Assembly (NCBI GenBank): GCA_016278485.1
Contig: JADQBT010000002.1
Span: 62,001-126,000, forward strand
DNA: 64,000 bases
Source: Halanaerobiales bacterium
Lineage (GTDB): Bacteria; Bacillota; Halanaerobiia; Halanaerobiales; Halanaerobiaceae
Direction: 5' to 3'
Part shown: piece after piece, positions 1-64,000 of the stretch
How positions within the stretch are numbered: position 1 is the first letter of the stretch
Layout: each line of letters opens with the position of its first letter
Notes under the pieces: generated by a model
Databases searched by the model: none
What the model saw: the letters and a program-made list of their open reading frames with translations, nothing else
What the model was told of the DNA's origin: nothing
Position numbers and translations under genes: made by a program

Positions 1-1067
1 ATCAAGGTATAAATAAACTAGCAAAAGAAAATATAAAAATCTTTATGATTGCAGGGAATCATGATCATTTGCAAGATTATCAAAGCATACTGTCAATGCC
101 AGATAATTTTTATTTATTTTCGGCAGAAAAATTTGAAAGTAAATTACTTATGTTTAAAGACTTTACGGTTAAAATAATAGGTCGTTCTTATGCTAGTAGA
201 GAGGAAACAAGAAATAATTTAAAAGATTTGCAGACTGAATTTGCTAATTTTTCAATTGTGATGCTACATACGGATTTGGCTGGTCAGGGAAGCCCTTATC
301 TTCCTTTAAATAAAAAGGAGATACTAACTTTGTCTAATGTTGATTACTGGGCCTTAGGTCATCGACATTTGCCACAGCTAATAGATAAAAAACCTACTAT
401 AGCTTATCCCGGAGTCCTACAAGCGAGAGATTTTGGTGAATTAGGCAAGGGAGGTTGCTGGTTAGTTGAACTAATTGATAAAGAGATAAATAAAATTGAG
501 TTTAAAAATTTAGCATCTTTAGAATTTAAAAAAATAATTATTAAACTTACAGATGAAAGTGATTTGGAAACTTTTTCAGATTTAATAGATATTTTGCAGA
601 AAAGAATAGAGAGATTATATTTACAAGCAGATCATAATTCAATATATTTATTAGAAATGATTTTAAAAGGTCAACATCCAATTAGTAAATTATTGTCTGA
701 ACAAGGAAGTGAAGGGTTACAGTTTATTAAAGATGAGTTAAACAATCAACTTAGTCAGGCTCAATTATCAGTTTGGATAGAAAGAATTGTTGATCAATGC
801 ATTAATGAATTTCCCATAAGTAAGTTGGAAGAATTAAAGGATAATAATCCTCTTTATCAAGAATTGGAAAGTTTGTTAGTTAAACTGCTTGCGGATAAAG
901 AATTAAAAAATGAACTTTTGCAAGAAATGGGAGAGATTTGGACTACCAGGACAAATTTAGAAGAGTCTAATCCTTTACAATTTGAGGTTGATGATGATCA
1001 ATTACAATATATGATTGAACAGAGTAAAAGATATATCTTAAATAATCTCTTTTCAGGAGGAAAATAA
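1..1067 (+). CDS. YhaO/SbcD-like metallophosphoesterase (DNA repair exonuclease family), 5' end outside window
   Basis: Calcineurin-like phosphoesterase of the SbcD/YhaO type, probably the nuclease partner of the ATPase encoded next. The reading frame is open from base 3, so the gene begins upstream; 354 residues are visible. The phosphoesterase motif GNHDH appears near the visible N-terminus and a later GHRH motif (about residue 118) would supply further metal ligands, as in Mre11/SbcD nucleases. The first metal motif (DxH) would lie outside the window. The C-terminal half is a Lys/Glu/Leu-rich helical extension typical of YhaO. The stop codon overlaps the ATG of the ATPase by one base (TAATG), so the two are translationally coupled. 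Family assignment is firm; substrate is unknown. Confidence 0.85.
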   Translation, partial: QGINKLAKENIKIFMIAGNHDHLQDYQSILSMPDNFYLFSAEKFESKLLMFKDFTVKIIGRSYASREETRNNLKDLQTEFANFSIVMLHTDLAGQGSPYLPLNKKEILTLSNVDYWALGHRHLPQLIDKKPTIAYPGVLQARDFGELGKGGCWLVELIDKEINKIEFKNLASLEFKKIIIKLTDESDLETFSDLIDILQKRIERLYLQADHNSIYLLEMILKGQHPISKLLSEQGSEGLQFIKDELNNQLSQAQLSVWIERIVDQCINEFPISKLEELKDNNPLYQELESLLVKLLADKELKNELLQEMGEIWTTRTNLEESNPLQFEVDDDQLQYMIEQSKRYILNNLFSGGK

Positions 1068-3838
1068 TGTTTATCAGACGTATTGATATTAGAGATTTTG
1101 GTTTATTTCGTCAATCTAGCCTTATTGATTTACATCAAAATATCAATATAATTGGCGGATTAAATCGGGCGGGTAAATCTACGTTAAAGACGGTTTTAGC
1201 TTCATTAGGTTATGGCTATCAAAATAATGAACAAACTCCAGCAGCAAAAAAACAATATCAAATTGATGCTGTTCTAATTGATGTAAAATCAGCTAAATAT
1301 CATTTGGATATAACGGGATTTGGCAAACCACATTTATATAAAAATGAAGAAAAAAAAGAAATTTCTATCCAAAAATTATTTAAAAATATTGATAGATTTA
1401 CTTATCAAAATTTATTTGTCATAACTTTAGATAAGCTTATTTCTAATCCCGCCCATCTTAATGAAAAAGAAATTTCAAAACTACAAGCAATATTATTAGG
1501 GGCAGGCTTAAATGATTTTAGAAAATTACCTCTACTCCGGAGTGATTTATTACAAAGTGCTACTCGAATTGGTGGTAAATTTGGTAAAGTAGATGTAGCG
1601 GAATTTAAACCATATAATAAACAAATTAAGCGTGGTATTACTTTACAAAAAACTGCTCAGCAGGACTTATCAACTTTTAATAAGTTGAAAGAAGAGAAAA
1701 AATCATTAGTAATTAAAAAGGAAGAGACTCAAGCTAAAATAAACAAGTTAAATCAAAAAATCAGCCTATTAGACTTACTTGATATTAATTATGAATTATT
1801 AGATGAATATTTGATTTTGCAGGAGAATCTTTCCGGTGAAAAAGCAAGTAATATATTAAATTATCCAGCGCAAACAATTGAAAAAATTAAAAAATCAGAT
1901 CTTGAATTAATTACAATTGAGCAAGAAATTGAAGAGATAACAACAAAAATTAAAGCTGATGTTAGTAGTCTTGACAACGAAAGTTTAGTCAAATTTACTG
2001 ATGAATTAAATTCAATAAATGAGCTAACAAAACAAAAAGATGTTTATCAAGAAAGAATTAACCTTTTTAATAAACAGGAAGAAAGAATATTAGATAAAAA
2101 AGCCACCATTGATAAGAGTTTAGATGATTTATTTATAACTTCACCAGAGTATGATCAAATAAAAGAAATACGTTGTAATAAACAAGTACAAGCAATAATA
2201 AAAAAATTAATTAATAATATTAAGGACTATAAAATTAAAAATAATAATATTGAGGAAGAGATTAGAGTTTTAGAAAAAGAAATTGACTTAAAAGATAATC
2301 AAGAATTAGTTTTCGCTAGTAAACAAATTACTTTTTATATAGCTATTTTTATTATTATCGCTTCAATATTTGGCACAATTTTGTGGACAGATACGTTTAT
2401 CTGGATATTATTAAGTGGTGTTCTCTTACTGGGAATAGATCGACTTTTAATTTATCGACAAAATGTTAAAGTTGAAAAATTAGCACAGTCACTTGCGGAA
2501 GAAAAAAACAACTTACAGATAAGATTGATTCGTTTAAAAGAAGAAAGTCAAACAGTCAAAAATGAATTAAGGGATTTTGAAAAACAAGCTCATGCATATC
2601 AAGATCAATTATATCTTGTAGAAAAAAGTTCTCTGGCTAGTTTAGCAGAAGATTGTCAAGAAATTAAATATTTGCAGGAAATGATAACTGATTGGCAAGC
2701 TGAATATAATAATCAACTAAGCAGAAATAAGGAGATTAAAAAGTATCTAACAAGAGTTGTCAATCTAGCTAATAAATTTCAAGATTTAATCTATGAATTA
2801 TATCTGCCTGATATTGATGAACTATTTGAATATCCTAAATATCTTGACCAATTAGATTTAATAAATAATTTAGTGGTGCTCGCTGATCGTTTAATCTCGC
2901 TTAAAGAAGAAAAAAAGTCTAAAAAAATTAAGCTTGAACAATTGATAAATATAGATGAACAACTAAGTAAGGAGATAGGACTTTCTTCTAAAAAGATAAT
3001 TGATGATTATAACCGACTTAACAAGTTAAATGATCGTTTTAAACAAATAGAGTCTCAAATAAAACAAAGTTTGAAAAAAAAGACAATAAATCTTGCAAAG
3101 CTATTAGAAACTTTTGCTGGATATGATAAGAACTCGTTGTCAGAAACAATAAAAAAAGCACAAGCTAGCAAAGATAAGTTTTCTCAAGAATTAATTACTA
3201 TTATTGAAAAAATTGAAAATAAAAAAATTAAATTAGCAGAATTAAGTACTGATCAAAATTTATATAAAAGTAAGCAATTGATTGATGAAGCACGTGCTGA
3301 TTTAAGGCCATTAGCTGAAGAATATGCAGTTAAGAAGACTACTGCATTTTTACTTAAAAAGATGGAAGAAAAATTCCTCGAAAAGGCATATACAGAGTTA
3401 CTGACAGGCGCAAAAAATCTTTTTAAAAATATAACTGCAAATCATTATCATGATATTATACCAGATGATGATCTAAGTAATGCAAAGTTTAGTTTAATAG
3501 ATCGAGAAGGAGATTCTTATCAAAGTTTAAATATGCTAAGTAGGGGTACGGAGGAACAATTATTTTTAGCTGTAAGATTGAGCCGAATCCAGGAAGTTGA
3601 AACAAAGTTACCAGTAATTATAGATGATTCGTTAGTAAATTTTGATTACCAACATCTACAAAGAGTAGTTGATGAATTAATATCTTTAGCAAAAACTAAT
3701 CAGCTATTTGTACTAACCTGTCATCCCACATTAATTAAATTATTCAACAAAAAAACAGCCAGAATTAACAACTGGCTGCTCAAAAAAGGTAAATTCACAA
3801 AAACTAAGTATCATAATTTAATTGAAGAAATTACTTAA
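1067..3838 (+). CDS. YhaN-like SMC/Rad50-type ATPase with membrane-spanning coiled coil
   Basis: A 923-residue ABC-type ATPase of the YhaN family, the partner of the upstream phosphoesterase, by analogy with SbcC-SbcD. A Walker A (GGLNRAGKST, residues about 31-40) lies near the N-terminus, the signature LSRGTEEQ is near 823, and the Walker B LPVIIDD is near 848. The two ATPase halves are separated by about 750 residues of Lys/Glu/Gln-rich coiled coil. Two hydrophobic helices at about 420-460 interrupt the coil; membrane segments in this position are typical of YhaN and distinguish it from SbcC. An AGGAGG precedes the ATG, which overlaps the previous stop. Likely a membrane-associated DNA-processing complex; biological role inferred only. 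Confidence 0.85.
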   Translation: MFIRRIDIRDFGLFRQSSLIDLHQNINIIGGLNRAGKSTLKTVLASLGYGYQNNEQTPAAKKQYQIDAVLIDVKSAKYHLDITGFGKPHLYKNEEKKEISIQKLFKNIDRFTYQNLFVITLDKLISNPAHLNEKEISKLQAILLGAGLNDFRKLPLLRSDLLQSATRIGGKFGKVDVAEFKPYNKQIKRGITLQKTAQQDLSTFNKLKEEKKSLVIKKEETQAKINKLNQKISLLDLLDINYELLDEYLILQENLSGEKASNILNYPAQTIEKIKKSDLELITIEQEIEEITTKIKADVSSLDNESLVKFTDELNSINELTKQKDVYQERINLFNKQEERILDKKATIDKSLDDLFITSPEYDQIKEIRCNKQVQAIIKKLINNIKDYKIKNNNIEEEIRVLEKEIDLKDNQELVFASKQITFYIAIFIIIASIFGTILWTDTFIWILLSGVLLLGIDRLLIYRQNVKVEKLAQSLAEEKNNLQIRLIRLKEESQTVKNELRDFEKQAHAYQDQLYLVEKSSLASLAEDCQEIKYLQEMITDWQAEYNNQLSRNKEIKKYLTRVVNLANKFQDLIYELYLPDIDELFEYPKYLDQLDLINNLVVLADRLISLKEEKKSKKIKLEQLINIDEQLSKEIGLSSKKIIDDYNRLNKLNDRFKQIESQIKQSLKKKTINLAKLLETFAGYDKNSLSETIKKAQASKDKFSQELITIIEKIENKKIKLAELSTDQNLYKSKQLIDEARADLRPLAEEYAVKKTTAFLLKKMEEKFLEKAYTELLTGAKNLFKNITANHYHDIIPDDDLSNAKFSLIDREGDSYQSLNMLSRGTEEQLFLAVRLSRIQEVETKLPVIIDDSLVNFDYQHLQRVVDELISLAKTNQLFVLTCHPTLIKLFNKKTARINNWLLKKGKFTKTKYHNLIEEIT
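3749..3778 (-). terminator. Rho-independent terminator for the minus-strand membrane protein, inside the yhaN-like coding sequence
   Basis: Read on the minus strand, CAGCCAG and CTGGCTG form a perfect 7-bp stem with a 9-nt loop, followed by seven T residues. It sits about 60 bp downstream of the convergent gene's stop, within the last codons of the ATPase gene. Confidence 0.75.
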
Positions 3839-4168
3839 TTAAGTTTGATCATTATCATTAAATTTTTCTTTTAATGTTTTTCTGATCTCTTTTTTAAATG
3901 ATTCTATGTTCTTGCCTTTTTCATGGGAAACAAAAAGTATCTGAGAAGAGGCGATAAAAAGATTTTTAAGGATTGAATAAATCAAACCACCGATTAAAAC
4001 TGTCATAATAGCACTGGGAAGATCATTTTGAAGATAAAAATATAAGGTAAAGTTACCAGTTATGAGGCCGATTATAAAACTGATTTGTGTTCCACATTGC
4101 CATTTGTGATTTATTAGAAAAAATATTTTACGGTGGTATTGACGTAATTTATTTATAATAATTATCAA
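3839..4168 (-). CDS. Small two-helix membrane protein, unknown function
   Basis: A 109-residue protein not recognised as a named family. It has a basic N-terminus, two hydrophobic segments (about residues 28-48 and 52-75) and a charged Lys/Glu-rich cytoplasmic tail. It converges on the YhaN-like gene with no gap between the stop codons. Start choice is uncertain: the TTG used here directly abuts an AAGGAGG, giving zero spacing. An in-frame ATT at 4162 has the normal 6-nt spacing and may be the true start. Upstream bases 4177-4240 hold no other gene. Confidence 0.6.
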   Translation of the reverse strand: MIIIINKLRQYHRKIFFLINHKWQCGTQISFIIGLITGNFTLYFYLQNDLPSAIMTVLIGGLIYSILKNLFIASSQILFVSHEKGKNIESFKKEIRKTLKEKFNDNDQT

Positions 4169-4240
4169 CCTCCTTCATAAACTATTAATCACAACATTAA
4201 TTAAAATTATAACAATATAAAATTATATAGTCAAGCAATA

Positions 4241-4270
4241 ACCCCTTTCCAATTATTACAGAAAGGGGGT
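4241..4270 (-). terminator. Probable terminator of the NhaC-family gene
   Basis: ACCCCTTTC and GAAAGGGGGT form a strong stem of about 9 bp whose loop contains the stop codon of the minus-strand transporter. The following minus-strand bases are T-rich but interrupted (TTATTGCTT), so termination may be imperfect. Confidence 0.5.
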
Positions 4271-5812
4271 ATAATTAACTTCTTCTGGCCGACGACCAAT
4301 GATGCGTACAATCAGATAAAGGATGATAGTTCCTAGCGGAAGTGTAATAAAGACCGGTATACCGAAACCAGCTGGTAAGAAGCCAAATAATATTGCGACT
4401 GCACCCACAGTCAATGCATATGGTAACTGTGTTGTTACATGGTCCATATGATCGACAGCAGAAGCTGTTGATGACATGATTGTAGTATCAGATATTGGTG
4501 AACAATGATCACCCATTACACCAGCGGTTAAAACAGCACCAATAGTTGGTAACATTGGAACACCAATTGAGTGAGCTAATGGAATAGCAAGTGGCATTAC
4601 AATTGCAACTGTTCCCCAAGAACTACCAATAGTGAATGCAATAAAGGCAGATATTATAAAGAGAATAGAAGGAACAAGTTGTCCAGGTAAATTGCCTTCT
4701 AATATTCCAACTAGATAATTAGCAGTTCCTAAATCATCAGTTACACTACCTATCGACCAAGCAAGAGTCAAAATAATACAGGCAATAAACATTGATTTAG
4801 CACCATCGATAAAGCTTTCCATTATAGCTGGAATTTTTAATATGTTTTTAGTTGAAGCTAATATAGCTGCAATCACGCTACCACCGATAGCTGCCCACAA
4901 TAAAACAACACTTGCATCTGCATTGCCAAATGCATCTTGAATGGATACACCTGTTTTTGCACCACCACCATTGTACCAGAGACCAACGATAGTCACTAAA
5001 ACTACTGTAATAATAGGAAAGAATGAATCAAAGAAACTAAACTTATTTCCTTCTGGCTGTTCAATTTCGTTTAATTCTTTAGATACCATTGGAGTTGAAC
5101 CTTCACGCAAGACCTGTCCCGTTTGGCGTGCTCTACTTTCAGCTTTTAACATTGGTCCAAAATCTTTTCCAGTAAAGATTAGAATAAGTGCGAAAATCAA
5201 TGCTAATAAACTATAAAAGCGGAAAGGTATGGTCTGGATGAGTGTTCCATAAGCACTTGCTTCTACACCAATTGCATCAAAACCATCTTTTATTAAGCCA
5301 ACTTCAAAAGCAATCCAAGTTGAAATAGGCACAATACTCGATACAGCAGCAGCTGTTAAATCAACTAAGAAAGATAATTTTTCTCGTGAAATCTTAACTC
5401 GGTCTGTAATAGGGCGCATAGTATTTCCAACAATTAATGTATTTGCATAGTCATCAAAAAAGATTGCAATTCCCATCAACCAGGTAGCGAATTGGGTTGT
5501 TTTAATAGAACCTGCTTTTCCAGATATATATTCACCAATCGCAATAATTCCGCCAGAGCGATTGATGATTCCAATCATACCACCCATGGCAAGTAAGAAA
5601 ATAATAATACCAGCATTCCAAGAATCTGCCAGAGAAGCTAACAAATAATTATCAAGAGTATGCATAAAACCTGTAAGTGGATTAAAATTATTTACAATAA
5701 TTGCACCAGCAAAGACACCAATAAATAACGATAGAACTACTTCTTTGGTTCTCCAAGCTAAGATAATAGCAAGGATAGGGGGAACAAGAGACAATAGACC
5801 AAAATTTTCCAT
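4256..5812 (-). CDS. NhaC-family transporter, probable lysine transporter (LysW-like)
   Basis: A 518-residue polytopic membrane protein of the NhaC/ion-transporter superfamily with about 11-13 hydrophobic helices. It has the conserved motif GDHCSPISDTT (about residues 438-448) and a second signature, FDDYANTL, in the N-terminal half. NhaC proteins are classically Na+/H+ antiporters, but this gene is preceded by a lysine riboswitch with its own terminator. NhaC-superfamily proteins under L-box control have been predicted to import lysine (called LysW). Regulation therefore argues for lysine uptake, probably Na+-coupled. It starts at ATG after a CTGGAGG and is transcribed alone. Family is certain; substrate is inferred from the riboswitch. 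Confidence 0.85.
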   Translation of the reverse strand: MENFGLLSLVPPILAIILAWRTKEVVLSLFIGVFAGAIIVNNFNPLTGFMHTLDNYLLASLADSWNAGIIIFLLAMGGMIGIINRSGGIIAIGEYISGKAGSIKTTQFATWLMGIAIFFDDYANTLIVGNTMRPITDRVKISREKLSFLVDLTAAAVSSIVPISTWIAFEVGLIKDGFDAIGVEASAYGTLIQTIPFRFYSLLALIFALILIFTGKDFGPMLKAESRARQTGQVLREGSTPMVSKELNEIEQPEGNKFSFFDSFFPIITVVLVTIVGLWYNGGGAKTGVSIQDAFGNADASVVLLWAAIGGSVIAAILASTKNILKIPAIMESFIDGAKSMFIACIILTLAWSIGSVTDDLGTANYLVGILEGNLPGQLVPSILFIISAFIAFTIGSSWGTVAIVMPLAIPLAHSIGVPMLPTIGAVLTAGVMGDHCSPISDTTIMSSTASAVDHMDHVTTQLPYALTVGAVAILFGFLPAGFGIPVFITLPLGTIILYLIVRIIGRRPEEVNYTPFL

Positions 5813-5841
5813 TTTAATAACCTCCAGTTATTTTTTTGAGA

Positions 5842-5874
5842 GTAAAAAAAATACCCGGCGGATTTCCGCCGGGT
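5842..5874 (-). terminator. Riboswitch-controlled intrinsic terminator
   Basis: On the minus strand ACCCGGCGG-AAAT-CCGCCGGGT forms a perfect 9-bp GC-rich stem followed by a run of eight T. It lies between the lysine aptamer and the transporter's ribosome binding site, as expected for attenuation by ligand-bound RNA. Confidence 0.9.
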
Positions 5875-5910
5875 TAAGTACATAACCTGTGAAAACCACC
5901 TCTTCCATGT

Positions 5911-6096
5911 GTGAGATAGCGCAACATTATGACCCTGGATTTAGGAGCATAATGACAGTCCTGTACATTTTTTGCACAGACCCAGCATCTATTATGAGAA
6001 CCATCAAGATAGATGCTTCGGCGAAGTTACCTTTCTTACTGATCATTGGTTCAATACTTTCAGTAATACTAATTAATCTTCGCGCCTCTACCTCAC
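5911..6096 (-). promoter_or_regulatory. Lysine riboswitch (L box) aptamer
   Basis: The minus strand carries L-box core segments in order: GAGGCGCGAAGATTAATTAG, AGGTAACTTCGCCGAAG, GATGCTGGGTCTGTGC, GTACAGGACTGTCATTATG and GTTGCGCTATCTCAC. Helix P1 is GTGAGGTAG (6096-6088) paired with CTATCTCAC (5919-5911), nine pairs with one G-U. A terminator follows at 5842-5874 and then the NhaC-family gene. Lysine binding is expected to favour termination, so the transporter would be made when lysine is scarce. The roughly 480-bp gap between the transporter and the patatin gene is fully explained by this leader and two divergent promoters. Confidence 0.92.
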
Positions 6097-6142
6097 CTAT
6101 CAACATAGATGAGGTAATTTTTATTTAAATTTATTGTTTAAA

Positions 6143-6171
6143 AGTATAACTAAATAATATATGTTTGTCAA
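6143..6171 (-). promoter_or_regulatory. Sigma-A promoter of the lysine riboswitch transcript
   Basis: On the minus strand TTGACA (6171-6166), a 17-bp spacer and TATACT (6148-6143). The transcript would begin about 35-40 nt before the aptamer P1. Confidence 0.8.
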
Positions 6172-6172
6172 G

Positions 6173-6226
6173 AATTATCAATAAATTATCAAGAAATTAT
6201 CAATAATCCTTGAAAATTTGATAATT
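6173..6226. repeat. Three AATTATCAA direct repeats at 11-bp pitch plus one inverted copy
   Basis: AATTATCAA occurs at 6173-6181, 6184-6192 and 6195-6203, exactly 11 bp apart, and its exact complement TTGATAATT is at 6218-6226. The cluster occupies the space between the -35 boxes of the divergent promoters for the lysine leader (6166-6171) and the patatin gene (6230-6235). Helical phasing suggests a regulator binding site; AT richness makes chance occurrence possible. Confidence 0.5.
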
Positions 6227-6229
6227 ATT

Positions 6230-6259
6230 TTGCATTTAATTAATATCATATATTATAAT
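6230..6259 (+). promoter_or_regulatory. Sigma-A promoter of the ylbK-ylbL pair
   Basis: TTGCAT at 6230-6235, an 18-bp spacer and TATAAT at 6254-6259, about 38 bp before the TTG start of the patatin-like gene. Confidence 0.65.
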
Positions 6260-6296
6260 TAGTAATATTGATGTTAATATTTGGGGAGGCATAATA

Positions 6297-7103
6297 TTGA
6301 CTACAAATAAAATTAAGGAAAATATAAAATTAGGACTTGCGCTTGGTTCAGGTGGTGCAAGAGGTTTGGCGCATCTTGGTGTTTTGGAGGCATTTCAAGA
6401 AGAAGATATTAATATAGATTTAATAACTGGCTCAAGTATGGGAAGTTTAATAGGTGGGTTATATGCATGTGGAATTCCTTTGAAATATATAAGAGGTCTG
6501 GCTGAAGAATTAGATTGGGATCATTTATCAGATGTAACTTTTCCTAGACAGGGTTTGATTAAAGGGAATAAATTATTAAAATTTTTAGAAATAATGACAA
6601 AAAATATTAATATTGAAGATTTGGATCTTCCCTTTGCTGCCGTGGCATGTGATATAGAGAAAGGAGAAAGAATAATACTTAAAAAGGGATCTCTTGCTAA
6701 AGCAATAAGAGCCAGCACTGCTATACCTGGTATTTATGTGCCATTAGATCATCAAAATAGGATTCTGGTAGATGGTGGTGTAATTGATCGTGTTCCAGGG
6801 GAATTAGCGAGAGAGATGGGCGCAGACTTAGTTGTAGCTGTTGATGTTGGTATTGAAGAAATAAATGCTCCAGTAAAAAATATTTTTGATATATTATTAA
6901 ATACTTTTGATATCATGCAGTTAAAATATAATAAATTAAATACTATTAATGCTGATATATTAGTTAAGCCAGAATTAGGAGATTTATCTGCGTTTAATCT
7001 TGATTGTTTAAAGGAGTCTATTCAGGCGGGAAAAGATGCTGCCAAAAAAATAACTAATCAGGTAAAAGATTTATTGGAAGAAAAAAGAAATGAGGGTCAA
7101 TAA
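6297..7103 (+). CDS. Patatin-like phospholipase (RssA/YlbK type)
   Basis: A 268-residue PNPLA-family hydrolase, predicted to act on acyl esters with a Ser-Asp dyad. The glycine-rich oxyanion segment GSGGARG is near residues 18-24, the nucleophile elbow GSSMG near 45-49 and the partner DGG near 158-160. There is no signal peptide. It starts at TTG after GGGGAGG. The stop overlaps the next ATG by one base. The order ylbK-ylbL-ylbM-ylbN-rpmF is the B. subtilis arrangement, here with ylbM inverted and pta-ackA inserted. The physiological substrate of YlbK-type proteins is not known. Confidence 0.88.
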   Translation: MTTNKIKENIKLGLALGSGGARGLAHLGVLEAFQEEDINIDLITGSSMGSLIGGLYACGIPLKYIRGLAEELDWDHLSDVTFPRQGLIKGNKLLKFLEIMTKNINIEDLDLPFAAVACDIEKGERIILKKGSLAKAIRASTAIPGIYVPLDHQNRILVDGGVIDRVPGELAREMGADLVVAVDVGIEEINAPVKNIFDILLNTFDIMQLKYNKLNTINADILVKPELGDLSAFNLDCLKESIQAGKDAAKKITNQVKDLLEEKRNEGQ

Positions 7104-8116
7104 TGGGAAAAATTAGTTTTAAGAAAAAATTAACGCGTTTATTTGGTGTTTTATTAATTATTTTTATTTTAAGCCATTTTGTGCCAACACCATTTTATGT
7201 GATGGCACCTGGTATTGCTCAGGAACTTTCACCATTAATTACTGTTGAAAATGGTTATAAAGGCCAGAGTAGTGGAGATTTTATGTTAACAGCAGTTGCA
7301 AGTCAGCGAGCAACAGTCTGGGATTATCTTTATATTAAAGTAGCAGAACCTCTCGGTTATGAATTGGAATTAATGGAGCAGCAGTTACCAGAAGGAATGG
7401 ATATGGATAGATATATTGAGTTAATGAGTGAAATGATGGATGAGAGTAAGTTACAAGCCCAAGCTGTAGCATTTGAAAAAGCTGGCTATCAGGTTGAGAT
7501 TAACGGTGGAGGTGCTCTTGTTGTTGAAATTTTAAAGGAAGGGTCAGCCAAAGGTAAATTGCAAAATGATGATGTGATTATTGCTGTTAATGGTGAAAAG
7601 ATAGAAATGGCTTCAGATGCAGTAAATATCATTAGTAGCAAAGAAATAGGTGAAAAGATTCAATTAACAATATTAAGGGATGAAGAGAAAAAAAATATTA
7701 CATTAAAAACTGTAGAATTAAAAAATAATCCAGGCAAAGCTTCAATTGGAATTATGATTAGAACTAGTAATTTAGATTATGAATTTCCAAGAGAAGTTAA
7801 ATTTGATACTCGCAATATTATTGGTCCATCTGCTGGTGGAGTTTTTACTTTAGAAATATATAATCAATTAGTAAAAAATGATATTACTCATGGCAAAAAA
7901 ATTGCTGGAACAGGCACGATAAATCTTGAAGGAGAATTAGGCGAGATAGATGGAATCGAACAAAAAATATTGGCTGCCAAAAAAGCAAAAGCTGATTTAT
8001 TTATTCTCCCAATTGAAAATGAAGCAGATGCTCGCAAAGTTTCCGGTGATTTAACATTAGTACCAGCAGAGAATATTGAGCAAGTTTTAGATTATTTAGC
8101 AAAAATTAAACTTTAA
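7103..8116 (+). CDS. YlbL/SepM-type membrane-anchored PDZ-Lon-like serine protease
   Basis: A 337-residue protein with one N-terminal membrane helix (about 11-30), a PDZ domain (about 125-195) and a C-terminal Lon-type S16 protease domain. The catalytic Ser lies in GPSAGG (about residue 243) and the catalytic Lys lies in the segment after GELGEIDGIEQK (about 285). Relatives include SepM, which processes a competence pheromone in streptococci, and B. subtilis YlbL, a DNA-damage-checkpoint recovery protease. It is coupled to the patatin gene by a 1-nt stop/start overlap. Its 3' end overlaps the convergent tmcAL by 11 bp. Its target here is unknown. Confidence 0.88.
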   Translation: MGKISFKKKLTRLFGVLLIIFILSHFVPTPFYVMAPGIAQELSPLITVENGYKGQSSGDFMLTAVASQRATVWDYLYIKVAEPLGYELELMEQQLPEGMDMDRYIELMSEMMDESKLQAQAVAFEKAGYQVEINGGGALVVEILKEGSAKGKLQNDDVIIAVNGEKIEMASDAVNIISSKEIGEKIQLTILRDEEKKNITLKTVELKNNPGKASIGIMIRTSNLDYEFPREVKFDTRNIIGPSAGGVFTLEIYNQLVKNDITHGKKIAGTGTINLEGELGEIDGIEQKILAAKKAKADLFILPIENEADARKVSGDLTLVPAENIEQVLDYLAKIKL

Positions 8117-9389
8117 GTAGTGGAGTATGAAAATCCTTTCTTGCCTGGCGGTCTCCTTTAACTGGTCTCAGTAGTGTATATAAATCAGAGGAAAGGATAT
8201 CATAACTTAAACTTCTTTCAAGCGGTTTAGGATGATTAAGGTTAATATCGCGCAGATATTCTGCGGGATTTATAATCAACGGAAGAGACGACTTTTTATG
8301 GAGCATGCTTAATAAGTCTTCTCTTCCTTTTTTTATACCAAGGACTCTTAAATAAAGATCTTGATTTTTAAAAAAAGAAAACTGGGTTGCAGTTAAATTA
8401 AAAAGAATATGTAACAAATTTCGTTTAATTCTAGTCTCAGTATAGGCTCTGGTAGTTATCTTTTTAATTAGATCTTGATAATTACCAGACTTTCTGGCCT
8501 GTTGGACAATCCTATTTTCCAAACCATTATTTACTTCTGCAAAAGTTAATAATTGAGCAGGGGTTAAAGTTCTGATTTTACTAAGTAGCATAGCACTAAA
8601 ATTTGTTTCATCAAGAATTAAATTATTTTTTATATAAGATAATTCAATTTCTTGATAGGTTCTATGAGGAACAAAAGGCTTTACTTTATTAAGTTTATCT
8701 AAAGTAGAAATATTATTATTTTTTAATATTTTCCTAATTGCAGTAGCACTTGCTATTTTTTCATTGGTCTCCATTGCATGATAATCTGTTTTATAGCGTT
8801 TAATACTAACAGCTTTAATTGATGAATTTAATTTTAAAAGACTTTTTAGATATTCTATTGCTAAAATATTGTTTGGTCTATTGATAATTTCACTAATCTT
8901 TTCTCCTTGTCTATTACTTATTTTTTCACAGTTAGTTAGATACTTAACAAGAGCTTGATTACGAGCCTCAGGGAAATTAATACCACTGGCTAATAAGCTT
9001 TTTAGTGCAACACGATAAGCAGGAGGTTCTTCCAGTAAAATATTAGCTATTTTTTGCAAAAGGTGCATATCTGGATCTTCACTTCCGAAAACTATAGTAG
9101 AAATAAGACCGGTTTTCTCTAATAAGTTAACAGCACCACTTGCAAAATATTCAGCACTTCTGATACCATAAATAAGTGGAAGTTCAATTACTAAATCAAC
9201 ACCAGCTGCTAGGGCCATCTTTGTTCTTGTCCATTTATCAAGTAAAGCAGGATACCCTCTCTGCATAAAGTTCCCATTCATAATGCAAATTACATAATCA
9301 GCATCAGAAATTTTTTTTGCTTTTTTTAAATGATAGAGGTGACCGTTATGAAAAGGGTTATATTCAGTAATAATACCGCAAATTTTCAA
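8106..9389 (-). CDS. tmcAL: tRNA(Met) cytidine acetate ligase TmcAL (YlbM)
   Basis: A 427-residue nucleotidyltransferase-like ligase that uses ATP and acetate to make N4-acetylcytidine at the wobble position of elongator tRNA-Met. The N-terminus has the family signature GIITEYNPFHNGH with the HxGH nucleotide-binding motif. The TTG at 9389 was chosen over an ATG at 9398 because the ATG overlaps the AAAGGA ribosome binding site, while the TTG is 8 nt from it and gives the family-typical start MKICGII. It is on the opposite strand to its usual neighbours and lies beside pta-ackA, whose acetyl metabolism could supply acetate; that link is speculation. Confidence 0.9.
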   Translation of the reverse strand: MKICGIITEYNPFHNGHLYHLKKAKKISDADYVICIMNGNFMQRGYPALLDKWTRTKMALAAGVDLVIELPLIYGIRSAEYFASGAVNLLEKTGLISTIVFGSEDPDMHLLQKIANILLEEPPAYRVALKSLLASGINFPEARNQALVKYLTNCEKISNRQGEKISEIINRPNNILAIEYLKSLLKLNSSIKAVSIKRYKTDYHAMETNEKIASATAIRKILKNNNISTLDKLNKVKPFVPHRTYQEIELSYIKNNLILDETNFSAMLLSKIRTLTPAQLLTFAEVNNGLENRIVQQARKSGNYQDLIKKITTRAYTETRIKRNLLHILFNLTATQFSFFKNQDLYLRVLGIKKGREDLLSMLHKKSSLPLIINPAEYLRDINLNHPKPLERSLSYDILSSDLYTLLRPVKGDRQARKDFHTPLLKV

Positions 9390-9505
9390 TTGTATCATCC
9401 TTTCTCAATAGGCTAATTATTCAAAATAATATAATTTTGTTTAAAATTAAAGGATAATCAAAATAAATATCGTATTGTATATATGATACCAGATTTATTA
9501 GCAAT

Positions 9506-9529
9506 TAACAATTAAAGGGTTAATTGTTA
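9506..9529. promoter_or_regulatory. Perfect 10-bp inverted repeat in the pta leader
   Basis: TAACAATTAA and TTAATTGTTA separated by AGGG, just before the pta ribosome binding site. There is no T-run, so it is more likely an operator or mRNA hairpin than a terminator. No convincing sigma-A promoter was found for pta in this interval. Confidence 0.4.
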
Positions 9530-9562
9530 GCAAAAATACATAAAAGAAAGGTGAATACTAGA

Positions 9563-10564
9563 ATGGATGTAATACAGTTTTTTAAAGAAAGGGCTAGTCA
9601 AGTACAGGAACCAATTGTATTGCCAGAAGGTAGTGATAAAAGAATTATTGAAGCTGCTGCAATGATTATCGAAGAAAAATTGGCTAAACCGATTATTCTT
9701 GGCGATATTGATGAAATTAAGAGACTGGCAACTGAATTAAAGGTTAGCCTTAATGGTGCTAAATTAATTGATCCAAAAAATGCAGCTGACAAAGCTGAAT
9801 TAGTAGAAATTTTTTATAAGATTAGGCAGCATAAAGGTATAAGTAAAGATGAAGCTGCTGAATTATTATCGGATCCTTTATATTATGGTACAATGCTAGT
9901 ACATACAAACCGGGCGGCTGGAATGGTGGCTGGCTCTATTAATGCTACAGGTGATGTATTAAGACCAGCGTTTCAGATTGTTAAGACAAAACCCGGTATT
10001 TCTGTAGTTTCTGGTGCATTTGTAATGGTGACTCCCAAAACTGAATTTGGTGATGAAGGAGTTTTATTTTTTGCAGATTGTGCTGTTAATCCTGCCCCAA
10101 ATGCAGAAGAACTTTCTCAAATTGCATTATCAACTGCACATACTGCTGAAACTTTACTTGGAATGGATCCTAAAGTTGCAATGTTATCATTTTCATCTAA
10201 GGGAAGTGCTCAACACGCTAATGTAGATAAAGTAAGAAAGGCGACAGAATTAGCGCAAAAATGTGCTCCAAATTTAAAGATTGATGGAGAATTACAGGCC
10301 GATGCAGCGTTAGTTGCTGCAGTTAGTAAGAGAAAAGCCCCGAACAGCCAAGTTGCTGGCAACGCAAATGTACTTGTTTTTCCAGATTTAGAAGCAGGAA
10401 ACATTGGCTATAAACTAGTCCAAAGATTTGCAGATGTAGATGCAATAGGACCAATTTTACAAGGTTTAGCTAAACCTATCAATGATCTTTCGCGAGGTTG
10501 CTCTGTAGAGGATGTTGTTAATTTAGTTGCTATAACTTCTGTGCAAGCCCAGGGGTTAAATTAA
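9563..10564 (+). CDS. pta: Phosphate acetyltransferase
   Basis: A 333-residue enzyme that interconverts acetyl-CoA and phosphate with acetyl phosphate and CoA, the first step of acetate fermentation. The whole sequence has the short single-domain clostridial Pta style, with LPEGSDKRI near the N-terminus, FADCAVNP and FSSKGSA in the catalytic half. The ATG at 9563 is preceded by AAAGGTG at good spacing. An in-frame TTG 39 bp upstream overlaps the inverted repeat and lacks a ribosome binding site. It is followed 40 bp later by ackA, completing the ATP-yielding pathway. Cytosolic. Confidence 0.95.
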   Translation: MDVIQFFKERASQVQEPIVLPEGSDKRIIEAAAMIIEEKLAKPIILGDIDEIKRLATELKVSLNGAKLIDPKNAADKAELVEIFYKIRQHKGISKDEAAELLSDPLYYGTMLVHTNRAAGMVAGSINATGDVLRPAFQIVKTKPGISVVSGAFVMVTPKTEFGDEGVLFFADCAVNPAPNAEELSQIALSTAHTAETLLGMDPKVAMLSFSSKGSAQHANVDKVRKATELAQKCAPNLKIDGELQADAALVAAVSKRKAPNSQVAGNANVLVFPDLEAGNIGYKLVQRFADVDAIGPILQGLAKPINDLSRGCSVEDVVNLVAITSVQAQGLN

Positions 10565-10604
10565 TTTTAAAATATAATTTTAATAGATGAAAGGAGAATA
10601 AAAA

Positions 10605-11807
10605 ATGAAAATTTTAGTTTTAAATAGTGGGAGTTCTTCCCTGAAATATCAATTTATTAATATGGATAAAGAAGAGGTGCTAGCCAAAGGTTTGGTACAA
10701 AGAATTGGTATTGAAGATTCTTTTCTTGAACATGAACTAAGTGATGGTCGGGAAATTAAAATTGAAACTGATATTCCAGATCATGGTAAAGGGATTAAAC
10801 TTGTTATTGATGCATTATTATCTGATGAACATGGTGTTGTAGATGATATAGATGAAATTAGTGCAGTCGGTCATCGGGTTGTCCATGGTGGTGAAAAATT
10901 TGCAGATTCTGTTTTAATTAATGATGAAGTAATTAAACAGATTGAAGAGGTTTCAGAGCTGGCTCCATTACATAATCCGGCAAACTTGAAAGGAATTAAA
11001 GTTTGTGAAAAATTAATGCCAAACAAGCCACAAGTTGCTGTATTTGACACAGCTTTTCATCAAAGCATGCCAGAAAAGGCATATATGTATGCTCTTCCTT
11101 ATGAATATTATGAAAAATATGGAGTACGCCGTTATGGTTTCCATGGTACTTCTCACAAATATGTTTCTAAAAAAGCTGCCGAATTAATTGATAAACCATT
11201 TACAGAAGCAAAAATTATTACTTGCCATCTTGGTAATGGTGCTAGTGTTGCAGCTGTTGATGGAGGTAAATCTGTGGATACAAGTATGGGACTTACTCCA
11301 TTAGAGGGTCTTGTTATGGGAACTCGTTGTGGAGATATTGATCCTGCTATTGCACCTTTTATCATGGAAAAAGAGGGATTAACTGCTTCTGAAATGGATA
11401 CAATAATGAATAAAAAAAGTGGATTATATGGTGTTTCAGGTATTAGTAATGATTCAAGAGATGTAGAGGATGCCGCTACTGACGGAAATCATCGTGCTGA
11501 GATTGCACTTGAATTATTTGATTATCGAGTTAAAAAATATGTTGGTGCTTATACCGCGGCTATGAATGGAGTAGATGCCATCGTATTTACAGCTGGAATT
11601 GGTGAGAATTCTAAAAAATCTAGAGCTAATATTGTGAATGGTTTAAAATATCTTGGTATATCGCTCAATGAAGAAGCTAATGATAGTAGAGGAGAAGAAG
11701 TTGAAATATCAACTCCTGATTCAAAGGTGAAAGTATTTGTGATTCCAACTAATGAAGAATTAGTTATTGCACAAGATACCAAGAGGATAGCCGATTTCTC
11801 TGGCTAA
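10605..11807 (+). CDS. ackA: Acetate kinase
   Basis: A 400-residue ASKHA-fold kinase that converts acetyl phosphate and ADP to acetate and ATP. Motifs seen are the N-terminal [10 protein letters not shown] phosphate-binding segment, [15 protein letters not shown] (phosphate-2) and FTAGIGENS (adenosine/connect region), all in the expected order and at usual length. AAAGGAG precedes the ATG. Second gene of a pta-ackA operon; with pta it provides substrate-level phosphorylation, consistent with a fermentative organism. Confidence 0.97.
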
Positions 11808-11814
11808 TTTCTCC

Positions 11815-11844
11815 TTGACAAGGTGACTTGACTTTATGTATAAT
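11815..11844 (+). promoter_or_regulatory. Sigma-A promoter of the ylbN-rpmF unit
   Basis: TTGACA at 11815-11820, an 18-bp spacer and TATAAT at 11839-11844, starting 8 bp after the ackA stop and about 30 bp before the ylbN start. Confidence 0.75.
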
Positions 11845-11873
11845 TAACATTGGTAATTACAGGGGTGATTAAT

Positions 11874-12347
11874 TTGTATATAGACCTCAGTGATTTAAAT
11901 GAGGTTGGAGGTCGCAAAGAAGTAGTAACAGATGTTAATTTTGCGGACCTTAGTTTTAGAGACCGGGATATTGAAATTCCAAAACCTTTACATTTAGAAT
12001 TTACCATATTTAAAACACAAGATTCCTTTGTAATCAGGGGGAAAGTTACTGGTTCAATTGTACTTGCCTGTAGCCGTTGCCTAGAAAAATTTCAGCATCA
12101 GCTTGATTTAGAAGTTGATGAGGAAATTATTGCTACAGAGATGCCTGATCTAAATGAACTAGATATTTCTGATATTATTAGAGAAAATATTTTATTGAAT
12201 TTAGCAATTAAACCTCTCTGTGCAGAGGATTGTAAAGGTCTTTGTGTAGAATGTGGACAAAATTTGAATGAAGAAGAATGTGATTGTGATACTGAAATCA
12301 TAGACCCACGTCTGGCCGACCTTAAGAATTTTTTTGATGACAATTAA
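11874..12347 (+). CDS. DUF177/YceD (YlbN) protein linked to 23S rRNA and L32
   Basis: A 157-residue DUF177 protein. Homologues are nearly always encoded directly upstream of rpmF and are implicated in 23S rRNA maturation or accumulation. The C-terminal half has the characteristic cysteine set: CSRCL, then [14 protein letters not shown], then CDC, likely a metal site. The TTG at 11874 is preferred because AGGGGTG lies 6 nt upstream; in-frame codons further upstream have no ribosome binding site. It is separated by 14 bp from rpmF. Confidence 0.9.
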
Positions 12348-12361
12348 AGGAGGTGGAGAGG

Positions 12362-12535
12362 ATGGCTGTACCTAAAAAACGAACTTCTAAGACTAGAAAG
12401 CGCAAACGTCGCACACACTGGAAACTTAAAAGTCCAAATTTGGTAGAATGCCCTCAATGCCACTCTCAGGTATTATCTCATCGAGTATGTCCAGAGTGTG
12501 GTCATTATAAAGGAAAGCAAGTTATTAGTAAATAA
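12362..12535 (+). CDS. rpmF: 50S ribosomal protein L32, zinc form
   Basis: A 57-residue L32 with the basic N-terminus [16 protein letters not shown] and two CxxC pairs (CPQC and CPEC) that mark the zinc-binding version. The ATG at 12362 follows AGGAGGTGGAGAGG; an earlier in-frame codon at 12353 lies within that ribosome binding site. The position after ylbN and before plsX is conserved in Firmicutes. An intrinsic terminator follows. Confidence 0.97.
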
Positions 12536-12546
12536 CTTAACATTAA

Positions 12547-12581
12547 AGCAGGTATCCTAATAAGGGATTCCTGCTTTTTTT
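12547..12581 (+). terminator. Intrinsic terminator after rpmF
   Basis: AGCAGG-T-ATCC pairs with GGAT-T-CCTGCT with one internal mismatch, followed by seven T residues. Confidence 0.85.
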
Positions 12582-12593
12582 GATTTAACTGAC

Positions 12594-12622
12594 TTGCATT
12601 TGACTCGCGGTTGAGATATAAT
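12594..12622 (+). promoter_or_regulatory. Sigma-A promoter of the plsX-fab operon
   Basis: TTGCAT at 12594-12599, a 17-bp spacer and TATAAT at 12617-12622. No obvious FapR-type operator was recognised around it. Confidence 0.7.
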
Positions 12623-12678
12623 AATTTCGTGTTAGAAAAATGAAAAATGTTTCCGGTTTTTAAAAGGAGGCGAATTAG

Positions 12679-13692
12679 TTGTATCGTATTGCAGTAGATG
12701 TAATGGGTGGAGATAATCCACCATCAGAAATCATAAAAGGTGCTGTAAATGCCTGCTATGAGGATAAATTAATTAATTTGATACTAGTAGGTAAATATGA
12801 TATTATTATGCGAGAGTTAGATGCATTAAATGCTAATAAAACTAGAATACATATAGAAGATGCTACTGAAATAATTACTATGGATGAAGCACCAGCTAGA
12901 GCTTTAAGGAAGAAAAAACGTTCTTGTATTAATATTGGTACTAATCTTGTTAAAGACGGTAAAGCTGATGCATTTATTTCCCCCGGTAATACGGGTGCAG
13001 TAATGGCTGGAGGTTTATTTAATATCGGCAGAGCTAAAGGTATTAAAAGGCCGCCAATTGCTATTAACTTTCCGGCTATAAACGGAGAAACATTAGTGCT
13101 TGATAATGGTGCAAATACTGACTCAAGTCCTGAAAACTTACTCCAGTTTGCTTTGATGGGTCAAGTTTTTGCAAAAGAGGTACAGGGAATAAAAAATCCT
13201 CGGATTGGATTGTTAAGTATAGGTTCTGAAAAGAAAAAAGGAAATAAGTTAACTAAAGCTACATATGAATTATTGGTAGAAGATAAGCGAATTGAGAATT
13301 TCATTGGTAATGTTGAAGGCCGTGATATTTTCTCTGATACTTGTGATATAATATTAACTGATGGTTTTGTCGGTAATGTAGTACTTAAGACTACTGAAGG
13401 AGCCGCTTCTTTTTTTCTAGAACTTTTAAAAAGTGCGTTTAAGACTAACTGGAGAGCTAAATTAGGTGCTTTATTACTGAAGCCATATTTAAAAAAAGTC
13501 CTTAATAAAATTGATTATAGACAATATGGCGGGGCTCCACTCTTAGGATTGAATGGTGTTGTTATTATTAGCCATGGTAGCTCAGATGATGTTGCTATCT
13601 ATAATGCAATTAAAGTTGCTCGAAAAACTATCGAAAATAATGTTGTTAAACTTATAGAAGCAGAGATAAATGATGAGGAGGAAGATCATTAA
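12679..13692 (+). CDS. plsX: Phosphate acyltransferase PlsX
   Basis: A 337-residue peripheral membrane enzyme that makes acyl phosphate from acyl-ACP for PlsY, starting phospholipid synthesis. The N-terminus IAVDVMGGDNPP and the internal SPGNTGAVMAGG and DGFVGNV motifs are family hallmarks. It starts at TTG, 10 nt after AGGAGG. PlsY is encoded in this window at 27691, so both steps of the acyl-phosphate route are present. First gene of plsX-fabK-fabG-acpP; the next start follows its stop directly. Confidence 0.95.
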   Translation: MYRIAVDVMGGDNPPSEIIKGAVNACYEDKLINLILVGKYDIIMRELDALNANKTRIHIEDATEIITMDEAPARALRKKKRSCINIGTNLVKDGKADAFISPGNTGAVMAGGLFNIGRAKGIKRPPIAINFPAINGETLVLDNGANTDSSPENLLQFALMGQVFAKEVQGIKNPRIGLLSIGSEKKKGNKLTKATYELLVEDKRIENFIGNVEGRDIFSDTCDIILTDGFVGNVVLKTTEGAASFFLELLKSAFKTNWRAKLGALLLKPYLKKVLNKIDYRQYGGAPLLGLNGVVIISHGSSDDVAIYNAIKVARKTIENNVVKLIEAEINDEEEDH

Positions 13693-14637
13693 GTGAGTAT
13701 TAAAACACCCTTATGCGAGATACTTGAAATAGAAAAACCAATTTTGCAAGGAGGAATGGCCTGGGTTGCGACAGGTGAACTTGCAGCTTCAGTTTCTATA
13801 GCAGGTGGATTAGGCATTATCGGTTCTGGTAATGCTCCAGCAGATGTCGTAGCAAAGGAAATAGCTAAAGTAAAAGAAATGACTGATAAACCATTTGGAG
13901 TTAATGTTATGTTATTATCTCCTTTTGTAGATGATCTAATAGATTTAATGATCGAAGAGAAAGTTCCAGTTGTTACAACTGGGGCTGGTAATCCAGGTAA
14001 ATATGTGGATAGATTACAAAAGGCCGGAAGTAAAGTAATACCTGTTGTACCATCTGTTGCACTAGCAAGAAGGATGGCACGAATGGGTGTTGATGCCTTA
14101 ATTGCAGAAGGAACTGAGGCTGGGGGACATATTGGAGAATTAGCAACTATGCCTTTAATTCCACAAATAGTTGATGTAGTTGATATTCCTGTTATTGCTG
14201 CTGGTGGTGTTGGAGATGGCAGAGGCTTTGCTGCTGCTTTAATGCTAGGTGCGCAAGGTGTTCAGCTTGGAACACGTTTTGTCTGTACAACTGAATGTAC
14301 AGCTGCTCCAGAATATAAAGAAGCAATTATAGGTGCCAGGGATAGGGATGCAGTTGTTACAGGTCGGATAACTGGACATCCTGTCAGAAATATTAAAAAT
14401 CAATTAACAAGAGAATTAGAAAAGATGGAAAATGAAGGTGCTAGCAAAGAAGAGATTGAAGAAGCAGCCAGTGGTGGTTTAAGAAGAGCTGTTACAGAAG
14501 GTGATGTGATGGGTGGAAGTGTTATGGCTGGACAAATTTCTGGTTTAGTCAACGATATAAAACCAGTTGCAGAGGTCATTGATGAAATATTCAAACAAGT
14601 TGAACAAACATTAAATAAATATTGCAAAAAGTTTTAA
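13693..14637 (+). CDS. fabK: Enoyl-ACP reductase II FabK (FMN-dependent)
   Basis: A 314-residue flavoprotein of the nitronate monooxygenase/FabK family, reducing trans-2-enoyl-ACP in the last step of each elongation cycle. It has the typical N-terminal PILQGGMAWVA, the FMN/phosphate-binding IAAGGVGDGRG and LGAQGVQLGTRF, and the GTEAGGHIG catalytic-region motif. It starts with GTG immediately after the plsX stop. Its presence in the fab operon replaces FabI. Related 2-nitropropane dioxygenases are the alternative, but context decides for FabK. Confidence 0.93.
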   Translation: MSIKTPLCEILEIEKPILQGGMAWVATGELAASVSIAGGLGIIGSGNAPADVVAKEIAKVKEMTDKPFGVNVMLLSPFVDDLIDLMIEEKVPVVTTGAGNPGKYVDRLQKAGSKVIPVVPSVALARRMARMGVDALIAEGTEAGGHIGELATMPLIPQIVDVVDIPVIAAGGVGDGRGFAAALMLGAQGVQLGTRFVCTTECTAAPEYKEAIIGARDRDAVVTGRITGHPVRNIKNQLTRELEKMENEGASKEEIEEAASGGLRRAVTEGDVMGGSVMAGQISGLVNDIKPVAEVIDEIFKQVEQTLNKYCKKF

Positions 14638-14661
14638 TTAGATTTGAAGAGGTGTATAAAG

Positions 14662-15408
14662 ATGATAGATTTAACTGGCAAAGTAGCATTAGTTACTGGA
14701 AGTTCAAGAGGAATAGGAGCTGCTACAGCTATTAAACTTGCTGAGGCTGGTGCAGATCTGGTAATTAATTATGCATCATCGCAAGGTCCGGCTGAAGAAA
14801 TAGCGAGCAAGATAAATAAAATTGGTCGAAAAGCTATTGTTTTACAGGCTAATGTGGCTAATTTTGATGAAGCTAAATCCTTAATCAAAAAAACGAAAAA
14901 AGAATTCGGCAAATTAGATATTTTGGTTAATAATGCAGGAATTACTAATGATAAATTATTATTAAGAATGAAAGAAGACGACTGGGATCAAGTGATAGAT
15001 ATTAATTTGAAAGGTGTTTTCAATACAACTAAATCAGCTGCCCGTTATTTAATGAAATCAGAAGCAGGCAGAATAATCAATCTAAGTTCTGTTGTTGGTT
15101 TAATGGGAAATGCAGGTCAGGCTAATTATGCTGCAGCAAAGGCTGGTATTCTTGGTCTAACAAAATCAACAGCTAGAGAATTAGCAGTACGTGGTGTAAC
15201 CGCAAATGTAGTAGCTCCTGGTTTTATAGAAACAGATATGACAGAAAATTTACCTGAGAATGTAAAAGCAGAGATGTTATCTAATATACCAGCTAACAGA
15301 TTTGGTAAGGTTGATGAAGTTGCTAATTTAATTGTTTTTCTTGCTTCACCACTGGCCCAATACATAAATGGTCAGGTTATTAATGTAGATGGAGGTATGT
15401 TGATGTGA
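14662..15408 (+). CDS. fabG: 3-oxoacyl-ACP reductase FabG
   Basis: A 248-residue short-chain dehydrogenase that reduces 3-oxoacyl-ACP with NADPH. The Rossmann TGSSRGIG, NNAG, the catalytic Ser in NLSSVVG and the YxxxK in NYAAAKAG are intact, and the C-terminus reads VDGGMLM as in authentic FabG. The ATG at 14662 sits 8 nt after GAGGTG; a TTG 18 bp upstream lacks this spacing. It lies between fabK and acpP. Confidence 0.95.
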   Translation: MIDLTGKVALVTGSSRGIGAATAIKLAEAGADLVINYASSQGPAEEIASKINKIGRKAIVLQANVANFDEAKSLIKKTKKEFGKLDILVNNAGITNDKLLLRMKEDDWDQVIDINLKGVFNTTKSAARYLMKSEAGRIINLSSVVGLMGNAGQANYAAAKAGILGLTKSTARELAVRGVTANVVAPGFIETDMTENLPENVKAEMLSNIPANRFGKVDEVANLIVFLASPLAQYINGQVINVDGGMLM

Positions 15409-15423
15409 AAGGAGGTGAAAGAA

Positions 15424-15660
15424 GTGGCTAACGATGTTCTTAATAGAGTTATTGATATCGTTGTTGAAGAACTAGCAGTAGACAGGGATGAAGTTACAGA
15501 AGAATCTTCTTTTATTGAAGATCTCGGTGCTGATTCATTAGATGTTGTTGAATTAGTTATGGCTTTTGAAGAAGAATTTGATGTAGAAATTCCTGATGAA
15601 GATGCGGAAAAAATTCGCACAGTAGATGATGCTGTTAGTTATCTGGAAGATATTCTATAA
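15424..15660 (+). CDS. acpP: Acyl carrier protein
   Basis: A 78-residue acidic four-helix ACP that carries growing acyl chains on phosphopantetheine. The attachment Ser is in [11 protein letters not shown] (about residue 38). GTG at 15424 was chosen: GGAGGTG lies 6 nt upstream, whereas the earlier in-frame GTG at 15415 is inside that site. Last gene of the plsX-fabK-fabG-acpP transcript; a strong terminator follows. Confidence 0.95.
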
Positions 15661-15672
15661 ATATATATTAAT

Positions 15673-15714
15673 AAGGGAGAAAACTCCGTTTAGCGGAGTT
15701 TTTGTCCCTTTTTT
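15673..15714 (+). terminator. Intrinsic terminator after acpP
   Basis: Long hairpin: AAGGGA and AAAACTCCG on the left pair with CGGAGTTTT and TCCCTT on the right, with a TTTAG loop and a T-run after it. The downstream rnc gene has its own ribosome binding site. Confidence 0.85.
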
Positions 15715-15744
15715 GCTCATATTGTTTGGGAGAGGTGAGATAAG

Positions 15745-16458
15745 ATGTCCTGTTTATTTATTAAAGAAAAGAAAATGACTGAACTAGAAGAAAAAATTGA
15801 TGTTCAATTTGATGATAAGTATTTATTGCAACGAGCATTAACCCATAAGTCTTTTCCTAATGAAAACAGATATTTAGATTTAAAAGATAATGAAAGACTT
15901 GAATTTCTTGGCGATTCTGTTCTAAGTATTTCAATTAGTACTTACATTTTTAAAAAGTTTCCTGATCATCCAGAAGGTGAACTGGCTAAAATGCGCGCAG
16001 TACTAGTTAGTGCTCCCGTCCTGGCACAAATGGCAAGGGATCTAGATCTTGGTGAATATCTTTTGCTTGGCAAAGGAGAAGAAATGACAGGTGGGCGTGA
16101 AAGAGATTCAATTTTGGCAGATACTATGGAAGCAATTTTTGGTGCTGTTTATCTGGATCAGGGGTTTGCTGTGGCCTGTAGAATAATTATTGATATTTTT
16201 AGTAATGACATAAAAAATGCAGCTCAGGGCAAACATATTCAGGATTATAAAACAATGTTACAGGAAATAATACAAAAAGATGGTAGTGATAGACCAGATT
16301 ACGAAGTTATTCAAGAGAAAGGGCCTGATCATAATAAAACTTTTATTGTAGAAGTGAAATTAAGAGAAAATAATCTTGGTTCAGGTCAAGGTTCTAGTAA
16401 GAAAGAAGCTGAACAGGAGGCTGCTAAAGTAGCTTTGCATAAAATGAATGAAATTTAA
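15745..16458 (+). CDS. rnc: Ribonuclease III
   Basis: A 237-residue double-strand-specific endoribonuclease for rRNA and mRNA processing. The RNase III signature NERLEFLGDSVL and the second metal motif DTMEAIFGA are intact. A dsRNA-binding domain covers about residues 165-235, ending GSGQGSSKKEAEQEAA. The ATG at 15745 has GAGGTG 7 nt upstream; the internal ATG at 15775 has a weaker site. The position after acpP is the common Firmicute order. Confidence 0.96.
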   Translation: MSCLFIKEKKMTELEEKIDVQFDDKYLLQRALTHKSFPNENRYLDLKDNERLEFLGDSVLSISISTYIFKKFPDHPEGELAKMRAVLVSAPVLAQMARDLDLGEYLLLGKGEEMTGGRERDSILADTMEAIFGAVYLDQGFAVACRIIIDIFSNDIKNAAQGKHIQDYKTMLQEIIQKDGSDRPDYEVIQEKGPDHNKTFIVEVKLRENNLGSGQGSSKKEAEQEAAKVALHKMNEI

Positions 16459-16463
16459 TCGAT

Positions 16464-16520
16464 ACCCCCCGGATATTTCTACTTTTTAAATCATATTATA
16501 TAGTAAAGTGTCTGGGGGGT
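16464..16520 (+). promoter_or_regulatory. Inverted repeat masking the ribosome binding site of the 16528 gene
   Basis: ACCCCCCGGA (16464-16473) can pair with TCTGGGGGGT (16511-16520), ten pairs with one G-U, around a 37-nt loop. The right arm is the likely Shine-Dalgarno sequence of the next gene. A candidate promoter lies between the arms. Confidence 0.6.
16471..16499 (+). promoter_or_regulatory. Candidate sigma-E (mother-cell) promoter
   Basis: GGATATT (16471-16477), a 14-bp gap and CATATTAT (16492-16499) resemble the sporulation sigma-E consensus (about KMATATT, 14-15 bp, CATACAAT), with mismatches in each element. No sigma-A promoter is apparent for this gene. Confidence 0.4.
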
Positions 16521-16527
16521 TCTAGCT

Positions 16528-17016
16528 ATGAAAAACTTTTTCAAACGCCTGGAAAGGATTTTCTCTTATTTATTTATTTTAGGTTTAATTTTGTTGAGCA
16601 CTATCCAAATTATTTTAACAAATCCTGTCGGTTATGAAAGGATTAATTGGTTAAATCAAAAGTTTAATAATTTATTTGCTGAACAAAAGCCGAAGGCTGT
16701 CAGTACAATAGGTACCTATACTGAAGAAATGTCTGGTTATTTTATTTTGGATTTAATGAATAATTATCCAGGGAATCAAATTTGGATATTAAAAAATGGC
16801 ATGCGAATTAATAATTTTAACAAAGGTCTAGTTCGTGTTTATGTTAAAGATGGAGATTTTATTTCTCTTGATGCTCAATCTGTCAATGAGCCAGTCTGGT
16901 TTAAGATTACTGAAGTTTCACCAACAATAAGTGGTTTAGAACAAGGTCAGCTATTTCGACTTGAAAACGAAAAAATATTTCTGGCTGAAATAACAATGGA
17001 AGAAGAAGTTTATTAA
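16528..17016 (+). CDS. Conserved-looking single-pass membrane protein, unknown
   Basis: A 162-residue protein not recognised. A basic N-terminus (KNFFKRLERI) precedes one membrane helix (about residues 12-32); the remaining 130 residues are predicted outside the cytoplasm and have the alternating pattern of a small beta domain (WILKNGMRI, GLVRVYVKDGDFI). The ribosome binding site is an unusual GGGGGGT, 7 nt before the ATG, embedded in an inverted repeat, and a sigma-E-like promoter lies just upstream. A sporulation or envelope role is possible but only inferred from that context. It lies between rnc and the aromatic genes. Confidence 0.7.
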   Translation: MKNFFKRLERIFSYLFILGLILLSTIQIILTNPVGYERINWLNQKFNNLFAEQKPKAVSTIGTYTEEMSGYFILDLMNNYPGNQIWILKNGMRINNFNKGLVRVYVKDGDFISLDAQSVNEPVWFKITEVSPTISGLEQGQLFRLENEKIFLAEITMEEEVY

Positions 17017-17045
17017 AATTTTGAAAGTTTTACAGGAGGAGCATA

Positions 17046-18254
17046 ATGTACGCAATTCGCGGAGCAATTACTATTAAAAAAAATACTCCTGAAGATATAG
17101 CTAGAGGAACTAAGGAGTTATTTACTAAAATTATTGATAAGAATAATTTAACTGAGGAAGAATTAGTAAGTATCATATTTTCAGCAACTAAAGATATAGA
17201 TCAAGCTTATCCTGCTAAAACAGTTAGAGACTTGGGTTATTTAAAAACACCACTATTTTGCTTGCAGGAGATGCATGTCAAAAATAGTCTAGCTCAGACA
17301 ATAAGAGTTCTAGTAAATGTAAATCCGATTCATTCAGTTGATAAAATTAAGCATGTCTATTTAGGCGAAGCTAAAGCATTAAGACCGGATCTGCTCGATA
17401 AAGATAATCAATCTGAGAGCAGTAATTTTGCCATTGATAATTTTAATCTTAACAATCATCATTCAACAATTCCAATTGAGCTGGGTCGAGGCAGAATAAT
17501 TGGTGGAAAAGATATAATTATTATGGCCGGTCCCTGTGCTGTTGAAAATAAAAAACAAATTTTTGCTGCTGCAGAAACCGCAGCTTTAAGTGGTGCTACT
17601 TGTTTAAGAGGTGGTGCCTTTAAACCACGAACATCACCTCATTCTTTTCAGGGGTTGGGTGAAGAAGGTCTTAAATTATTAAGATCGGCTGCTGATCAAA
17701 ATCAGTTGGCTGTTGTAACCGAAATTTTGGATCCTAGACATCTTTCTTTAATAGCTAATTATACAGATATATTTCAGATTGGTGCCAGAAATATGCATAA
17801 TTATTATTTATTGAAAGAAGTTGGCAAACAAAATAAACCTGTTTTATTAAAAAGAAATATGAGTGCTACCTACAAAGAATTATTATTAGCAGCTGAATAT
17901 ATTAAACAAGAGGGTAATCAAAAAATAATTTTATGTGAAAGAGGAATACGGACTTTTAATGAAACAATGAGAAATACACTTGATATTATGAGTGTTCCTC
18001 TTTTGAAAAAAATAAGTCCTTATCCCATTGTTGTTGATCCAAGTCATGGGACAGGCTATCGTGAATTAATTGGAGCAGCAGGAAGGGCAGCTATTGCAGC
18101 AGGAGCAGATGGTTTAATAATTGAAATTCATCCTCAACCAGAAAAAGCGCTTAGTGATGGTAAACAATCTATTAGAACGAGTGATTTTCAGAATATGGTG
18201 TTACAGTTTAAAGAAGTTGCTAATGCCGTTAATAGAACTATTGGTGTCGAATAA
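17046..18254 (+). CDS. Fused AroH-type chorismate mutase and DAHP synthase
   Basis: A 402-residue bifunctional protein. Residues 1 to about 118 resemble monofunctional AroH chorismate mutase: IRGAITI at the start, the LFSATKDIDQAYPAKTVR segment, CLQEMHV and HVYLGEAKALRPDL. Residues about 140-400 are a type I-beta DAHP synthase (IMAGPCAVE, RGGAFKPRTSP, IGARNMHN, LLKRNMSAT, VVDPSHGTG), which condenses phosphoenolpyruvate and erythrose 4-phosphate. Known fusions usually use the unrelated AroQ mutase, which gives prephenate or chorismate feedback; an AroH fusion could work the same way. AGGAGG precedes the ATG; aroA follows 2 bp later. Confidence 0.9.
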   Translation: MYAIRGAITIKKNTPEDIARGTKELFTKIIDKNNLTEEELVSIIFSATKDIDQAYPAKTVRDLGYLKTPLFCLQEMHVKNSLAQTIRVLVNVNPIHSVDKIKHVYLGEAKALRPDLLDKDNQSESSNFAIDNFNLNNHHSTIPIELGRGRIIGGKDIIIMAGPCAVENKKQIFAAAETAALSGATCLRGGAFKPRTSPHSFQGLGEEGLKLLRSAADQNQLAVVTEILDPRHLSLIANYTDIFQIGARNMHNYYLLKEVGKQNKPVLLKRNMSATYKELLLAAEYIKQEGNQKIILCERGIRTFNETMRNTLDIMSVPLLKKISPYPIVVDPSHGTGYRELIGAAGRAAIAAGADGLIIEIHPQPEKALSDGKQSIRTSDFQNMVLQFKEVANAVNRTIGVE

Positions 18255-18256
18255 TT

Positions 18257-19558
18257 ATGATAATTAACTTACCTAAAGCAAAATCTTTAAAAGGCATTCT
18301 CTCACCACCTGCTGATAAATCAATTTCCCATAGAGCCTTAATATTTGCAGCCTTAGCTAAAAATGAAATAATAATTAATAACATATTAGAAGCTGAAGAT
18401 TGTCTGACAACACTGGAAGCGTTAAATAAATTTGGATTTAAGATTGGAAGATTGTCAACCGGAAGATATTTAGCTAAAAAATTAGATAATAAAATAATTA
18501 GTGAACCCCAAAATATTATTGATTGTAAAAATTCTGGAACGACAATGCGTTTATTAGCTGGTCTAGCTTCATCTATAGCTGGTCTAACAATTCTAACAGG
18601 TGATGATTCACTTAGAAATAGACCAATGCAAAGAATTATTGATCCTTTAACAAAGATGGGAGCAGAGATATTTTCTCGGAGTGATGGTTTGGCTCCTCTT
18701 GCAATAAGAGGAGGAGAATTACAAAAAAATTTTTATTTCTCTCCTCAAATTGCTAGTGCTCAACTTAAATCAGCTATTTTATTGGCTGTAGCTAATGGAG
18801 GAATGGCAGTAGAAATCAACGAACCTGCCGTCTCTAGAGATCATACTGAAAGGTTACTTGCGTTAGCTGGAGAAAATATTAAATATGGTTTGGGTAAAAT
18901 AATCTATCAAAAAGATCAATCTGATTTATATTTACCAGATCTTTTAGAAATTCCAGGTGATTTTTCTTCAGCCGCATATTTTATTGGTCTTGCTCTCATC
19001 TTGTCAAAAAGTGAGATTATTATTAAAGAGGTAGGTATTAACCCAACTCGAACAGGGTTACTTGAAATTCTAGATAATATGAATGCTAAGATTGAGATTT
19101 TAAATAGACATCAGTTAGGCAACGAACCTGTTGCTGATTTGAAAATAAATTATTCTCAACTAAAAGGTACTGTAATTTCTGGTTCAGTTATTCCTAGAAT
19201 GATTGATGAATTACCTTTGTTAGCTGTTATTGCTGGATTTGCAGAAGGAAAAACAATCATAAAAGATGCAGCAGAATTAAAGGTGAAGGAAACTGACCGC
19301 ATTGAAATGTTAGCCCTCGAGTTACGTAAACTTGGTTATCAAATTTCTACAAATTGGGACGGGATGACTATTTATGGTCGGGAAAATATAAAACCTAATG
19401 AAGTTAGGCTTGATTGTTACCAGGACCATCGTCTAGCAATGGCATTAGCTGTAGCTGGAACAGCTTTAACTAAGAAAATAATTTTAAAAAATGCAGATTC
19501 AGTTAATATTTCTTACCCTGATTTTTTTCGAGATTTGAGAAACTTAGCTATTTTTTGA
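18257..19558 (+). CDS. aroA: 3-phosphoshikimate 1-carboxyvinyltransferase (EPSP synthase)
   Basis: A 433-residue shikimate-pathway enzyme that transfers enolpyruvyl from phosphoenolpyruvate to shikimate 3-phosphate. It shows the N-terminal PADKSISHRA, the NSGTTMRL loop, SRDHTERLL and the C-terminal KVKETDRIEML and DHRLAMALA motifs. It follows the mutase-DAHP synthase fusion by 2 bp and so is co-transcribed. The order DAHP synthase-aroA-cmk is common in Clostridia. A promoter for cmk lies within its last codons. Confidence 0.96.
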   Translation: MIINLPKAKSLKGILSPPADKSISHRALIFAALAKNEIIINNILEAEDCLTTLEALNKFGFKIGRLSTGRYLAKKLDNKIISEPQNIIDCKNSGTTMRLLAGLASSIAGLTILTGDDSLRNRPMQRIIDPLTKMGAEIFSRSDGLAPLAIRGGELQKNFYFSPQIASAQLKSAILLAVANGGMAVEINEPAVSRDHTERLLALAGENIKYGLGKIIYQKDQSDLYLPDLLEIPGDFSSAAYFIGLALILSKSEIIIKEVGINPTRTGLLEILDNMNAKIEILNRHQLGNEPVADLKINYSQLKGTVISGSVIPRMIDELPLLAVIAGFAEGKTIIKDAAELKVKETDRIEMLALELRKLGYQISTNWDGMTIYGRENIKPNEVRLDCYQDHRLAMALAVAGTALTKKIILKNADSVNISYPDFFRDLRNLAIF

Positions 19559-19564
19559 TATAAT
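19535..19564 (+). promoter_or_regulatory. Possible sigma-A promoter for cmk
   Basis: TTGAGA at 19535-19540, an 18-bp spacer and TATAAT at 19559-19564, overlapping the aroA stop and 24 bp before the cmk start. Confidence 0.5.
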
Positions 19565-19587
19565 AGAATAATGAAGTAGGTGATTAG

Positions 19588-20256
19588 ATGAAAGATGTTA
19601 TTGCAATTGATGGACCAGCTGGTGCAGGAAAAAGTACTATTGCTAAAAAACTGGCAGTTCAATTAAATTATAATTATCTTGATACAGGTGCAATGTATAG
19701 AGCAGTTACTCTGTTAGCTTTAACAAATAAAGTTGATTTTTCAGATAAAAAGAAGATAGTATCACTTGCAAAAAAAGCCCAATTTCAATTTGCTTTTTCT
19801 AATGATGAAAGTAAGTTATTATTATTTTTAAATGGTCAAGATGTTAGTAAATTAATTAGATCAAAAAAAATTAATCAACATGTTTCAGATGTAGCTTGTA
19901 TTAAAGGCGTAAGAGATATTCTAGTCAAAAAACAACAGGAATTAGCTCAAAATGGTAAAGTAGTGATGGATGGACGTGATATAGGAACACGAGTCTTACC
20001 AGAAGCAGAATATAAATTTTATTTAACAGCTACTTTAGAAGAGAGAGCCCAACGCAGATTCAACGAAAACCTAAATCATGATGATAATGTTAGCTATCAA
20101 CAAATTAAAGAAAACATAAAACTACGAGATGAAATTGATAGTCAACGCAAACACTCACCTTTAAAAAAGGCAGAAGATGCAATTTTAATAGATACAACCC
20201 ATTTTAGTATTGAAGAAGTAGTGGAAAAAATCAAAACTATCATCAGGAGTGAATAA
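19588..20256 (+). CDS. cmk: Cytidylate kinase
   Basis: A 222-residue P-loop kinase that phosphorylates CMP and dCMP. The Walker A GPAGAGKST is at residues 9-17, followed by LDTGAMYRAV and the VMDGRDIGTRVLP segment. The C-terminus has the usual RDEIDSQR lid motif. It begins at ATG with TAGGTGATTAG before it. Cmk-plsC-ispH-rpsA is the standard clostridial string, all present here in order. Confidence 0.96.
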   Translation: MKDVIAIDGPAGAGKSTIAKKLAVQLNYNYLDTGAMYRAVTLLALTNKVDFSDKKKIVSLAKKAQFQFAFSNDESKLLLFLNGQDVSKLIRSKKINQHVSDVACIKGVRDILVKKQQELAQNGKVVMDGRDIGTRVLPEAEYKFYLTATLEERAQRRFNENLNHDDNVSYQQIKENIKLRDEIDSQRKHSPLKKAEDAILIDTTHFSIEEVVEKIKTIIRSE

Positions 20257-20258
20257 TT

Positions 20259-20846
20259 TTGGAAAATGTTGCTTATCATACTGCCAGAAAGCTAATTAAA
20301 TTATATTTTGATATTTTCCATGATTGGGAAGTAATTGGACAGGAAAACATCCCAAAAGAGGGTAAAATAATCATTATGTCGAATCATATTAGCGGGTATG
20401 ATCCTCCCTTAATTGGAGCAGCTGTTAAAAGACCAGTTCATTTTATGGCAAAAGAAGAGTTGTTTTCTAACATTTTTTTGCGACTTATTATGAAAATAGC
20501 AGGAGCATTTCCAGTGAGAAGAGGTAGACCAGACCGAAAAGCAATTAAAAAGGCAATTAGATTGCTAGAAAACGGGGATATTGTTGGGATTTTTCCAGAA
20601 GGAACCCGACATCAAGAAGGAAAACCTGGAAAAGCAAAAGCAGGTGCAGTGATGTTACCTCTAATGACAAAAAGCCCTATTCTTCCAATTGGAATTAAAA
20701 CTGTTAATAACAAGAGTAAAAAAAGAGTAGTTATTGGTAAGCCATTTTCATTAAGTAATTACTATAATCATAAATTAACTCGAAAAGAAAGAAACCAAGC
20801 TGGCGAGTTTATAATGAAACGAATTTCGGAATTATTAGATAATTGA
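20259..20846 (+). CDS. plsC: 1-acyl-sn-glycerol-3-phosphate acyltransferase PlsC
   Basis: A 195-residue membrane-associated acyltransferase that makes phosphatidate from lysophosphatidate. The catalytic NHxxxxD box is SNHISGYDPP (about residues 42-51), and the substrate motif FPEGTR is near 112-117. It starts at TTG two bases after the cmk stop, with AGGAGT upstream. With PlsX (12.7 kb) and PlsY (27.7 kb), this completes phosphatidate synthesis in the window. Confidence 0.94.
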   Translation: MENVAYHTARKLIKLYFDIFHDWEVIGQENIPKEGKIIIMSNHISGYDPPLIGAAVKRPVHFMAKEELFSNIFLRLIMKIAGAFPVRRGRPDRKAIKKAIRLLENGDIVGIFPEGTRHQEGKPGKAKAGAVMLPLMTKSPILPIGIKTVNNKSKKRVVIGKPFSLSNYYNHKLTRKERNQAGEFIMKRISELLDN

Positions 20847-20867
20847 TGTTTTCACATCTTTTTTTTG
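20845..20867 (+). terminator. Weak intrinsic terminator after plsC
   Basis: GATGT-TTTC-ACATC, a short 5-bp stem with a following T8 run, overlapping the plsC stop codon. Confidence 0.45.
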
Positions 20868-21006
20868 AATTAAGCAATTTTTTTAGTAAAAAGGAAGGAT
20901 TTTGGTTGTTAATAGAGAACACCTAATAAGAGGCTTATATTAAACTTTTTCTATAATGGGTATAATAATGTTTAGTGCAGTCCAAGTTTTGTTGTTGTCG
21001 TGCTGG

Positions 21007-21024
21007 AAGGAGGTGAAGGTTCTG
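21007..21024 (+). promoter_or_regulatory. Ribosome binding site fixing a CTG start for ispH-rpsA
   Basis: AAGGAGGTG at 21007-21015 lies 8 nt (from GGAGG) before an in-frame CTG at 21022-21024. Upstream in-frame ATG (20956, 20968) and TTG codons have no such site, and the GTG at 21013 is inside it. Confidence 0.65.
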
Positions 21025-23175
21025 GAGATCGTAACTGCCGAAGAAGCGGGATTTTGTTTTGGAGTCGAAAGAGCAATTGACATGGTTTTTGCTGCAGTAG
21101 AAGATCATAAAGATAAATCTGTTTATACACTTGGGCCGCTGATTCATAATCCGCAGGTTGTCGCTAAACTAGAAAAAATTAATGTCAGAACAATTGATTC
21201 TATTGATTCAATTGATAATGGCATCCTGATCATAAGATCACATGGTGTTGAACCCGATGTTTATGAGAAGGCTGAAAAAAAAGGATTACATATCATTGAT
21301 GCGACTTGCCCATTTGTAAAAAATGCCCAAAAATATGCCCGCAATTTGATTAAAGATGGTTTTCAAACTTTTATTTATGGAGATCCTGACCATCCTGAAG
21401 TTAAAGGAATTCAGGGAGCTGCCGATTACCAGGCAATCATTGTTAAGGACCTGGACGATATAAAGAAACAAGCTATCGGTAATAAAGTTGGGATTGTTGC
21501 TCAAACAACAAAATCTCCGGAGTCTTTCCGGGAAATTATAGTTTATCTAGAAAATAATGTAGAAGATCTAAAAATTCATAATACAATATGCAATACAACA
21601 GAAATCAGACAGCGATCTGCTGCTAAATTAGCAGAAAAAGTTGATGTCATGTTAGTAATTGGGGGTAAAAATAGTGCAAACACAAACCGTCTTAAAGAAA
21701 TTTGTGTTGCTACTAGCACCCCTACTTATCATATAGAAACAGCTGATGAGGTTGATCCTCAATGGTTGTATAAAAAAAACAAAGTTGGAATTACAGCTGG
21801 AGCTTCAACTCCAGACTGGTTAATAAGGGAGGTTGTTCAGTTAATGAATGAAGAAAACAAAGAGTTAAACGTAGAAGAAACAGAAGAAAAAGAAGAGTTA
21901 AACGTAGAAGAAGCTGAAGAAGTTGAGGAGGTAAGTGAGCCAGAAACTACAGAAGAAGAAGTTTCTGTTGAAGAGGAAACTGTTTCTGCTGAAGAGCAGG
22001 AAGTTAAATATAGTGATTATGACAATGCAGATCTCCGTAAAGGTCAAAAGACTACAGGTAATGTGGTTGAAATTAATGATAATGGAGTTTATGTAAATGT
22101 GAATTATAAAACAGACGGTTTTATTCCACTTCGACATTTAAGCCATAGACCTGTTGAAGATGCTCATGAAGTTGTAAATATTGATGATGAAATCGAAGTT
22201 GTTGTACTTACTTTAGAAGATGATGAAGGCAATCTGATTCTTTCTAAAAAACAAGCTGATTATGAAAAATCTTGGGAAAAAATTGTTGAATCATACGAAA
22301 ATGATGAAATAATTGAAGCAGAAGTTACAAAAGAAGTAAAAGGTGGATTAGTTGTTGATGTAGGAGTGAGAGGCTTTATTCCCGCTTCACATGTCGCAAT
22401 TGGTTATGTAGATGACCTTTCACAGTATGTTGGTGAAACTATGCGTCTAAGAGTCATTGAAGTTGAAAGAGATAATAATAATGTTGTTCTTTCTGCTAAA
22501 AAGGTACTTGAAGAAGATAGAGCAGAGCAGAAGGATGAAACATTAGCTTCCCTAGAAGAAGATCAAACAGTGGAAGGTACAGTAACAAAGCTAGTTGACT
22601 TTGGTGCATTTATTGATCTAGGCGGGATTGAGGGATTATTACACATTTCTGAAATGTCATGGGGTAGAATTGCTCATCCTTCTGAAGTTTTAGAAGAAGG
22701 TCAAAAGGTAGAAGTTAAAGTTCTTGGCGTCAATCGCGAAGAAGAAAGAATTTCGCTTGGACTTAAGCAACTATTACCTGATCCTTGGGAAGAATTTGCT
22801 GAAAAACACTATGAAGGCGAAATCATTACTGGTAAAATTACTAAAATTGTTGATTTTGGTGCTTTCATGGAAATTGAGAAAGGTATTGAAGGTTTAATTC
22901 ATATTTCTCAACTTTCACACCGTCATGTTAAAACTCCTGATGAAGTTGTAACTGTTGGTGAAGAAAGAGAAGCAAAAATTATTAATGTTGATGCTGACCA
23001 AGAAAGAGTTGGTCTTAGTTTAAAGGAACTTGAAGAAGAAACAGAGAAAAAACCTGTATCAAAAAAACAAAAATCATCTTCCAATAAGAAAAAGGAATCG
23101 TCATCATCATCTTCTGGTGGCGGCGGAGCTACTATAAGAGAAATTGTAGGAGATATTTTTGATCAAGGCAATTAA
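21022..23175 (+). CDS. Fused IspH (HMBPP reductase) and ribosomal protein S1
   Basis: A 717-residue fusion typical of Clostridia. Residues 1 to about 285 are IspH, the [4Fe-4S] enzyme that makes IPP and DMAPP in the MEP pathway; its three cluster cysteines are in AGFCFGV, DATCPF and TICNTT. A strongly acidic linker (about 285-345) contains a duplicated ELNVEE unit. Four S1 RNA-binding repeats follow (about 345-675), with GAFIDLGGIEGLLHIS and GAFMEIEKGIEGLIHIS in repeats 3 and 4, then a Ser/Lys-rich tail. E. coli S1 has six repeats. The CTG start gives the family-typical N-terminus. It follows cmk-plsC and is ended by a strong terminator. Confidence 0.93.
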   Translation: MEIVTAEEAGFCFGVERAIDMVFAAVEDHKDKSVYTLGPLIHNPQVVAKLEKINVRTIDSIDSIDNGILIIRSHGVEPDVYEKAEKKGLHIIDATCPFVKNAQKYARNLIKDGFQTFIYGDPDHPEVKGIQGAADYQAIIVKDLDDIKKQAIGNKVGIVAQTTKSPESFREIIVYLENNVEDLKIHNTICNTTEIRQRSAAKLAEKVDVMLVIGGKNSANTNRLKEICVATSTPTYHIETADEVDPQWLYKKNKVGITAGASTPDWLIREVVQLMNEENKELNVEETEEKEELNVEEAEEVEEVSEPETTEEEVSVEEETVSAEEQEVKYSDYDNADLRKGQKTTGNVVEINDNGVYVNVNYKTDGFIPLRHLSHRPVEDAHEVVNIDDEIEVVVLTLEDDEGNLILSKKQADYEKSWEKIVESYENDEIIEAEVTKEVKGGLVVDVGVRGFIPASHVAIGYVDDLSQYVGETMRLRVIEVERDNNNVVLSAKKVLEEDRAEQKDETLASLEEDQTVEGTVTKLVDFGAFIDLGGIEGLLHISEMSWGRIAHPSEVLEEGQKVEVKVLGVNREEERISLGLKQLLPDPWEEFAEKHYEGEIITGKITKIVDFGAFMEIEKGIEGLIHISQLSHRHVKTPDEVVTVGEEREAKIINVDADQERVGLSLKELEEETEKKPVSKKQKSSSNKKKESSSSSSGGGGATIREIVGDIFDQGN

Positions 23176-23188
23176 AATTTGCTTTTTA

Positions 23189-23226
23189 AACCCCCAGTAT
23201 TCGTGAAGGATACTGGGGGTTTTTTG
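23189..23226 (+). terminator. Intrinsic terminator after ispH-rpsA
   Basis: CCCCCAGTAT and ATACTGGGGG form a perfect 10-bp stem around a 9-nt loop, followed by a T-run of six or more. Confidence 0.92.
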
Positions 23227-23286
23227 TATATATAGATGATTAACTGGTAATTATAAAAGTAAATAAATATGAAAGGTGGAGTCCCT

Positions 23287-23907
23287 TTGGCTATTGGTTC
23301 TATAGTATTATTTATAACAGCAGTTATAATATATTTCGGTTTAGCAGAAAGAGTACTTGATCGTTTATATTTAACAGATAATCAAGCATTAATAATTATC
23401 ACTTTAATTATCGCTGGTAGTTATATTAATATTCCTCTTTATGAACAACCCTTTATTTCAATTAATGTTGGTGGATTTGTAATTCCTCTCTTATTAAGTC
23501 TCTACATTTTATTTAAATCTGATACTAATCTAGAAAAAATGAGGGCACTGCTTGCAGCCGTTTTAACAGGAACAGTAATTTATGGACTAAGTATTATATT
23601 TAAAAACTATGGACATGGTAGAGATTTAATAGAGCCATTTTATTTATTTGCTCTGACTGGTGGATTAATAGCATATTTAGCAGGTAGAAGTCGTCGTGGT
23701 GCTTTCTTTGCAGGAGTTGTTGGTTTTATTATTTATCAGTTAACTTATTTAGTCAATATTATTCAGGGTGATTATATTGGAGACATTAGGTTGGGAGCTG
23801 CTGGAGCATTTGATACTATACTAATTTCAGGTATTTTTTCGCTTTTACTAGTAGAATTAATTGGAGAAACTAGAGAATATGTTAGTAGTAGGGGAGAAAA
23901 TAAGTGA
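23287..23907 (+). CDS. DUF1614 family membrane protein
   Basis: A 206-residue polytopic membrane protein with about seven hydrophobic helices, matching DUF1614, a family of unknown function usually beside spoIIP in Clostridia. The conserved-looking polar segment YGHGRDLIEP is in mid-protein. The TTG at 23287 is preferred to the ATG at 23269 because AAAGGTGGAG lies between them, 6 nt from the TTG. Its stop overlaps the start of spoIIP by 4 bp, so the two are coupled and may act together in sporulation; that role is inference. Confidence 0.8.
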   Translation: MAIGSIVLFITAVIIYFGLAERVLDRLYLTDNQALIIITLIIAGSYINIPLYEQPFISINVGGFVIPLLLSLYILFKSDTNLEKMRALLAAVLTGTVIYGLSIIFKNYGHGRDLIEPFYLFALTGGLIAYLAGRSRRGAFFAGVVGFIIYQLTYLVNIIQGDYIGDIRLGAAGAFDTILISGIFSLLLVELIGETREYVSSRGENK

Positions 23908-24980
23908 AAAAACTTTACATAACATTATCCTTACTAGTAATCATCTTGTTATCTTTGCTTATTCCAGTAGCAGCTAATCAGAATTTCACAGAACATAAAA
24001 TTGGTTATTTTTATCAAGTTTATAATGAAAATAATAAAAAACTTTTTTCAACTGCCATGAAAGTTTCAGTAGGAGATCGATATATTAGTCAAGAAAATAT
24101 AGAATATAAAATAATAGAAGTAAATAATTATAAAGCAATTGCAGAACGGGTAGGAAAAGTAAATTTAAAAGAAAGTTTTGCTAAAAAAAGTGTAGTTTCT
24201 CAGCGAGTAGAAGCGGCTCAAAAACCAGTAGTTGCTATTTACCATACACATAATGCTGAGTCTTATCTGCCTGGTGACTTTAGCACATATGGTCATGGAG
24301 AAATTCATTCTGTCGGAGAAAGTTTTGTTGCTGCACTTAAAAAAAATGGGATACAACCAATTCAATCGGATAATTTACACTTACCCCATGATGGTGGAGC
24401 TTATACCCGTTCCCAAGCAACAGCTATTAATTTGTTAGCTAAAAATCCTACTGCTATTTTTGATATACATAGAGATGGCATTCCAAACAAAAGGGAATAT
24501 TTAGAAAATGTTAATGGTAGGCAAATTAGTCAGATTAGACTAGTTGTGGGTAGGCAAAATCCAAATCAAGAAGCAAATGATAAATTCGCACGACAGCTTA
24601 AAGCAATTTCTGATCAAAATTATCCAGGCTTAATTAGAGATATATTTTATGGTGGAGGAGCTTATAATCAGCAATTTTCACCTCATTCTCTTCTGTTAGA
24701 ATTCGGGACATATGTTACTTCACAAGATTTAGCTGAAAAAAGTGCCCAGATGATGGCGGTTGTCGTTGCTGATCTATTTAAGAGGCAGACAGATCATATG
24801 AAAGAAGATATTAGTAATTCCAGTTTACAAACTGCTTTTAATTTAATATTATTTACCTTAGGAGTATTATTGTTATATTTCTATTTAACAACTGGTAGTA
24901 TTGCAGGAGTTAAAGAAAGAATTAAGGATGCTTATCATGGTAATTTTTTGGATCAAATTAAAGATAAGGATCAAAAATAA
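23904..24980 (+). CDS. spoIIP: Stage II sporulation protein P-like peptidoglycan amidase
   Basis: A 358-residue SpoIIP-family N-acetylmuramoyl-L-alanine amidase, which cuts stem peptides so the mother cell can engulf the forespore, working with SpoIID and SpoIIM. There is an N-terminal signal/anchor helix (about 4-24). The amidase domain shows the motifs IYHTHNAESYLP, DIHRD and LLLEFGT, and an additional hydrophobic helix lies near 308-328 with a cytoplasmic tail. It starts at GTG, overlapping the DUF1614 stop. A SpoIID-type protein is encoded at 57.8 kb. Confidence 0.9.
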   Translation: MKKLYITLSLLVIILLSLLIPVAANQNFTEHKIGYFYQVYNENNKKLFSTAMKVSVGDRYISQENIEYKIIEVNNYKAIAERVGKVNLKESFAKKSVVSQRVEAAQKPVVAIYHTHNAESYLPGDFSTYGHGEIHSVGESFVAALKKNGIQPIQSDNLHLPHDGGAYTRSQATAINLLAKNPTAIFDIHRDGIPNKREYLENVNGRQISQIRLVVGRQNPNQEANDKFARQLKAISDQNYPGLIRDIFYGGGAYNQQFSPHSLLLEFGTYVTSQDLAEKSAQMMAVVVADLFKRQTDHMKEDISNSSLQTAFNLILFTLGVLLLYFYLTTGSIAGVKERIKDAYHGNFLDQIKDKDQK

Positions 24981-25065
24981 AGATAAAGGCTGAATCACAC
25001 AAACATTAGATCAGGTATTGCCACGACTTGATAAATATGATATTATCAGCACAGGAGGACATAAG

Positions 25066-26367
25066 ATGGCAATAATTTATAAAATACAAGAAGAAAGTAT
25101 TGCAGAAGAACTTGGTATTAAAGCTGGAGATGAGCTATTGGCCGTAAATAACAAGCAGATTAATGATTATATTGATTTTAAATATGAAACTGCTGATACT
25201 TTTTTTACGCTTACCATAAAAAGAAATAATGAAATTTGGGATTATGAAATCGCCAGAGAACCCAATGAGAATCTTGGTATTGAATTTGAAGAAATAATCT
25301 TTGATAAATTAAAACTTTGTCATAATGATTGTTTATTTTGTTTTGTAAAACAACAGCCTTCTAATTTGCGCGATAGCCTGCTCAAGAAAGATGATGACTA
25401 TCGTTTTTCTTTTTTACAGGGGAGTTTTATTACTCTAACTAATTTGTCAAATGCAGAATTTGATAATATAATTAGAAAAAGGTTGTCCCCTCTAAATATT
25501 TCTGTACATACAACAAATCCAAAATTGCGCGAAAAAATGATGAAGAATCCTAATGCAGGAAATATTTATTCATATTTAAAAAGATTAAGTCAAAATGGCA
25601 TAAATTTTAATGCACAAATCGTTCTTTGTCCAGATTTAAATGATGGAGCAGAGTTAGATCGAACTATTAATGATTTGCAAAAGCTTTTTCCTGCAATTAA
25701 ATCTCTCGGCATAGTACCAGTTGGTTTAACAAATCATCGCGATAATTTATTTCAATTGCGTACATTTGCAGATAATGAGATGAAAAAGGTAGTTAGACAA
25801 ATTGAAAAATGGCAAGAGATAATTAGAAAAAATACGGGACAAAATTTTTTATATGCTGCAGATGAATTTTATCTGTCAGCAGGATTAAAGATACCTGAAT
25901 ATAATCATTATGATGATTTTCCCCAAATTGAAAATGGAATTGGCTTAACTAGGCTACTCTGGAAACAATTAAGTGAATTAGAAACTAAGATTCCAGAGAA
26001 AATAGAAGTAAAGCAAAATTTAGGGATAATTACAGGTGAATTAGGTCTTAAAGCAATTTCGCCAGTTGTACAGAGATTAAATGAAATAGAAAATCTAATT
26101 TTAGAACCAATCGTAGTTGAAAACCATTTTTTTGGTGGACAAGTAAATGTTACAGGTTTATTGACGGGGAGTGATATTTTAACAGAGTTAAATAATTTGA
26201 GTTATTCTGTCAAATTTGATAAAATTATTATTCCTGATATTGTTTTGAATGAAGATAATTATTTTTTAGATGATATGCATTACAATCATTTTAAAAAAAA
26301 TGGGAAAGATTTATCATTTGCATTAGCTTGTGATATAAATGAAATTTTGGAGGTGATCGGGATTTGA
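25066..26367 (+). CDS. DUF512 family radical SAM/PDZ protein
   Basis: A 433-residue protein with an N-terminal PDZ-like domain (about 1-65), a radical-SAM-like region whose cysteines read CHNDCLFCF (about 84-92), and a C-terminal DUF512 domain. Homologues are widespread in Clostridia next to der but have no settled function. The ATG at 25066 has AGGAGG upstream; earlier in-frame codons do not. Its stop overlaps the TTG start of der by 4 bp. Confidence 0.88.
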   Translation: MAIIYKIQEESIAEELGIKAGDELLAVNNKQINDYIDFKYETADTFFTLTIKRNNEIWDYEIAREPNENLGIEFEEIIFDKLKLCHNDCLFCFVKQQPSNLRDSLLKKDDDYRFSFLQGSFITLTNLSNAEFDNIIRKRLSPLNISVHTTNPKLREKMMKNPNAGNIYSYLKRLSQNGINFNAQIVLCPDLNDGAELDRTINDLQKLFPAIKSLGIVPVGLTNHRDNLFQLRTFADNEMKKVVRQIEKWQEIIRKNTGQNFLYAADEFYLSAGLKIPEYNHYDDFPQIENGIGLTRLLWKQLSELETKIPEKIEVKQNLGIITGELGLKAISPVVQRLNEIENLILEPIVVENHFFGGQVNVTGLLTGSDILTELNNLSYSVKFDKIIIPDIVLNEDNYFLDDMHYNHFKKNGKDLSFALACDINEILEVIGI

Positions 26368-27680
26368 GTAAACCAACAGTAGCGATTGTAGGTAGACCTA
26401 ATGTAGGTAAATCCACACTATTTAATAGACTAACTGGTGGAAGAACAGCAATTGTTGAAGGTGAACCGAATATAACCCGGGATAGATTATATGGAAATGT
26501 AGAATGGCAAAATTATAAATTTAATATTATTGATACAGGTGGTATTGTACCACGGGATGATGATTTAATTAAAAATAAAATTAAATTACAGGCTGAAATT
26601 GCAATGGAAGAAGCAGATTTAATTTTGTTTGTGGTTGATGCTAGAGAAGGATTAACTTCGATTGATCAGGAAATAGCACAAATGCTTTATCGTACAAATA
26701 CAGAGATTATTCTGATAGTAAATAAAGTTGAAGATTTTTCTCGACAAGCTGAGATTAGCTGGGATTTTTATTCACTTGGTTTTGGCGAACCAATATTGAT
26801 TTCTGCTGAACATGGGAAAAATACGGGAGAGATGTTAGAATTAGTTGTTGAGAAACTACCAGAAGAGGTAGTTGAAGATGAAGAAGATCAAAAAATAAAT
26901 GTGGCAATTGTTGGGAAACCTAATGTTGGCAAATCAAGTTTGGTTAATTTTCTTGTTGGAAATGAAAGAATGATTGTGAGTGATATACCTGGTACTACAA
27001 GAGATGCGATTGATACCATAATTGAAAAGGATAATACAGTATTTAATTTAATTGATACAGCCGGATTGAGAAGGAAATCTCGAGTGAAAGAAAATGTAGA
27101 ATACTATAGTAATTTACGCGCTATTCGAGCTATGGAAAGAGCAGATGCAGTATTAATGATGATAGATGCCACAGAGGGTGTCTCAGAACAAGATAAAAAA
27201 ATAGTAGGTTATGCGCATGATGATGGGAAAGCAATTGTGATAGCGGTTAATAAGTGGGATCTGGTAGAAAAAGATAATAAAACAATGACCAGATATACTG
27301 ATGATCTTTATCATAATCTTAAGTTTCTAAATTATGTTCCTATTACCTATATATCAGCTTTAACTGGTGAAAGAATCGAAGAGATGCTTTCTTTAGTGGA
27401 ACATGTTGTCGATCAAACCAATATGCGGATAAAAACTGGTATTTTAAATGAAGTATTAAATGAGGCGATGTTACTTAGGGAACCACCTTCTCGCAAAGGA
27501 AAAAGACTTAAGCTTTATTATGCAAGTCAGGTAGGTGTAAAACCTCCAAATTTTGTCTTCTTTGTTAATGATCCTAAATTAATGCATTTTGCTTATCAAA
27601 GATATTTAGAAAATGTAATTAGAAAGGCTTTCGGATTTGTTGGTAGTCCGATTAAATTCAAATTAAAACAAAGGAGTTAA
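26364..27680 (+). CDS. der: Ribosome assembly GTPase Der (EngA)
   Basis: A 438-residue tandem-GTPase needed for 50S subunit assembly. The first G domain has GRPNVGKST, DTGG and NKVE; the second has GKPNVGKSS, DTAG and NKWD; a KH-like domain forms the last 80 residues. It starts at TTG after GGAGGTGATC. It overlaps the DUF512 gene and is followed by plsY after 10 bp. Confidence 0.97.
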   Translation: MSKPTVAIVGRPNVGKSTLFNRLTGGRTAIVEGEPNITRDRLYGNVEWQNYKFNIIDTGGIVPRDDDLIKNKIKLQAEIAMEEADLILFVVDAREGLTSIDQEIAQMLYRTNTEIILIVNKVEDFSRQAEISWDFYSLGFGEPILISAEHGKNTGEMLELVVEKLPEEVVEDEEDQKINVAIVGKPNVGKSSLVNFLVGNERMIVSDIPGTTRDAIDTIIEKDNTVFNLIDTAGLRRKSRVKENVEYYSNLRAIRAMERADAVLMMIDATEGVSEQDKKIVGYAHDDGKAIVIAVNKWDLVEKDNKTMTRYTDDLYHNLKFLNYVPITYISALTGERIEEMLSLVEHVVDQTNMRIKTGILNEVLNEAMLLREPPSRKGKRLKLYYASQVGVKPPNFVFFVNDPKLMHFAYQRYLENVIRKAFGFVGSPIKFKLKQRS

Positions 27681-27690
27681 GGAGGTTTTT

Positions 27691-28314
27691 ATGAAATTTA
27701 TTTTTACTATTATATTAGCTTATTTGATGGGTTCAATACCCTTTGGCTATATTGTTACTAAATATTTAATGCAAGTTGACATTAGGGAATATGGTAGTGG
27801 TAATGTAGGTGCGACTAATGTTGCAAGAGTAAGTGGACTTAAAGCAGGCATTGTCGTAGCTCTTTTTGATATATTAAAAGGATTTTTGGCAGTTTGGATT
27901 AGTCAATTAATTTTATTTCCAGATTTGTCTACTTTATATCTTTTGCCAGCTGCTTTAGTAGTAATTATTGGACATGATTATTCGGTTTTTCTTAATTTCT
28001 CTGGAGGTAAAGGAGTAGCAACTACTTTTGGGGTTATTCTAAAATTATATCCTATCGCTTGTTTGGTTTATGCTTTAATCTGGTTATTATTAGTATTCAA
28101 AACTAGATATGTTTCACTTGGATCTACTGTTGGTGCATTAAGTTTACCGATTGTTACATATTTTTTACCTCATAACCAATATGACTTAATTTTTACTTCT
28201 TTACTTTCAATATTTATTCTTATTGCACATCGCGGTAACATTCACAGGTTAATTAAAGGTGAAGAAAGTCGAATGAATCCAAAGAATATGAAACGTGGAG
28301 GTAAAAATGAGTAA
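27691..28314 (+). CDS. plsY: Glycerol-3-phosphate acyltransferase PlsY
   Basis: A 207-residue integral membrane enzyme that transfers the acyl group from acyl phosphate (made by PlsX) to glycerol 3-phosphate. The motifs YLMGSIPFGY, GSGNVGATNVAR and FSGGKGVATT are all present in order. AAGGAGG precedes the ATG. The end overlaps gpsA by 8 bp, coupling synthesis of the acceptor glycerol 3-phosphate to its use. Confidence 0.96.
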   Translation: MKFIFTIILAYLMGSIPFGYIVTKYLMQVDIREYGSGNVGATNVARVSGLKAGIVVALFDILKGFLAVWISQLILFPDLSTLYLLPAALVVIIGHDYSVFLNFSGGKGVATTFGVILKLYPIACLVYALIWLLLVFKTRYVSLGSTVGALSLPIVTYFLPHNQYDLIFTSLLSIFILIAHRGNIHRLIKGEESRMNPKNMKRGGKNE

Positions 28315-29368
28315 AAATATAACTGTAATTGGTGGTGGGAGTTGGGGTACAGCTCAGGCTAATGTTCTTGCTGAAAATGGACATTGTATAAAACTTTATC
28401 TTAGAGACAAAGATCTTATTCATAAGATTAATACAGAACATATAAATGATAAATATTTTCCGAATATTAAACTTGATAAAAATATTACGGCCGTTAATGA
28501 TTTAACTTATGCAGTTGTAGATGCAGAAATAATTGTGATGGCTATTCCTACCCAATCAACCAGGTCTGTGATGGAAAATATTAAAGCATCAATAAATGAT
28601 AATCAATTATTTATTTCTACAGCTAAAGGAATAGAAAAAGGAAGTTTTTTAAGAAATTCAGAAATTATTAATTTATATGGTGGGAAAAAAGTAGTTGTTC
28701 TTTCTGGACCAACCCATGCTGAAGAAATTATTAATAATATTCCATCAGCTATTGTAGCAGCTTCACCTGATAAAAATTTAGCAGAAACTGTTCAGGACCT
28801 ATTCATGACATCTAATTTACGTGTCTATACAAACCCGGATATTGTTGGTGTTGAGTTGGCAGGAGCTGTAAAAAATGTAATTGCTGTAGCAAGTGGTATT
28901 ACGGATGGTCTTGGCTTAGGTGATAATACAAAAGCTGCTTTAATGACTCGTGGTCTAATGGAGATGAGCAAACTTGGTATTCAACAAGGAGGAAGGCCTT
29001 TAACTTTTGCCGGACTTGCTGGCATGGGAGATTTGGTTGTTACCTGCACTAGTATGCATAGTCGAAATCGAAGATTTGGGATTAAAATTGGTGAAGGTTT
29101 AAATTTAAATGAAGCTGCTAAAGAAGTAAAACAGGTAGTTGAGGGTGCAAAGACAACTGCTGCAATTAAAAATTGGTTAAAACTTAATGAGAATAATAAT
29201 TTAGAAATGCCAATTACTGAGCAAATTTATGAAGTATTATATAATGATAAACCTGCTCTTGAAGCGGTGGAAAAGCTTATGCTACGTGGACCTAAACATG
29301 AGATGGAAGAGGTAGTAACTAACCCTTTGTGGGATATATCTACTCTCAATTATTTTAAAGAGGATTAA
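28307..29368 (+). CDS. gpsA: Glycerol-3-phosphate dehydrogenase [NAD(P)+]
   Basis: A 353-residue Rossmann dehydrogenase that makes sn-glycerol 3-phosphate from dihydroxyacetone phosphate for lipid synthesis. The nucleotide-binding GGGSWGTA is near residues 8-15, and the catalytic-domain motifs SGPTHAEE, ELAGAVKNVIAVASG and GLAGMGDLVVT are intact. The ATG at 28307 follows GGAGG with good spacing, so the in-frame codon at 28295 is not needed. Transcribed with der and plsY; a terminator overlaps the stop codon. Confidence 0.96.
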   Translation: MSKNITVIGGGSWGTAQANVLAENGHCIKLYLRDKDLIHKINTEHINDKYFPNIKLDKNITAVNDLTYAVVDAEIIVMAIPTQSTRSVMENIKASINDNQLFISTAKGIEKGSFLRNSEIINLYGGKKVVVLSGPTHAEEIINNIPSAIVAASPDKNLAETVQDLFMTSNLRVYTNPDIVGVELAGAVKNVIAVASGITDGLGLGDNTKAALMTRGLMEMSKLGIQQGGRPLTFAGLAGMGDLVVTCTSMHSRNRRFGIKIGEGLNLNEAAKEVKQVVEGAKTTAAIKNWLKLNENNNLEMPITEQIYEVLYNDKPALEAVEKLMLRGPKHEMEEVVTNPLWDISTLNYFKED

Positions 29369-29384
29369 TTTCCTCTTTTTTTTT
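29357..29384 (+). terminator. Intrinsic terminator after gpsA
   Basis: AAAGAGGA-TTAATT-TCCTCTTT, a perfect 8-bp stem with the gpsA stop in the loop region, followed by more T residues. Confidence 0.85.
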
Positions 29385-29457
29385 GTCATAAATATCCTTC
29401 TAATGCAATAATAATATATTAATCTAGCTGAATTTAGGCCAGATGAGATTTGTTTGC

Positions 29458-29475
29458 AAAGGAGGGTCTCAAATT
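29458..29475 (+). promoter_or_regulatory. Ribosome binding site fixing an ATT start for spoIVA
   Basis: AAAGGAGGG (29458-29466) lies 6 nt before an in-frame ATT at 29473. The only upstream in-frame ATG (29443) has no such site, and starting there would add ten residues not expected in SpoIVA. Confidence 0.6.
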
Positions 29476-30948
29476 AAAGATTTTAATATCTACCGTGATA
29501 TTTCTGAGAGAACTGGTGGTGATATCTATATAGGGGTTGTAGGTCCAGTCAGGACTGGTAAATCAACTTTTATCAAACAATTTATGGATCACCTTGTTTT
29601 ACCTCATTTACAGGATAAATTTTTAAAAAATAGAGCCCGGGACGAATTACCCCAAAGTTCTGGTGGTAAGATGATTATGACCACTGAACCTAAATTTGTT
29701 CCCGAAGAAGCAGTACAACTAGAAATGGATAATATTAATTTCAAAGTCAGAATGATTGATTGTGTCGGTTATACTGTGCCAGGTGCTATTGGTTATGAAG
29801 ATGAGGGTAAACCAAGAATGGTTTCTACCCCATGGTATGATAAAGAAATACCATTTCAAGAAGCAGCAGAGGTAGGTACCCAGAAGGTCATAAATGAGCA
29901 TTCAACACTAGGACTTGTTGTGACTTCTGATGGAAGTTTTGGTGATATCGCAAGACATAATTTTGTATTAGCAGAAGAAAGAGTTATTAAAGAATTAAAA
30001 GAAATCGGAAAACCATTTATTATTCTATTAAATTCAACTAATCCCGCTGCTGAAGAGACGCAAGAACTAGCTAATACTCTGTCTAAAAAATATAATATTG
30101 CTGTAGAACCAGTTAATTGTCTGGAAATGCAAGAAGCAGATATTAATCGGGTCTTACATAAAATATTATATGAATTTCCAATTAGAGAAGTCGTTATTAA
30201 TTTACCTGTCTGGACAAATAAATTACCTAAAGATCACTGGTTGAGAGAGGGTTGGAATAAAACAATATTCAATTCTATTCAACCAATTAATAAAATACGT
30301 GATATTGACAGTTTGATTAATGATTTAGCTGATGATGAAACAACCAGGGATGTATATTTGGAACAGATACAGCTTGGAGACGGTCAAATCTCTATTGCTG
30401 TAGGTTTACTCGACAATCTATATTATGACATTATCGAGGAATTTACTGGCCTTAAAGCTAAAGATCAAGGTGATCTGTTAGAATTGATTGGAGAGTTAAG
30501 CCATGCAAAACGTGAATATGACCGTATTTCAGATGCTCTCAAATCAGTTAGGGAAAAAGGTTATGGAATTGTCACACCTGATTTATCAGAGATGGAGTTT
30601 GCAGAACCAGAAATAATTAAGAGAGGTAACCGTTTTGGTGTTAAATTACAGGCATCTTCACCTTCAATTCATTTAATCAGAGCTGATATTAAGGCAGAGG
30701 TATCTCCAGTTGTTGGAACAGAAAAACAGTCTGAAAAATTAATTAGCTTTATACAACAAGATTTAGACGAGGATCCAGCAGCTATTTGGGATACTGAGTT
30801 TTTAGGCAGATCTTTACATGATATTGTGCAAGAAGGTATATCAAATAAATTATATCGAATGCCCGATTCTGCTCAGAACAAATTGAGAAATACCATAGAA
30901 AAAATCGTAAATGATGGCAGTGGAGGTTTCATTTGTATTATACTTTAA
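29473..30948 (+). CDS. spoIVA: Stage IV sporulation protein A (spore coat basement ATPase)
   Basis: A 491-residue SpoIVA, the ATPase that polymerises on the forespore outer membrane as the base of the spore coat. The Walker A GPVRTGKST is near residues 24-32. Other recognisable stretches are DELPQSSGGK, TTEPKFVPEEA, DCVGYTVPGA, KPFIILLNST, PEIIKRGNRFGVKLQA and the C-terminus GSGGFICIIL. With an ATT start, the length and N-terminus (KDFNIYRDISERTGGD) line up residue for residue with the B. subtilis protein as I recall it. It is separated from gpsA by a terminator and so has its own promoter, which I could not identify. Confidence 0.95.
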   Translation: MKDFNIYRDISERTGGDIYIGVVGPVRTGKSTFIKQFMDHLVLPHLQDKFLKNRARDELPQSSGGKMIMTTEPKFVPEEAVQLEMDNINFKVRMIDCVGYTVPGAIGYEDEGKPRMVSTPWYDKEIPFQEAAEVGTQKVINEHSTLGLVVTSDGSFGDIARHNFVLAEERVIKELKEIGKPFIILLNSTNPAAEETQELANTLSKKYNIAVEPVNCLEMQEADINRVLHKILYEFPIREVVINLPVWTNKLPKDHWLREGWNKTIFNSIQPINKIRDIDSLINDLADDETTRDVYLEQIQLGDGQISIAVGLLDNLYYDIIEEFTGLKAKDQGDLLELIGELSHAKREYDRISDALKSVREKGYGIVTPDLSEMEFAEPEIIKRGNRFGVKLQASSPSIHLIRADIKAEVSPVVGTEKQSEKLISFIQQDLDEDPAAIWDTEFLGRSLHDIVQEGISNKLYRMPDSAQNKLRNTIEKIVNDGSGGFICIIL

Positions 30949-30977
30949 AACTAAATAATACACATATTTATAAGAAA

Positions 30978-31021
30978 TGGGCCCGAAATTTATTCCTTCG
31001 GACCTATTTTTTATTTTTTTT
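30978..31021 (+). terminator. Intrinsic terminator after spoIVA
   Basis: TGGGCCCGAA and TTCGGACCTA form a 10-bp stem with one mismatch and one G-U, followed by a long T-rich tract. Confidence 0.8.
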
Positions 31022-31102
31022 TGTAATAATGCAGGAAAATCCTGATATAGCGCGAATAATAAGTAGTGAACTAAGGTATAGTTATAAAAGGAGGTGAACT
31101 GC

Positions 31103-31402
31103 ATGACTAAAAATGATTTAATTGAAGTGGTTGCTGAAAAAACTGGTTTAACCAAAAAAGATACGGGTGAAGTAGTTAATGAAATGATTGATTCAATCAT
31201 GGAGCATCTCGGAGATGAAGCTAAAAAACCAGAAGATGATCGTGATAAGGTTCAATTGATTGGTTTTGGTACTTTTGAAGTTAGAGATAGGAGTGCAAGA
31301 AAAGGTAGAAATCCTAAAACAAACGAAGAAATTACCATTCCTGCAAGAAAAGTTCCAGTCTTTAGAAGTGGTAAATCTTTTAAAGAGAATGTTGATGTTT
31401 AA
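31103..31402 (+). CDS. HU/IHF family DNA-binding protein
   Basis: A 99-residue nucleoid protein of the HU family. The N-terminal dimerisation helices (TKNDLIEVVAEKTGL) and the DNA-binding arm (GFGTFEVRDRSARKGRNPKT) are typical. It is about nine residues longer than usual because of an acidic stretch (GDEAKKPEDDRDK) before the core strand. The ATG at 31103 is placed correctly after AAAGGAGGTGA. An hbs/hupA gene directly after spoIVA is common in Firmicutes. A terminator follows. Confidence 0.94.
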   Translation: MTKNDLIEVVAEKTGLTKKDTGEVVNEMIDSIMEHLGDEAKKPEDDRDKVQLIGFGTFEVRDRSARKGRNPKTNEEITIPARKVPVFRSGKSFKENVDV

Positions 31403-31432
31403 TATAATATACTTAGTAAACAATTAACATGA

Positions 31433-31463
31433 AGGACCGGATTAAATAACCGGTTCTTTTTTT
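31433..31463 (+). terminator. Intrinsic terminator after the HU gene
   Basis: AGGACCGG and CCGGTTCT form an 8-bp stem with one G-U pair, followed by a T7 run. Confidence 0.8.
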
Positions 31464-31501
31464 CTTTTAATTAGTTTTAATTGGTCTAATAATGAGATAA
31501 T

Positions 31502-31530
31502 TTGAATATTACCTAGAATTTCTTTATAAT
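31502..31530 (+). promoter_or_regulatory. Sigma-A promoter of the liv operon
   Basis: TTGAAT at 31502-31507, a 17-bp spacer and TATAAT at 31525-31530, about 80 bp before livJ. No T-box or other riboswitch was recognised in the leader. Confidence 0.7.
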
Positions 31531-31611
31531 TATTCAAAATTGTGCAGGTGATTTTATATTTTCGACGAAGTATATATTTAGTTTAATAAAAAAAATTTAG
31601 GAGGAGAGAGC

Positions 31612-32733
31612 ATGAAAAAGAAAATTTTATTTTTTGTATTAATGGGATTATTTATTTTAAGTAGTGTAGTAGTAGCACAAGACGTAATAAAAATTGGAGT
31701 ATTTGAACCAATGACTGGACCATTTGCAGTAGGTGGAGAACTTAGTATGCAGGGCTATAGATTAGCTCAAATGCAAAACCCTACAGTTTTAGGCAAGAAA
31801 ATTGAATTAGTTGTGGTTGATAATAAGAGTGATAAGGTAGAGGCTGCTAATGCTGTGTCTAGATTAGTTAATCACAATGATGTGGTTGCTATTTTAGGTA
31901 GTTATAGTAGTGGTCTTACAATTCCGGGTGCTGAAGTTGCCAATAAAGCTAAAGTTCCAATGGTTGTGGCAACAGCTACAAATCCTTTGGTTACAATGGG
32001 AAAAGAATATATTTATCGTGCTTGTTTTATTGATCCTTTTCAAGGGTCAGCATTGGCTAAATATACCTATAATAATTTAGGTATTAAAAAAGCAGCTATG
32101 TTAGTAGATGTTGCTCAAGATTATTCAGTTGGTCTGGCTAACTTTTACAACCGGACTTATAAAGAATTAGGTGGAGAAATTGTATCTAATTTGAAATATC
32201 AGACTGGTGATCAAGATTTTTCCGCTCAGATGACTCAGATTACTAGTACAGATGCAGGGGCATTGTTTTTCCCTGGATACTTTGGTGATGTAGCATTAAT
32301 AGCTACTCAGGGTAGAGAACTTGGATTTAAAGGTGTTTATATGGGTGGAGATACTCTTGATAACCCAAAACTTCTTGAAATAGCTGGAGAACATGCAGAA
32401 GGTGTAGTAGCAACAACTTTCTACCACCCAGATGCGCCAGCCGCTACAGAGGCTTCACAGATATTTATTGATGAATTTATTAAAGAATATGATGAAGAAC
32501 CTAATGCAGTTTCAGTAATGACTTATGATGCATACAATCTATTAATTTCGGCCATTGAAAAAGCAGGTTCAACAGATGCTGATGCAATTAAAGACGCACT
32601 TGCTTCAACTGAAGATTTTGTTGGTGCTGGTGGGACTATTACTATTGATGATATGGGTAATGCAATTCGACCAGCTGTTGTTATTAAGGTTGTAAATGGC
32701 GAATTTGTTTATGAAGCAACAATTCAACCATAA
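31612..32733 (+). CDS. livJ: Branched-chain amino acid ABC transporter, substrate-binding protein
   Basis: A 373-residue periplasmic-binding-fold protein of the LivJ/LivK family that captures leucine, isoleucine, valine or a related ligand for the permeases encoded next. A classical signal peptide covers about residues 1-22 (ending VVVAQD), with no cysteine lipobox, so the mature protein is probably free in a periplasm rather than a lipoprotein. IKIGVFEPMTGPFA and the Ser/Ala-Thr ligand loops (SYSSGLT, VATATNP) fit the family. AGGAGG precedes the ATG. First gene of livJ-H-M-G-F; exact ligand unknown. Confidence 0.93.
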   Translation: MKKKILFFVLMGLFILSSVVVAQDVIKIGVFEPMTGPFAVGGELSMQGYRLAQMQNPTVLGKKIELVVVDNKSDKVEAANAVSRLVNHNDVVAILGSYSSGLTIPGAEVANKAKVPMVVATATNPLVTMGKEYIYRACFIDPFQGSALAKYTYNNLGIKKAAMLVDVAQDYSVGLANFYNRTYKELGGEIVSNLKYQTGDQDFSAQMTQITSTDAGALFFPGYFGDVALIATQGRELGFKGVYMGGDTLDNPKLLEIAGEHAEGVVATTFYHPDAPAATEASQIFIDEFIKEYDEEPNAVSVMTYDAYNLLISAIEKAGSTDADAIKDALASTEDFVGAGGTITIDDMGNAIRPAVVIKVVNGEFVYEATIQP

Positions 32734-32767
32734 TTTAAAGATAAATTTGTAATATATAAAACTTTAG

Positions 32768-32799
32768 GGAGAGATGGGGCAACATTGCTCTGTCTCTCC
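32768..32799 (+). promoter_or_regulatory. Intercistronic hairpin between livJ and livH
   Basis: GGAGAGA pairs with TCTCTCC, and the interior can continue pairing with several G-U pairs. No T-run follows. Such hairpins commonly protect the binding-protein mRNA, giving more livJ than permease; that role is inferred. Confidence 0.6.
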
Positions 32800-32825
32800 G
32801 TATATAAAGGAGTGAATAAAAATCT

Positions 32826-33713
32826 ATGGATATATTTCTACAAAACCTAGCTAATGGATTATCTCTGGGTAGCTTATATGCTTTAATTGCAATTGGATAT
32901 ACTATGGTCTATGGAATTTTACGTTTAATTAACTTTGCTCATGGTGAAATATTTATGCTTGGGGCTTATTTTTTGTATTATGGTGTGTTAATTTTTAATT
33001 TGCCATGGTGGTTGTCATTTATAGTGGCAGTTATTTTAACAGCCATTGCTGGTATGTTAACAGAAAGATTTGCTTATCGTCCCTTAAGAAAGGCACCACG
33101 TATTTCAATTTTAATCTCTGCGATTGGTGTTTCATTTTTCTTGCAAAATGCTGGAATTGTTGTTTTTAGTGGTGTACCAAAATCTTTTCATAGACCAGCA
33201 ATATTTGATCATATGTTTATTTTTGGTAATATACGAATATCATCTATTACCTTTGCTTCAATAGTTATTTCACTTATATTTTTAATGGGATTATTATTTA
33301 TAGTTTATCGCACTAAAACAGGTCTTGCTATGCGAGCTATTTCTACAGATATAGAAACTGCCCGTTTGATGGCGGTAAATGTAGATCAAACTATTTCAAT
33401 AACCTTTGCCATAGGATCTGCACTAGCTGCAGTTGGTGGTATATTATGGGCCTTAAAGTATCCTCAAATTTTCCCGTTAATGGGTATGATACCAGGCTTA
33501 AAGGCTTTTATTGCCGCTGTGCTTGGTGGAATTGGTAATATTTTTGGGGCAATGATAGGTGGATTTATTCTTGGTATGGCAGAAATATTGTTAGTTGGAT
33601 TTATGCCACAACTTTCTGGTTATAGAGATGCCTTTGCTTTCTTAATTTTGATTATAATACTGCTCTTTAAACCAGATGGACTTATGGGTAAAAATGTCCA
33701 GGAGAAGGTGTAG
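32826..33713 (+). CDS. livH: Branched-chain amino acid ABC transporter permease LivH
   Basis: A 295-residue inner-membrane permease with about eight helices. The family features LINFAHGEIFMLGAY near residues 35-50 and the C-terminal GGIGNIFGAMIGGF loop are clear. It pairs with LivM to form the channel through which the LivJ ligand passes. ATG after AAAGGAGTG. LivM begins 3 bp after its stop. Confidence 0.95.
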   Translation: MDIFLQNLANGLSLGSLYALIAIGYTMVYGILRLINFAHGEIFMLGAYFLYYGVLIFNLPWWLSFIVAVILTAIAGMLTERFAYRPLRKAPRISILISAIGVSFFLQNAGIVVFSGVPKSFHRPAIFDHMFIFGNIRISSITFASIVISLIFLMGLLFIVYRTKTGLAMRAISTDIETARLMAVNVDQTISITFAIGSALAAVGGILWALKYPQIFPLMGMIPGLKAFIAAVLGGIGNIFGAMIGGFILGMAEILLVGFMPQLSGYRDAFAFLILIIILLFKPDGLMGKNVQEKV

Positions 33714-33716
33714 ATT

Positions 33717-34784
33717 ATGAGTAAAACAAAAAAACAATTATTAACAACTGGCGCCTTAATTTTGTTAGGAATATGTATTTTATGGGCTCAGAGTAATTTT
33801 AATAATTATACTCTGCGAATATTAAATTTAAGTGCAATTTATGCAATTTTAGGTGTTAGTTTAAATTTAATTTTTGGTTTTACTGGTCAGTTTTCTCTTG
33901 GCCATGCAGGTTTTATGGCTATTGGAGCATATACAACCTCGCTTTTAATAATACCAAAATACTATAAAGAGATGACATTTCTTATAGAACCTTTAATTTG
34001 GCCATTTAGTGTACTTCAACTCCCTTTTATTGTTGCTCTTTTATTGGGAGGACTATTTGCTGCTATATTTGCAATTATCATAGGATTGCCAGTTTTAAGG
34101 TTAAGAGGAGACTATTTAGGAATTGCCACACTGGGGTTTGCAGAAATAATTAGAGTTATTGCCAATAATATTCCACAAATAACAAATGGTGCCCTTGGAT
34201 TAAAGGGTATACCAGCTTATACAAATTTGTGGTGGACACTTGGTTTTACAGTTTTTACAATCTTTGTAATCAAGAGATTGATAGCTTCAAGTTATGGAAG
34301 AGCTTTGATGGCAATTAGAGAAAATGAAATTGCTGCGGAAGCTATTGGGGTTAGTCTAACTTATCATAAAGTTATGTCTTTTACAGTCAGTGCTTTTTTT
34401 GCCGGGATTGGTGGAGGCTTACTAGCTAGCCTTTTAACTACTATTGATCCCCGTGCATTTATGTTTGTAATGACTTTTAATATTTTAATTGTTGTTGTAA
34501 TTGGTGGGTTGGGTAGTATTACAGGAACTGTAATTGCTGCTTTCTTATTTAATTTCATGCTTGAATATTTGAGACCAATTGAACAAGGTTTTGATCTTGG
34601 TTTTATCTCATTCCCAGAAATTCCTGGCCTCAGAATGGTAACTTTTTCACTAGCCTTATTAGTTGTGATTATTTACAATCAAAATGGTTTGATGGGCAAA
34701 TTAGAATTTACCTGGCAGGGATTATTTGACTTTATAGATAGAATAAAAAATCCTAAAAATAGTGATGAAAAGGGGGTATCTTAA
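33717..34784 (+). CDS. livM: Branched-chain amino acid ABC transporter permease LivM
   Basis: A 355-residue permease, longer than LivH as usual. It has about nine to ten helices, the N-terminal signature NLIFGFTGQFSLGHAGFM, the cytoplasmic loop LPVLRLRGDYLGIATLGFAEI and the late GGLGSITGTVIAA loop that contacts the ATPases. The stop overlaps the livG ATG by one base. Confidence 0.95.
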   Translation: MSKTKKQLLTTGALILLGICILWAQSNFNNYTLRILNLSAIYAILGVSLNLIFGFTGQFSLGHAGFMAIGAYTTSLLIIPKYYKEMTFLIEPLIWPFSVLQLPFIVALLLGGLFAAIFAIIIGLPVLRLRGDYLGIATLGFAEIIRVIANNIPQITNGALGLKGIPAYTNLWWTLGFTVFTIFVIKRLIASSYGRALMAIRENEIAAEAIGVSLTYHKVMSFTVSAFFAGIGGGLLASLLTTIDPRAFMFVMTFNILIVVVIGGLGSITGTVIAAFLFNFMLEYLRPIEQGFDLGFISFPEIPGLRMVTFSLALLVVIIYNQNGLMGKLEFTWQGLFDFIDRIKNPKNSDEKGVS

Positions 34785-35560
34785 TGACTTCTTTACTTAA
34801 AGTAGATAATATAACGAAACGTTTTGGCGGATTAACTGCAGTAGATAAATTTTTTCTTGAGATAAATGATGATGAAATAATTGGATTAATTGGGCCTAAT
34901 GGTGCTGGTAAAACAACTGTTTATAATATGATTACAGGTATCTATACTCCTACAGAAAATAAAGTATATTTTAAAGGAGAAGATATTACTGGTCTAAAAC
35001 CTGATAAAATTGCCAAAAAAGGAATAGCTAGAACTTTTCAAAATATTCGATTGTTAGAAAATTTGACAGTTTTAGATAATGTCATGATAGGTACTCACCT
35101 TCGTATTAAATCTGGTCTTTTTTCTGCTATTTTACGTTTGCCAGGCTATAAATTGGAAGAAAAACAACTTCATGAAAAATCAATAGCTCTATTGGAACGG
35201 GTAGAACTACTAGAATTTGCTAATGAACAGGCAGGTAGTTTACCTTATGGTAAACAGAGGAAACTAGAAATTGCCAGAGCACTTGCAACTGACCCAGATT
35301 TACTTTTGTTAGATGAGCCAGCAGCAGGTATGAATCCTCAGGAATCACATGAACTAGTTGAATTTATTAGACAAATAAAAGAAGAATTTGGTGTGACTAT
35401 ATTTTTAATTGAGCATGATATGAAAGTTGTCATGGATATCTGTGAAAGAATATTAGTCCTGGACTATGGAAAAACAATTGCAGAAGGAAGTCCTGCAGAA
35501 ATCAAAAATAATCCAGAAGTTATCAAAGCTTATCTGGGGGTGGATTTAGCCAATGCTTGA
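34784..35560 (+). CDS. livG: Branched-chain amino acid ABC transporter ATPase LivG
   Basis: A 258-residue ABC ATPase with Walker A GPNGAGKTT, the LivG-specific RTFQNIRLL, a slightly degenerate signature LPYGKQRKLE and Walker B LLLLDEPAAGMNP, ending with IEHDMKVV. It drives transport with LivF. Overlaps livF by 8 bp. Confidence 0.96.
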   Translation: MTSLLKVDNITKRFGGLTAVDKFFLEINDDEIIGLIGPNGAGKTTVYNMITGIYTPTENKVYFKGEDITGLKPDKIAKKGIARTFQNIRLLENLTVLDNVMIGTHLRIKSGLFSAILRLPGYKLEEKQLHEKSIALLERVELLEFANEQAGSLPYGKQRKLEIARALATDPDLLLLDEPAAGMNPQESHELVEFIRQIKEEFGVTIFLIEHDMKVVMDICERILVLDYGKTIAEGSPAEIKNNPEVIKAYLGVDLANA

Positions 35561-36257
35561 AGTTAAAAATTTACATGTACATTACGGTGGTATCCATGCG
35601 CTTAAAGGAATTAACTTTTCTGTACCTGAAAAGAAAATAATTACTTTAATTGGCGCCAATGGAGCAGGTAAGAGTACAACATTAAGAACAATTTGTGGAC
35701 TTGTTGATAAAAGTGATGGAAAAATCTTTTATAAAGATAAAGATATTTCTGATTTTGAAACAAGAGAAAGAACGCTAGATGGATTAGTAATGGTACCTGA
35801 AGGGAGAAGAATATTTCCTAATTTATCAGTATATGAAAATTTACAATTAGGAGCTTTTAAAAGAAACAATCAAAAAGAAATTAAAAGTGACTTAAATTGG
35901 GTTTATGAGCTTTTTCCAAGACTTAAAGAAAGACTAACTCAGAAAGCAGGTACTCTATCTGGTGGTGAACAGCAAATGCTGGCTGTGGGTAGAGCCTTAA
36001 TGTCTAGGCCAGAGTTACTCTTGATGGATGAACCTTCGCTTGGACTTGCTCCTTTACTCGTTAAGGAAATATTTGAAATAATAGAAGAAATTAATGAGCA
36101 AGGAACTACGATTCTTTTAATCGAACAAAATGCTTATGCGGCTTTAAATATTGCTGATTATGCTTATGTTATGGAAACGGGAATGATATCACTTGAAGGA
36201 GAGGGCAAAGAACTACTTAAAAAAGATGAGGTCATAAAAGCATATCTAGGTGCTTAA
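35553..36257 (+). CDS. livF: Branched-chain amino acid ABC transporter ATPase LivF
   Basis: A 234-residue ABC ATPase with Walker A GANGAGKST, the LivF-typical MVPEGRRIFPNLSV, signature LSGGEQQML and Walker B LLLMDEPSLGL, followed by IEQNAYAAL. Last gene of the liv operon; a terminator begins 5 bp after its stop. Confidence 0.96.
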   Translation: MLEVKNLHVHYGGIHALKGINFSVPEKKIITLIGANGAGKSTTLRTICGLVDKSDGKIFYKDKDISDFETRERTLDGLVMVPEGRRIFPNLSVYENLQLGAFKRNNQKEIKSDLNWVYELFPRLKERLTQKAGTLSGGEQQMLAVGRALMSRPELLLMDEPSLGLAPLLVKEIFEIIEEINEQGTTILLIEQNAYAALNIADYAYVMETGMISLEGEGKELLKKDEVIKAYLGA

Positions 36258-36261
36258 TGAA

Positions 36262-36289
36262 AAGGAGGCTTAATTGCCTTCTTTTTTTT
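36262..36289 (+). terminator. Intrinsic terminator of the liv operon
   Basis: AAGGAGGC and GCCTTCTT form an 8-bp stem with one G-U, loop TTAATT, then a T-run of six or more. Confidence 0.8.
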
Positions 36290-36312
36290 ATTTCAATTAA
36301 TATTTTTGCATT

Positions 36313-36333
36313 CTCTTCAATATTATTTGAAGA
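36313..36333 (+). promoter_or_regulatory. Inverted repeat reaching the trkA-like ribosome binding site
   Basis: CTCTTCAA and TTGAAGAG form a perfect 8-bp stem with loop TATTAT, extendable by two G-U pairs. The right arm runs into GAGGGG, the likely Shine-Dalgarno sequence of the gene starting at 36344. Confidence 0.45.
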
Positions 36334-36343
36334 GGGGATATCT

Positions 36344-37438
36344 ATGATTACAAAAGAATGCAAAATATTTATTTATGGATTATCTGATCTGGCACTTTAT
36401 ATTAGTAAAATTTTGAGTCAAGATTATCAAGTTAGTTTATTAGTTGATAAAAATATTAATAGTTTTGCGTACGTTTTTGAAGAATCATTTCTTGTCAAAA
36501 AAATTAATTATCATGATACTGCTTGGGTTAATGAGCTTTCTAAAGAAAAACCATTTGTTTTTATGGCATTTTCTGAACATGATCAAAATAATATATTTTT
36601 AGCCCAATTAATTAAAAATGTAACTGAACAGTTGACTATTGCATTTTTAAAATCTGATAATCAGCTTATTGAATATTTTGATATTGATTTAATATTAAGT
36701 TGGGATAAGATATTTAGTAGATTAATAAATATCTATTTATCTGTTTCCTTTCAGGCAAAAAAGATAATTTATATTAATAAAAATAATTATCTAGGTATTT
36801 TTGAAGGTAGAAAATTAAGACAGGAGATTAATTTTTCTAATAAATTATTATTGATCGAAAGGAATAATAATTTATTTAGTCCTGAAAATAATGATATTGT
36901 ATATCCTGATGATAGGGTTTATATAAATTTTAATTTCCCTATGAAACCTAGTAAAGAAAAGGTGTTTTTGTTGGGTAGTAATGAAGAAGTCTTTCGCTTA
37001 GCAGAAAAATTAAAGTTAAAACATCAATTAAGAATTATAACTGGCAAAAAAATATTGAAAGAAGTTGTTGAAAAATATAGTTCTGATTTTTTTATAATTC
37101 AGGGAAGTGGAACTGAAAAGGATGTATTGCAAGAAGCAGGTCTTAGTAAAGATAGCATCTTTATAATTTTAACTAAAGATGATTTTGAAAATATTATCAC
37201 TGCAATAATGGCTAAAAAATTAGGGATTAAGCGGCTGCAAATATTAATTAATGATTATAAAAGTTTAGATCTTTTAAGACAATTAAACATAGATAATTAT
37301 ATCTATTTTTCTGAAGCTATTCTGTATCATATCCATCTCTGGCTGACGGGTTCTAAATTAGCTCAAGAAAATCATCAACTTACTCAAAATGAGTTTATTA
37401 GCACGATTGGCAAAGTAAAAGAGATGATAAAATGCTAA
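36344..37438 (+). CDS. Divergent TrkA-like (RCK) regulatory subunit of the adjacent TrkH
   Basis: A 364-residue protein that looks like two tandem TrkA-type RCK domains, beginning KIFIYGLSDLALYISKIL and, in the second half, EKVFLLGSNEEVFRLAEKL. Both Rossmann starts lack the usual GxGxxG nucleotide signature. The second half keeps the TrkA pattern of a VLQEAGLSKDSIFIILTKDDFE-like strand-helix and an IMAKKLGIKRL segment. The identification rests on this pattern and on overlap with trkH by 7 bp. The ATG at 36344 follows GAGGGG; an in-frame upstream codon at 36257 would place the terminator hairpin inside the gene. Cytoplasmic; nucleotide binding is doubtful. Confidence 0.7.
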   Translation: MITKECKIFIYGLSDLALYISKILSQDYQVSLLVDKNINSFAYVFEESFLVKKINYHDTAWVNELSKEKPFVFMAFSEHDQNNIFLAQLIKNVTEQLTIAFLKSDNQLIEYFDIDLILSWDKIFSRLINIYLSVSFQAKKIIYINKNNYLGIFEGRKLRQEINFSNKLLLIERNNNLFSPENNDIVYPDDRVYINFNFPMKPSKEKVFLLGSNEEVFRLAEKLKLKHQLRIITGKKILKEVVEKYSSDFFIIQGSGTEKDVLQEAGLSKDSIFIILTKDDFENIITAIMAKKLGIKRLQILINDYKSLDLLRQLNIDNYIYFSEAILYHIHLWLTGSKLAQENHQLTQNEFISTIGKVKEMIKC

Positions 37439-38859
37439 GTTTTTTAGGATATATGCTATTTTTAGAGACTGGATTAATGATAATCCCTATCGTGACAGCA
37501 TTTTATTATAAAGAAGTAGAAATAAAGGCATTTATCATAGCTGCTTTTATTACATATACAATTGGCTTTATTTGTTATTTAGCAGGCAAAAATGCAGATA
37601 AATTCGAATTAAAGACTAGCAAAGGGTTTTCAATCGTTTCAACAGCTTGGATAATGACAACATTATTAGGTAGTTTGCCTTTTATATTTGGGGGAACGTT
37701 TAATAATATAACTGATGCCGTTTTTGAATCAGTTTCTGGATTTACTACAACAGGTGCTACAGTAATTATGTCACCTGAAAGTTTGGCTAAATCTATATTG
37801 CTTTGGAGGAGCCTCACGCATTGGTTTGGGGGTTTAGGTATTATTGTAATGGGAATGGCTATTTTACCTAATTTGGCAGTAAGAATGCATATCTACCGTG
37901 CAGAAGTAACGGGTTTTGACGAGGAAACTTTGTTTCCAGATCTGAAAAAATCATTACAGGTGTTATTAAAAATATATTTAAGTCTGAGTCTATTTGAATT
38001 CATTTTATTAATTTTTAATGATGTTAATGTTTTTGAAGCTTTGGTACATACCATGGGTACTATCTCTACGGGTGGTTTTTCCTCTAAAGCCTTGAGTATT
38101 AGTTCATTTTCTAGTGTTAATATGGAAATTATTATTATAATATTTATGTTTCTAGGTGGTATGAATTTCAACTTATTATATCAAGCTAGCGAAAGAAATT
38201 TTAAAAAATTGTTTAATGATGAAGAACTTAGATTATATATATTTATTGTTATTTTGGCTTCACTTTTAATTACATTTAATCTCTATCTACAAGGTTATGG
38301 TGAACTATTTAAAATTATGCGAGATAGTTTTTTTCAAGTTGTATCTTTCATTACGACAACAGGTTATATCACTGTTAATTATGATACCTGGCCATCATTT
38401 GCTCGCTGGATTTTATTGGTTTTAATGTTTACAGGTGCCTCCGCAGGATCTACATCTGGGGGAATTAAATTAATTAGAATATTAGTATTATTTAAAAAAG
38501 GTAAACAAGAACTTGATAGTATGCTTTATCCTAGAAGTATTAGATCAATTAAAGTAAATAATATTTTGGTTAATGAAAAAATATCTACTGGAGTTTTGGG
38601 TTTTTTCTTTCTATATATTGTTACTTTTATGGTTGCTTGTCTTGTTTTAACTTCATATGGACATGATCTAATAAGTTCCGTCTCAGCTGTTGCTGCAACT
38701 CTTGGCAATATTGGACCTGGATTTGAACTGGTTGGACCTAGAAACACATTTCAAGTCTTTCCAGATGCTGCTAAATGGGTATTAATAATTTGTATGCTGA
38801 TGGGGAGACTAGAAATATATACATTTTTGGCATTTATTTATAGTAAATTTAATCGTTAA
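37432..38859 (+). CDS. trkH: TrkH/KtrB-family potassium transporter
   Basis: A 475-residue membrane protein with the fourfold pore-loop architecture of Trk/Ktr transporters. Pore loops are seen as SVSGFTTTGATV, GTISTGGFS, ITTTGYITVNYDTWP and AATLGNIGPGFELVGP, each with the selectivity-filter glycine. Length favours TrkH over KtrB. It imports K+ under control of a TrkA subunit, here the divergent gene overlapping its start. In a salt-adapted anaerobe this would matter for osmotic balance. Ends before an 83-bp gap and the MscS gene. Confidence 0.93.
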   Translation: MLSFLGYMLFLETGLMIIPIVTAFYYKEVEIKAFIIAAFITYTIGFICYLAGKNADKFELKTSKGFSIVSTAWIMTTLLGSLPFIFGGTFNNITDAVFESVSGFTTTGATVIMSPESLAKSILLWRSLTHWFGGLGIIVMGMAILPNLAVRMHIYRAEVTGFDEETLFPDLKKSLQVLLKIYLSLSLFEFILLIFNDVNVFEALVHTMGTISTGGFSSKALSISSFSSVNMEIIIIIFMFLGGMNFNLLYQASERNFKKLFNDEELRLYIFIVILASLLITFNLYLQGYGELFKIMRDSFFQVVSFITTTGYITVNYDTWPSFARWILLVLMFTGASAGSTSGGIKLIRILVLFKKGKQELDSMLYPRSIRSIKVNNILVNEKISTGVLGFFFLYIVTFMVACLVLTSYGHDLISSVSAVAATLGNIGPGFELVGPRNTFQVFPDAAKWVLIICMLMGRLEIYTFLAFIYSKFNR

Positions 38860-38942
38860 ACATATCTATAAATATTTTTTGCAGGATACTTGCCCTTTCT
38901 CTTGAATATTTTATAGTGTAATTTAAAAAGGAGGGAATAGTT

Positions 38943-39764
38943 ATGCCAGAATTTAGTCAAGGAATGGAAGAAATAATTAGAACCTATAGTGTTAAATTGT
39001 TATTAGCGTTTGTGTTACTTGTGGTTGGATTATGGTTAATAAAATTTATTAATAAAATTATAACTCGATCATTGGAAAGTAGATTTGATAAAACACTCAT
39101 TAAGTTTTTAACTTCTCTTAGTAAGACTCTTTTAATGGTAATGTTATTAATCTCTATTGCATCCACAATAGGTATTCAAGTAACATCTTTTGTGGCTGTA
39201 TTAGGAGCTTTAAGTTTTGCAATTGGACTAGCCTTACAGGGTAGTCTTGCGAATTTTGCCGGTGGTGTATTATTATTAATTTTTAAGCCTTTTGTGGCAG
39301 AAGATTATGTTGAAATGGCAGGCCATAGTGGTACGGTAAAGGAAATACAATTGTTATATACAATTATGGCAACAAAAGATAATAAAAAGGTATTTATTCC
39401 TAATGGTAGTATCTCTAATGATAGTATTATTAATTACTCGGCAATGGATAAAAGAAGAATAGATTTGACTTTTGGGGTTGGTTATGAGTCTAGTATAAAA
39501 GAAGTTAAAGAAATAATTAATAATTTAGTTGATCAGCATGATTTAATTTTAAAAAAACCAGAACCAATCATTAGATTAGGAGAGCATGCTGGTAGTTCAT
39601 TAAATTTCCATGTCAAAATCTGGGTTAAAACAACTGATTATTGGTCAGTATTTTATGATCTACAGGAGCAGGTTAAAATAGCTTTTGATGAAGCTGATAT
39701 TAATATTCCGTTTCCACAACTTGATGTACATTTTGCTGAATCTTTGCAGGATATTAACATTTAA
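38943..39764 (+). CDS. MscS-family small-conductance mechanosensitive channel
   Basis: A 273-residue MscS protein: three N-terminal helices, the Gly/Ala-rich pore helix GALSFAIGLALQGSLANFAGG (about residues 81-101, shown only in part by pattern), then the beta domain beginning FKPFVAEDYVEM and a cytoplasmic alpha/beta cage. It opens under membrane tension to release solutes on hypo-osmotic shock. AAAGGAGGG precedes the ATG. Placed after the potassium system, consistent with an osmotic theme. Confidence 0.93.
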   Translation: MPEFSQGMEEIIRTYSVKLLLAFVLLVVGLWLIKFINKIITRSLESRFDKTLIKFLTSLSKTLLMVMLLISIASTIGIQVTSFVAVLGALSFAIGLALQGSLANFAGGVLLLIFKPFVAEDYVEMAGHSGTVKEIQLLYTIMATKDNKKVFIPNGSISNDSIINYSAMDKRRIDLTFGVGYESSIKEVKEIINNLVDQHDLILKKPEPIIRLGEHAGSSLNFHVKIWVKTTDYWSVFYDLQEQVKIAFDEADINIPFPQLDVHFAESLQDINI

Positions 39765-39810
39765 TGTTGAAAATAATATATATAAGGATATAATAAGGAG
39801 GAAATTAACA

Positions 39811-40323
39811 ATGTTAAGTGAAAAATTAGAGAAAGCTTTAAACGATCAAATTAATGCAGAACTTTATTCGGCTTATCTTTATCAATCCATGGGAGCCTAT
39901 TTTGAAGATAAAAGTTTGGATGGTTTTGCCACTTGGATGGATATGCAGACTAAAGAGGAAATGTTTCATGCCAGAAAACTATATGATTACGTAAATGAAC
40001 GTGGTGGTCGTGTAATTTTAGCAGGTATTGATGCTCCAGAATCTAATTGGGAAAATACACTTGCTGTTTTTGAAGCTTCCCTTGCCCATGAGGAAAAAGT
40101 AACAGCAATGATTAATAATTTGGTTGACTTAGCTGAGAAAGATAAAGATTATGCAACAAGATCTTTCTTACAGTGGTTTGTAGATGAACAAGTTGAAGAA
40201 GAAGATTCTGTTGGTGAAGTTGTAGATAAATTGAAGATGATAAGTGATTCTTCCCAAGGCCTTTTCATGATGAATAACGAATTAGGTCAAAGAACCTTTA
40301 CTGCAGAACCAACTCAAGAATAA
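39811..40323 (+). CDS. Non-haem ferritin
   Basis: A 170-residue bacterial ferritin of the Ftn type, storing iron in a 24-mer shell after oxidising Fe(II). Ferroxidase ligands are visible as Glu-17 (INAELYSAYLYQSM), the TKEEMFHARKL motif with Glu/His near residues 50-53, and Glu near 94 and Gln/Glu near 127-130 (DEQVEEEDSV). The ATG at 39811 follows AAGGAGG; the frame open further upstream overlaps the MscS gene and is not used. A long hairpin follows. Confidence 0.95.
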   Translation: MLSEKLEKALNDQINAELYSAYLYQSMGAYFEDKSLDGFATWMDMQTKEEMFHARKLYDYVNERGGRVILAGIDAPESNWENTLAVFEASLAHEEKVTAMINNLVDLAEKDKDYATRSFLQWFVDEQVEEEDSVGEVVDKLKMISDSSQGLFMMNNELGQRTFTAEPTQE

Positions 40324-40352
40324 TAACCTCTAATAAATTTGAAATATAGTTA

Positions 40353-40391
40353 ATAAGATATGTCATGGTTAAACACCATGGCATATCTTAT
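40353..40391 (+). terminator. 17-bp hairpin after ferritin, terminator without clear T-run
   Basis: AATAAGATATG-T-CATGGT-like left arm pairs with ACCATG-G-CATATCTTA on the right through about 17 pairs (one G-U), loop TAAAC. Only scattered T follow, so it may stabilise mRNA rather than terminate. Confidence 0.5.
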
Positions 40392-40429
40392 GTTTAATCA
40401 AATTTCTTTAGTCAGGGAGGAATTAAGAT

Positions 40430-40726
40430 ATGGGATTAAAAAGTCTGTTGAAAAAATTGTTTAGCGAGAAAAAAGATGATGGCTTAGTTAAATTATTTAT
40501 CAAAGATAAAAAGTGTGGAAATAATATAAAAGTTGTTTTAAGAAAAAACTATGATATACAACGGGTATATGATGATAATCAAGAATCAGTCTATCAAATT
40601 AATAAGTTTGTTGTTTGTGATAACTGTTATAATAAAATTAAGATTCATGTTGGTTTTGATAAGAAATATAATATCATAAGGCAAGAAATTGATAATGGAC
40701 AATTTATTGAAGAAACGGAATTCTAA
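40430..40726 (+). CDS. Small protein with a CxxC motif, unknown function
   Basis: A 98-residue soluble protein, not assigned to a named family. A Lys-rich amphipathic N-terminus (LKSLLKKLFSEKK) is followed by a beta-rich core with single Cys (DKKCGNN) and a CDNCYNK pair, possibly a metal site. Good GGGAGG ribosome binding site. It sits between ferritin and pgsA, spaced 29 bp from the latter; the role cannot be deduced from context. Confidence 0.7.
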   Translation: MGLKSLLKKLFSEKKDDGLVKLFIKDKKCGNNIKVVLRKNYDIQRVYDDNQESVYQINKFVVCDNCYNKIKIHVGFDKKYNIIRQEIDNGQFIEETEF

Positions 40727-40755
40727 ATGTTTTAAGTTATTGTGGAGGGGTCACT

Positions 40756-41268
40756 GTGCTAACTATACCAAATTATCTATCTATTATTAGAATAATTTTA
40801 ATTCCAATCTTTCTTTTTTATTTTGTAGAAGGTGATTATTACCTGTCAGGGTTGTTTTTTGCAATATCAGGAATAACTGATTTTCTTGATGGTTATATAG
40901 CCAGAAAATTTAATCAGTGTTCAAAGCTGGGAAAGATTCTTGATCCACTTGCTGATAAATTAACAATTATCTGTATTCTTTTTGTTTTGATCATGATGAA
41001 TATCATACCCCGTGTAATTTCAATAATTTTAATATCCCGCGAAATTTTTATTTTTATTGCATCTTCTACAACTTATTTACTAGGTTTGAATTTCATTAAC
41101 CCTAGCAAACTGGGAAAAACATCTATGTTTCTTCTATATTTAGCGATAGCTATTAAATTATTAGAACTTCCCTATGTAGACCTTGCATTATTTTATATTG
41201 TGATTCCCTTAAACATTTATTCTGCGATAGATTATTCGATAAAAGCTTATCACAGGCTCTATAATTAA
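40756..41268 (+). CDS. pgsA: CDP-diacylglycerol-glycerol-3-phosphate 3-phosphatidyltransferase (PgsA)
   Basis: A 170-residue membrane enzyme that makes phosphatidylglycerol phosphate. The CDP-alcohol phosphotransferase motif DG(x2)AR(x8)G(x3)D(x3)D is intact as DGYIAR...GKILDPLADK (about residues 37-61). About five to six helices. It starts with GTG after GGAGGGG. Other CDP-alcohol phosphatidyltransferases share this motif; the N-terminus PNYLSIIRIILIP favours PgsA. Confidence 0.88.
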   Translation: MLTIPNYLSIIRIILIPIFLFYFVEGDYYLSGLFFAISGITDFLDGYIARKFNQCSKLGKILDPLADKLTIICILFVLIMMNIIPRVISIILISREIFIFIASSTTYLLGLNFINPSKLGKTSMFLLYLAIAIKLLELPYVDLALFYIVIPLNIYSAIDYSIKAYHRLYN

Positions 41269-41401
41269 TAAAATGTAAAATGATATATTTTTTTGTCTTA
41301 AATTATTATGGTGGGATTGACAAAAAATTACATAATCTTTCAAGGTGAATTTATCTTTTCTCAGAATATAATTTATAGAAACTATTCTGGAGGGATTATT
41401 G

Positions 41402-42667
41402 ATGAGAATGGGTAATTATGCTGATAAGAGTCAATTTGACGATTTTGAAAAAAAGTATTTAGCAATATTTAAAAAGTTCGCTCGTGATTTTTTAGATTAT
41501 GAAAATGATCCTGACTCAAATTTATTGTGGCCATTATTAGTTAATATACAACCAACACTGATAAGACAGGTAAATTATTTAATGAGAAAATTGGGCTGGT
41601 TTTATTACAAATTAGATAAATTAGAACTTTTATCTGAAATAAATAATACATTTTTAAAGATGAACCATATATTTGCCAGACCGGTTTATCAACAGGAAGT
41701 GGATGCAAAGGAAGGAATAAAAATATTTCAACGTTTAATTCAATCATCATTTTCCGGGGAAGAACTTCAGGTTTATTTAGCGAATTTAATTAAAATCAAT
41801 AATTTTTTTACAAATGAAGATTATTATTTCTTAATTCAGATTAAAGAAGAGATATCGAAAATAAAATTACCTGAGAGAGATTATGAGCTATTAAAGGCCC
41901 GTTATAATGAAATTTTAAATTTATTGGCTAATCCTGATAAAATAATATTTTCTGAAATATCTGCTGACCTTTTAAAGGAAAAATATTTAATTTTTATTTT
42001 CTATTATAGAAAAATTTATCGGGTGGAACATGAAAACTATCAAAAAAACATCAAGTTTTTTCTACAACAATTAAAAAATTTACCTGAATATAAATTATTT
42101 GAAAGATTAAAGCATATCAATTCACCAGTTAAAATCGAAGATATTATACCTTTTAATCATTATCTAAATTCATTTTTTCCGCATAAATGTGAGAAACTTG
42201 AACCGGAACTTGATCCAATTGATGGGGATAGATGTGAGTGTGGATTTAAACTTGGAGAAAAATGTGTTAATCCGGAATTAGAGAAAATAAAACCGATGTT
42301 AGTAAAAGGTATTTCAGAGTATATAAGTTATTTGCAGAATGATCATTTTATAAATCAACGTTTAAAACCATATTTAGTTGGTAGAGAGCAATCCGTTTTA
42401 AACAATATTGATGAAATTAAAAGTTTTGCTGATATTGATGATATTTTTTCTGATGAAATCATTAATGAACTTAATCAAGTAATTGAACATACAGATAACG
42501 AAATAATTACTATCTATTTAAAAGAAATTGTTGATTCAATTTCAGGTAAATATACATTTGCAGAGAAAAATGTTATTAAAGAAAGATTTAATTTATTGCT
42601 CGGGCAGGCTCTTGATGAACATCAATTTGATGCGGAAATTAATTCTTTAATTAAATTCAGAAATTGA
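41402..42667 (+). CDS. Large helical protein with a cysteine cluster, unknown function
   Basis: A 421-residue cytosolic protein not recognised as a named family. It is rich in Lys, Glu, Ile and Asn and appears all-helical, with no signal peptide or membrane helix. Near residues 260-290 is a cysteine cluster: HKC, then DRCECGF, then EKC, which could bind zinc. GGAGGG is present; both TTG (41399) and ATG (41402) are possible starts. It stands alone between pgsA and the deaminase, with 133 bp of AT-rich sequence upstream, containing a TTGACA but no matching -10. Confidence 0.7.
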   Translation: MRMGNYADKSQFDDFEKKYLAIFKKFARDFLDYENDPDSNLLWPLLVNIQPTLIRQVNYLMRKLGWFYYKLDKLELLSEINNTFLKMNHIFARPVYQQEVDAKEGIKIFQRLIQSSFSGEELQVYLANLIKINNFFTNEDYYFLIQIKEEISKIKLPERDYELLKARYNEILNLLANPDKIIFSEISADLLKEKYLIFIFYYRKIYRVEHENYQKNIKFFLQQLKNLPEYKLFERLKHINSPVKIEDIIPFNHYLNSFFPHKCEKLEPELDPIDGDRCECGFKLGEKCVNPELEKIKPMLVKGISEYISYLQNDHFINQRLKPYLVGREQSVLNNIDEIKSFADIDDIFSDEIINELNQVIEHTDNEIITIYLKEIVDSISGKYTFAEKNVIKERFNLLLGQALDEHQFDAEINSLIKFRN

Positions 42668-42677
42668 AGGGAATGTA

Positions 42678-43979
42678 TTGAGTATGGGAATACTAATCAA
42701 AAATATTAACGAAATATATCCTGGTAAGAGAAATGAACTAATCAAAGATGGTTATATAATTGTTGAAGAAGAGCTTATTAAAGATATTGGAAAAATGAAT
42801 CAGTTAGAGGTAAATGAATCTGTATTTACTGAGATTATCGATGCAAAAGGTAAAATGGCTTTACCAGGATTAATAAATACACATACTCACGCAGGTATGA
42901 CACTGTTAAGAGGCTATGCCGATGATATGCCCCTGCAAGAATGGTTAGAAAATAAAATATGGCCTTTTGAAAAAAAGCTTACGGCTGAGGATATCTATTG
43001 GGGAAGTAGGCTGGCAATTATAGAGATGTTGCTTTCAGGGACTACAGTTTTTACTGATATGTATTTTCATCTTGATAGAGTTGCTAAATTGGTTGAAGAA
43101 AGTGGTATCCGTGCCGTCCTTACAGAAGGTTTAATTGAAGCTAACGATGGCCAGGAGGGCTTAGATAAGGCCTACCATTTTTCTAAAGAATATCAGGGAA
43201 AATGTAATGGTAGAGTAACTACAATGCTAGCTCCTCACTCTGTTTATACCTGTTCAGAAGAATATTTAAAAAAAATAATAAAATATGCCAAAAAAGCTGA
43301 TCTTCCAATCCATATTCATCTTTCAGAAACTAAGAAAGAGGTTGAGCAGTTTATAAAAAAAGAAAAAATATCTCCAGTCAAATATTTAAAAAATATTGGT
43401 ATGTTTGATCTTCCTGTAGTTGCTGCTCACTGTGTACACTTAGTTGAAGATGATATAAAAATTTTAGCTGACAATAATGTTGGGGTAGCACATAATCCCA
43501 TGAGTAATATTAAATTAGCAAGTGGGGTTGCTCCGGTTGCTGCAATGATGGAGAGCGGTGTCACAGTTGCACTTGGAACTGATGGAGTTTCAAGTAATAA
43601 TAACCTTGACTTAATTGAAGAGGCAAGGATGGCTTCTTATCTTCAGAAAGTTAATGAAATGAACCCAACTCTTCTTGATACATGGGATCTGTTGGAAATG
43701 CTTACTGTTAATGGAGCTTCAGTTTTACAAATGAATAATATTGGTCATCTGGCAATAGAAAAGCAGGCAGATTTAATATTAATTGATGTAGAACAGAGCA
43801 GTAGATTTTATCCGCATCATAATAATCTATCTAATTTATTTTATGCTGCAAATGGTAATCAGGTCGATACGGTAATGATTGCTGGTGAACTTGTTGTGGA
43901 TAAAAGAGAATTAACTAATTTAGATTTGGAAGAAACTCTCTATGAAGTTGAAAAAAGGGCAGCAATCCTGGCAAAATAA
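42678..43979 (+). CDS. mtaD: 5-methylthioadenosine/S-adenosylhomocysteine deaminase (MtaD/DadD type)
   Basis: A 433-residue amidohydrolase that removes the 6-amino group of S-adenosylhomocysteine, methylthioadenosine or related purines, giving inosyl products. Metal ligands are in NTHTHAGM (HxH), the later IHIHLSET and AAHCVHL, and ALGTDGVSSNNNLD. The ligand-binding loop RGYADDMPLQEWLE is typical of this subgroup. It starts at TTG 5 nt after GAAGGGA. Guanine deaminase or chlorohydrolase-like activity is the main alternative. Confidence 0.88.
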   Translation: MSMGILIKNINEIYPGKRNELIKDGYIIVEEELIKDIGKMNQLEVNESVFTEIIDAKGKMALPGLINTHTHAGMTLLRGYADDMPLQEWLENKIWPFEKKLTAEDIYWGSRLAIIEMLLSGTTVFTDMYFHLDRVAKLVEESGIRAVLTEGLIEANDGQEGLDKAYHFSKEYQGKCNGRVTTMLAPHSVYTCSEEYLKKIIKYAKKADLPIHIHLSETKKEVEQFIKKEKISPVKYLKNIGMFDLPVVAAHCVHLVEDDIKILADNNVGVAHNPMSNIKLASGVAPVAAMMESGVTVALGTDGVSSNNNLDLIEEARMASYLQKVNEMNPTLLDTWDLLEMLTVNGASVLQMNNIGHLAIEKQADLILIDVEQSSRFYPHHNNLSNLFYAANGNQVDTVMIAGELVVDKRELTNLDLEETLYEVEKRAAILAK

Positions 43980-44008
43980 TAAATCGGTTTTATAAAGTGT
44001 GATAATCC

Positions 44009-44049
44009 CTCCCCTCTAGTAAATACATTATATAAAAGGGGGGTTTTTT
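44009..44049 (+). terminator. Hairpin plus T6 whose right arm is the ribosome binding site of the VWA gene
   Basis: CCTCCCCT (44009-44015 core) pairs with the A-GGGGGG run (44037-44043), seven pairs with one G-U and a 21-nt loop, followed by TTTTTT and the ATG of the next gene. It could terminate the deaminase transcript and hide the Shine-Dalgarno sequence of the VWA gene. Confidence 0.45.
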
Positions 44050-44736
44050 ATGTTTGATAAATCTTTAAGATATATGTTAGTAGGGCTTTTGTTATTGGGA
44101 TTTTTACTGGGTAGTTATGAAGAATATTGGCAACCAGGTGCGTATCGGGTTGTTAAATATGAAGTTCATAAAACATTTAGTCCGGATGATACCTATATTG
44201 AGATCATTTGGGATGCATCAGGAAGTATGTGGGGTGAACAGGAAAATCAAGACAAGATTGATATTTCAAAGGATATTTTAAATCAATTAGTGGTATCTTT
44301 TGAAGATGAAGTTAATTTAGGATTAAGAGTTTTTGGTGCCAAAAGACCAGCTGATAAACGTGATAGCTTTTTGGCAGTTAAACCATTGGGAAGGAATAAA
44401 AAAAATATTCTTGGTTATATTACAAACATTCGACCATTAGGTAAGTCTCCTATTAATTATTCACTAATTAAAGCAAAGGAAGATTTGATTAAGTTACCAG
44501 GTAATAAAAAACATATACTATTGATTACTGATTGTATTAATAATGGAGATATTAGTTTAGATGATGTTATTGCTCAATTCGTTAACGAACAAATTATAAT
44601 ATCTGTTATTAATATTGGCGATACAGATAATCAGCAGTCAAAAGATTTACAAAGATTAGTTCAACTCACAGGAGGACAATATTATGCTGAAAATTTAGAT
44701 AATGATTTCAGAGAATATTTAAACTTTATAAAATAA
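44050..44736 (+). CDS. Membrane-anchored von Willebrand factor A domain protein
   Basis: A 228-residue protein with one N-terminal signal-anchor helix (about residues 8-22) and a VWA domain. The MIDAS motif is DASGSMWG (about residues 56-63), with further elements in GKSPINYSL (the conserved Thr position is Ser/Pro-like) and LLITDCINNGD. VWA domains bind metal and protein partners; no enzymatic domain is attached. The ribosome binding site is a run of six G inside a hairpin. The UPF0182 membrane protein is encoded next, 94 bp away. Partner unknown. Confidence 0.82.
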   Translation: MFDKSLRYMLVGLLLLGFLLGSYEEYWQPGAYRVVKYEVHKTFSPDDTYIEIIWDASGSMWGEQENQDKIDISKDILNQLVVSFEDEVNLGLRVFGAKRPADKRDSFLAVKPLGRNKKNILGYITNIRPLGKSPINYSLIKAKEDLIKLPGNKKHILLITDCINNGDISLDDVIAQFVNEQIIISVINIGDTDNQQSKDLQRLVQLTGGQYYAENLDNDFREYLNFIK

Positions 44737-44830
44737 TAATTATATATTAAAGCAGGAAAATAGGATTATTTAGGGAAATTTATATAGTACATGTTTAAAA
44801 TAGTATTAACTAAGGGAAGGTGTATTAAAT

Positions 44831-47617
44831 ATGAGTAGAACATTTAAAATATTATCATCAATAGTAGTTTTCGTTTTACTAAGTTTTATTTTATTTGTTG
44901 CGTTTGGTTCGAAAGTTTATACAGATTGGCTCTGGTTTAAAAATCTTGATTTTTTAAAAACTTTCTGGATTATGTTTTTAACTAATTTCTGGATTAGAAT
45001 AATTGTGGGGGCGATTTTCACTTTTTTTATTTTCTTGAATTTGAGTTTTACTAAAAAAAGTGTTTTAGGCTCTGCTAACCTTAAGCAAGATGATCAAGTT
45101 GAGACACTTTTTGAAGATGAAAGAAAAAATATCTTAGACTGGGTGAACCGAAAGAGACTCAATATAGTTTATTTGCTCTTCAGCCTTATATTTGGATTTT
45201 TATTTAGTTCTGTAAGTACTGGAAGTTGGGAAATGGTACTTAAATATTTGAATCAGACTCCTTTTAATATGGTTGATCCTTTATTTGGTAAAGATGTTGG
45301 ATTTTATGTTTTCTCACTTCCTTTCTTAAGTTTTTTAAAAGAGATGGGAATGGTTCTTGTAATTTTAACATTAATTTTTGTAGGAATTATCTATATTTTA
45401 GTTTCAGGTATAAAATCATTTAACGAAATGTCTGTTAAACTAAATAATAGAGTCAAAACACATATTACAATTTTAATTTCTTTGTTCTTATTACTTAAAG
45501 CATGGGATTATCGTTTAGATATGTATGAATTACTTTTTTCACCCAGGGGAGTTGCCTTTGGAGCAAGTTATACAGATGTCCATGCTAATTTATTAGGTTT
45601 AAGAGTCTTAATTGTAATTGTCCTGGCTATAGCAGTCGCTTTATTAGTTTCTATCTTTAGAAAAAAATATAATTTAGTTCTTTGGGGAGTAGGTCTATGG
45701 TTAGTAGCTTCACTTATTTTTGGTAATTTCTATCCAGCTTTTGTACAGCGTTTTCAAGTTGAACCAAATGAAATAGCTAAGGAAAAAAAATATATAAACT
45801 ATAATATTGATATGACTTTAAAAGCGTATGATTTAAATAATATTAAAGTCGCAGATTTTAATGTTAATGATAAAATGACTTATGAAGAATTACAGGATAA
45901 TAGTGCAACGATCAATAATATTAAACTTTGGGATGCTAGACCATTATTATCAACGTATAGTCAATTACAGGAATTACGTCAATACTATAATTTCATAAAT
46001 GTAGATGTGAATAGATATACTATTAATGGTGATTATCAGGAAGTTATGCTGTCAGCGCGAGAGATGGATCAAGATCGTTTGTCTGGACAGGCTAAAACAT
46101 GGATTAATCAGACTTTAAAATATACACATGGTTATGGATTGGTTATGAGTCCGGTTAATCGTATTACACCAGAAGGGTTACCTGAATTTTATATTAAGGA
46201 TATTCCACCACAAACACATAATGAATTTGACCTTGAAGTAAATAATACATCAGTCTATTATGGTGAGAAAACTAATAACTACGTTATTACAAACAATCGT
46301 TCAACAGAATTTCATTATCCAATGGGATCTGAGAATGTATATACTAACTATGATGGAAATGGTGGTGTACCTGTATCTAATTTATTACGAAAATCTATTT
46401 TTGCAGTTAGATTTAGTAATTTGAAATTCTTGCTTTCCAATGATATTAGACCTGAAAGTAGGGTAATGTATTATAGAAACATTAAAGAGAGAGTGAGAAA
46501 GGCCGCTCCATTTTTAAGTTATGATAGTGATCCTTATCTAGTATTAAGTGAAGGTAGGCTTTTCTGGATACAGGACGCCTATACAACTACTAATCTTTTC
46601 CCATATTCACAGCCAACAGGGAGAATGGGGAATTATATACGCAATTCAATTAAAGTTGTAATTAATGCTTATAATGGTTCGATGGACTTTTATGTTATTG
46701 ATGAAAATGATCCTCTAGCTAAGACTTATCAGAATATATTCACTGATCTTTTTGTTTCAGGGGAGGAAATGCCTCAAGATCTTAGAAATCATATTCGATA
46801 TCCAAAAGACTTATTTAAAATTCAATCTCAATTATATAGTACTTATCATATGAAAGATCCGATGGTATTTTATAATAAAGAAGATCTCTGGAGTATTCCA
46901 AATGAAATTTATGCTGGAACCAGTATTCAAATGGAACCTTACTATATAATTAGTAAATTACCACAATCTAAAAGTGCTGAATTTTTGTTAATCATGCCAT
47001 TTACCCCAGCTACTAAAAATAATATGATTTCCTGGCTAGCAGCACGTAATGATGGTGAACATTATGGTGAATTGTTCATCTATAAGTTTCCTAAGGACAA
47101 ATTAGTTTATGGTCCAATGCAGATTGAATCCCGCATAGACCAAGACGCTGAAATATCTCAATTATTAACACTCTGGAGTCAAAGAGGATCCCGGGTTATT
47201 AGAGGGAATCTACTTGTTATACCTGTTGATAATTCGATTCTTTATGTAGAGCCTATCTATATTCAGGCTGAAACTAGTGAATTACCAGAACTAAAAAGAG
47301 TTGTCTTTGGTTTTGGTGATAAAATTGTAATGAGGGAAACCTTAGAACAGGGTATTAATGCTATTTTTGGTCAAGAGACTGGTACAACTTTTGAAGAAGA
47401 AAATCAACCACTAACAGCGTTATATCCTCCCCAGAGTTTAGATGGATTAACAACTAAGGCTTTAGAGAAATTCAACCAGGCTCAAGAAGCGATCCGGACT
47501 GGTAACTGGACCAGATATGGAGAGTTAGTTGAAGAACTTGGCCAAATATTGGAACAAATGAATAATCCAACAGATAATACACAAACTGAAAATACACAAA
47601 ATCAAAATAATTTATAG
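44831..47617 (+). CDS. UPF0182 family large membrane protein
   Basis: A 928-residue protein of the UPF0182/COG1615 family, unknown function, found in Clostridia, cyanobacteria and Actinobacteria. The first 310 residues hold about seven membrane helices, with the family-typical KVYTDWLWFKNL segment near the start. The remaining 600 residues are extracytoplasmic and include long conserved-looking stretches (YGYGLVMSPVNRI-like, IRNSIKVVINAYNG). The C-terminus is rich in Asn, Gln and Thr. AAGGGAAGGTG precedes the ATG. It may be co-transcribed with the VWA gene upstream. Confidence 0.92.
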   Translation: MSRTFKILSSIVVFVLLSFILFVAFGSKVYTDWLWFKNLDFLKTFWIMFLTNFWIRIIVGAIFTFFIFLNLSFTKKSVLGSANLKQDDQVETLFEDERKNILDWVNRKRLNIVYLLFSLIFGFLFSSVSTGSWEMVLKYLNQTPFNMVDPLFGKDVGFYVFSLPFLSFLKEMGMVLVILTLIFVGIIYILVSGIKSFNEMSVKLNNRVKTHITILISLFLLLKAWDYRLDMYELLFSPRGVAFGASYTDVHANLLGLRVLIVIVLAIAVALLVSIFRKKYNLVLWGVGLWLVASLIFGNFYPAFVQRFQVEPNEIAKEKKYINYNIDMTLKAYDLNNIKVADFNVNDKMTYEELQDNSATINNIKLWDARPLLSTYSQLQELRQYYNFINVDVNRYTINGDYQEVMLSAREMDQDRLSGQAKTWINQTLKYTHGYGLVMSPVNRITPEGLPEFYIKDIPPQTHNEFDLEVNNTSVYYGEKTNNYVITNNRSTEFHYPMGSENVYTNYDGNGGVPVSNLLRKSIFAVRFSNLKFLLSNDIRPESRVMYYRNIKERVRKAAPFLSYDSDPYLVLSEGRLFWIQDAYTTTNLFPYSQPTGRMGNYIRNSIKVVINAYNGSMDFYVIDENDPLAKTYQNIFTDLFVSGEEMPQDLRNHIRYPKDLFKIQSQLYSTYHMKDPMVFYNKEDLWSIPNEIYAGTSIQMEPYYIISKLPQSKSAEFLLIMPFTPATKNNMISWLAARNDGEHYGELFIYKFPKDKLVYGPMQIESRIDQDAEISQLLTLWSQRGSRVIRGNLLVIPVDNSILYVEPIYIQAETSELPELKRVVFGFGDKIVMRETLEQGINAIFGQETGTTFEEENQPLTALYPPQSLDGLTTKALEKFNQAQEAIRTGNWTRYGELVEELGQILEQMNNPTDNTQTENTQNQNNL

Positions 47618-47636
47618 AGAAAGGTAAGGTCAATCT

Positions 47637-48923
47637 ATGCTCAATGAAACTAAATTTGTTAATCTGAATAATGATCAAAATATTAATATCCACTTTTGTA
47701 ATAACCATAAATTCAAGACTAATCTTATTCAGTTATATTTTCTTCAACCTCTGAGTAATGAATTAGAAGCATCGATGACAGCTCTTTTACCGTCAATTTT
47801 AAAGAGAGGTTCTGATAAATTTCCTGATAATCAAAAAATTGTCAGAGCCCTTGAAAATCTATATGGAGCTAGTCTGAGTTTTGCAGTTATGAAGCGGGGA
47901 GAGAATCAACTTCTCCGCTTCTCTCTTGAGGTTGCTAATGAAAAGTTTTTACCTACTAAAGAAAATATTTTTAAAGAAAGTATGTCTTTACTAAAAGAAA
48001 TGATCTTTAATCCAAATATTAAAAATAATAAATTTAATGAAGATTATTTTAAACAGGAAAAATTAGTACTGGCAAATAAAATTAAAAGTGTTATTAATGA
48101 CAAATATTCATATGCTATGGAAAGATGTTTTTCTGTGATGTGTGAGAATGAGAAATATGGAATATATAAACTAGGTTCTTTAGAATCTCTTGCAGAAATA
48201 ACTAATAGTAAACTTTATAACCATTATCAAAAGTTAATCCATAATAGTCCCAAGACAATTATGGTTGTTGGTGATTATTCACCTAATTATCTTAAAAATG
48301 CTATTGAAGAAACATTTGACTTCAATAATACTACTGAAATTTATGATCAAAATACTTTTCTTAATAAAGATGTAGCTGATGTTAAGTTTGAAGCAGAAAG
48401 TTTAACAATTAACCAGGCAAAGTTAGCTATGGGTTTTAGAACTACGATTACTAGGGATCAACCCCTTTATTATGCATTACTTGTTTATAATGGTATGCTG
48501 GGCGGTTTTCCACACTCAAGGTTATTCCAGGTTGTGCGAGAAAAAGAGAGTTTAGCTTATTATGTAAATTCTTTTATAGAATCAACTAAAGGACTTTTAA
48601 TCGTAAACAGTGGTATTGAATCTACTAGTTATGAGAGAGTTAGAGAGTTAATTACTTCTGAAATGCAGAAGATAGCAGACGGGAATTTTACGGAAGAAGA
48701 ATTTGAATGGACAAAAAAAGCTTTAATTAATGGCCTGAAAGCAGAAGAAGACAATAATAAGGGTTTAACTGCTCATTATCTTTTGAGTCTAGTAAATAAA
48801 AAACCTGAATCCCTTGCAATGCTAATTGATGAAATTAATCAAGTAAGTCCTAAAGATGTAACTAAAGTGGCTAATAAAATTAAATTAGATACAATCTATC
48901 TGCTGAAAGGAAAGGAAGATTAA
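47637..48923 (+). CDS. M16 peptidase-like protein, probably inactive subunit (YmfF-like)
   Basis: A 428-residue M16 fold protein. The HxxEH zinc motif expected in the first 80 residues is absent; the corresponding segment reads ALLPSILKRGSDKFP. The C-terminal half keeps the glycine-rich loop GMLGGFPHSRLFQVVREKESLAYY typical of the non-catalytic half of M16 enzymes. It probably forms a heterodimer with the active paralogue encoded directly after it (1-nt overlap), like B. subtilis YmfF-YmfH. AAAGGTAAGG precedes the ATG. Confidence 0.87.
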   Translation: MLNETKFVNLNNDQNINIHFCNNHKFKTNLIQLYFLQPLSNELEASMTALLPSILKRGSDKFPDNQKIVRALENLYGASLSFAVMKRGENQLLRFSLEVANEKFLPTKENIFKESMSLLKEMIFNPNIKNNKFNEDYFKQEKLVLANKIKSVINDKYSYAMERCFSVMCENEKYGIYKLGSLESLAEITNSKLYNHYQKLIHNSPKTIMVVGDYSPNYLKNAIEETFDFNNTTEIYDQNTFLNKDVADVKFEAESLTINQAKLAMGFRTTITRDQPLYYALLVYNGMLGGFPHSRLFQVVREKESLAYYVNSFIESTKGLLIVNSGIESTSYERVRELITSEMQKIADGNFTEEEFEWTKKALINGLKAEEDNNKGLTAHYLLSLVNKKPESLAMLIDEINQVSPKDVTKVANKIKLDTIYLLKGKED

Positions 48924-50203
48924 TGTTGGACAGACTATATAACCAATTATTAGATGAAACAGTTTATAAAACAAAATTAGAGAACAATTTAACTGTTTAC
49001 TTAATAGAGAAAGAAGGATTTAAAAAAAATTATGCTTTATTAGCAACAGATTATGGTTCAAATGATATTGATTTTACTGATCGAATTTCAGGTGAAGATG
49101 TGACTGTACCTGCTGGAATAGCTCATTTTCTTGAACACAAACTATTTGAGGGTAAAAAAGAAAGCATCTTTGATAAATTTGCTTCATTGGGCGCATCAAC
49201 AAATGCCTATACAAACTTCACATCTACTAGCTATTTATTTTCAACAACTGCAAACTTTTATGCTTCTCTGACTAATTTACTTGATTTTGTGCAAGAACCA
49301 TATTTTACTGAGGAAAATGTTGAAAAGGAAAAAGGAATAATTATTCAGGAAATTAAAATGTATGAAGATGACCCTCATTGGCAGTCATATTTTTCAATGT
49401 TAACTGCTATGTATCAAAAACATCCAGTCCGGAATGATATAGCTGGAACAGTAGAAAGTGTAATGGAAATTACGCCAGAGGACCTTTATCTATGTTATAA
49501 TAATTTTTATCAACCGGATAACATGGTTCTTATTCTAATTGGTGATTTTGATAAAGAAGAGACTATAGAAGAAATTAAAAATAATCAAGCTAAAAAAGAA
49601 TTCAAAATGCCTAACAAGATTAATAAAATATTTCCCCAAGAACCTACTACTGTTGTCAAGCAAGAGGTGCGTAGACAGATGAATGTTTCCAGACCATTAA
49701 TAAATCTAGGTTATAAAGATCCTGAAACTAACCTAGGAACTAGGGAATTAGTAAAAAAAGATTTTGCTGTTAATATGTTGCTTGATTGTATTCTGGGTAA
49801 GGGGAGTAATCTTTTTCAAGATTTATATGCAAAAGGATATATAGATAATAGTTTCTCTACTGGTTATAATTGCACTGATCATTATGGTTATCTGCAAATT
49901 ACGGGTGAAACTGACCAACCGAATATTTTACTAGATATTTTAAAGAAAGAATTGCTCCATATAAAAGCTGACGATATTAATGATTCATTTGATAGGATTA
50001 GAAGAAAGTATATTGGAAATTATATAAAACTATTTAATAATTTTTCTGCCCTTGCCTCTGAATCGGTAAATTATCATTTCCGTAATTTAGATATCTTTAG
50101 TGTCATAGATATATTAACAGAGGTTAAAAAGGTAGATCTATTAGCTTATAAAGATACACTTCTAGACTCTGAACAACACGTAGGAGTTATTATTGAAAAT
50201 TAA
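48923..50203 (+). CDS. M16 family zinc peptidase (YmfH-like)
   Basis: A 426-residue M16 peptidase with the inverted zinc motif HFLEH (about residues 68-72) and the downstream glutamate in EKEKGIIIQEIKMYEDDP. The C-terminal half has the family GKGSNLFQDLY loop. Likely the catalytic partner of the inactive paralogue upstream. The substrate is unknown; relatives degrade small peptides in the cytosol. ATG overlaps the previous stop. Confidence 0.9.
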   Translation: MLDRLYNQLLDETVYKTKLENNLTVYLIEKEGFKKNYALLATDYGSNDIDFTDRISGEDVTVPAGIAHFLEHKLFEGKKESIFDKFASLGASTNAYTNFTSTSYLFSTTANFYASLTNLLDFVQEPYFTEENVEKEKGIIIQEIKMYEDDPHWQSYFSMLTAMYQKHPVRNDIAGTVESVMEITPEDLYLCYNNFYQPDNMVLILIGDFDKEETIEEIKNNQAKKEFKMPNKINKIFPQEPTTVVKQEVRRQMNVSRPLINLGYKDPETNLGTRELVKKDFAVNMLLDCILGKGSNLFQDLYAKGYIDNSFSTGYNCTDHYGYLQITGETDQPNILLDILKKELLHIKADDINDSFDRIRRKYIGNYIKLFNNFSALASESVNYHFRNLDIFSVIDILTEVKKVDLLAYKDTLLDSEQHVGVIIEN

Positions 50204-50223
50204 CAAATAGGGATGTTATATTT

Positions 50224-51375
50224 ATGTATTTTAAAGCATTTAATTTTTTCTTTTATATCACTATGGCTGCTTTTGCATATTTTAATATATATTTTAATGA
50301 TGTAGGATTAACTTCTTTTCAAATTGGAATTGTCAATGCTATCCCCAAAGGACTGTCTTTATTAATAATGCCCTTTTGGGGGATGGCAACTGATTATTTT
50401 GGTGAAAATAAGAAGATATTGATGATTACGATTTTAGGTACAATGTTTTCAGTTCTATTGTTTCCTTTAACAAGTGATTTTTATCTATTATTGTTATTTA
50501 TGTTTATCTATGCTGTCTTTCAAAATCCTGTTATTCCCCTAACTGATACTCTGTTACTCGATTATCTTGGTAGCCAGGGTGAAGATTATGGAAAATATAG
50601 ACTCTGGGGATCGGTTGGTTATATGGTAACTGTCTTATTTATTGGCTATTTTTTAGAAAATACACGTAGTGTAAATCTTTTTTATGTTTATGCTACAGCA
50701 TTATTTATTGCATTAGTAATGACTTATTTTTTGCCAGCTAGCGATAGAGATTTCCAAATAATTAAGCTTAAAGATGCTCTGAAAGTTTTCAAAAATAAGG
50801 AGCTATTTGTTTTCTTAATTTTTGTTTTTGTTTTACAAACGACTATGAATGCTTATTATACATATTTCCCACTTTATATTGTTGCTCATGGTGGTGGCGA
50901 ACTTTTACTTGGTATAGCAATGGCTGTTGCTGCTGCTAGTGAGATTTTTACGTTTTTTGCATCAGGTAAAATTTTGGCCAGATTTAAAGTATCAAATGTG
51001 TTATTATTGATTAGTGTTGGTTTTTGCCTACGTTGGTTTTTGTTATTTTCCTTACCATATATGCCAATTATTATTCTTTCTCAATTACTTCATAGTGTCA
51101 CTTTTGGTCTTTTTTATGCCACTGGAGTCTATTATGTCAATTCTGTGACTGGTGCTGCTTTTAGAGCAACAGGACAGAATTTATTTGCGGCTACATTTTT
51201 AGGTGTTAGCGCGATCTCTGGTAATTTAATTGGTGGATTTCTTTATCAACGTTTGGGAGGAGAACTGATGTATCTCATCTGGTCAGTAACTGCTTTTATC
51301 TGTGGAATAATTTATTATATATTTATGAAAAATAAAAATAGTAAGACTGACCTTGAGGAGGCCGTATATCTGTGA
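50224..51375 (+). CDS. Major facilitator superfamily transporter
   Basis: A 383-residue carrier with about 12 helices. The MFS motif-A equivalent between helices 2 and 3 reads GMATDYFGENKK, and the linker GEDYGKYRLWGSVGY after helix 4 resembles the LacY/nucleoside:H+ symporter-like group. Substrate cannot be deduced. It overlaps queG by 4 bp but shares no obvious function with it. Confidence 0.88.
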   Translation: MYFKAFNFFFYITMAAFAYFNIYFNDVGLTSFQIGIVNAIPKGLSLLIMPFWGMATDYFGENKKILMITILGTMFSVLLFPLTSDFYLLLLFMFIYAVFQNPVIPLTDTLLLDYLGSQGEDYGKYRLWGSVGYMVTVLFIGYFLENTRSVNLFYVYATALFIALVMTYFLPASDRDFQIIKLKDALKVFKNKELFVFLIFVFVLQTTMNAYYTYFPLYIVAHGGGELLLGIAMAVAAASEIFTFFASGKILARFKVSNVLLLISVGFCLRWFLLFSLPYMPIIILSQLLHSVTFGLFYATGVYYVNSVTGAAFRATGQNLFAATFLGVSAISGNLIGGFLYQRLGGELMYLIWSVTAFICGIIYYIFMKNKNSKTDLEEAVYL

Positions 51376-52373
51376 AGCAGGAAATAAAAAATATGGCCGG
51401 GGAGATAGGTTTTGATTTGTTTGGAATCACAACTCCTGATATTTTAACTAATGATTTGCAAAGATTAGTTGCTAGAAAAAAAGCGGGTTACTGGCCTGTT
51501 CCTTTTATTGAACAAAATATTAATAAATTAGTTGACCCAAAAGATCTTTTTGAAAAGGCAGAGTCAATTATTTCACTAGGAACTGCATATAATTTTAAAG
51601 TGGAAAATGAAGAGAAATACTTTATTTCAAATTATGCAAGAGGAATAGATTATCATCTATTAATAGAAGAAATGATGAATAAATTAATTGTTAGATTGAA
51701 TCTTTGGTCCAAAAATAAGTATAAATTTAAGGCTTTTGTTGATACTGTGCCTTTATTGGAAAGAGCAGTTGCAAGAAAAGCCGGCTTGGGTTGGATAGGT
51801 AAAAATACTAGTTTAATAAATGAAAAATTCGGATCATACATTTTTTTAAGTGAAATAATTACTGATATGAAAATTGAACCAGATCTACCAATTAACCCAA
51901 AATGTGGTGATTGCAAGAAGTGTATTGTTAATTGCAAAGGGGATGCTTTAAAAGAACCCTATTTGCTTGATAGTCAAAGCTGTCTTGCTTATCTCACTCA
52001 GAAGAAGGGTTATTTAACAGAGAATGAGAAATCCCTATTAAGTTCCCATATTTGGGGATGTGATGCTTGTCAGTCTAGTTGTCCTTATAATCAAAATATT
52101 CCTGAGAGTAATCATCAAGCATTAATGCCAATCTTAAGAGGAGACCCAACGGAAATACTAAATTTTTCGAGAAATAATCCCCCCAAACAATGGCAAAATG
52201 CCGCACTAAGCTGGCGTGGTATGCGAATCCTCCAGCGAAATACGATTATATCAATAGTTAATAATCATGATTTGCAATATTTGCCTTTGCTGAAAAACTT
52301 AATTGATGATAATTCTCCTATTATTAGAAATTATGCAAAATGGGCAATTAAGGAATTAGAGAAAGGAAATTAG
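51372..52373 (+). CDS. queG: Epoxyqueuosine reductase QueG
   Basis: A 333-residue cobalamin-dependent iron-sulphur enzyme that reduces epoxyqueuosine to queuosine in tRNA. The cobalamin/active-site signature VDTVPLLERAVARKAG and GWIGKNTSL are present (about residues 117-145). Two [4Fe-4S] sets follow: CGDCKKCIVNC and CDACQSSCPYN. A C-terminal HEAT-like helical tail ends the protein. It starts at GTG after GAGGAGG, overlapping the MFS gene. Confidence 0.95.
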   Translation: MKQEIKNMAGEIGFDLFGITTPDILTNDLQRLVARKKAGYWPVPFIEQNINKLVDPKDLFEKAESIISLGTAYNFKVENEEKYFISNYARGIDYHLLIEEMMNKLIVRLNLWSKNKYKFKAFVDTVPLLERAVARKAGLGWIGKNTSLINEKFGSYIFLSEIITDMKIEPDLPINPKCGDCKKCIVNCKGDALKEPYLLDSQSCLAYLTQKKGYLTENEKSLLSSHIWGCDACQSSCPYNQNIPESNHQALMPILRGDPTEILNFSRNNPPKQWQNAALSWRGMRILQRNTIISIVNNHDLQYLPLLKNLIDDNSPIIRNYAKWAIKELEKGN

Positions 52374-52377
52374 GATA

Positions 52378-54024
52378 ATGAAAATTGAAATTGAAAATGA
52401 AACAATCTCTTTTACTGAAAGAATTACCATAGAAGAAGCAATTAGTGCTTCCGATTATCCGAAAAAAGATTATTTAGTCGCAGTTAAAATTAATAATACA
52501 GTTTATGATTTAAACCATTATATTGAGGAAAATATGGTGATTGAACCAGTTACAATTGAGAGTGAGTTAGGAAATAGAATTTATCGCAGAAGTTTATTTA
52601 TTGTATTGGCAAAAGCAATTTATGAATTATATCCATCAGGTAGATTGTCAATTGAACATTCATTAAGTAATGGCATCTATTGTGAACTTCATAAAGATGG
52701 TCCAATAAGTAACAATGACCTTAATCAGATAAAAAATAAAATGGATGATATAATCGATAGAGATTTACCGATTATTAGAAAAAAACATTTTCGAGAAGAT
52801 GCTATTAAACTACTTGAAATGCAAGATCACTGTTCAGCAAGAATTAGTTTAATTAAAAACTTAAATTTAGATTATTACCCTTTATATGAATTAGCTGGAT
52901 ATTATGATTATTTTTATTATAATTTAGTGCCTAGAACTGGTTATCTGCATAAGTTTGATCTTCATTTAAGAATACCAGGTTTTATTTTGCTTTTTCCTAA
53001 CTTTTTTGAAAAAGATGAAGTGCCAAGTTTTATTGAACAACCAAAGTTAGCCAGTGTTTTTCAAGAATATGAAAACCTTGGCAATATAATTGGAGTCGAA
53101 AATGTTGTTGATTTAAATGAACTTATTCAAGAGAATAATTATGGTGAATTAATTAGAATAGCTGAAGGTTTACATGAAAAGAAAATAGCTAATATTGCTG
53201 ATCAGATTAATAAAGATTTACCTAGAAGGAAAATTATCCTAATTGCTGGTCCATCATCTTCTGGCAAAACAACTTTTACTGATCGTTTAGCTACTCAATT
53301 ACGGATCAATGGTCTGCGTCCTATTTCAATATCAATTGATAATTATTTTGTAGATAGAGATGATACTCCACTTGATGAAGATGGAAATTATAATTTTGAA
53401 GCACTTGAGGCAATTGATCTTGAACTATTTAATAATCATCTGATGAGGTTGGTTCAGGGTGAAGAAGTTGAAATACCCTTTTTTAACTTTGCAAAAGGAC
53501 ATAGAGAGTATATAGGTAAGAAAATAAAAATTGAAGAAGATCAACCTATCTTAATAGAGGGTATTCATGGTTTAAATGATAAACTTACTGAAATGATACC
53601 TCAAGATCTTAAATTTAAAATCTATGTTAGCTCTTTAACTCAGCTAAATATTGATTGTCACAATAGAATACCGACTACAGATACTCGTTTAATAAGAAGG
53701 ATAGTGCGTGATAATCTATATCGAGGTCAAACAGCCTCTGGTACACTTGATCTCTGGTCATCAGTTAGAAAAGGAGAAGAAAAAAACATTTTCCCATATC
53801 AGGAAAATGCTAATGTAATGTTTAATTCTGCTTTAATATATGAATTATCAGTTTTAAAAGTTTATGCTGAGCCATTATTGAAGAAAATTGATCGTACCGA
53901 TGAAAATTATTATCAGGCTCAACGTTTACTAGAAATTTTAGCCTGTTTTACTGAGATGCCGTCTAATGAAATTCCACCAACTTCTATTTTAAAAGAATTT
54001 ATTGGAGACAGTGTCTACAGATAA
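52378..54024 (+). CDS. TGS domain-uridine kinase-like nucleoside kinase
   Basis: A 548-residue protein. The first 60 residues form a TGS-like domain and residues about 60-270 resemble the editing/second additional domain of threonyl-tRNA synthetase, with degenerate HEDA-like segments (HREDA, YELAGYYD). Residues about 285-540 are a P-loop uridine kinase/phosphoribulokinase domain with GPSSSGKTTF and ISIDNYFVDRDDTP. This fusion is common in Clostridia and Thermotoga; uridine/cytidine phosphorylation is expected but the fused RNA-related part is unexplained. The 3' end overlaps the convergent HAD gene by 36 bp. Confidence 0.9.
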   Translation: MKIEIENETISFTERITIEEAISASDYPKKDYLVAVKINNTVYDLNHYIEENMVIEPVTIESELGNRIYRRSLFIVLAKAIYELYPSGRLSIEHSLSNGIYCELHKDGPISNNDLNQIKNKMDDIIDRDLPIIRKKHFREDAIKLLEMQDHCSARISLIKNLNLDYYPLYELAGYYDYFYYNLVPRTGYLHKFDLHLRIPGFILLFPNFFEKDEVPSFIEQPKLASVFQEYENLGNIIGVENVVDLNELIQENNYGELIRIAEGLHEKKIANIADQINKDLPRRKIILIAGPSSSGKTTFTDRLATQLRINGLRPISISIDNYFVDRDDTPLDEDGNYNFEALEAIDLELFNNHLMRLVQGEEVEIPFFNFAKGHREYIGKKIKIEEDQPILIEGIHGLNDKLTEMIPQDLKFKIYVSSLTQLNIDCHNRIPTTDTRLIRRIVRDNLYRGQTASGTLDLWSSVRKGEEKNIFPYQENANVMFNSALIYELSVLKVYAEPLLKKIDRTDENYYQAQRLLEILACFTEMPSNEIPPTSILKEFIGDSVYR

Positions 54025-54582
54025 AGCAAAAATATGTTTTCTAATTTCTTGCCAGTTATTAACTCTCTTGATCTTATTATTTTCCTTGAGATTTTTGTTA
54101 TGATATTTGTTAACTACTAATACTGGAATCTGGTTTTGACTAATTTCTAAGGCATTAGATTGATTATCTTCAATAAAAAGTTCTATACCTTTTTTAACTG
54201 CTAGTGGTGCTTTATCTTTATTATGATGTAATTCATCAAAAGGAAAATCATGTTCGTTTAACCAATTTAATGTTAACTCTTTAAATTCTTTATTTCTAGC
54301 TGTAATCAATATTAACTCAGCATTTTTTGCCTTTAATTCTTTTAAAGTTTCGCAAGCATCTATAGCTGGTCTAGCTTCGCGGTATATATTGGCAAGTTCG
54401 TCTTCTAAAAAAGCATTTAACTCTTCATTTTGTAAACCATATGCTTCAGCAAGCTGATATGTGTCTTCCACTTTTTTAATTTGTTTATCAAAATAGTTAT
54501 TCATTTTCTGTAGCCAAATATTATCATGATCAGGACCTTCATCAGTTAGAACACCGTCTATATCAATACCAATTTTAAGCAA
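53989..54582 (-). CDS. HAD-family 5'(3')-nucleotidase-like phosphatase
   Basis: A 197-residue HAD hydrolase of the 5'-nucleotidase C/YqfW-like group. It starts with the phosphate-binding IGIDIDGVLTDEG, followed by LILITARN (motif II) and IELFIEDNQSNA (motif III/IV). Probably dephosphorylates a nucleotide, but substrate range is unknown. The TTG at 54582 is 8 nt after GGAGG; the longer frame would begin inside that site. It is divergent from nth and convergent with the nucleoside kinase. Confidence 0.82.
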   Translation of the reverse strand: MLKIGIDIDGVLTDEGPDHDNIWLQKMNNYFDKQIKKVEDTYQLAEAYGLQNEELNAFLEDELANIYREARPAIDACETLKELKAKNAELILITARNKEFKELTLNWLNEHDFPFDELHHNKDKAPLAVKKGIELFIEDNQSNALEISQNQIPVLVVNKYHNKNLKENNKIKRVNNWQEIRKHIFALSVDTVSNKFF

Positions 54583-54672
54583 TATAACTACCTCCAAATA
54601 TATTTCTTTTCAAAATACATACTATCATTTTTTAGCTTATAAGTCCAGATTTTATATATGAGAGGAGAAATA

Positions 54673-55320
54673 ATGAAAACAAAAATAAAATCTTTAATTG
54701 AAATTTTTTCTGAAGCTTATCCAACACCTGAAACATCTTTAAACTTTTCAAGTCCATTTGAATTATTAGTAGCTACTATACTTTCAGCCCAAACAACTGA
54801 TGTGCAAGTTAATAAAGTGACTGGTGAACTATTTAAAAATTATAATACACCTCAAGACTTTGCCGTTTTAGAACCAGAGGAATTAGCAGAAATGATAAAA
54901 AGTATTGGATTATATAGAAATAAAAGTAAATACGTAATTAAAACAAGTAAAATAATACTGGAAGATTATGCTGGTAAAGTTCCTTTGACAAGAAATAATT
55001 TAATGAAATTGTCCGGAGTTGGTAGAAAGACTGCTAATGTTGTGCTTGCTAATGCATTTCAAGAACCTGCATTTCCAGTTGATACACATGTTTTTAGGGT
55101 TTCCAATCGCATTGGTATTGCAACTGCTAAAAATGTTAGAAAAACCGAAAAAGAGTTGACTGATAATATTCCCAAAAATTATTGGATTGATATGCATCAT
55201 TGGTTAATCGACCATGGTCGTTCTGTCTGTAAAGCACAAAATCCGCTCTGTGATAAATGTCCAATCAATCATTTATGTGATTATTATATTTCTGAAAAGG
55301 AGGAACGTAAGTATGAATGA
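54673..55320 (+). CDS. nth: Endonuclease III
   Basis: A 215-residue DNA glycosylase/AP lyase that removes oxidised pyrimidines. The helix-hairpin-helix LSGVGRKTANVV contains the catalytic Lys, the catalytic Asp is in FPVDTHVFRV, and the C-terminal [4Fe-4S] loop is CKAQNPLCDKCPINHLC. GAGGAG precedes the ATG at 54673. It overlaps the DUF296 gene by 8 bp. Confidence 0.97.
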   Translation: MKTKIKSLIEIFSEAYPTPETSLNFSSPFELLVATILSAQTTDVQVNKVTGELFKNYNTPQDFAVLEPEELAEMIKSIGLYRNKSKYVIKTSKIILEDYAGKVPLTRNNLMKLSGVGRKTANVVLANAFQEPAFPVDTHVFRVSNRIGIATAKNVRKTEKELTDNIPKNYWIDMHHWLIDHGRSVCKAQNPLCDKCPINHLCDYYISEKEERKYE

Positions 55321-55735
55321 ATTTACTTTAGAAAAGGTAATTATGGGAAGGTTAGAACAAGGTGATGATCTGTTGGAAGAATTAAATAGACTTGTTGGCA
55401 AACATAATATAAAGTCCGGCACCATTAAAGTTATAGGAGCTGTCAAAAAAGCTCACTATGGTTTTTATGATCAATCTTTGCAAGAATACAAAATTATTAA
55501 AAAAGAAAAACCACTTGAAATATTAAACGTAACAGGTAATATATCTATCTATGCAGATAAACCAATGGTTCATGCACATATTACACTTGCAGATAAAAGT
55601 GGTAATGTTTTTGGTGGCCATCTTGCAGATGGAACAGAAGTTTTTGCAGCAGAAGTTATACTACGGAAATTTTCTGGTAAGCCTTTAAAGCGGGTCTATG
55701 AAGAAAATAGTGGACTTACTCTTTGGGAAGAATAG
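55313..55735 (+). CDS. PPC/DUF296 domain protein
   Basis: A 140-residue single-domain protein of the PPC (DUF296) family, found alone in bacteria and fused to AT-hooks in plants. The fold motif HAHITLADKSGNVFGGHL with three His, likely a metal site, and GHLADGTEVFAAEVIL are clear. The ATG at 55313 follows AAGGAGG. DNA-binding function has been proposed for the family but is unproven in bacteria. In a tight run with nth and the PhoH gene. Confidence 0.88.
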   Translation: MNEFTLEKVIMGRLEQGDDLLEELNRLVGKHNIKSGTIKVIGAVKKAHYGFYDQSLQEYKIIKKEKPLEILNVTGNISIYADKPMVHAHITLADKSGNVFGGHLADGTEVFAAEVILRKFSGKPLKRVYEENSGLTLWEE

Positions 55736-55757
55736 ATATAAGAAGGGAGAGGTCATA

Positions 55758-57074
55758 ATGAAAAAAATATTTGTACTTGATACAAACGTCTTATTAAATG
55801 AGCCAAGAGCTATTTTTACTTTTGCTGAGCATGATGTGATAATTCCTCTGGCAGTTGTTGAAGAGATTGATAATTTAAAAACCAAAAGTTCAGATCTAGG
55901 TTATAATGCAAGAGAAACTTCAAGGCTATTAGAAGAACAGAGAAGTAAGGGGAAATTAAATCAAGGTGTGAAGCTTGCTAATGGTGGAATCCTCAGAATT
56001 GTTATTAATGGCAATGATTTAGAAATTCCTAAAGAATTAAGTTCTTCAAAAATGGATAATAGAATTCTTGCGACAGCTTTACATCTACAAAAGGATAATG
56101 AAGATAAGGAAGTCATATTAGTATCAGATGATGTTAATTTACGTCTTATTGCTGATGTTTATGGTTTAACTGCTGAGGAACATCATTCAAATCGTCTCAA
56201 AGATGAAGAGGTTTATACTGGATTTAAGGAAATAAAAGTATCAGCTAATTTAATCAATGATTTTTATGATAAAAAAATGCTTGACCCAAAAGAAAAGAAA
56301 GATGTAGAATGGCCTGAACTATTTCCTCATGAATTTATTCAACTAACTGCAAATAATAAACAGAATAATACAGCTCTTGCAAAATATGATGGGGAAATGT
56401 TGGTTCCACTTAGATACAATAAACAACAGCCTGCCCAAATAAAACCTCGCAATAGAGAACAACAATTTGCATTAGAACTCTTACTTGATGATAATATTCG
56501 CCTTGTTACATTGTCAGGTAAGGCGGGAACAGGAAAAACTCTACTGGCACTAGCTGCTGGGTTAGCTAAAGTTGTGGAAGAGCATAATTTCAAAAAATTA
56601 CTTGTAGCTAGACCAATTATGCCAATGGGAAAAGATATTGGTTATCTACCTGGAGATAAAGAGGACAAAATGTCACCTTGGATGAAACCTATTTTTGATA
56701 ATCTAGATTTTATTATCCAGCTAAATAAAAATGGTAAATATTCCTTTGATGATTTAGAGAAAAATGGCCTGCTCCAAGTAGAACCACTGACATATATACG
56801 CGGGCGTTCTGTTCCTGACCAATTTATAATTATTGATGAGGCACAGAATCTTTCGAATCATGAAGTCAAAACAATAGTTACTAGAGCTGGTGAAAATACT
56901 AAATTAATTTTTACCGGGGATCCTTATCAAATTGATAATCCTTATTTAAATTTAAGAAAAAATGGTTTGAATTTTTTAGCGCATAAGTTTCATGACCAAG
57001 AAATTGCTGGTCATATTATGCTACAACAAGGTGAAAGATCTAAACTTGCCCGGATTGCAAGTGAAATTTTATAA
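55758..57074 (+). CDS. PIN domain-PhoH family ATPase
   Basis: A 438-residue PhoH2-type protein: an N-terminal PIN RNase domain (FVLDTNVLLNEP with catalytic Asp, then ETSRLLEE and VSDDVNLRLIAD) and a C-terminal PhoH RecA-like ATPase (GKAGTGKTLLA near residue 252, IIDEAQNLS near 360). Homologues unwind and cleave RNA. The ATG at 55758 follows AAGGGAGAGG. A terminator lies just after the stop, inside the convergent MerR gene. Confidence 0.93.
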   Translation: MKKIFVLDTNVLLNEPRAIFTFAEHDVIIPLAVVEEIDNLKTKSSDLGYNARETSRLLEEQRSKGKLNQGVKLANGGILRIVINGNDLEIPKELSSSKMDNRILATALHLQKDNEDKEVILVSDDVNLRLIADVYGLTAEEHHSNRLKDEEVYTGFKEIKVSANLINDFYDKKMLDPKEKKDVEWPELFPHEFIQLTANNKQNNTALAKYDGEMLVPLRYNKQQPAQIKPRNREQQFALELLLDDNIRLVTLSGKAGTGKTLLALAAGLAKVVEEHNFKKLLVARPIMPMGKDIGYLPGDKEDKMSPWMKPIFDNLDFIIQLNKNGKYSFDDLEKNGLLQVEPLTYIRGRSVPDQFIIIDEAQNLSNHEVKTIVTRAGENTKLIFTGDPYQIDNPYLNLRKNGLNFLAHKFHDQEIAGHIMLQQGERSKLARIASEIL

Positions 57075-57077
57075 GAG

Positions 57078-57596
57078 TTACCAGGGAAGCAGTCGTTGCA
57101 GAAAACCAACTGACTGTTTTTCTTTTTTTTCTGCTAGCCTTTCACGGATCTCTTTTACCAGACGCCGGTCACGCCTTTCTAAATTTATGTTTAACATATT
57201 TAAAGCTTGTAAATACTCCTTTTTTAAATTACTCTGTCCAGCTTGAAGTTCAGATAATCTTTTTTCAAACTCTGTTAATTTTCCCATTAATTTTTCCACT
57301 GGAGAATTTTTATTTTCTTCAGAAGAAAGGTCTGCTAATAAGACTGCTAATTCCTGTTCATCTTCATTATATTGCAAAATTGTCCTAACCTGTTTAATTG
57401 ATAACTTTTGTTGATATAGTAATTCCTTTATTTTCTTTAATTTTTTTAAGTCCTCTTCACAGTATTGTCTGTAACCCCGGCTATCTCTTTTAATATTTAA
57501 ATAATTTCCAAATTCTTTTTCCCAATATCTTAATGTTGAAGCAGCTACTTCCATTACTTCAGCAGCAGCAGAGGTGGTTAATAAATCCTCAGACAT
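57078..57596 (-). CDS. MerR-family transcriptional regulator
   Basis: A 172-residue protein with an N-terminal MerR winged helix (TSAAAEVMEVAASTLRYWEKEF, only in part a match at the wing, with RGYRQYCEEDL after it) and a helical coiled-coil tail; no effector-binding domain or Cys ligand is visible. Its short C-terminus suggests a regulator of the RacA/DUF3967-like group. AAGGAGG precedes the ATG. It converges with the PhoH gene, and is divergent from the TPR-SpoIID gene. Confidence 0.85.
   Translation of the reverse strand: MSEDLLTTSAAAEVMEVAASTLRYWEKEFGNYLNIKRDSRGYRQYCEEDLKKLKKIKELLYQQKLSIKQVRTILQYNEDEQELAVLLADLSSEENKNSPVEKLMGKLTEFEKRLSELQAGQSNLKKEYLQALNMLNINLERRDRRLVKEIRERLAEKKEKQSVGFLQRLLPW
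57090..57130 (+). terminator. Intrinsic terminator of the PIN-PhoH gene inside the MerR 3' end
   Basis: CAGTCGTTG pairs with CAAC-T-GACTG (one bulged T), followed by TTTTTC and a further T8 run. Confidence 0.75.
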
Positions 57597-57760
57597 GAAA
57601 AAATCCTCCTTCCAGTTTATATTACTAATTAATTATTTATCTCTTGTTGATAATTTGATATAATAAGAATAGTAAAATATTTATTTCAATATTATATTTC
57701 TTTATTTGGTATTATTTTCCTGCATGATAATCTAAATTATTTTTAGAATGGAGTGGCTAA

Positions 57761-59872
57761 ATGAAATTTTTTTCAATAATTGTCGTGATTTTAGCAATGC
57801 TTATAGGTTCTTTAATAGGAGTTGCTTATTATTCTGCTATAACAAGTCCAGTTGATAAACCCATAAAAACAGAATTAACAGCAGATATTAAACCTGACTT
57901 AGATAAGTATCGACAATATGCAAAAGATTATTATTATCAGGGGAATTATGCTGAGAGTAAAAATGTTTATAAAAAAATATTAATATATGAACCTGATAAT
58001 ATTGATATTTACAATAATTTAATAATGATTGCACAAGATCAGGGTAATTTAGATGAAGTAAATAAATACCTAAAAGAAGTTATTGCTTTAACAGAAGATA
58101 AATCGTACATATTGGATATCGGGATTAATAATTTTAATCAAGGTAAGTATAGCCAGACAATTGCTTATTTACAACCATTAATAGATGATTACATTGAGTC
58201 TGATCAAGAAGATGAATTTAAAGAACTAAGTAACCGCGAAATAACTTTAATTTACTATTATCTAGGCAGAACATATCAAGCTCTTGAAGAATATGAATTT
58301 GCTGAAGATTATTTGCAAAAGGCTATTAATTTAGATAAAGATTTTGTGCTTGCTTATATTAGTTTTGCTGAAGTAAAGTCAGCAATGAATGATTATAATA
58401 TAGCTTATGATTATTATTTAAGAGCCAGAAAAATTGATCCTAGTCTTACTTATCTTTATCCAGAAATTGCGACTTTGTTAGAAAATAATGAAAGATATAG
58501 AGACGCCTACCATTACTGGCAAAGAAGCATCTGGTATAATGAAAGAGTTGAACTGGCCAGAAAGCATATTACTAATTTGGAAAAAAATTATCCAGAATTA
58601 AAACCCGAAGAAGAAGAAATGCAGATTAATGATTTGATTCCGGATTGGAAAGAAATAAGTTCTATTCCTAATCAAGCAGAGTTACCGAAGCTCAATATAG
58701 GTTTACAAGATCAAATAGATAGAATTATTTTTCAGTCCTCAAGTGATTTTGTAATTAAATCAGCTGATGAAGAAATTTATCAAGGTAAAGCATCTCACAA
58801 TTATGAATTGATTTTAAAAGAAACTGGATATTATATTATAAATAACGATACAGATAAATTTTTAACTGCAAATAATGATATTAGGCTGGTTAATCCCAAT
58901 AATGATGATTCTTTCTATATATATAATATAAATTATGGAAAAGGATATTTCTGGCATGGTTATGCAGATAGACAATACAGAGGACAGATAAAATTAATAC
59001 AATATGATAAAAAATTTAACTTGATTAATAATGTTGATATTACATCATACTTATTATCAGTAGTCCCTTCAGAAATCTATAGTAGTTGGCCGCAAGAGTC
59101 TCTAAAGGCTCAGGCTGTAGCGGCAAGAAGTTACTCTTTAAGGCATATTGGGCGGCATCAAGATGAAGGTTATGACCTTTGTTCCTCAGTTCATTGTGCT
59201 GTCTATAAAGGGGTAGGAGTAGAAAAAGAAGCAACCACAAATGCTGTAATAGAGACACAAGGAATGGCAGCCTATTATGATGATAAAGTAATTGATGCAG
59301 TTTTTAGTTCAAATAGTGGAGGTTATACAGAAAGAAGTGGAGAAATTTGGCTTAATGATATTGGCTATTTAACCGGAGTTAACCATATGGAAGAAGAAAA
59401 ATATAGTTTTCCTCTAGAACCAGGTTTGATTAAAGAATGGCTAAGGGAAAGCCCACCCTCATATTCTCGGATTTATGGTGGAGCAAATAGATATCGATGG
59501 GAATTAGTTCTACCTGCATATATTATTGAATCATATACTTCTTTTGAAAATGTAACTGATTTAGTTGTTATGGATCGTACTGAAGGCGGTTCTATTAGCA
59601 GATTAAAGGTTGTTAGTGAAGAAGGAGAGAAAGAACTAACAGGTTACCGAATCAGAGCTCTTGACGGAGGTATCAGAAGTAATAGATTTTATTTTGAAAA
59701 AATATATGATCCATCAGGCGAGTTGAAAGAAATAGTTATTTTCGGAGGCGGTTATGGTCACAATGTCGGATTTGATCAGTCGGGAGCAGCAGGTATGGCT
59801 TCATTAGGCTGGTCTTACCAAAATATTATTGAACATTATTATCCTGGAGTAGAAATAAAAAATGCTTATTAA
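57761..59872 (+). CDS. TPR-SpoIID/LytB domain exported protein
   Basis: A 703-residue protein. A signal/anchor helix (about 1-27) is followed by about five tetratricopeptide-like repeats (about 45-270, e.g. KYRQYAKDYYYQGNYAES and YEFAEDYLQKAINLDKDF), a linker domain (about 300-410) and a SpoIID/LytB domain (about 415-700). The SpoIID core shows SVVPSEIYSSW with the conserved Glu, AQAVAARSYSLR, CSSVHCAVYKGV and the C-terminal GGGYGHNVGFDQSGAAGMA. SpoIID itself is a lytic transglycosylase of engulfment; the TPR part is not in classical SpoIID, so this is better called SpoIID-like. Peptidoglycan cleavage is inferred. Confidence 0.9.
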   Translation: MKFFSIIVVILAMLIGSLIGVAYYSAITSPVDKPIKTELTADIKPDLDKYRQYAKDYYYQGNYAESKNVYKKILIYEPDNIDIYNNLIMIAQDQGNLDEVNKYLKEVIALTEDKSYILDIGINNFNQGKYSQTIAYLQPLIDDYIESDQEDEFKELSNREITLIYYYLGRTYQALEEYEFAEDYLQKAINLDKDFVLAYISFAEVKSAMNDYNIAYDYYLRARKIDPSLTYLYPEIATLLENNERYRDAYHYWQRSIWYNERVELARKHITNLEKNYPELKPEEEEMQINDLIPDWKEISSIPNQAELPKLNIGLQDQIDRIIFQSSSDFVIKSADEEIYQGKASHNYELILKETGYYIINNDTDKFLTANNDIRLVNPNNDDSFYIYNINYGKGYFWHGYADRQYRGQIKLIQYDKKFNLINNVDITSYLLSVVPSEIYSSWPQESLKAQAVAARSYSLRHIGRHQDEGYDLCSSVHCAVYKGVGVEKEATTNAVIETQGMAAYYDDKVIDAVFSSNSGGYTERSGEIWLNDIGYLTGVNHMEEEKYSFPLEPGLIKEWLRESPPSYSRIYGGANRYRWELVLPAYIIESYTSFENVTDLVVMDRTEGGSISRLKVVSEEGEKELTGYRIRALDGGIRSNRFYFEKIYDPSGELKEIVIFGGGYGHNVGFDQSGAAGMASLGWSYQNIIEHYYPGVEIKNAY

Positions 59873-59875
59873 TAC

Positions 59876-59904
59876 TTGCAAAAGTCAGCTAATTAAATTA
59901 TAAT
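59876..59904 (+). promoter_or_regulatory. Sigma-A promoter of the FMN riboswitch-ribU transcript
   Basis: TTGCAA at 59876-59881, a 17-bp spacer and TATAAT at 59899-59904, about 20 bp before the aptamer. Confidence 0.75.
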
Positions 59905-59923
59905 ATAATTAAATTAAATAATT

Positions 59924-60038
59924 GTCTTCAGGGCATGGTGAAGGGAAACCTGATTCCAGACCGGTGGTTAAAGTCCACGAGCAGTTGCTGAACTGGTGAA
60001 ATTCCAGTACCGACGGTATAGTCCGGATAGAAGAAGAT
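59924..60038 (+). promoter_or_regulatory. FMN riboswitch (RFN element)
   Basis: Core RFN segments are in order: GTCTTCAGGGCATGGTGAA, GACCGGTGGTTAAAGTCCAC, GAGCAG, TGGTGAAATTCCAGTACCGA, CGGTATAGTCCGGAT and GAAGAAGAT. P1 pairs GTCTTC with GAAGAT. The element is followed by a terminator and ribU. CAGGGCAT (59929-59936) can pair with ATGCCCTG (60056-60063), a plausible antiterminator that FMN binding would break. Confidence 0.95.
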
Positions 60039-60057
60039 ATGATTAATCTAAAATTAT

Positions 60058-60085
60058 GCCCTGGTTTTTTTTCCAGGGCTTTTTT
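60058..60085 (+). terminator. Intrinsic terminator controlled by the FMN riboswitch
   Basis: GCCCTGG-T8-CCAGGGC, a perfect 7-bp stem followed by a T6 run, between aptamer and ribU. Confidence 0.92.
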
Positions 60086-60124
60086 CATGTCCGAAGATAA
60101 AATAACAAAAAGGAGTTAATAGCT

Positions 60125-60679
60125 ATGGATGTCAAAAAGATAACAAATATTGCAATTCTGGCAGCACTTTCTTTATTATTAATGATTTCTTTTCGCTTTC
60201 CACTTTTTTTACCTTTCTTGATCTATGAAGCAGGTGATATACCTATTTTAATTATTGCTTTTCTTTATGGTCCCTTACCTGCAATTGGAGCTACTTTTTT
60301 ACTTTCGGTTCTAATGGCGGTTTTTACGGGACTAGGTGGACCATTTGGAGCAGTCATGCACTTCATTGCAACTGGGGTATTTGTAGGTGTTGCTGGCTAT
60401 ATTTATCAAAGATATCATTCAAAACAAGGTGCGGTTATTGGTTTGATAAGTGGCTCAATAGCCATGACGGCTATTATGGCTGGTGCAAATTTAGTCCTTA
60501 ACCCTATTTTTTATGGAATTCCTCGACAACAGGTGAAACAAATGATGTTACCAGGTATTATACCATTTAATCTAACTAAAGCTTTTTTAAATTCAGGACT
60601 AACTATTCTTGTCTATAAAAAACTGGCTAATTTTTTACGTGAGAAAGGCTTAATATCTTCTCTGGAAACAAACTCATAG
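60125..60679 (+). CDS. ribU: Riboflavin ECF transporter S component RibU
   Basis: A 184-residue membrane protein with about six helices, the substrate-specific S component of an energy-coupling-factor transporter for riboflavin. KITNIAILAALSLLLM at the N-terminus and the EAGDIPILIIAFLYGP and GPFGAVMHFIATGVF segments fit RibU. The FMN riboswitch directly upstream strongly supports riboflavin. The shared ECF ATPases and T component are not in this window. AAAGGAG precedes the ATG. Confidence 0.95.
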   Translation: MDVKKITNIAILAALSLLLMISFRFPLFLPFLIYEAGDIPILIIAFLYGPLPAIGATFLLSVLMAVFTGLGGPFGAVMHFIATGVFVGVAGYIYQRYHSKQGAVIGLISGSIAMTAIMAGANLVLNPIFYGIPRQQVKQMMLPGIIPFNLTKAFLNSGLTILVYKKLANFLREKGLISSLETNS

Positions 60680-60689
60680 ACTCAATTGT

Positions 60690-60719
60690 TTGACAAAATA
60701 ACCTCTCCTGATGTAAAAT
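60690..60719 (+). promoter_or_regulatory. Sigma-A promoter inside a hairpin, for the MBL-fold gene
   Basis: TTGACA at 60690-60695, an 18-bp spacer and TAAAAT at 60714-60719. The predicted start, about 60726, lies beyond the left arm of the hairpin at 60700-60739. Confidence 0.6.
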
Positions 60720-60739
60720 TTACATTGAAAGGAGAGGTT
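60700..60739 (+). terminator. Hairpin between ribU and the MBL gene, right arm is the ribosome binding site
   Basis: AACCTCTCCT pairs perfectly with AGGAGAGGTT, and the interior ATGTAAA/TTTACAT pairs too. The right arm is the Shine-Dalgarno sequence of the next gene (TTG at 60744). A short T-rich TTATTT follows, so it may also terminate ribU transcripts. Confidence 0.65.
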
Positions 60740-60743
60740 TTAT

Positions 60744-61502
60744 TTGGAGGTAACATTTTTAGGAACTGGTACTTCACATGGTGTCCCTGTAATCGGCTGT
60801 AATTGCAAAACTTGTACTTCAGATGATCCACGTAATGTGCGTAATCGTGCTTCAGTACATATTAAAATTAATAAGACTGAATTATTAATTGATACTCCTC
60901 CTGAAATGAGAATTCAATTACTAAAATACAACTTAAAGGAAATAGATGCTGTTTTACTTACCCATACTCATGCAGACCATATTATGGGTTTTGATGATAT
61001 TAGGGGGATAAATTGGTATCAGAAAAAACCATTACCGGTTTATGGTAATTTATTTTCTATAAATGAAGTTAAACGTATTTTTTCTTATATATTTAACCTT
61101 AAACACCTGGGCGGCGGTATTCCACAGGTAAATTTATCTGTCGTTGAAGGTGATTTTTATGTTAATCATCAAAAAATAACACCTTTGCCAATTTATCATG
61201 GCAAAAGGAATATTTTGGGTTATCGGATTAACGACTTTGCTTATTTAACTGATTGTAGTAAAATAACTCAAAAAACTTATCAACTATTAGATGGTATCGA
61301 TGTGTTAGTTATTGATTCATTAAGATACAAAAGCCACCCAACTCATATGAGTGTTGATGAAGCCATCTCAGAAATTGGAAAAATTGGCGCTAAAAAGGCA
61401 TATCTTACCCATTTATCACACCGTCTAGAACATAATGAATTAATAAATAAATTACCAGCAAATATTGAACCAGCTTATGATGGATTAAAAATCCAAGTAT
61501 GA
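60744..61502 (+). CDS. MBL-fold metallohydrolase (PhnP-like)
   Basis: A 252-residue metallo-beta-lactamase fold hydrolase, similar to PhnP and related cyclic phosphodiesterases. Family features are GTGTSHGVPVIGCNCKTC at the N-terminus (three Cys that in PhnP bind a structural zinc), the metal motif THTHADHIMGFDD, and later YHGKRNILGYR, LTDCSK and LTHLSHR. No phosphonate genes are nearby, so a general phosphodiesterase role is more likely. TTG start 6 nt after AAAGGAGAGG. Confidence 0.88.
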   Translation: MEVTFLGTGTSHGVPVIGCNCKTCTSDDPRNVRNRASVHIKINKTELLIDTPPEMRIQLLKYNLKEIDAVLLTHTHADHIMGFDDIRGINWYQKKPLPVYGNLFSINEVKRIFSYIFNLKHLGGGIPQVNLSVVEGDFYVNHQKITPLPIYHGKRNILGYRINDFAYLTDCSKITQKTYQLLDGIDVLVIDSLRYKSHPTHMSVDEAISEIGKIGAKKAYLTHLSHRLEHNELINKLPANIEPAYDGLKIQV

Positions 61503-61514
61503 AAGGGTGTTAAA

Positions 61515-61994
61515 ATGAATATAGTATTAGTAGAGCCAGAAATACCCCAAAACACTGGAAATATTGCTAGAACCTGTGCTGTAACAGACAGTAGCTTACA
61601 TCTTGTTAAGCCATTAGGCTTTTCTGTTACAGACAAATATTTAAAAAGGGCTGGTCTTGATTACTGGGACAAGCTTGATATTTATTACTATGATAACTTA
61701 GATGATTTTTTGGATACCCATAAAAATAGTCCATTATTTTTTACTACTACTAAGGCAGTTAATAGTTATCATGAATTAGAATATCCGGAAAACGCTTATT
61801 TCTTATTTGGCAAAGAAACAGCTGGTTTACCAGAGAGTATTTTGCATAAAAATCTTAAAAAGACTATTCGCATTCCAATGAAAAATGAACTGAGATCTCT
61901 TAACCTAGCAAATTCCGTATCCATTATATTATATGAAGCTTTACGCCAACATAATTTTAATAATTTAAAATGGTCAGGCCGGTTTTCTGAATAA
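61515..61994 (+). CDS. trmL: tRNA (cytidine/uridine-34 2'-O)-methyltransferase TrmL
   Basis: A 159-residue SPOUT methyltransferase that methylates the wobble ribose of tRNA-Leu. The three SPOUT motifs are present: PEIPQNTGNIARTCA, LFGKETAGLPE and IRIPMKNELRSLNLANSVSI. GAAAGGGTG precedes the ATG, 12 bp after the MBL gene, so the two are co-transcribed. Confidence 0.95.
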   Translation: MNIVLVEPEIPQNTGNIARTCAVTDSSLHLVKPLGFSVTDKYLKRAGLDYWDKLDIYYYDNLDDFLDTHKNSPLFFTTTKAVNSYHELEYPENAYFLFGKETAGLPESILHKNLKKTIRIPMKNELRSLNLANSVSIILYEALRQHNFNNLKWSGRFSE

Positions 61995-62086
61995 TTTATT
62001 TTTTCCAAATTTTATACAAGGTGTTTTTTATTTTAGCAAGAATTATATAATAGAGTTAAAGATTATCTTAAGAAAGGAGAAAACTC

Positions 62087-63109
62087 ATGGTGGCGAAGAA
62101 AAAATTAATAATTTTTATTATGTTAATAGCAATATTAGTTCTTTCTACTACTGCAACATTTGCTATAAAATTAGAAATAAATGATAGAGGAGAAGATGTA
62201 AAGAAGGTACAAAGTATTTTTAATAATTTAGGGTATGAAATTGATGCAGATGGTATTTTTGGTCAAAATACTAAAAATATAGTAATGAAATTTCAGGAAA
62301 ATAATGGTCTTAAAGTAGATGGAATAGTTGGCAATAATACTTATCAATTATTAGAAGAATTAGCTACAGACGTTTATTATAAAGTTAAACAAGGTGATAC
62401 ACTATCTGAAATTGCTTTAGACCATCATTCAGATATTGAAGCTATTAAAGAAGAAAATAAATTAACATCAAATAGAATAAAAATTGGACAAAAATTAATT
62501 ATTCCACGCGTTGGAAGAGGTGGAGGAGAAGATCACTCAGTAAAAAATCAGCTAGTTCATGCAGTTCAATCTGGAGATTCATTATCAGTTATTGCAAAAA
62601 GATATGGGACAAGTATTGTAAATATTAAATTAGCTAATAATCTTAAAACAAATCGGATATATGTTGATCAAAAATTAATTATAAAAGAAATGAGAAATTC
62701 TAATCAACCCATTAGGCTTGCAAAAGGTGCTTTTATTTGGCCGGTTATGGGGCGTATTTCTTCCTATTTTGGCTGGAGAACACATCCTATTAAAAGAAGT
62801 AGAGAGTTTCATAATGGACTTGATATAGCAGTACCTTATGGAACATCTATTAAAGCTGTTGCAAGTGGTACTGTAACTCATAGTGGGTGGATGAGTGGAT
62901 TTGGTAGAACAGTAATTGTTGATCATGGCAGAGGGATAAAAACGCTCTATGCCCATAATACACGCTTGTTAGTAAGAAAAGGATTAAAAGTACATGTTGG
63001 ACAAGACATTGCTCTTGCGGGAAGTACAGGACTAAGTACAGGGACACATTTACATTTTGGTCTACTATCAAATGATAATCCTGTTAACCCTCTAAATTAT
63101 TTGCCTTAA
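62087..63109 (+). CDS. Exported peptidoglycan-binding/LysM/M23 endopeptidase
   Basis: A 340-residue envelope protein. A signal peptide (about 1-26) is followed by a peptidoglycan-binding type 1 domain (about 30-90, with GYEIDADGIFGQNT), two LysM domains (about 95-140 and 155-200, both with QGDTLSEIA- or SGDSLSVIA-type starts) and a C-terminal M23 metallopeptidase (about 215-340). Zinc ligands are visible in FHNGLDIA and THLHFG. It probably cleaves peptide cross-links; M23 proteins with intact ligands are usually active. AAAGGAG precedes the ATG. Confidence 0.93.
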   Translation: MVAKKKLIIFIMLIAILVLSTTATFAIKLEINDRGEDVKKVQSIFNNLGYEIDADGIFGQNTKNIVMKFQENNGLKVDGIVGNNTYQLLEELATDVYYKVKQGDTLSEIALDHHSDIEAIKEENKLTSNRIKIGQKLIIPRVGRGGGEDHSVKNQLVHAVQSGDSLSVIAKRYGTSIVNIKLANNLKTNRIYVDQKLIIKEMRNSNQPIRLAKGAFIWPVMGRISSYFGWRTHPIKRSREFHNGLDIAVPYGTSIKAVASGTVTHSGWMSGFGRTVIVDHGRGIKTLYAHNTRLLVRKGLKVHVGQDIALAGSTGLSTGTHLHFGLLSNDNPVNPLNYLP

Positions 63110-63116
63110 TCTGATG

Positions 63117-63173
63117 TTTTCACTTGACAAGGTAGTATGAAAATGATAGTATATTAAATGTTGCAAGTGAAAA
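63117..63173. repeat. 10-bp inverted repeat flanking the tRNA promoter
   Basis: TTTTCACTTG (63117-63126) is the exact reverse complement of CAAGTGAAAA (63164-63173), which abuts the first base of tRNA-Lys. The arms overlap the -35 box on one side and the tRNA 5' end on the other. Confidence 0.5.
63124..63152 (+). promoter_or_regulatory. Promoter of the tRNA cluster
   Basis: TTGACA at 63124-63129, a 17-bp spacer and TAGTAT at 63147-63152, about 20 bp before tRNA-Lys. Confidence 0.65.
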
Positions 63174-63249
63174 GGGTCATTAGCTCAGTCGGTAGAGCAC
63201 CTGACTTTTAATCAGGTTGTCGGAGGTTCGATCCCTCCATGACTCACCA
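63174..63249 (+). tRNA. tRNA-Lys (TTT)
   Basis: A 76-nt cloverleaf: acceptor GGGTCAT pairs with ATGACTC (one G-U), anticodon arm CCTGA-CTTTTAA-TCAGG with anticodon TTT, T-arm loop TTCGATC, and an encoded CCA end. Confidence 0.97.
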
Positions 63250-63255
63250 AAATAT

Positions 63256-63330
63256 CGCGGGATAGAGCAGTGGTAGCTCGTCAGGCTCATAATCTGGAGG
63301 TCGTCGGTTCGAATCCGGCTCCCGCAACCA
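63256..63330 (+). tRNA. Initiator tRNA-fMet (CAT), copy 1
   Basis: A 75-nt tRNA with encoded CCA. The first acceptor pair is a C1-A72 mismatch (CGCGGGA against TCCCGCA), the hallmark of initiators. The anticodon loop is CTCATAA. The anticodon stem TCAGG/TCTGG gives only one G-C of the three usually conserved pairs. Confidence 0.96.
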
Positions 63331-63366
63331 AACTTAATTCGTGCAACCAAATTAAATACAAAATAT

Positions 63367-63441
63367 CGCGGGATAGAGCAGTGGTAGCTCGTCAGGCTCA
63401 TAATCTGGAGGTCGTCGGTTCGAATCCGGCTCCCGCAACCA
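63367..63441 (+). tRNA. Initiator tRNA-fMet (CAT), copy 2
   Basis: Identical to copy 1, 111 bp downstream; the identical stretch also includes about 7 bp of 5' flank. The 29-bp spacer between copies holds a stray GTGCAACCAAA, like a remnant of a third tRNA 3' end, suggesting tandem duplication. Confidence 0.96.
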
Positions 63442-63449
63442 TATTTTAT

Positions 63450-63525
63450 GGTGAGATAGCTCAGTCGGTAGAGCAGTGGATTGAAAATCCACGTGTCGAC
63501 AGTTCGATTCTGTCTCTCACCACCA
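63450..63525 (+). tRNA. tRNA-Phe (GAA)
   Basis: A 76-nt cloverleaf: acceptor GGTGAGA pairs with TCTCACC, anticodon arm GTGGA-TTGAAAA-TCCAC with anticodon GAA, encoded CCA. Last tRNA of the cluster, 58 bp from the stop of the recombinase gene. Confidence 0.97.
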
Positions 63526-63529
63526 TGTT

Positions 63530-63556
63530 AAAAGTCCTGAGATAGGACTTTTTTGC
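63530..63556 (+). terminator. Intrinsic terminator of the tRNA cluster
   Basis: AAAAGTCCT-GAGAT-AGGACTTTT, nine pairs, with a T-run after it. Confidence 0.9.
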
Positions 63557-63583
63557 TTTTATTATATCTTTTTATTATAATTT

Positions 63584-64000
63584 TTATAAATCAGGAAGCT
63601 CATCTATAGCACTTTTCTTTTCCTCTGTATCAACATGTGTATAGATTTGAGTTGTAGAAATACTAGTATGTCCTAATAAATCTTGTAAGACTTTTATATC
63701 TTTTGTCTGTTTATATAAAAGGGTAGCAAAAGTATGACGAAGTTTATGAGGTGTTATTTTAGACGATCTTTTTAATCCAGCAATTTTAGCATATTTTTTG
63801 ACCATCAATTGTATTGTTCTAATACTAATTCTTCTTCCATGTCTTGATAAAAATAGAGCTTGTCTATCTTGTTGATTCTTAATTTTTATCTCGGTTCTTT
63901 CTTGTTGATAATCTTTAATTGCATCAATAACATCATTATGTAATGGTACATACCTTTCTTTATTACCCTTCCCATAAAATTTGATTGATTTATCTTGAAA
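63584..64000 (-). CDS. Tyrosine recombinase/integrase, N-terminal part outside window
   Basis: The minus-strand frame is open to the window edge; 138 residues of the catalytic domain are visible. It shows GKGNKERYVPL, then TPHKLRHTFATLL (catalytic His and Arg), LLGHTSISTTQIYTHV with the second His and the nucleophilic Tyr, and ends SAIDELPDL. The upstream catalytic Arg and core-binding domain lie outside. It is of the XerC/XerD-like group and could be a chromosomal Xer protein or the integrase of a mobile element. It points toward the tRNA-Phe 3' end, a common integration site, but no att repeat can be checked here. Confidence 0.9.
   Translation of the reverse strand, partial: FQDKSIKFYGKGNKERYVPLHNDVIDAIKDYQQERTEIKIKNQQDRQALFLSRHGRRISIRTIQLMVKKYAKIAGLKRSSKITPHKLRHTFATLLYKQTKDIKVLQDLLGHTSISTTQIYTHVDTEEKKSAIDELPDL

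Follow-up and report, generated by a model that had tools for sequence, protein, structure and literature searches.

Spore genes that lie inside growth operons must remain silent despite being transcribed. In IS10/Tn10, RNA entering from external promoters folds so as to cover the start of the transposase, and RNA from the element's own promoter does not; this arrangement belongs to a mobile element and is not developmental. In phage T4, a long early RNA of gene e (lysozyme), soc, 49 and I-TevI forms a helix that hides the Shine-Dalgarno sequence or the AUG; a late promoter is embedded in its 5' strand, and the RNA from this promoter, without that strand, is translated, the effect on lysozyme being given as 100-fold (PMC3014915). 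Similarly, the long leader hairpin of Bacillus subtilis sigG has been proposed to be unable to form when transcription begins at the sigG promoter (PMC5942855).

The regulatory logic itself is thus already known from T4 lysozyme and B. subtilis sigG. Here, we compare with these systems a locus in a 64,000-nucleotide stretch of DNA from a Halanaerobiales bacterium (the window; contig JADQBT010000002.1, positions 62,001 to 126,000). As in T4 e and sigG, folding computations place the start site of the long RNA in a duplex with an arm upstream of it. Promoter-like elements in the window occupy positions from which the predicted RNA would lack the 5' arm. As far as the published descriptions go, the T4 leaders concern the timing of phage lysis, whereas in the window the gene would be a chromosomal sporulation gene with sigma-E in the role of the late promoter; and sigG is a single forespore gene after a sporulation operon, whereas the window gene has a mother-cell-type promoter, housekeeping neighbours and wide conservation. 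What appears to be new, judging from sequence, is a widely conserved case at an uncharacterised sporulation gene in which the arms have been replaced around a fixed sigma-E-type promoter. In the open-licence literature on sporulation read-through hairpins, we recognised no other description of this gene, of its conservation or of arm replacement. If correct, the reading developed below would describe a purely RNA-based answer to read-through that is retained over much of the spore-forming Bacillota, and would imply that making a small membrane protein is costly to growing cells. Moreover, a hairpin with an embedded promoter could then serve as a marker for other developmental genes guarded from read-through, and an uncharacterised protein family would be tied to sporulation.

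A hairpin over the start site of the 162-codon ORF

On the + strand of the window, an ACP gene, rnc, the 162-codon ORF and a chorismate mutase-DAHP synthase gene follow one another, and the hairpin lies past the rnc stop codon at 16458 (Table 1). Its arms, ACCCCCCGGATATTT and AAGTGTCTGGGGGGT, are 27 nt apart and form 15 pairs including G-U; a bulged C and four inner pairs lie beyond this stem. The arms and their coordinates agree with the original prediction, and the stem is longer than it had noted. RNA from 16440-16560 folds with -34.0 kcal/mol compared to -20.4 +/- 3.4 kcal/mol for 200 shuffled sequences (z -4.0), and 0/200 shuffles were as good. Likewise, the duplex between left arm and start site at the ORF has a z of -4.6, the second lowest among the 52 window genes tested; the lowest, -5.0 at 44831, reflects an AT-rich pairing of merely -14.6 kcal/mol.

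Table 1. Positions of the hairpin, the putative promoter and the adjoining genes in the window
Feature	Position	Strand	Basis or remark
rnc (RNase III), from which read-through RNA would come	15745..16458	+	Pfam
Hairpin left arm ACCCCCCGGATATTT	16464..16478	+	Only in RNA begun upstream
-35-like GGATATT within left arm, ATA at 16473-16475	16471..16477	+	Sigma-E type
Hairpin loop, including the inner helix TACT (16480-16483) / AGTA (16502-16505)	16480..16505	+	Fold
-10-like CATATTAT in hairpin loop	16492..16499	+	Separated from the -35 heptamer by 14 nt
Predicted start of promoter RNA, ~16506, at beginning of right arm	16504..16508	+	Inferred from -10 position
Hairpin right arm AAGTGTCTGGGGGGT	16506..16520	+	Fold
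Shine-Dalgarno sequence GGGGGGT, 7 nt before ATG	16514..16520	+	Sequence
162-aa ORF, N-terminal membrane helix and all-beta domain, YpfB/DUF5359-like	16528..17016	+	Homologues, predicted structure
Chorismate mutase-DAHP synthase, 29 nt past the ORF	17046..18254	+	Pfam
Sole terminator-like site listed in 15300-17100, upstream of rnc	15679..15703	+	Terminator scan

Chance pairing was ruled out by the shuffles, the neighbouring genes and the spoIVA, spoIIIAA and spoIIP sets described below. A repeat element was also ruled out, as the arm pair is single-copy: the pattern CCCCCC-N30-60-GGGGGG has a single site in the 2.86 Mb genome. Finally, positions 10000-24000 gave 0 matches to Rfam at the gathering score, which ruled out a known RNA family in this region.

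A strong GC stem past the rnc stop codon might instead end or protect the upstream rnc mRNA. However, the stem is followed by TTCTAGCTATG without the T run that goes with the short GC stem of an intrinsic terminator, the terminator scan listed no such terminator between rnc and the 162-aa ORF, and across relatives the right arm stays coupled to where the ORF starts. We regard a role as 3' end or terminator as highly improbable. Given that the gap to the chorismate mutase-DAHP synthase gene is only 29 nt, this downstream gene may depend on transcription through the ORF. An inverted-repeat leader, AACACCC...GGGTGTT, often followed by T's, stands before the chorismate mutase-DAHP synthase gene at L011-L013, L015, L018 and L020; the window gene, with its 29-nt gap, is without it.

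A putative embedded sigma-E-type promoter and its predicted RNA

A promoter-like sequence within or after the left arm had been part of the original prediction, and GGATATT-14-CATATTAT (16471-16499) indeed straddles left arm and loop. The pattern GGATAWT-N14-CATANNNT has one match in the window, which is this site, compared to 0.07 expected, and the scan for sigma-70-type sites listed none on the + strand from 16219 to 16679. In Clostridium difficile, the -35 is described as ATA for sigma-E promoters and as AC for those of sigma-K, with similar -10 boxes, and the mapped sigma-E promoter of spoIIID reads ATA-N16-CATATATA (PMC3789822). The window site, ATA-N16-CATATTAT, has the sigma-E form with the same spacing, and its genome encodes sigma-E (L002, 372.5 bits; cut-off 348.6 bits); assignment of the promoter to a sigma-E-like class is thus supported at the level of sequence by the ATA-N16-CATA form and a true sigma-E. 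With one mismatch allowed, motif scans gave at least 223 matches in 11 genomes of the order compared to at least 150 for the reversed motif, and at least 17 compared to at least 13 in the genome itself; being just mildly above the reversed control, the scan does not mark a sigma-E regulon.

We next consider the RNA that would arise from this promoter. For read-through RNA, the computed cost of opening the window start site (-15..+3) is 24.3 kcal/mol; for RNA from 16506 it is 6.2 kcal/mol, in line with the original prediction that the ribosome binding site is paired in the former RNA and free in the latter. Among the 77 homologue loci with the promoter motif (see below), loss of the left arm lowered the median opening cost from 13.1 to 6.3 kcal/mol; the cost dropped by at least 5 kcal/mol in 51/77 loci, compared to 15/236 control genes cut at matched places, and by less than 1 kcal/mol in 10/77. 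Over 76 loci, mean pairing of the Shine-Dalgarno sequence decreased from 0.75 to 0.43 without the left arm, with an increase of at least 0.3 in 5/76. Opening is incomplete in the promoter RNAs, which cost slightly more to open than the cut controls (p = 0.037).

We propose the following mechanism. Housekeeping transcription via rnc would yield a long RNA whose ribosome binding site is taken up in pairing with the left arm, such that the ORF would stay untranslated in growing cells. During sporulation, RNA polymerase with sigma-E would initiate at GGATATT-14-CATATTAT, and the resulting RNA, beginning at about 16506, would lack the left arm and could be translated in the mother cell. We consider a translational insulator that encloses a sporulation promoter to be the best explanation and a likely one. 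Its support is comparative and thermodynamic, and comes from what sequence and computation directly provide: the hairpin, the promoter-like elements overlapping the left arm, the computed fall in opening cost, the reappearance of the design among relatives and the co-occurrence of gene and sigma-E.

Alternatively, the same hairpin could be combined with a promoter that is read by sigma-K or sigma-G, or is unused, leaving the gene dampened or opened in trans. The start in the window is a predicted one, and sigma-K has the CATA -10 in common with sigma-E; however, the ATA 16 nt upstream of CATA is the sigma-E form, sigma-K having AC in the C. difficile promoters described (PMC3789822). We consider this alternative unlikely.

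The ORF family and its link to sporulation

A single-sequence search detected a homologue of the ORF in 39/101 relatives. In a search of all 59 available genomes of the class, the homologue and sigma-E occurred in exactly the same 27; spoIVA, spoIIIAA and spoIIP were each present in 27/59. The 12 homologue-bearing genomes found outside the class by the single-sequence search all have sigma-E. Within the family, 13 sampled relatives lack both sigma-E and the ORF, the genome of the window being the sole sigma-E carrier of 14. A profile built from 16 proteins extended the homologues to 125/398 genomes of the phylum. The window also holds spoIVA (29443-30948), and so two or more sporulation genes lie in this housekeeping stretch. 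By eye, a single ORF at 20956-23175 resembles a fusion of IspH with S1 domains.

The protein had been called a membrane protein, and its 162 residues are modelled with a membrane helix followed by a confident beta domain (mean pLDDT 88.6, pTM 0.58). Foldseek gave no match for the model at E<=0.001, and the best VIA-align hit, a carbohydrate-binding module with Z 6.6, is within the range of unrelated models. Against PF17313 (DUF5359), the window protein had 0 matches at E<=1; because its own score misses the Pfam cut-off, we do not file it under PF17313. At E<=0.01, 11/27 homologues matched PF17313 (best 8.6e-6), the scores shown lying below the 25-bit cut-off, and hhalign aligned the family with DUF5359 at 96.1% and E 3.6e-9 over 37 columns, a membrane segment.

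In a 2012 survey, ypfB is listed as a sporulation gene in 'most bacilli, no clostridia' and as a Bacilli-specific gene of stage III-VI (PMC3533761). The family resembles YpfB/DUF5359 in its N-terminal membrane segment, in the neighbouring cmk, which is directly downstream of the L134 homologue as it is of YpfB in L150, and in the design of the leader; it differs in that YpfB has about 56 aa and is without the beta domain of the window protein. The open-licence literature yielded nothing on DUF5359 and nothing joining ypfB, cmk and Bacillus subtilis. A HutP-family gene (PF09021, 1.6e-44) lies downstream of the L068 homologue, and by eye similar genes follow the homologues at L021, L028, L033, L036, L061, L064, L077, L082, L090, L105 and L122.

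Recurrence and arm replacement in relatives

We analysed 126 loci from 125 genomes, comprising 110/125 profile hits and 26/27 class homologues; start codons were chosen by script, and L037 and L076 are one gene. The duplex test scores pairing of a left stretch (-85..-26) with the start site (-24..+10) against shuffled left stretches (threshold z<=-2); the opening test, which has no fixed arms, compares the cost of opening -16..+3 with that for shuffled upstream sequences (threshold z>=2). Because the genomes are related, the counts below are not independent.

The duplex threshold was passed by 73/126 homologue loci (median z -2.5) and by 20/236 other gene starts (median 0.0); taken by median, 28/47 families and 51/94 genera passed. 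About four in ten homologues do not pass the threshold and have no clear hairpin, which speaks against the insulator. The opening threshold was reached by 70/125 homologues, including 20/26 class loci, compared to 12/235 neighbouring genes, 1/26 spoIVA and 1/25 spoIIIAA loci, and by 16/30 PF17313 loci of a Bacillaceae-like family. In the class, 22/26 homologues passed the duplex test. A general feature of sporulation genes was ruled out, as in the same genomes only 1/26 spoIVA and 1/25 spoIIIAA loci passed (26/27 and 25/27 of these genes being analysed), with 1/22 and 2/26 in two spoIIP sets; spoIVA and spoIIP are rough controls here, because the second spoIIP set contains many apparently misplaced starts, and the spoIVA start of the window's own genome is probably misplaced as well.

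The promoter motif nnATAnn-13..15-CATA precedes 77/125 homologues and 4/235 neighbours, with a spacer of 14 in 58/79 matches; the spoIIIAA leaders in the class are without its CATA motif. The -10 falls between the starts of the arms in 48/51 loci with motif and z<=-2, and the left arm finishes before the predicted start (+2) in 68/76 loci. Hairpins are rarer in loci without the motif (22/48) than in loci with it (51/77; p = 0.027), which fits an embedded promoter. The 22 hairpin loci without the motif are unexplained by this model, and some perhaps carry unrecognised motifs; L029 and L054 have neither hairpin nor motif. The expected excess of hairpins behind a near upstream gene was absent (near 62/103, far 11/22, p = 0.48), which also counts against the insulator, although read-through can still reach genes far from an upstream neighbour. 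Altogether, hairpin and internal promoter recur jointly upstream of homologues across the phylum as sampled, and this pattern in the sequences favours the insulation that had been suggested for the window.

Relatives in the order, also behind rnc, have CCGGGATAATTT...CATAAAGATATA...TATCCCGGGAGGTT. Eleven order-level sequences share one position for the stem, and 6/14 of its pairs have two-sided changes; the register was picked for maximal pairing (84% of cells compared to 36-61% in slid registers), and slid registers gave two-sided changes at 2-3 pairs. Farther away, L036 has arms unrelated to those of the window, TTTTCCACCTCCG/CGGAGGTGGAAAA around CATATCTT, as does L023, CCCTTTCTC/GAGAAAGGG with CATAGAA/TTCTATG. 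In L030, L031 and L034, the CATA of the -10 pairs with TATG at the start codon (CATAGTAT/ATACTATG, CATAGAAT/ATTCTATG), and so a single sequence may double as promoter element and anti-start-codon arm.

These replacements bear on two further explanations. The arms surround the promoter elements and overlap with them, and as an inverted repeat they resemble an operator at which a repressor could close the promoter in growing cells. However, the arm letters are wholly replaced between families with complementarity to the start site retained, the arms contain G-U pairs, and their spacing varies, 33-50 nt separating the paired anchors within the order; a DNA operator thus seems to us very unlikely. 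Similarly, a duplex of nearly 20 pairs straight after rnc could be cleaved by RNase III, controlling rnc or trimming the downstream RNA, with the hiding of the ribosome binding site incidental. However, the upstream gene varies among loci, the same design being found after genes for an HI0933-like flavoprotein, ketol-acid reductoisomerase, an AIR carboxylase-like protein, a PilZ protein and proteins of no known kind, and many stems behind these other genes are short; we view an RNase III site as quite improbable. As for the insulator, we lean towards one that is promoter-embedded and phylum-wide, in which selection would have preserved, at this single sporulation membrane gene, a hairpin that hides the ribosome binding site and contains a sigma-E promoter. 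The range would extend from Bacillaceae-like genomes to the Halanaerobiales, with replacement of the arms, of the upstream neighbour and of the part that is hidden (Shine-Dalgarno sequence or AUG).

Two observations concern spoIIP. In the window, the SpoIIP gene (23904-24980) overlaps the preceding ORF, and its GTG start pairs strongly with a left arm (z about -4); because the 21 relatives analysed are without this pairing (1/22 including the window), it is probably due to chance. The other spoIIP copy, in L300, L301, L302 and L311, has by eye a tight hairpin over the Shine-Dalgarno sequence, e.g. TCCTCTCATA-TATTTT-TATGGGAGGA, of a short kind to which the fixed-arm duplex test is blind; CATA lies in its left arm, and the device may thus perhaps exist at this further gene too.
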